Positions 1 through 16,745 of a stretch of DNA of 16,745 bases are shown piece by piece. The first letter of the stretch is position 1, and each line of letters starts with the position of its first letter. The notes under the pieces are model-generated. The model was not told the origin of the DNA. It did not search any database and saw only the letters and a program-made list of their open reading frames with translations. The DNA is from Chitinophagia bacterium. GTDB taxonomy: Bacteria > Bacteroidota > Bacteroidia > Chitinophagales > Chitinophagaceae. The stretch covers positions 1 through 16,745 of the forward strand of contig RGVM01000008.1 in NCBI GenBank assembly GCA_010027295.1. Direction: 5' to 3'. The position numbers and the translations under genes were made by a program.

Positions 1-581
1 CCGAGCCGCCTGCCCTTGGCATACTCGTACCGCAGCCCCACCGTGTTGCGGATGTTGTCGATGATGTACTCGTCCGGGTCGAAGTTGAGATAGGGCTCCA
101 CCGAGACATACCCATCGAGCTTCTTCGTGAGGGCATGGCGTGCCTGCACCCGCACCCGGAGCAGCGTCTTAGCGGAGGCCGACCCGTCGCCGTCGTCGGC
201 ATAGCGCAGCGTGTGCTGCAGCTGCGGCCGGAAGCCCAGGTTCCAGCCCGACGTCTTGGCGTTGAACTCCAGGCCGAGGCCCAGGCGGGAGGAATAGGCA
301 TCGTTCAGCCGCGCATACCGGTAGTTGGCGAAGACCCGCAGCTTCTTGGTGATACCGTAGCCGACCGACGGCGTCAGGTAGGCGCCGAGGAAGTTCCGGG
401 CATTGCCCTCGGTACGGAACTGCCCGTCGAGAGAGGCCTCCCAGCGCTTCGGCAGGTCGAGCCCCAGGCTGACGAGCGCCCATCCCTGGAGATCGACGGG
501 GTCCGACTTGCTGGTCTGTGCCCGGAGGCAGGGCTGTGCGATGATACCGCACAACAGGAGGAGAAGGGTATGACGACGCAT
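1..581 (-). CDS. DUF2490-family outer-membrane beta-barrel protein (3' end cut by window edge)
   Basis: The reading frame is open from an ATG at 581 to the left edge, giving 193 residues without a stop. Residues 1-22 form a signal peptide (MRRHTLLLLL core, then a small-residue stretch ending LRAQ). The mature part alternates polar and hydrophobic residues with aromatic strand ends (VFANYRYARL, GWNLGFRPQLQHTLRY, GYVSVEPYLNF, NTVGLRYEYAKG), as expected for a transmembrane barrel. The pattern fits DUF2490, a family of roughly 200-250 residue outer-membrane proteins in Bacteroidota, so only the last strands should be missing. It lies 38 nt after the DUF4956 gene on the same strand and is probably the last gene of the CotH-VTC-DUF4956 operon. 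Its function is unknown. Family assignment is by pattern memory; barrel topology is more certain than the family name. Confidence 0.72.
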   Translation of the reverse strand, partial: MRRHTLLLLLCGIIAQPCLRAQTSKSDPVDLQGWALVSLGLDLPKRWEASLDGQFRTEGNARNFLGAYLTPSVGYGITKKLRVFANYRYARLNDAYSSRLGLGLEFNAKTSGWNLGFRPQLQHTLRYADDGDGSASAKTLLRVRVQARHALTKKLDGYVSVEPYLNFDPDEYIIDNIRNTVGLRYEYAKGRRL

Positions 582-619
582 GGCGTGGGTGGATGGCGGG
601 AAAGATAGGCCTTGGTACG

Positions 620-1237
620 CTAACGATGGTATACGGAGAGCTGGGCGGAATCCTTCAGCAGGTCGATATGGCCCACTTCGACACGCGTGATGTCCAGTCC
701 CGTGCGCTGCCGCAGGTCGGCCATCAGCTCCTCGAGCTTCCCGGGACCGATCAGGTCGATCCGGTCGTAATGCACCTGCTGCACATGCTCCCGCTCCAGG
801 ATGCGCCCGCTCTCCAGCAGCCAAAGGCCGCCGCAGACGACGCCGCAGATCAGCGCCAGCTGTAGCCAGCCGCCGCCGCTGACGGCCGTGAGGAGCCCCA
901 CCGCAATCACGATGAACACATAGGTCATGTCCCGCGCCGAGATGTTCTCGGTGCGGTAGCGCAGCATCGAGAACACCGCGAAGAGTCCGAAGGCCGCCCC
1001 CATGGTCATCTCCACCTCGTTCAGCAGGTAGCTGATGAGGAAGATGACGAGGTTCATCGAGAAGAGCGTGAACTGCAGCTCGCTGCGGAAGGAATGGCGC
1101 CGGTAGATGCCCCGCACGATCAGCGTGACCGTGACGAGGTCGAAGGCGAGCCGGATCAGGAAGCCCAGGGCGTTGGGACCCATCAGTCCGTCCTCGGTTC
1201 CGAGGAAGGGGTCATTGAGTATCTGGATCTGTCTCAT
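620..1237 (-). CDS. DUF4956 integral membrane protein
   Basis: This is a 205-residue membrane protein. Hydrophobic segments lie near residues 24-44, 54-72, 80-91, 104-120 and 123-141, followed by a soluble tail from about 145 to 205. The conserved block FSMLRYRTENI-ARDMTYVF (residues 89-108) is the hallmark I associate with DUF4956. That family repeatedly occurs beside VTC-domain polyphosphate polymerases and CotH proteins. Its start codon lies inside the end of the VTC gene (26-nt overlap), so the two are probably translationally coupled. The C-terminal tail (ERE-VQQVHYDRIDLIGPGKLEELMADL) looks like a small alpha/beta cytoplasmic domain. The biochemical role is unknown; a channel or scaffold for the polymerase product is a guess. 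Confidence 0.85.
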   Translation of the reverse strand: MRQIQILNDPFLGTEDGLMGPNALGFLIRLAFDLVTVTLIVRGIYRRHSFRSELQFTLFSMNLVIFLISYLLNEVEMTMGAAFGLFAVFSMLRYRTENISARDMTYVFIVIAVGLLTAVSGGGWLQLALICGVVCGGLWLLESGRILEREHVQQVHYDRIDLIGPGKLEELMADLRQRTGLDITRVEVGHIDLLKDSAQLSVYHR

Positions 1238-2015
1238 GTGTCAACAGGTCAAGGATGCGCCGGTAGCGGGTCTTGAAGCGGTTCTTCCGCACGCCGCTGT
1301 GCAGGCCCATCGCACCGATGCAGTATTTGCTGAGCGAGCCGGGCCGGATGGCCAGCCCCCGCATCAGCGTCCGGAAGAATGAAGGTCCGCGCCGCGACTG
1401 CTTCACTTCGGCGACGACGATGCCGTCCAGGTCGAGCCTGCGGCCCGCATGGTCGAACGACAGCCCGAAGTCGAGGGTCACCCGCTCGGCCGTCGCCGGA
1501 TCCACGAGCGTGACGCGGCGATACCGCACCACCAGGCTGGGCCGCAGCCGCCCGGCCGGCAAGGGACCGCAACCGCCGAACAAAGGGTCGGCCAGGAGCA
1601 GCCCGACATCGCCGTCCACACCCGTCACCAACGGCAACCGTGTCTTCACCGTCATCCCACGGTTCTGCCGATGCTTCACCTCGAGGTAGGCCTCCCCCGT
1701 GTCACGGTATCGGCGCACCCTCACTTTGCGGCGCGACAGCCGGCCGGAATGGTGCTCGTGGTAGAACGACATCTCCGGCGTGTCGTAATACACGGTCTCG
1801 TAGGCCGAGATACGCGACCCGCCGACCTCCATCACCCGATACCGACCGACACAGGCCCGGAGGGCGGCCTCCGACTGCTCCCGCGTCATCGCATACTTGA
1901 TATCGACCCGTCGCAGCAGCGAGGCGCTGCTGACGGTCTCGGCCAAACCGATCGGCTCGAAGAGGGGCAATATGTCGTGCTCGATATCCATGCCGGTATC
2001 CTCGTTCCCTCCCAT
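1212..2015 (-). CDS. VTC-domain polyphosphate polymerase
   Basis: This 267-residue protein is a stand-alone VTC (tunnel) domain, the catalytic fold that makes inorganic polyphosphate from ATP in yeast Vtc4. The expected basic and acidic tunnel residues are visible: DIKY at 38-41, YYDTP at 76-80, the Arg/Lys strand KVRVRRY at 97-103, LEVKHR at 111-116, RYRR at 164-167, the acidic metal-site strand VAEVKQ at 201-206 (Glu203) and SKYCIG at 229-234. There is no signal peptide or membrane segment, so it should be cytosolic or held at the membrane by DUF4956. The gene starts 9 nt after CotH ends and overlaps DUF4956 by 26 nt, which supports one transcript. An alternative start is the ATG at 1991 (Met9). 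Triphosphatase (CYTH-like) activity is an alternative reading, but the neighbours favour polymerase. Confidence 0.9.
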   Translation of the reverse strand: MGGNEDTGMDIEHDILPLFEPIGLAETVSSASLLRRVDIKYAMTREQSEAALRACVGRYRVMEVGGSRISAYETVYYDTPEMSFYHEHHSGRLSRRKVRVRRYRDTGEAYLEVKHRQNRGMTVKTRLPLVTGVDGDVGLLLADPLFGGCGPLPAGRLRPSLVVRYRRVTLVDPATAERVTLDFGLSFDHAGRRLDLDGIVVAEVKQSRRGPSFFRTLMRGLAIRPGSLSKYCIGAMGLHSGVRKNRFKTRYRRILDLLTHETDPDTQ

Positions 2016-2024
2016 GGGGGCAAG

Positions 2025-3449
2025 TCAGGGCACATAGGTGGCGAGGAGCGCTCGCCGTGCGGTCACATGGCTCTTCAGGTTCTGCAGCTCGGCCGTGAAG
2101 GCGGCGGCGCTGGTCAGATACGTATAGCCCGGCTGCTCGCCGTTGGCACCGATGGCGTACGGGGAGATCAGCGCATGGTACCTGTCGAACATCGCCTGCA
2201 GGGCCGCCTCCGAGAAGGCGCCGGCGCGGAAGGCCTTCAGGTGGTCCTTGTAGCGCTGCAGCCAGGCGGGGTCGTCCACGATGTAACGGATCAAGGGCCA
2301 GCTCGCCGTCACCTCGTTCATGCTCAGCGAGAGGGCGTTGCGGCCCGGCGGCAACCCGCCCCCGCCGCCCGTCGTGCCCGTGATGCCGGGACTCCCGGCC
2401 ATCGCCTCGTTATGGTCCCAGGGGATCCATACGAACTTGCGCGTCGAGTGGTTGTACAGATAGAAGTTGTGCGCCATCACCCCGTAGCTGTCCCAGTTGA
2501 CGATGGCGTTGTTCACGGCCAGGTACTTCAGGAAATGGTCCACGTCGAGGATCGACTCCAGCTGCGCCTTCCACTGCGCGGCGTTGGTCGTGCGCAGGGG
2601 ACTGTTCAGCGTGCTCACCAGCTGCTGCGCATCGCTGAAGTTGGCGGCCGTCTCGTTGTTCTTCTTGTCGAATAGCGTGGCGTTGAACGCCGTCAGGTTC
2701 AGCTCGGGCTTGTAGATGTTGCCGCTCTCCTCGCCGAACTGCGACTTGATCATGTTGTCATCCGGGAGCTCGATGCCCGTATACACGCCACAGTACTTGA
2801 GCCCCGCACCGAAGTCGATCGACACCCGGTAAAAGGCCGTGCGGGCGCAGGGGATGCCGGCCATCCGGAAGATGTCGGAGGTGGCCTTCTCTCGGATCAG
2901 CGAGGGGTCCTTGGCACCCGGCGAGAAGCTCATCTCCTCGAAGCCGTGGAAATGCTGGTTGGTGGTGCCGGGGTACTTGTCCTCGAACTCGTCGAAGTTA
3001 AGGCGGAAGGGCAGCTTGTAGTTGCCCTGCTGCCAGGCCATGCGGAGCGTCGAGTTGCCCTTGAGGCGGAAGCCCACGTTCTTCCAGGTACGGCCCCGGA
3101 AGCGCAGCGTGACATCGATGTAGTCGGGATCCGTCGAGCCGGCGGCCGGCGGCGGACCGCCCGTGTTCATGCCGAAGTCGATCCCCGTGATGGCCTTCAT
3201 GTTGGCCTTCACCGATGTCCACTGGGCGCCCGTCATCACGATCTCGATGGCGTTCACCGCGTCCTGCGGCAAGACAGTGGTGTAGTCGGGCGCGCTGTTG
3301 CCGTGGCTGGCGTAGGTCCAGTCGGGGTTGTACCGCAGCGTGTCGGCGTTGGAGCCGGCGGCGTCTACGACCGTCTTCCGACAGCCCGGCAGGGCGGCGG
3401 CGAGGAGGGCGGCCATCCACACCCAACGATGGGAGAGACGGATCATCAT
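2025..3449 (-). CDS. CotH kinase family lipoprotein
   Basis: This 474-residue protein is a predicted lipoprotein: a charged N-terminus, a hydrophobic run, then the lipobox LPGC (Cys23). CotH proteins have an atypical protein-kinase fold; Bacillus CotH phosphorylates spore-coat proteins. Family signatures here are FRLKGNSTLR (about 127-136, ATP-side basic strand), REKATSDIFRMAGIPCAR (about 186-203), and the catalytic block NWDSYG-MAHNFYLY followed by WIPWDHNEA, with likely catalytic Asp320 and metal ligands Asn328 and Asp345. A Gly-rich loop (TGTTGGGGG) follows. A longer frame opens at 3494, but the signal peptide begins at the MM at 3449/3446 and a promoter-like element lies between, so the inner start is chosen. 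It is the first gene of a four-gene operon. The host shows no sign of sporulation, so the substrate is unknown and probably in the envelope. Confidence 0.9.
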   Translation of the reverse strand: MMIRLSHRWVWMAALLAAALPGCRKTVVDAAGSNADTLRYNPDWTYASHGNSAPDYTTVLPQDAVNAIEIVMTGAQWTSVKANMKAITGIDFGMNTGGPPPAAGSTDPDYIDVTLRFRGRTWKNVGFRLKGNSTLRMAWQQGNYKLPFRLNFDEFEDKYPGTTNQHFHGFEEMSFSPGAKDPSLIREKATSDIFRMAGIPCARTAFYRVSIDFGAGLKYCGVYTGIELPDDNMIKSQFGEESGNIYKPELNLTAFNATLFDKKNNETAANFSDAQQLVSTLNSPLRTTNAAQWKAQLESILDVDHFLKYLAVNNAIVNWDSYGVMAHNFYLYNHSTRKFVWIPWDHNEAMAGSPGITGTTGGGGGLPPGRNALSLSMNEVTASWPLIRYIVDDPAWLQRYKDHLKAFRAGAFSEAALQAMFDRYHALISPYAIGANGEQPGYTYLTSAAAFTAELQNLKSHVTARRALLATYVP

Positions 3450-3638
3450 GACAGCTTGGATGGGTGAATCTACAAAATCCTTCGGGGTAGTCAATGGTGA
3501 GTGGATTCGGATTGTTTCATATTTTCAAGAGTGCATGGCTTCGTCCTTCAAGCTGGAGGCATGTTGGAATGCCTATTCCATCGCACAAATACATGAAATC
3601 TGGCAACTACCCTCGGGATGCCGTGTCAATATCACCTC
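3450..3638. other. Divergent intergenic region between the CotH operon and the amidohydrolase
   Basis: This 189-nt spacer separates two divergent transcription units and is visibly more AT-rich than the flanking genes. It contains the minus-strand promoter candidate at 3465-3495 and a plus-strand TATTTTCA box at 3520-3527, which could serve the amidohydrolase with a leader of about 100 nt. No convincing gene is seen in it. Confidence 0.5.
3465..3495 (-). promoter_or_regulatory. Candidate promoter of the CotH-VTC-DUF4956-DUF2490 operon
   Basis: On the minus strand, ATTG (3492-3495) is separated by 19 nt from TAGATTCA (3465-3472). This resembles the Bacteroidota promoter TTTG-N19-21-TAnnTTTG, with mismatches in both boxes. 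It would give a very short leader before the ATG at 3449 and would exclude the upstream ATG at 3494. Prediction by eye only. Confidence 0.3.
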
Positions 3639-5180
3639 ATGAACGTCCATGTCATAGCCACTCTGATACGCCTTCCCCTGTTTGCGTACTGCACCATGCT
3701 CATGGCATCCGCCTGCCGAACACCGAGCTCCGACCTGTTGATCACCCACATCCGCCTCATCGACGGGACGGGCAGCGAAGCCCGCAACGGCTCCGTCCGC
3801 ATCCGCGACGGCCGCATCCTCGAGGTGGGCGACCTCTCGCCCTCGAGCCGCGACACGGTCGTCGACGGACAGGGCATGGTCCTCGCCCCGGGCTTCATCG
3901 ACGCCCATTCCCACCACCTCGGATACCTCGGCCGCGACCCTGACGCGCTGGCCACCGCCTCACAGGGCATCACCACCATCGTCATCGGCCAGGACGGCTC
4001 CTCCGAACCGATGGACAGCCTGCAGGCGCTTTTCGATCGGGGCGGCTTCGCCGTCAATATCGCCAGTTACACCGGACAGACATCCCTCCGCGAACAGGCC
4101 ATGGGGCCCGACAGCCTCCTGCGACCGGCACGGCCCGAAGAAGTCTCCGCCATGCAGAAGCTGCTGCGCAGGGAACTGGGCAAGGGCTCGCTGGGCCTAT
4201 CGACGGGACTGGAGTACGAAGGCGCCTTCTACAGCACCCGGAAGGAGGTGCTCGACCTCGCCAGGACCACTGCTCAGGCGGGCGGACGTTACATCAGCCA
4301 TATCCGCAGCGAAGACCTTAGTCTCGACGACGCCCTCGACGAGATCATCGACATCGGCCGCGCCACGGGCATGCCGGTGCAGGTCTCCCATATCAAGATC
4401 GCCGACCGCGAACGCTGGGGGAAAGCCGGTGAAGTCATCGCCCGGCTCGAGAAGGCCCGCCGCGAAGGCGTCGATATCACCGCCGACATCTACCCGTACA
4501 CGTTCTGGAATTCCACCCTCAAGGTACTATTCCCTGACAAGCGTTATGACGACCTGCGCAGCGCGCAGCTGGCTGTCGACAGACTCTTCGACCCCGACTC
4601 GTCCATGCTGGCGCGCTTCCGTCCCGACACCGCCTACGAGGGCCGCATGCTGGGCGATATCGCCCGCAGTCGCGGCGAGACACCCGCAAAGACGCTGCTG
4701 GCCCTCCTCGCCGCGGCGAAGGACTACCGCGCGCGGCACCCCGATGCCGATGGCGTCGAGGCCATCGCCGGCAAGTCGATGCACGAGGCCGATGTGCGCA
4801 CCTTCACCCGCTGGCCGCACACCGTGATATGCTCCGATGGGAACGGGGGCCGCCACCCGCGCGGCTTCGGCACCTTCCCCCGCGTGCTGGGCCGGTATGT
4901 GCGCGAGGCCGGCATCCTCACCCTGCCCGAGGCCATCCACAGGACGACCGGCCTCACCGCCCGACAGCTGGGCATCCCCGACCGCGGACTGGTCAGACCC
5001 GGCTATCCGGCCGACCTCGTCCTCCTCGACCCCGACACGGTCATCGACAACGCCACGCTCGCGGATGGCAACGCCCCTTCCACCGGCATCCTGCGCGTAT
5101 GGGTGAACGGCCGGATGGTCTTCGACAAAGGCAAGACCACCGGAAATCGATCGGGCACGTTGGTGAAAAGGAAAAGCTGA
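3639..5180 (+). CDS. Lipoprotein amidohydrolase, N-acyl-D-amino-acid deacylase (D-aminoacylase) type
   Basis: The 513-residue product belongs to the metal-dependent amidohydrolase superfamily, D-aminoacylase branch, which removes N-acyl groups from D-amino acids. A lipobox-like MASAC (Cys26) suggests periplasmic or outer-membrane anchoring. Visible are the composite beta-sandwich start (LLITHIRLIDGTG, 34-46), the HxH metal motif in FIDAHSHH (His90, His92), GLSTGLEY (186-193), YISHIRSE (His221), VQVSHIK (His251), YPYTFWN (285-291), CSDGNGGRHPRGFGTFPRVL (398-417, catalytic Asp400) and the closing GYPADLVLLDPD. Canonical D-aminoacylases carry a metal-bridging Cys in a GNCG motif after HxH; here the corresponding stretch reads IVIGQDGSS, so that Cys is absent. 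An in-frame ATG at 3618 exists, but the start at 3639 gives the better signal peptide. A dihydroorotase-like or dipeptidase activity cannot be excluded. Confidence 0.88.
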   Translation: MNVHVIATLIRLPLFAYCTMLMASACRTPSSDLLITHIRLIDGTGSEARNGSVRIRDGRILEVGDLSPSSRDTVVDGQGMVLAPGFIDAHSHHLGYLGRDPDALATASQGITTIVIGQDGSSEPMDSLQALFDRGGFAVNIASYTGQTSLREQAMGPDSLLRPARPEEVSAMQKLLRRELGKGSLGLSTGLEYEGAFYSTRKEVLDLARTTAQAGGRYISHIRSEDLSLDDALDEIIDIGRATGMPVQVSHIKIADRERWGKAGEVIARLEKARREGVDITADIYPYTFWNSTLKVLFPDKRYDDLRSAQLAVDRLFDPDSSMLARFRPDTAYEGRMLGDIARSRGETPAKTLLALLAAAKDYRARHPDADGVEAIAGKSMHEADVRTFTRWPHTVICSDGNGGRHPRGFGTFPRVLGRYVREAGILTLPEAIHRTTGLTARQLGIPDRGLVRPGYPADLVLLDPDTVIDNATLADGNAPSTGILRVWVNGRMVFDKGKTTGNRSGTLVKRKS

Positions 5181-5333
5181 GCATCCAGACCCCGGGGCAT
5201 CCCTCATCGGTTATGCGTAGCATGCGCCTATGGCGTAGTGCCAAGACTGCGAACTAAAGGCCTGCCTTTTCGTCAACCGCTTCCGTCCTTTCTCCGTCAG
5301 AACCCGCGAGCCGTGGCATCCCTCAACGGTTCC

Positions 5334-5359
5334 GCGTGGCACCGTCTCGGGTGCCACGC
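5334..5359. repeat. Perfect inverted repeat H1
   Basis: GCGTGGCACC (5334-5343) and GGTGCCACGC (5350-5359) are exact reverse complements separated by a 6-nt loop (GTCTCG). No T-tract follows on either strand, so this is not a standard intrinsic terminator. Confidence 0.95.
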
Positions 5360-5453
5360 CTGCGAGCTCAATGGCCGCCATTCCTCTTACCACACCAAGA
5401 ACTTGCTTCCTGTCATCCGCTATCCGGTCCGCGTGGCACCCCAAGAGCGGTCA

Positions 5454-5479
5454 GCGTGGCATCGTCCCGGGTGCCACGC
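5454..5479. repeat. Inverted repeat H2
   Basis: Same hairpin as H1, 120 bp downstream. The left arm is GCGTGGCATC, so one stem pair becomes a T:G wobble; the loop is GTCCCG. Confidence 0.93.
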
Positions 5480-5573
5480 CTGCGAGCTCAGGGGCCGCCA
5501 TTCCTCTTACCACAGCAAGAACTTGCTCCCTGTCATCCGCCATCCGTTCCTCGTGGCACCCCAAGAGCGGTCC

Positions 5574-5599
5574 GCGTGGCACCGTCCCGGGTGCCACGC
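5574..5599. repeat. Perfect inverted repeat H3
   Basis: GCGTGGCACC and GGTGCCACGC around loop GTCCCG, another 120 bp on. Homology to the 120-bp unit ends soon after the hairpin (about 5610). Confidence 0.95.
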
Positions 5600-5689
5600 C
5601 TGCGAGCTCGAAGCCTGCCCTTTCACCACCCCTCCGACCTTTCTCCTTAAAAACCTGTTAGAGAACCCATCCCTGAACCCTAGAACGCC

Positions 5690-6523
5690 TCAATACCTCG
5701 CCATCATCCTCCCCGGCTCATCGCTGATGAGCCCACGCAACCGCGGCGAGGCAAGGATGTCCGTGTAATCCATCCACCGGCCGTTGACACGCACACGACG
5801 CCGCACGAGCCGGATGCCATGGCTGTAGTCGACGTACCAGTCGACATGCCCGGTGTATAGCGGCTGTATGGGCCTTCCGTCGCCGCGGTGCCAACCGTAG
5901 ATGGCGACCCGGTGGGTCCTGCCCTTCCACGCCTCCTCGCTGCAGAGCACGACATCCTTCTTGATGCCGCTAATAAGTCCTCCGCGCCCCTTGCGCTGGC
6001 CTTCGATGATGAGGTCGTGCTGCATCATGGTCACGGTGCTGTCGCGATAGGCGTACATGGGCACGGGCTCGAGCCTCACCCGGCTCTGCGCATGGATCAG
6101 GTCTACGAGCCTGCGCGTGGGCAGGAAGCATCCCAGCGCATCCGCCACCTGCTGCCCGGTCATCGGCGTCAGCGGCACTCTCGCCCTGTCCGCATCGGTG
6201 CCGACCATGACATAGTCCCTCGACACGAAGAAGGTCGCCTTCCAGTCCCTGCCCGTCGAATCCCGCCAGACACTGCGCACCGGCACGAAGCGCGCGAACG
6301 ACCGCGGCACCCATCCGTCCCGGAAAGCCACCAGGGCGAAGGAGTCGCGCGCACGCCAGCCGAAGGCCGCCGCCGTACGGTAGAAGCCACTCCCTGTGAC
6401 AGCCGCACCGGTCCGCTCCGGCAAGGCGACGTGACGGGCCGACCGGCACGAAGGCAGGAACACCCCGACACCGAGCCATAGCCCGGCGGCAGCCGAACGG
6501 ACAAGCGCGGGCGATCTGTACAT
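5690..6523 (-). CDS. Uncharacterised lipoprotein with a conserved GWH..DGRPIQPL / WYVDYSHG region
   Basis: This 277-residue protein has a signal peptide with lipobox FLPSC (Cys26), so it should be lipid-anchored. The N-terminal half (residues 47-120) contains aromatic-rich strand-like segments (FALVAFRDGWVPRSF, WKATFFVSRDYVMVG). The C-terminal half carries conserved-looking polar motifs: IKKDVVLC (188-194), RVAIYGWHRGDGRPIQPL (205-222), HVDWYVDYSHGIRLV (226-240). I recall similar IYGWH / ADYSHG.RLV blocks in hypothetical proteins of Bacteroidota and Planctomycetes. The clustered His, Asp and Lys suggest an enzyme, but no function can be assigned. The ATG at 6532 is three codons upstream; 6523 is chosen because a TACATTCC box (6537-6544, minus strand) lies almost on the earlier codon. 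It is convergent with the amidohydrolase across the repeat region. Confidence 0.75.
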   Translation of the reverse strand: MYRSPALVRSAAAGLWLGVGVFLPSCRSARHVALPERTGAAVTGSGFYRTAAAFGWRARDSFALVAFRDGWVPRSFARFVPVRSVWRDSTGRDWKATFFVSRDYVMVGTDADRARVPLTPMTGQQVADALGCFLPTRRLVDLIHAQSRVRLEPVPMYAYRDSTVTMMQHDLIIEGQRKGRGGLISGIKKDVVLCSEEAWKGRTHRVAIYGWHRGDGRPIQPLYTGHVDWYVDYSHGIRLVRRRVRVNGRWMDYTDILASPRLRGLISDEPGRMMARY

Positions 6524-6667
6524 CCGATCCATATCGGAATGTACGCAATCACTTCAAGTGGTCATGCCAACACCCCACCGACCGCTTGTCCTATACCTTC
6601 TGTGATGATCGGCCTTTCGGCGATATTCACTACTTTGTCTTCCCATCGACCCTTCAAGGACAACTCC

Positions 6668-8320
6668 ATGCGAACGCCCCTCCGCCTCCTGGCAACAGCC
6701 CTCCTCCTCCTGCGCCTGTCGACGCCGATGGCCCAGGACCGCGTCATCCCCCTCTACGATGGCGCGGCGCCCGGCTCCGAATCCTGGACCTGGGATGAGG
6801 TCGAGAACACCAAGAACGGCTGGAACACCCGCATCTTCTACAACGTCACGAAGCCCACGCTGACCCTCTTCCTCCCCGAGGCGGGCAAGGCCAACGGCAC
6901 GTCCGTCGTCATCTGCCCCGGCGGCGCCTTCCGCGCCCTCTCCATCGACAGCGAGGGCTTCGACGTCGCCCGCTGGCTGGCGAAGAAGGGCGTCACCTGC
7001 TTCGTGCTGAAATACCGGCTCGTCCGCATGAAGACGAACGACCCGGTCGCCGAGATGACCGCCGACTGGGGATCGGCCAACTTCGCCGCAGAGAGCCGCA
7101 AGGTCATCCCCCTCAGCATCGCCGACGGCCGCAACGCCCTCGCCTGGGTGCGCCGCCATGCCGACGAATGGCGGCTCGACCCCGACCGCATCGGCATCAT
7201 GGGCTTCTCCGCCGGTGGCACGGTCGCCGGCGCCGCCGCCTTCGGATACAACGAGGCCAACCGGCCCGCCTTCGTCGCACCCATCTACCCCTTCTACCCC
7301 GATGAGCTGATCGGGAAGGTCGCCCCCGACGCGCCGCCCATGTTCCTCACGGCCGCCAGCGACGATGGCCTCGACCTCGCCCCGCACAGCGTGGCCCTCT
7401 ACAACGCATGGCTCAAGGCGAAGAAGAGCGTCGAGATGCATCTCTACGCGAAAGGCGGCCACGGCTTCGGCATGCGCACCCAGAAACTTCCGTCCGACCA
7501 GTGGATCGAACGCTTCGGCGACTGGCTGCAACTCAACGGATGGCTCACCAAAAGCAGCTACGACCCCGCCATGAAACCCTACCTGAAACGGACCCTCGCC
7601 TACGAACCCGACAAGACCCTGCCCTATCGCATCCTCTACCCCGAGAACTACGACAGGACGAAGAAATATCCCCTGATCCTCTTCCTGCACGGGGCCGGGG
7701 AACGCGGATCCGACAACATGCGCCAGCTCATCCACGGCTCAAAAATGTTCCTGCAGCCCGGGGTCCGGAGCCAGTACCCCGCCATCGTCCTCTTCCCGCA
7801 ATGCCCCGAGAACAGCTTCTGGGCGAATACGAAGATGGACCGCACCAGGACGCCCGTCTCCTTCGAATTCGACTACAACGCCCAGCCCAACTGGCCCCTC
7901 GATGCCGTCAACCGCCTCGTCGACAGCGTCATGGCCAGTGAGGCCGTCGACCCCGCGCGCGTCTACGTCACCGGCCTGTCCATGGGCGGGATGGGCACTT
8001 TCGAGATGGTCCACCGCTGGCCCAACCGTTTCGCGGCAGCCATGCCCATCTGCGGGGGCGGCAACACCGCCGCCTACGACAAGCGCGTGAAAGACATCGC
8101 CTTCCACGTCTACCATGGCGACAAGGACGCCGTCGTCGATGTAAACCTGTCCCGGAACATGGTCCAACGCCTGAACGACCTCAAGGTGAAATCCGTCGAA
8201 TACACGGAATACCCCGGCGTCAACCACAACAGCTGGGATAACGCCTTCGCCGACTCCGACTTCCTCGGATGGATGTTCCGCCAGCAGCGCAAACCCGCCA
8301 AGCCCGCCAAAAGGAAATGA
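6668..8320 (+). CDS. Secreted esterase with two tandem alpha/beta-hydrolase domains
   Basis: The 550-residue product has a signal peptide (MRTPLRLLATALLLL, cleavage near the AQ at 22-23). Domain 1 (about 25-295) resembles BD-FAE/acetyl-xylan-esterase-like hydrolases: oxyanion segment CPGGAFRALS (83-92), nucleophile GFSAG (Ser181), acid near SDDG (231-234) and GGHGF (His265). Domain 2 (about 300-538) resembles CE1/PHB-depolymerase-like esterases: FLHGAGERG (339-347), nucleophile GLSMGG (Ser438), acid HGDKDAVV (Asp487) and VNHNSW (His520). Both catalytic triads look complete, implying two active sites. Likely substrates are acetyl or feruloyl esters on plant polysaccharides, by family analogy only. 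The tail is basic (KPAKPAKRK). A frame opens at 6539, but the signal peptide fixes the start at 6668. It converges with the FkbM gene after 16 nt. Confidence 0.87.
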   Translation: MRTPLRLLATALLLLRLSTPMAQDRVIPLYDGAAPGSESWTWDEVENTKNGWNTRIFYNVTKPTLTLFLPEAGKANGTSVVICPGGAFRALSIDSEGFDVARWLAKKGVTCFVLKYRLVRMKTNDPVAEMTADWGSANFAAESRKVIPLSIADGRNALAWVRRHADEWRLDPDRIGIMGFSAGGTVAGAAAFGYNEANRPAFVAPIYPFYPDELIGKVAPDAPPMFLTAASDDGLDLAPHSVALYNAWLKAKKSVEMHLYAKGGHGFGMRTQKLPSDQWIERFGDWLQLNGWLTKSSYDPAMKPYLKRTLAYEPDKTLPYRILYPENYDRTKKYPLILFLHGAGERGSDNMRQLIHGSKMFLQPGVRSQYPAIVLFPQCPENSFWANTKMDRTRTPVSFEFDYNAQPNWPLDAVNRLVDSVMASEAVDPARVYVTGLSMGGMGTFEMVHRWPNRFAAAMPICGGGNTAAYDKRVKDIAFHVYHGDKDAVVDVNLSRNMVQRLNDLKVKSVEYTEYPGVNHNSWDNAFADSDFLGWMFRQQRKPAKPAKRK

Positions 8321-8336
8321 ACCGACGATATAGCCC

Positions 8337-9146
8337 TCAGTCCATCGGTCGCGCCACCCAGTCGTGCGCGGCGATCTGCTCGGGCACATAGCCCTTCCCG
8401 TCGAGATAGGCGAGCGTCTCGAAGACGTTGTTCCCGAACCGACGGCACAGGGCCTCGTCGCATTCGAGCATGAGGAAGGGACGGCCGGCGCCCCAGAGCA
8501 GCCCGGATGCCCCTTTGAGACAGCCGAGCTCGGCACCCTCCACATCCACCTTCATGACGTCCGCGCGCGCGATGCCAATGCCGGCGAGGTGCGCATCCAG
8601 CGTCACGCACTCGATGCCGCCTTCATCACCCTCTGCGAGTGGTGTCATCGAATGGAAGGAGTCGCCATAAGCATACCTGGCCTGCACGACATCCGGAACG
8701 GACAGGCTCACATGGCCAGGACGGTCCGAGAGCGCCAGCGGAAAGGCTCTGACATTCGTACAGCCGTTCGCCTCCAGGTTGCGACGTAGCACAGCGAAGC
8801 TGACGGGGTCGGGCTCATAGGCCAGCACCAGTCCCTGCGGACCCACCAGCCGCGAGGCCGCCATCGAGTACATACCCACGTTGGCGCCGACGTCGATCAC
8901 GGTGGCACCCGGGGACAGGCGGCTGCAGAAGAGGTCGAGCATCCCCGTCTCGAACGACTTCCCGAAACGGACCAGGTGCGACTGCATGTACAGCATCCGG
9001 GCCACGTCCCCGTACCGCTCGAATCGGAAGCGCATGCCCTTGCGGACCGGAATCTCGAAGGACGATCGGAGCCCCATGTCCCAATGCAGACCCTTCACCG
9101 ACGACCAGACGTCTGATGCGAACCTCTTCGCGCCGTGTATGATCAT
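8337..9146 (-). CDS. FkbM-family SAM-dependent methyltransferase
   Basis: The 269-residue soluble protein carries the class I methyltransferase motifs of FkbM enzymes, which O-methylate sugars, polyketides or other metabolites. These are motif I VIDVGANVGMYS (83-94), the acidic ribose-binding strand AYEPDP (109-114), the NGCTNVRAFPLALSD block (127-141), VTLDAHL (181-187) and the FkbM signature MKVDVEGAELGCLKG (198-212). A TM-free N-terminus of about 60 residues with ERYGDVARMLYMQSHLVRFGKSFE precedes motif I. The ATG at 9146 is preferred over an in-frame start at 9224, since the added 26 residues look unstructured. No glycosyltransferase or polysaccharide genes flank it, so the substrate is unknown. 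Confidence 0.92.
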   Translation of the reverse strand: MIIHGAKRFASDVWSSVKGLHWDMGLRSSFEIPVRKGMRFRFERYGDVARMLYMQSHLVRFGKSFETGMLDLFCSRLSPGATVIDVGANVGMYSMAASRLVGPQGLVLAYEPDPVSFAVLRRNLEANGCTNVRAFPLALSDRPGHVSLSVPDVVQARYAYGDSFHSMTPLAEGDEGGIECVTLDAHLAGIGIARADVMKVDVEGAELGCLKGASGLLWGAGRPFLMLECDEALCRRFGNNVFETLAYLDGKGYVPEQIAAHDWVARPMD

Positions 9147-9417
9147 GTGGACTTGAATGGTGTACCTGCAATGTCGCGATTCTCCCGGTAACGCCGGAGG
9201 TGCGAATGTTCGGGCGCATCCCATGCCTGAGTTGACCTCCTCCGGGACAAAGAATCGACCCTCCCTGAAGCCATCTCGTCAATCATACCTTTCTTGAATG
9301 GAGGAGCGTAATGAATACCTCCAGCCACGCCCCGTCTTCATGGATGTCTTCGAACTGGGCGGATGACAGGGCGGCAAACCCCCAAGTATACACGACAGGC
9401 AAAATGTCGCCTTGGAC

Positions 9418-9443
9418 TTCAGGCGGTCAGCCGAACGCCTGAA
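9418..9443. promoter_or_regulatory. Inverted repeat, possible operator or leader hairpin
   Basis: TTCAGGCG (9418-9425) and CGCCTGAA (9436-9443) are perfect reverse complements with a 10-nt loop. The element ends 35 nt before the metallophosphoesterase ATG and just upstream of the TATTTTCA box, where a repressor operator over the -33 region would lie. No T-tract follows. Confidence 0.45.
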
Positions 9444-9449
9444 ATCCCG

Positions 9450-9457
9450 TATTTTCA
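9450..9457 (+). promoter_or_regulatory. TATTTTCA box, candidate -7 element of the metallophosphoesterase operon
   Basis: The octamer fits TAnnTTCA, close to the Bacteroidota -7 consensus TAnnTTTG, and lies 22 nt before the ATG at 9479. No matching TTTG box is seen 19-21 nt upstream; that space is taken by the inverted repeat. Confidence 0.3.
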
Positions 9458-9478
9458 TCACACCAACCCTCCACGCAC

Positions 9479-10300
9479 ATGCAACGCAGACGCTTCCTCC
9501 GCGACATCTCCGCCTCCGCCGTCCTCCTCCTCCATGGGAAAACCCTGCTGGCATCGCAGGAGCCCGGCTGGAAATCCAAAAAACCCATCCTCCGCTTCGC
9601 CGTAGCCTCCGACATACACTTCGGACAACCCAAGACGGAGTTCCGCGACATGCTCGCCACCGGCGTCCGACAGATCAACGCCATCCACGCCGAGAAAAAA
9701 CTCGACTTCTGCGTCATCAACGGCGATATCGTACACGACGACATCTCCTTCCTCGCCGAAGCCCGACGAACCCTCGACGGACTCCCCACCAAGTACTACG
9801 TCACCCAGGGCAACCACGACCTCGCCACCGCGGCGCAATGGCAGGCCGCCTGGGACATGCCCGTCAACTTCGACATCGTCAAGGGAGATACCGCACTCCT
9901 CTTCGCCACCACCTCCAACGAGACCGGGAAATACCTCCCGCCCGACCTCGACTGGCTCGCCGCGAAATTCAAGGAACATGCAAAAGCCAGGCATATCCTG
10001 CTCTTCATACACATCCCGCCCATCAAGTGGACACGACACGCCATCGAATCCACCCCCTTCCAGGAACTCGTCAAACAGCAGAAGAACCTGCGCGCCGTCT
10101 TCCACGGCCATGAACACGACCAGGACGGCATCAAATGGCAGGACAAGATCCCCTACCTCTTCGACAGCCATATCGGCGGCAGCTGGGGCACCGACTACCG
10201 CGGTTACCGCATGGTCGAACTCTTCCGCGACGGCTCCATGAAGACATGGATCATGAACCCCACCGAGTCGCTCTACCTGACCGATATCCCGACGGCCTGA
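9479..10300 (+). CDS. Tat-exported calcineurin-like metallophosphoesterase
   Basis: This 273-residue phosphoesterase has a twin-arginine-type leader (MQRRRFLRDISASAVLLL), suggesting export after folding with its metals. The dinuclear metal motifs are all present: ASDIHFG (Asp45, His47), NGDIVHD (Asp83), GNHD (111-114, Asn112, His113), FIHIPP (His178) and FHGHEHD (His211, His213). Length and motif spacing match small single-domain phosphoesterases acting on phosphodiesters or phosphomonoesters; the substrate cannot be read from sequence. It appears to lead a run of four plus-strand genes with gaps of 37-42 nt. The gene right after it is also a metallophosphoesterase, but of a different, cytosolic subfamily. 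Confidence 0.9.
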   Translation: MQRRRFLRDISASAVLLLHGKTLLASQEPGWKSKKPILRFAVASDIHFGQPKTEFRDMLATGVRQINAIHAEKKLDFCVINGDIVHDDISFLAEARRTLDGLPTKYYVTQGNHDLATAAQWQAAWDMPVNFDIVKGDTALLFATTSNETGKYLPPDLDWLAAKFKEHAKARHILLFIHIPPIKWTRHAIESTPFQELVKQQKNLRAVFHGHEHDQDGIKWQDKIPYLFDSHIGGSWGTDYRGYRMVELFRDGSMKTWIMNPTESLYLTDIPTA

Positions 10301-10337
10301 ACCGGACAGGCCTTCCCTTTCCAAAAACACCGCACCC

Positions 10338-11261
10338 TTGACCCTCTCCGGCTACGACATCATCGGCGACATACACGGGCACGCCTCCGCCCTGGAAGCC
10401 CTCCTCCAACGACTGGGCTACACGCATGCGAACGATACCTGGACGCATAGCGAACGCAAGGCCGTCTTCGTAGGCGACTACATCGACCGCGGTCCCCGCA
10501 TCCGCGACACCCTCCGCATCGTACGATCCATGGTCGACAACAGCTCCGCCCTGGCCATCATGGGCAACCACGAATACAACGCCATCGCCTTCCAATACCA
10601 CCACCCCGACGGCGGCCATATCCGCCCACACAACCTGGTCAACCTCAACCAACACCTCCAGACACTCCATCAGTTCGCCAAACGCGAATCCGAATGGGGC
10701 GACTGGCTCGCCTGGTTCGCCAACCTCCCCCTCTTCCTCGAAACTGAAGGCATCCGCGTCGTCCACGCCTGCTGGGATGACACCTATATCGACTTCATGC
10801 GCAGCATGGAAGGACCTATCACCCGGGAAATCCTGCTCAAGGCGCACGTACCCGACAGCGATGAGGAACATGCCTTCCAGGTCGTCCTCAAGGGCAAGGA
10901 GCTGATCCTGCCCGACGGTCACTACTTCCTCGACAAGGAGGGCCACCCCCGCACCGAATGCCGCACCAAATGGTGGCTCGACGCCGCCGGCTGCACGCTG
11001 GGCCAATACCTCATGCACGCCCCCGCGACGGTCACCGACCTGCGGGTACAGCCCGGAGCCGATGACATCCCCTATCCGGCCGACGCGCCCCCCGTCTTCT
11101 TCGGGCACTACTGGCTGGACCCCGTCACGCCCGTCCGGCAGGCGCCCAACGCCTGCTGCGTCGACTACAGCGTGGCCAAGGACGGCATGCTCGTCGCCTA
11201 CCGTCACCATTTTGACCGATCCGCGTCGGACCCGGATCCCTTCGTGACGGTCAGACCGTGA
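10338..11261 (+). CDS. Cytosolic PPP-type metallophosphoesterase (Ser/Thr phosphatase/ApaH-like), TTG start
   Basis: The 307-residue protein carries the PPP-family signature set: GDIHGH (10-15), GDYIDRGP (46-53), GNHEYNA (76-82), HACW (His143) and FFGHYWL (His257). This matches protein phosphatases and diadenosine-polyphosphate or bis-nucleotide hydrolases of the PrpE/ApaH type. No signal peptide is present. The first motif begins only nine residues in, and no ATG or GTG lies in frame between the preceding gene and it, so the TTG at 10338 is the best start. An insertion between GNHE and HACW (residues 85-135) has His-rich and Trp-rich segments (YHHPDGGHIRPH, WGDWLAWF). It sits 37 nt after the exported phosphoesterase and 42 nt before the next gene. 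Confidence 0.87.
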   Translation: MTLSGYDIIGDIHGHASALEALLQRLGYTHANDTWTHSERKAVFVGDYIDRGPRIRDTLRIVRSMVDNSSALAIMGNHEYNAIAFQYHHPDGGHIRPHNLVNLNQHLQTLHQFAKRESEWGDWLAWFANLPLFLETEGIRVVHACWDDTYIDFMRSMEGPITREILLKAHVPDSDEEHAFQVVLKGKELILPDGHYFLDKEGHPRTECRTKWWLDAAGCTLGQYLMHAPATVTDLRVQPGADDIPYPADAPPVFFGHYWLDPVTPVRQAPNACCVDYSVAKDGMLVAYRHHFDRSASDPDPFVTVRP

Positions 11262-11303
11262 ACCCGGAGCACCTCCCGTTCGTTAGCCTTCGAAAACCGC
11301 AAC

Positions 11304-12194
11304 ATGAAGGAAAGATTCAAACAACTGCCCCGACTCCTACCCCTGATCGCCCTGCTCTCCATGGGATGGATGGGATGGAAGGCGGCACACCCCGTCAGGC
11401 CGATGATCGACCGGAGCACCGCCATCGCATGCCTCTCCATGGAGACCCTCGACGCCTACCAGGCCGAAGCCTCCACGACAGGCTTCGCCGCCATGCACCC
11501 CGCCCCGCGAAAGGCCGACACCGACCCGCTGCTCGGAAAGATGATACGCTTCCCCGTGGCCGGCGGACACGACGCCAACGCCTACTTCGTCCCATCGAAG
11601 AAGAAGTCGAAGAAATGGCTGATCGTCATCCAGGAATGGTGGGGACTGAACGAGAACATCAAACAGGAGGCCGACAAGTACTTCAACGCCCTGGGCGACA
11701 TGAACATCCTCGCCGTCGACATGTACGACGGACGCGTGGCCGCCACGCCCGACAGCGCCATGAAGATCATGCGCTCGGCCGACATGAACCGCATGACCGC
11801 CATCGTTCGCTCGGCGATGGACCACGCCGGCGAGAAAGCGTCCATCTACAGCGTGGGCTGGTGCTTCGGCGGCATGTGGAGCCTGCAGACGGCCATCCTC
11901 GCCGGCGAGAAGGGAAAGGGCTCCGTCATGTTCTACGGACGGCCCGAGACCGATACGGAGAAACTCAAGTCGGTCCGCTGCGATGTCATCGGCTTCTTCG
12001 GCAACCGCGACAGGTCGCCCTCCCCCGCCATGGTCGACGAGTTCGAACGCAGCATGGCCGCCCTCGGCAAGAACCTCACCGTCCACCGCTATGACGCCGG
12101 ACACGGCTTCGCCAACCCCAGCAACCCGATCTTCAACCGGGAAGCCACGGATGACTCCTTCGCCAAGGCCGTCGCCTTCCTCAAGGCGCACTGA
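11304..12194 (+). CDS. Exported dienelactone-hydrolase-family protein
   Basis: This 296-residue alpha/beta hydrolase has an N-terminal signal or anchor segment (residues 8-27, LPRLLPLIALLSMGWMGW) and a roughly 45-residue linker before the catalytic domain. Dienelactone-hydrolase hallmarks are the QEWWGLN segment (Glu111, which pairs with the nucleophile in this family), DMYDGR (Arg144), the cysteine nucleophile in GWCFGG (Cys187), an acid in GNRD (Asp236) and GHGFAN (His267). The family hydrolyses cyclic enol-lactones and related esters. Canonical members are cytosolic and about 230 residues, so the export signal is unusual for catabolic chlorocatechol enzymes and points to another substrate. 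It is probably co-transcribed with the FAD oxidoreductase 41 nt downstream. Confidence 0.9.
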   Translation: MKERFKQLPRLLPLIALLSMGWMGWKAAHPVRPMIDRSTAIACLSMETLDAYQAEASTTGFAAMHPAPRKADTDPLLGKMIRFPVAGGHDANAYFVPSKKKSKKWLIVIQEWWGLNENIKQEADKYFNALGDMNILAVDMYDGRVAATPDSAMKIMRSADMNRMTAIVRSAMDHAGEKASIYSVGWCFGGMWSLQTAILAGEKGKGSVMFYGRPETDTEKLKSVRCDVIGFFGNRDRSPSPAMVDEFERSMAALGKNLTVHRYDAGHGFANPSNPIFNREATDDSFAKAVAFLKAH

Positions 12195-12235
12195 CGGAGC
12201 GTTCGGAATAACCGCAAGGGTCAAACGAAAATTAG

Positions 12236-13912
12236 ATGAGGAGACGCGATTTTATAGGAATGGGTACGCTGGCCGCAGGATCGCTCGCAGCGGGACAGAC
12301 GGTTGAATTGGCGCAAGAAACCATGCCCAGCCCTCCGACGCCGAACCGGATGCAGGCCGACCTGGTCGTTGCCGGAGGTGGACTCGGGGGCGTGGCGACC
12401 GCCCTGGCCGCCCTCCGCAACGGGCTCAGCGTCATACTCACCGAGGAGACCGACTGGCTGGGCGGACAACTCACATCCCAGGGCGTCCCGCCCGACGAGC
12501 ACCCATGGATCGAGACCCACGGTGCTCCAAGATCCTATCGCGCCCTGCGCCAGGGCATACGCGATTATTACCGTCACCACTATCCGCTCACGGACAGCGC
12601 CCGCCAGGACCCGCTACTCAACCCCGGTCGTGGAAGCGTCTCCCGCCTCTGCCACGAACCCGCCATCGCCCACGCCGTGATCCGGGAGATGCTCGCCCCC
12701 TGGACTAGCAGCCTCCGGCTGCGCATCCTGACCGAACACCTGCCCGTATCTGCCGGGATGTCGGGAGACAGGGTGCTTTCCCTAACGGTCAGGCATACAC
12801 GAACCCATGTGGAATCCATCCTCACCGCCCCCTGGTTCGTGGACGCCACCGAGTTGGGCGACCTCCTGCCCCTCACCGGCTGCGAATACGTCACCGGCAC
12901 CGAGTCGAAGGCCAAGACGGGTGAACGGCATGCCGCCGAGGCGGCCGACCCGAAGAACCACCAGGCCTTCACCGTCTGCTTCGCGATGGACTACTGTCCC
13001 GGCGAAGACCATGTCATCGAAAAGCCGGCCGACTACGGCTACTGGCGCGACTACGTCCCCGACCTGACACCCGCCTGGCCGGGACGGCTCCTCCACCTCC
13101 ACTATAGCCAGCCCTCGACACTCAAACCCAAGGCCCTCGGCTTCCACCCCGAAGGCGTGGCCACGGGCGACAACCTCAACCTCTGGCTCTACCGTCGTAT
13201 CCTCGACAAGTCGCTCTTCACACCCGGCACCTACAAGGGTGACATCTCGCTCGTCAACTGGCCGCAGAACGACTACATGAATGGCAACCTCATCGATGTC
13301 ACCCGGAAGGAATTCCAAAAGCATGTCGATGGGGCCAAACAGCTCAGCCTGTCGCTGCTATATTGGCTGCAGACGGAAGCGCCCCGTCCCGACGGAGGCA
13401 AAGGCTGGCGCGGTCTCCGCCTGCGACCCGACGTCATGGGCACGGCAGACGGCCTCGCGAAATACCCGTACGTACGCGAATCCCGCCGCATCAAGGCGGA
13501 ATTCACCGTCGACGAGCGCCACTGCGGCAAGGAACAGTCGGGCGGCAAGGGCGCCGCCTTCCAAGACAGCGTCGGAATCGGCTACTACCATATCGACCTG
13601 CACCCCAGCAACCGCGGCGTCAACTATATCGACTTCCCGTCGGTACCCTTCCAGATACCCCTTGGCGCACTCATCCCCGTGCGGTTGCAAAACCTCCTGC
13701 CGGCCTGCAAGAACATCGGGACGACGCATATCACCAACGGCTGTTATCGGCTGCACCCTGTCGAATGGAGCATCGGAGAGGCCGTGGGATGCCTGGTGGC
13801 ATTTGCACAGGGCAAGGGGCTGAGCCCTCGCGACATCCGGTCGGATGCTGTCCGGTTGGCCGACTTCCAGGGCTTCATCCGAAGCCAGGGGCTGGAGACG
13901 GATTGGCCGTAG
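12236..13912 (+). CDS. Tat-exported FAD-dependent oxidoreductase
   Basis: The 558-residue product starts with a Tat-like leader (MRRRDFIGMGTLAAGSLAAG). A dinucleotide-binding motif follows at 43-57 (LVVAGGGLGGVATAL) with an acidic ribose-binding strand end (ILTEETDWLGGQLTSQG, 67-83). This TDWLGGQLTSQG pattern is typical of the FAD-dependent oxidoreductase group (FAD_oxidored) found in Bacteroidota and Planctomycetes. Other features are a mid-protein FVDATELGDLLPLTG (201-215), which closes the FAD site, and a C-terminal block LLPACKNIGTTHITNGCYRLHPVEWSIGEAVG (487-518). The substrate is unknown. It is the last of four plus-strand genes and ends in the second hairpin-repeat region. Confidence 0.88.
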   Translation: MRRRDFIGMGTLAAGSLAAGQTVELAQETMPSPPTPNRMQADLVVAGGGLGGVATALAALRNGLSVILTEETDWLGGQLTSQGVPPDEHPWIETHGAPRSYRALRQGIRDYYRHHYPLTDSARQDPLLNPGRGSVSRLCHEPAIAHAVIREMLAPWTSSLRLRILTEHLPVSAGMSGDRVLSLTVRHTRTHVESILTAPWFVDATELGDLLPLTGCEYVTGTESKAKTGERHAAEAADPKNHQAFTVCFAMDYCPGEDHVIEKPADYGYWRDYVPDLTPAWPGRLLHLHYSQPSTLKPKALGFHPEGVATGDNLNLWLYRRILDKSLFTPGTYKGDISLVNWPQNDYMNGNLIDVTRKEFQKHVDGAKQLSLSLLYWLQTEAPRPDGGKGWRGLRLRPDVMGTADGLAKYPYVRESRRIKAEFTVDERHCGKEQSGGKGAAFQDSVGIGYYHIDLHPSNRGVNYIDFPSVPFQIPLGALIPVRLQNLLPACKNIGTTHITNGCYRLHPVEWSIGEAVGCLVAFAQGKGLSPRDIRSDAVRLADFQGFIRSQGLETDWP

Positions 13913-13939
13913 GTCAGGCGACGGAGCTAATAGGCATCT

Positions 13940-13971
13940 CCGTGCCATCCGCCACAGGCGGAGAGCCACGG
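13940..13971. repeat. Diverged hairpin H4 (A type, CCGCC/GGCGG tip)
   Basis: An imperfect stem CCGTG...CACGG encloses an inner stem CCGCC-ACA-GGCGG. Flanks (GGAGCTAATAGGCATCT before, CTCGCGAACTCACATGAAG after) align with those of H5 and H7, showing it is the same element with a different tip. Confidence 0.75.
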
Positions 13972-14041
13972 CTCGCGAACTCACATGAAGAAAGGGCTGA
14001 GATGGCCCCGAAAGGGCAGCTGGCGGGGCCAATAGGTATCT

Positions 14042-14073
14042 CCGTGGCATGCGCCTATGGCGTAGTGCCACGG
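14042..14073. repeat. Hairpin H5 (A type, GCGCC/GGCGT tip)
   Basis: CCGTGGCA (14042-14049) pairs with TGCCACGG (14066-14073); the tip GCGCC-TAT-GGCGT pairs with one G:T wobble. An alternative pairing exists between TCTCCGTG just before the hairpin and CACGGAGA at 14087-14094, so two mutually exclusive folds are possible. Confidence 0.9.
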
Positions 14074-14137
14074 CTGGCGGGTTCTCACGGAGAAAGGTAG
14101 GAGGTTATTGCCCAAAACGCAGGCATCCAGCTCGCAG

Positions 14138-14163
14138 GCGTGGCACCCGGGACGGTGCCACGC
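14138..14163. repeat. Perfect inverted repeat H6 (B type, ACC/GGT tip)
   Basis: GCGTGGCACC (14138-14147) and GGTGCCACGC (14154-14163) flank CGGGAC, the exact reverse complement of H3 in cluster 1. Confidence 0.95.
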
Positions 14164-14274
14164 GGAACCGATGGGGCACGTGGACCGCTCTTGCGGTGGC
14201 ATGAGGAACGGATGGCACCGGTTCGTGAAGGCCATGAGGTTATGAGGCGAAACTGGCGGAGCTAAAAGGTATCT

Positions 14275-14306
14275 CCGTGGCATGCGCCTATGGCGTAGTG
14301 CCACGG
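14275..14306. repeat. Hairpin H7 (A type), identical to H5
   Basis: The sequence is identical to H5 within a 58-nt conserved block, 233 bp downstream. Confidence 0.93.
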
Positions 14307-14370
14307 CTGGCGGGTTCTCACGGAGGAAGGGCTGAGCAGGTTGGTGAAAAGGCAGGCATCGAGCTCGCAG

Positions 14371-14402
14371 GCGTGGCTCTCCGCCTGCGGCGGATGCCAC
14401 GC
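14371..14402. repeat. Hairpin H8 (B type with TCCGCC/GGCGGA tip)
   Basis: The basal stem GCGTGGC/GCCACGC is the same as in H6, but the tip is TCCGCC-TGC-GGCGGA rather than ACC-N6-GGT. A tip of the CCGCC/GGCGG class is also found on A-type hairpin H4. Confidence 0.9.
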
Positions 14403-14550
14403 GGAACCGATGGGGCACGCGGACCGTTCTTGCGATGCCAAGAGGGACGGATGGCGGATGACGGGAAGTGCGTTATTGCGATGCCGTGAGGAAAGGATTG
14501 CGTGACACGCGGAAAGACCCGGGCGAATGCAACCTCTATCTCCTGGCCCC

Positions 14551-15639
14551 TCATCGCAGCGAAACACTCCGCCCCGTCCGGGCCGACTCCCTGGCCGCCT
14601 CCAATATCCGCACCACCAGCAGGTTGTTCTCCAGCGAATACAATCCGTACCGCGGCACTGGCAACCTTCCACGGATCACGTCCGCGAAATACAGGAAGGG
14701 GCTGGTATAGGTCCCCGTCTCCTCCGGCTGTAGCATCAAAGTCTGCTCCGCACCTGCCCTGCCCTTCACCCGCATCTCGCGCGCATCCTTTGTGATCGCG
14801 TAGCCGGCCGCTCCGTACACGGCCATGTCCTTGCGGTTGTAGGGCCAGTTCCAGCTGGCCTGTATGATGCACTGTGCCGACGGATAGGTCAGGATGATGG
14901 TGGCCTCGTCGTCCACCTTGGGGTAGATATGGGGCTTGATTTGCTGTGTCACGGCCGTGACGGTCAGCGGGACCTGGCCATCCATCAGGTGTGTCATGAG
15001 GTTGGCACCGTAACAGCCGAAGTCGGTCAGCGCGCCGCCGCCGTTCAGCACCGGGTCCGTCAGCCAGTCGAAGAACTCCTGAGAGACGCCGATCTCACGA
15101 GGGCCCTGGTGGCCGTCGTGCACCACGACCTTGCGAATGGGACCCATGAACGAAGTGTCGCGCGTCAGCTGATGCGTCCGGTCCGTCACCGGATACCAGG
15201 AGGTCTCGTAATTCGTCAGGACCGGCACGCCATGCTTGCGTGAGAGCGCCGCGATGCGCTCGGCATGCGCCACCGTCGTCGCCAAGGGCTTCTCCACCAT
15301 CACGGGGATGCCCCTCGGTACGGCCGCCTCCACGACCTTCATATGGTCGTAGGTGCTCCCGAAGGCCATCACGCCCTGCGGCTTCACGGCGTCAAGCATG
15401 CGCGCAAGGTCGTCGTGGAAGAGCGATGGGTCGAGCCCGTACCGCCGCGCCATCTTCTCCGCGAGCGGACGGCTGGGCTCGTAGATGCCCACCAGCTGCA
15501 CCGCCGTGTCGTTGCGCCGTCCCAGGACCCAGGAACTGTGGCCGTGCGAGATGCCGGCCACCGCCAGCCGCACCGGCTGCGCCTGACCGAGCAGGCAGGC
15601 GATCAGATAGGACAGGATGAGAAAAGGCCGCCTCGACAT
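14551..15639 (-). CDS. Tat-exported Gfo/Idh/MocA-family oxidoreductase
   Basis: The 362-residue protein begins with a near-consensus Tat motif (SRRPFLI, residues 2-8) and a hydrophobic segment ending AQA, so it should be exported with its nicotinamide cofactor bound. The Rossmann start is VRLAVAGISHGHSSW (23-37), a variant of the usual GxGxxG with His-rich turn. Family marks are FGSTYDHMKVVEAA (93-106), VEKPLATT (115-122, catalytic-site EKP), GGALTDFGCYGANLMTHLM (201-219) and a C-terminal beta-sheet domain (SWNWPYNRKDMAVYG). Exported Gfo/Idh/MocA enzymes in Bacteroidota often act on sugars or glycosides. The Rieske lipoprotein lies 67 nt upstream on the same strand. A TATTTTCA box precedes the start. 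Confidence 0.92.
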   Translation of the reverse strand: MSRRPFLILSYLIACLLGQAQPVRLAVAGISHGHSSWVLGRRNDTAVQLVGIYEPSRPLAEKMARRYGLDPSLFHDDLARMLDAVKPQGVMAFGSTYDHMKVVEAAVPRGIPVMVEKPLATTVAHAERIAALSRKHGVPVLTNYETSWYPVTDRTHQLTRDTSFMGPIRKVVVHDGHQGPREIGVSQEFFDWLTDPVLNGGGALTDFGCYGANLMTHLMDGQVPLTVTAVTQQIKPHIYPKVDDEATIILTYPSAQCIIQASWNWPYNRKDMAVYGAAGYAITKDAREMRVKGRAGAEQTLMLQPEETGTYTSPFLYFADVIRGRLPVPRYGLYSLENNLLVVRILEAARESARTGRSVSLR

Positions 15640-15651
15640 GGGTTCTTTTCC

Positions 15652-15659
15652 TGAAAATA
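15652..15659 (-). promoter_or_regulatory. TATTTTCA box before the Gfo/Idh/MocA gene
   Basis: On the minus strand CCG-TATTTTCA lies 13 nt before the ATG at 15639, in the same sequence context (CCGTATTTTCA) as the box before the metallophosphoesterase. It would imply a leader of only a few nucleotides. No -33 box is evident. Confidence 0.25.
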
Positions 15660-15706
15660 CGGAAAAAACCCGCTGTCGTGGCGGCCCCGAATCGGACGCC
15701 TGACGG

Positions 15707-16153
15707 TCACTTCACCGTCAGCGTCGTGCCGCTGACTTCCACGGTCTTCTTCGTCAGTCCCGTGGCGGCAGGACCGCCCGTCACCGCACCCGATATCGAG
15801 AAGTTGGAATTGTGCAGCGGACAGTTGAAACTCATCGACTGCGGACGGAACTCCACCGTGCCTCCCGCATGCGGACAGACGCTCGAGAAGGCCGCAAAGC
15901 TGGAAGCCGCATTGCCGGTCGCCGTCCGAACCACGATCACGCCGTTGCCGGCCACGAAATCGTTGACCGATAACAACTGATTGTTCAGGTTCACCGTCAG
16001 CAGCACCGTATTGCCCGGAGGAGGATTGTTGTTTCCACCGCTTCCCCCGCTTCCGGGCGTAGTAGTGTCCTTCGAACAGGCCTCCATCATGCAGGCCACG
16101 CAGGTTACGGCCAGGCCGCCCGTCAGGCTGTTCAGGAAATCCTTGCGATCCAT
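15707..16153 (-). CDS. Rieske [2Fe-2S] lipoprotein
   Basis: The 148-residue product has an N-terminal MDRKDFLNSL (Arg-Lys variant of a Tat motif), a hydrophobic stretch, and a lipobox-like MMEAC (Cys26). A flexible Gly/Asn/Pro linker (TTTPGSGGSGGNNNPPPGN, 30-48) precedes the domain. The Rieske ligands are CPH (Cys93, His95) and CPLH (Cys111, His114), 15 residues apart as expected. The extra cysteines that form the disulfide in high-potential bc1-type Rieske proteins are absent (Gly98 and Leu113 occupy those places), so this is a ferredoxin-like electron carrier rather than a bc1 subunit. The ATG at 16153 is preferred to 16258 because of the signal peptide. It may donate electrons to an envelope oxidoreductase; the adjacent Gfo/Idh/MocA enzyme is a neighbour, not a proven partner. 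Confidence 0.9.
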   Translation of the reverse strand: MDRKDFLNSLTGGLAVTCVACMMEACSKDTTTPGSGGSGGNNNPPPGNTVLLTVNLNNQLLSVNDFVAGNGVIVVRTATGNAASSFAAFSSVCPHAGGTVEFRPQSMSFNCPLHNSNFSISGAVTGGPAATGLTKKTVEVSGTTLTVK

Positions 16154-16271
16154 GGTGTCATTCGTTTGACCACTTAACGAAATATCCACCGTATGGTTCC
16201 TGATATGCGAGATATGAATGAAATGTAGCTGGGCCGCCCGTCCGCCCGGGATAGTCATGACGGGAATTTCA

Positions 16272-16279
16272 TATATTCA
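16272..16279 (+). promoter_or_regulatory. TATATTCA box before the lipid kinase gene
   Basis: A TAnnTTCA octamer sits 19 nt before the ATG at 16299, in a short AT-rich island of the 145-nt divergent spacer (16154-16298). No clear -33 element was found. Confidence 0.28.
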
Positions 16280-16298
16280 TACCACTCCCCCCTTCCGA

Positions 16299-16745
16299 AT
16301 GGCCGAAGAGATCCTGAATATCGCCCTCCTCTGCAACCCCCTCGCCGGGGTGGGTCGCTCCGTCTCCATCACATCTGAAGTGGCAGGTCTCCTGAAGACA
16401 AGCGACATCGCTTGCCAGTCATTCGTCGGGGAATGGCCCGCCGACTTCCACGGGTTCTCCGATATCTGGATTGTGGGGGGTGACGGTACGTTCCATCATT
16501 TCATCAACCGATACCCCGCCAACACACTTCCGCTGGGACTCATCGCCGGCGGCTCAGGAAACGACTTCCACTGGCAACTGTACGGGAACCAGCCTATCCA
16601 GGCCCTGCTCGCCAGGATCCTGACTTCCGACCCCAGGCCCGTCGACCTCGGCCTCTGCAACGGCGAACGCTTCATCAACGGACTCGGCATTGGCTTCGAA
16701 GGGGCCGTCGCCAAGGATCTCACAGGCCGAAATAAACGACCCTGG
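16299..16745 (+). CDS. Diacylglycerol kinase-like lipid kinase (3' end cut by window edge)
   Basis: The frame is open from the ATG at 16299 to the right edge, giving 149 residues, about half of the usual ~290-300. Residues visible are NPLAG (13-17, nucleotide-site loop), VGGDGTFHHFIN (59-70, the GGDGT signature of the DAGK catalytic domain), GGSGNDF (84-90) and INGLGIGFEG (126-135). This is the YegS/BmrU-type family that phosphorylates diacylglycerol, phosphatidylglycerol or sphingoid lipids. No signal peptide is present, as expected for a membrane-associated cytosolic kinase. NAD kinase is less likely because of the NGxGxGFEG continuation. The C-terminal beta-sandwich domain lies outside the window. 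Confidence 0.9.
   Translation, partial: MAEEILNIALLCNPLAGVGRSVSITSEVAGLLKTSDIACQSFVGEWPADFHGFSDIWIVGGDGTFHHFINRYPANTLPLGLIAGGSGNDFHWQLYGNQPIQALLARILTSDPRPVDLGLCNGERFINGLGIGFEGAVAKDLTGRNKRPW

Follow-up and report, generated by a model that had tools for sequence, protein, structure and literature searches.

The window analyzed here is a 16,745-nucleotide stretch of DNA from an uncultured Bacteroidetes-related bacterium, whose genome assembly (G000) comprises 3.57 Mb in 923 contigs and is 92.8% complete with 4.48% contamination. Two junctions between converging genes in the window are filled with hairpin repeats, which span 5217-5597 and 13942-14400 and are inverted relative to each other. The first junction (5181-5689) lies between an amidohydrolase gene (3618-5180, + strand; Pfam Amidohydro_3) and a convergent gene that matched no Pfam or NCBIfam model (5690-6532, - strand). 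The second (13913-14550) is bordered by a FAD-dependent oxidoreductase gene (12236-13912, + strand; Pfam FAD_oxidored) and a convergent GFO/IDH/MocA oxidoreductase gene (14551-15639, - strand; Pfam GFO_IDH_MocA). The first-pass annotation had placed one composite repeat at both convergent junctions in opposite orientation, and this description is borne out: the reverse complement of 5203-5330 presents the same parts in the same order, namely CCACGGCTCGCGGGTTCT, GACGGAGAAAGG, GAAAAGGCAGGC, a degenerate AGTTCGCAGTCTTGGC, the hairpin and CCGATGAGGGATGCC. The inverted pair formed by 5197-5318 and 14299-14420 (122 nt) is 77% complementary. No Rfam RNA family was matched within the window, in agreement with the earlier remark that the sequence was not recognized as a known family.

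The hairpins share the arms GTGGCA/TGCCAC and occur in two sequence contexts. In the Y context the hairpin is preceded by GGTTCCGC and succeeded by GCCTGCGAGC, and in the Z context it is preceded by GGTATCTCC and succeeded by GGCTCGCGGG; at the foot, Y has a G-C pair and Z a C-G pair. Three loop types were distinguished: A (ACCGTCYCGGGT), B (ATCCGCCnnnGGCGGAGT) and C (ATGCGCCnnnGGCGTAGT). Cluster 1 consists mainly of four + strand Y hairpins, together with half of a Z unit. Its first hairpin (5217-5244, +) has the Y context, a type C loop and degenerate arms, and was found by the pattern scan with 2 mismatches and by covariance model R1 (match 5209-5252). The Z unit at 5282-5318 (- strand), recognized from its sequence and from inverted matches I1 and I2, retains only the right half (GCCACGGCTCGCGGGTTCTGACGGAGAAAGG), the left half being absent. 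Three type A Y hairpins (5336-5357, 5456-5477 and 5576-5597, all +), each detected by both the pattern scan and the covariance model, lie within a tandem array at 5334-5609 (+; period 120, 2.3 copies; Tandem Repeats Finder and direct match D4), which is a local amplification of the Y unit.

Cluster 2 contains three Z and two Y hairpins with a 233-nt period, all five again detected by both methods. The first is a degenerate type B Z hairpin (13942-13969, +), whose flanks were classed by fuzzy match as one Z and one Y. A type C Z hairpin (14044-14071, +) forms a Z(68 nt)Y dimer with a type A Y hairpin (14140-14161, -), and a second type C Z hairpin (14277-14304, +) is joined at the same distance to a type B Y hairpin (14373-14400, -). 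The 233-nt Z-spacer-Y unit is thus present twice within 14020-14485 (+; direct match D3), 14020-14144 being 87% identical to 14253-14377.

Dispersal of the element beyond the window, which the first-pass annotation had proposed, was found by three routes across G000. The sequence 14020-14485 used as a query returned 82 matching segments, a count that includes the query itself and some palindromic stretches on both strands, and 5312-5610 returned 73, self and both palindrome strands again counted. Hairpin patterns allowing up to three mismatches matched 49 places for loop A and 27 for loops B/C; the backwards-read control matched none in G000 and only once, in G023, over the search of 41 genomes. 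We fetched 34 contigs (266,682 bases), of which 33 held matches and one, C50, carries a Y1 transposase gene. Pattern matches on them numbered 84, and the 79 with recognizable Y or Z flanks fall into 34 clusters. A covariance model was built from 49 hairpins and used to score up to 150 candidates in each genome. It gave 80 matches in G000, representing 79 sites since a hairpin on C45 was matched on both strands, three in the relative G007, and none among the best 150 candidates or fewer scored in each of 39 other genomes of the genus. An exact scan for the type A hairpin over 84,980 species genomes, from which the window's own records were possibly excluded, returned a single record, VGFQ01000007.1 (a Bacteroidetes MAG), which is apparently G007. 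In a family sample of 195 genomes, to which G007 did not belong, G000 alone was returned. The family, with 34 clusters and a minimum of 79 hairpins in G000, is lineage-specific and nearly absent from relatives. Restriction to the two window loci, with no copies in relatives, had been named as the outcome that would favor a local duplication; with 34 clusters in G000 and hairpins also in G007, the repeat is not so restricted. Contigs C312 (end of L173) and C303 (start of L172) stop inside or near repeats, and G007:C5 28711-28817 indicates that both flank one junction. Because contigs end in this way, copy number in G000 is probably underestimated.

Flank classes were assigned to the 79 hairpins: both flanks were Y in 50 and both Z in 18, one flank was recognized in 10, and one hairpin (13942-13969) has one of each. 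All three loops were found in both contexts (n = 75; loop A in 37 Y and 11 Z, B in 10 Y and 5 Z, C in 4 Y and 7 Z, one unclassified); the loop thus acts as a module that can be exchanged. Loop orientation relative to context is constant among classed rows except in two chimeric hairpins, C45 6278-6305 (L156) and C83 3348-3369 (L158), which combine the left arm of Z with the left arm of Y in reverse; a deletion between dimer partners would produce this structure. The 45 neighbor pairs were Z(+)Y(-) in 20 cases, Y(-)Z(+) in 12, Y(+)Y(+) in 10, Z(+)Z(+) in two and Y(+)Z(+) in one. The Z(+)...Y(-) spacer measures 66-70 nt in 18/20 pairs, in contrast to 98-213 nt in the 12 Y(-)Z(+) pairs. Dimer partners had matched loop types in 5/18 cases (6.7 expected; P(>=5) = 0.90), which does not favor a single long dimer hairpin, although the arms themselves could still pair.

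Pairing of the helix is conserved, with 94.9% of cells paired, and the individual hairpins have predicted energies of about -12 to -17 kcal/mol (DNA parameters). Across 42 distinct rows the foot pair was G-C in 20 and C-G in 19. Cells changed on both sides numbered 30, compared with 14.8 after shuffling (0/500 shuffles as high); 19 of them represent the single Y/Z foot difference and 10 a change from C-G to G-T between loops B and C. Covariation is thin, two of five measures not rising above shuffles: pairs changed on both sides numbered three (136/500 shuffles as high) and further pair types eight (361/500).

The left-half motif (CGGTTCCGCGTGGCA) is repeated upstream of Y with a 23-nt period, mainly at -9, -32, -55, -78, -101 and -124, with a variable middle; the register is broken at several sites, for example by an 18-nt step at C9. 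Within 160 nt of 52 Y hairpins (the mixed row at 13942 counted), two to six units were present in 34, one in 15, of which at least three are cut by a contig end, and none in three. A two-unit pattern matched 34 places in G000, all on contigs already matched by the 14020-14485 or 5312-5610 queries; it matched none in the backwards-read control and none in six relatives.

Positions relative to genes were obtained with our own gene calls, to which 77 hairpins were mapped. Genes lie on both sides of 25 of the 34 clusters (11 convergent, 12 co-directional and 2 divergent), and a contig edge adjoins the other nine. Junctions on the same contigs are 30 convergent, 123 co-directional and 27 divergent, so that repeats occupy 11/30 convergent and 14/150 other junctions (Fisher p = 4e-4). 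Three clusters (C291, C779 and C802) overlap with a called ORF, whose start may be over-extended. Convergent junctions that bear repeats measure 299-910 nt, the 19 without repeats 0-708 nt, and the 117 in the examined stretches of G007 have a median of 50 nt. Scans for intrinsic terminators gave no site in 5100-5750 and one in 13850-14600, where 0.5 would be expected; that site is not a REP hairpin, and the hairpins of the two window clusters do not have the form of a GC hairpin followed by a T run. In our own scan, terminator-like sites were found in 5/11 repeat-bearing convergent junctions, 0/19 others and 13/117 in G007. A terminator-like hairpin with a T run, identified by eye, stands beside the repeats at C15 and C266 in G000; the G007 counterparts of these junctions have it too but lack the repeats. 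Since repeats and terminators coexist and the window hairpins are not called as intrinsic terminators, we take the placement to reflect tolerance at gene ends rather than a terminator role.

The window aligns collinearly with G007:C5 (nucleotide identity about 69-83%), which indicates that its flanks are genuine. Measured from stop to stop, the first window junction is 42 nt in G007 and the second 7 nt, both free of hairpins, versus 509 and 638 nt in the window. G007 is the sole other genome in which the hairpin was found, placing the family in 2/41 genomes tested, and its copies, six by pattern search and three by covariance model, are all solitary. Junctions were compared over 957,482 bases, about a third of G007. 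At eight of them (clusters 0, 4, 9, 17, 23, 24 and 27, plus contig ends 14/15 taken as one) both neighbors are side by side in G007, and seven of these eight, the two window junctions among them, have no hairpin match there, cluster 27 being the exception. Cluster 10 was left out of this count, its neighbors being about 1.2 kb apart in G007, also with no hairpin match. Another two G007 hairpins directly follow the orthologue of a gene whose 3' end adjoins a cluster in G000 (clusters 21 and 28). Three of the six G007 hairpins (L189 5150-5172, L185 8143-8165 and L188 11040-11062) thus share a junction with G000, which suggests an older presence followed by expansion in the G000 lineage; each was called in the opposite orientation, a call made less sure by three mismatches to the pattern. 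The empty G007 junctions may represent the ancestral state or losses. On contig C83 (L158), 680-3348 holds a HAD_SAK_2 gene and an AAA_14/DUF4143 gene between two repeat clusters; the outer genes converge as direct neighbors in G007:C22, and the stretch is a possible repeat-bounded insertion.

A search with the Pfam Y1_Tnp model (PF01797) found one gene in G000 and one in G007. The absence of a REP-associated transposase noted for the window thus extends to the G000 assembly, where the only match is an IS200-like Y1 transposase gene on contig C50 (L041 1426-1857, - strand), flanked by a DAHP synthase/chorismate mutase gene and aroB. The first-pass annotation had further predicted a Y1 or RAYT gene carrying the hairpin at its flank, which did not materialize: neither the 3.3-kb locus nor the 6.8-kb contig holds a repeat. 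The translated protein has 143 aa with motifs DHLH and YIDRQ, and scores 57.3 against the IS200-type model (cut-off 55) and 24.9 bits against REP_Tyr_transpos (NCBIfam cut-off 80). By motif and length, compared by eye, it resembles subclass 1.2 of TnpA(Y1), which is listed without REPs in the available portion of PMC6006769. The Y1_Tnp search listed 38 places, of which eight were left out of the neighborhood survey; one or both aro neighbors adjoin the gene at 19 of the 29 further loci examined, in 19 genomes. With G000 counted, at least 20/41 genomes have the gene at the aro position, and in 17/20 it is the genome's only Y1_Tnp match. The gene looks domesticated. As G000 is 92.8% complete, a transposase gene belonging to the family is possibly missing from the assembly.

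Likeness to REP/BIME elements, also proposed at first reading, is upheld by the Z(+)...Y(-) pairs and by the gene-end placement with its convergent excess. REPs and BIMEs, as the available portions of PMC3733652 and PMC8266576 describe them, are imperfect palindromes of 20-40 nt that lie between genes, near gene ends or between convergent genes, in opposite-orientation pairs, with several loop or stem classes, clustered and mosaic. The G000 family is likewise a short imperfect palindrome with tens to hundreds of dispersed copies (79 sites), is extragenic and favors gene 3' ends (11/25 two-gene clusters convergent), and alternates in orientation in mosaic pairs (45 neighbor pairs). Unlike the REPs and BIMEs described there, it lacks a GTAG or CGTC foot tetranucleotide, has a nearly fixed 68-nt spacer and carries the 23-nt direct-repeat array next to Y. 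In 75 hairpins, both strands were free of GT[AG]G and CGTC/TGTC/CCTC tags up to 6 nt from the foot; the complement-strand foot is instead mostly GCAG (Y) or CGAG/CCAG (Z). REPINs, a concept presented in PMC6006769 (see also PMC3116915), are inverted pairs at fixed spacing and likely units of dispersal. The G000 dimers share that arrangement (66-70 nt in 18/20), but their loop types are unmatched (5/18), unlike partners that form one long hairpin, and no RAYT/TnpA(REP) gene flanked by repeats, as in a REPtron, was found in the assembly.

REPs are reported mainly from Proteobacteria, and those with a CGTC tag also from Bacteroidetes, in the consulted part of PMC3733652. Judged by description, the G000 repeats resemble the CGTC-tagged REPs reported there in being dispersed palindromes with no associated transposase gene, but CGTC, TGTC and CCTC are absent near their foot. 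Atypical REP-like structures flank subclass 2.6 TnpA(Y1) genes of Bacteroidetes in the available text of PMC6006769 and are similar in host, in having hairpins with no GT[AG]G and in their dispersed copies, whereas the Y1 gene of G000 is unflanked and of another motif type, as judged by description. Untagged REP-like families, compared in the same manner with the corresponding portion of PMC3733652, are also palindromic with no conserved terminal tag; tag-less and transposase-less families are left there as open questions. The G000 repeats form a genuine family of REP/BIME-like type, specific to their lineage; its foot, fixed-spacer heterodimer and 23-nt array set it apart from tagged families.

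Several explanations were weighed. A purely local duplication, or an artefact of assembly or contamination, could be suspected from the 923 contigs, the 4.48% contamination and the nine of 34 clusters beside a contig edge. It is contradicted by genome-wide matches spread over 33 contigs, by collinearity with G007 and by the covariance-model counts, and we consider it extremely improbable. If the hairpins were selected as transcription terminators or mRNA 3' stabilizers of converging genes, the convergent enrichment and the predicted energies would fit, yet the window hairpins received no terminator call, 5/11 repeat-bearing convergent junctions hold a terminator-like site anyway (0/19 without repeats), C15 and C266 have theirs in both species with repeats in G000 only, and the second window junction is 7 nt in G007 and has no repeat; such selection is very unlikely. 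We likewise strongly doubt that the clusters are target arrays for a DNA-binding protein, kept for chromosome organization, in which the 23-nt repeats would be iteron-like sites. The register upstream of Y (-9 to -124) and the two-unit pattern, present in G000 and in none of six relatives, would suit such sites, but unit number varies among Y hairpins, spacing departs from 23 nt at several sites, and replication slippage alone can produce arrays of variable unit number; a protein-binding role for the array is a guess.

That the domesticated-looking aro-cluster transposase moves the repeats in trans, acting on the hairpins, is rather unlikely. Both hairpin-bearing genomes have this gene as their sole Y1_Tnp match, and its product has both motifs; against this, it sits at the aro position in at least 20/41 genomes while the family is in 2/41 only, its flanks in G000 are free of repeats, its scores favor the IS200 type over the REP type, and the subclass it resembles by motif and length has no REPs listed in the available part of PMC6006769. 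Recombination alone may also have spread the repeats. We judge it quite unlikely that the repeats represent a new class of mobile hairpin in Bacteroidetes, an asymmetric element made up of a Z hairpin, a 68-nt spacer, a Y hairpin and a 23-nt array, with interchangeable loops. In that scenario the Y1 transposase, domesticated within the aro cluster of the genus, would act in trans and recognize the complement-strand foot GCAG/CGAG/CCAG (SSAG type).

The repeats probably make up a family of REP/BIME-like type, consisting of small non-autonomous hairpin elements whose numbers rose in the G000 lineage. Copy number, fixed Z-Y spacing, conserved pairing, convergent excess and the seven of eight empty G007 junctions argue for this reading, as do the 120-nt and 233-nt tandem copies, which reflect local amplification, and the chimeras at C45 and C83, which reflect recombination. 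Counted against it are the lack of a transposase tied to the family, the untagged foot of 75 hairpins, the unmatched loops of dimers, the thin covariation and the three of six G007 hairpins at shared junctions. In such a family the Z-68-Y pair would be the unit copied, possibly by strand transfer on single-stranded hairpins through an HUH/Y1-type enzyme; local tandem duplication and inter-hairpin recombination would then build the clusters and chimeras, and placement beyond gene ends would mainly reflect tolerance there, with no terminator role. The G000 family is lineage-specific, its elements have a clear anatomy, and a relative has no repeat at several of the same junctions, so that the unit of movement and the enzyme become directly testable.
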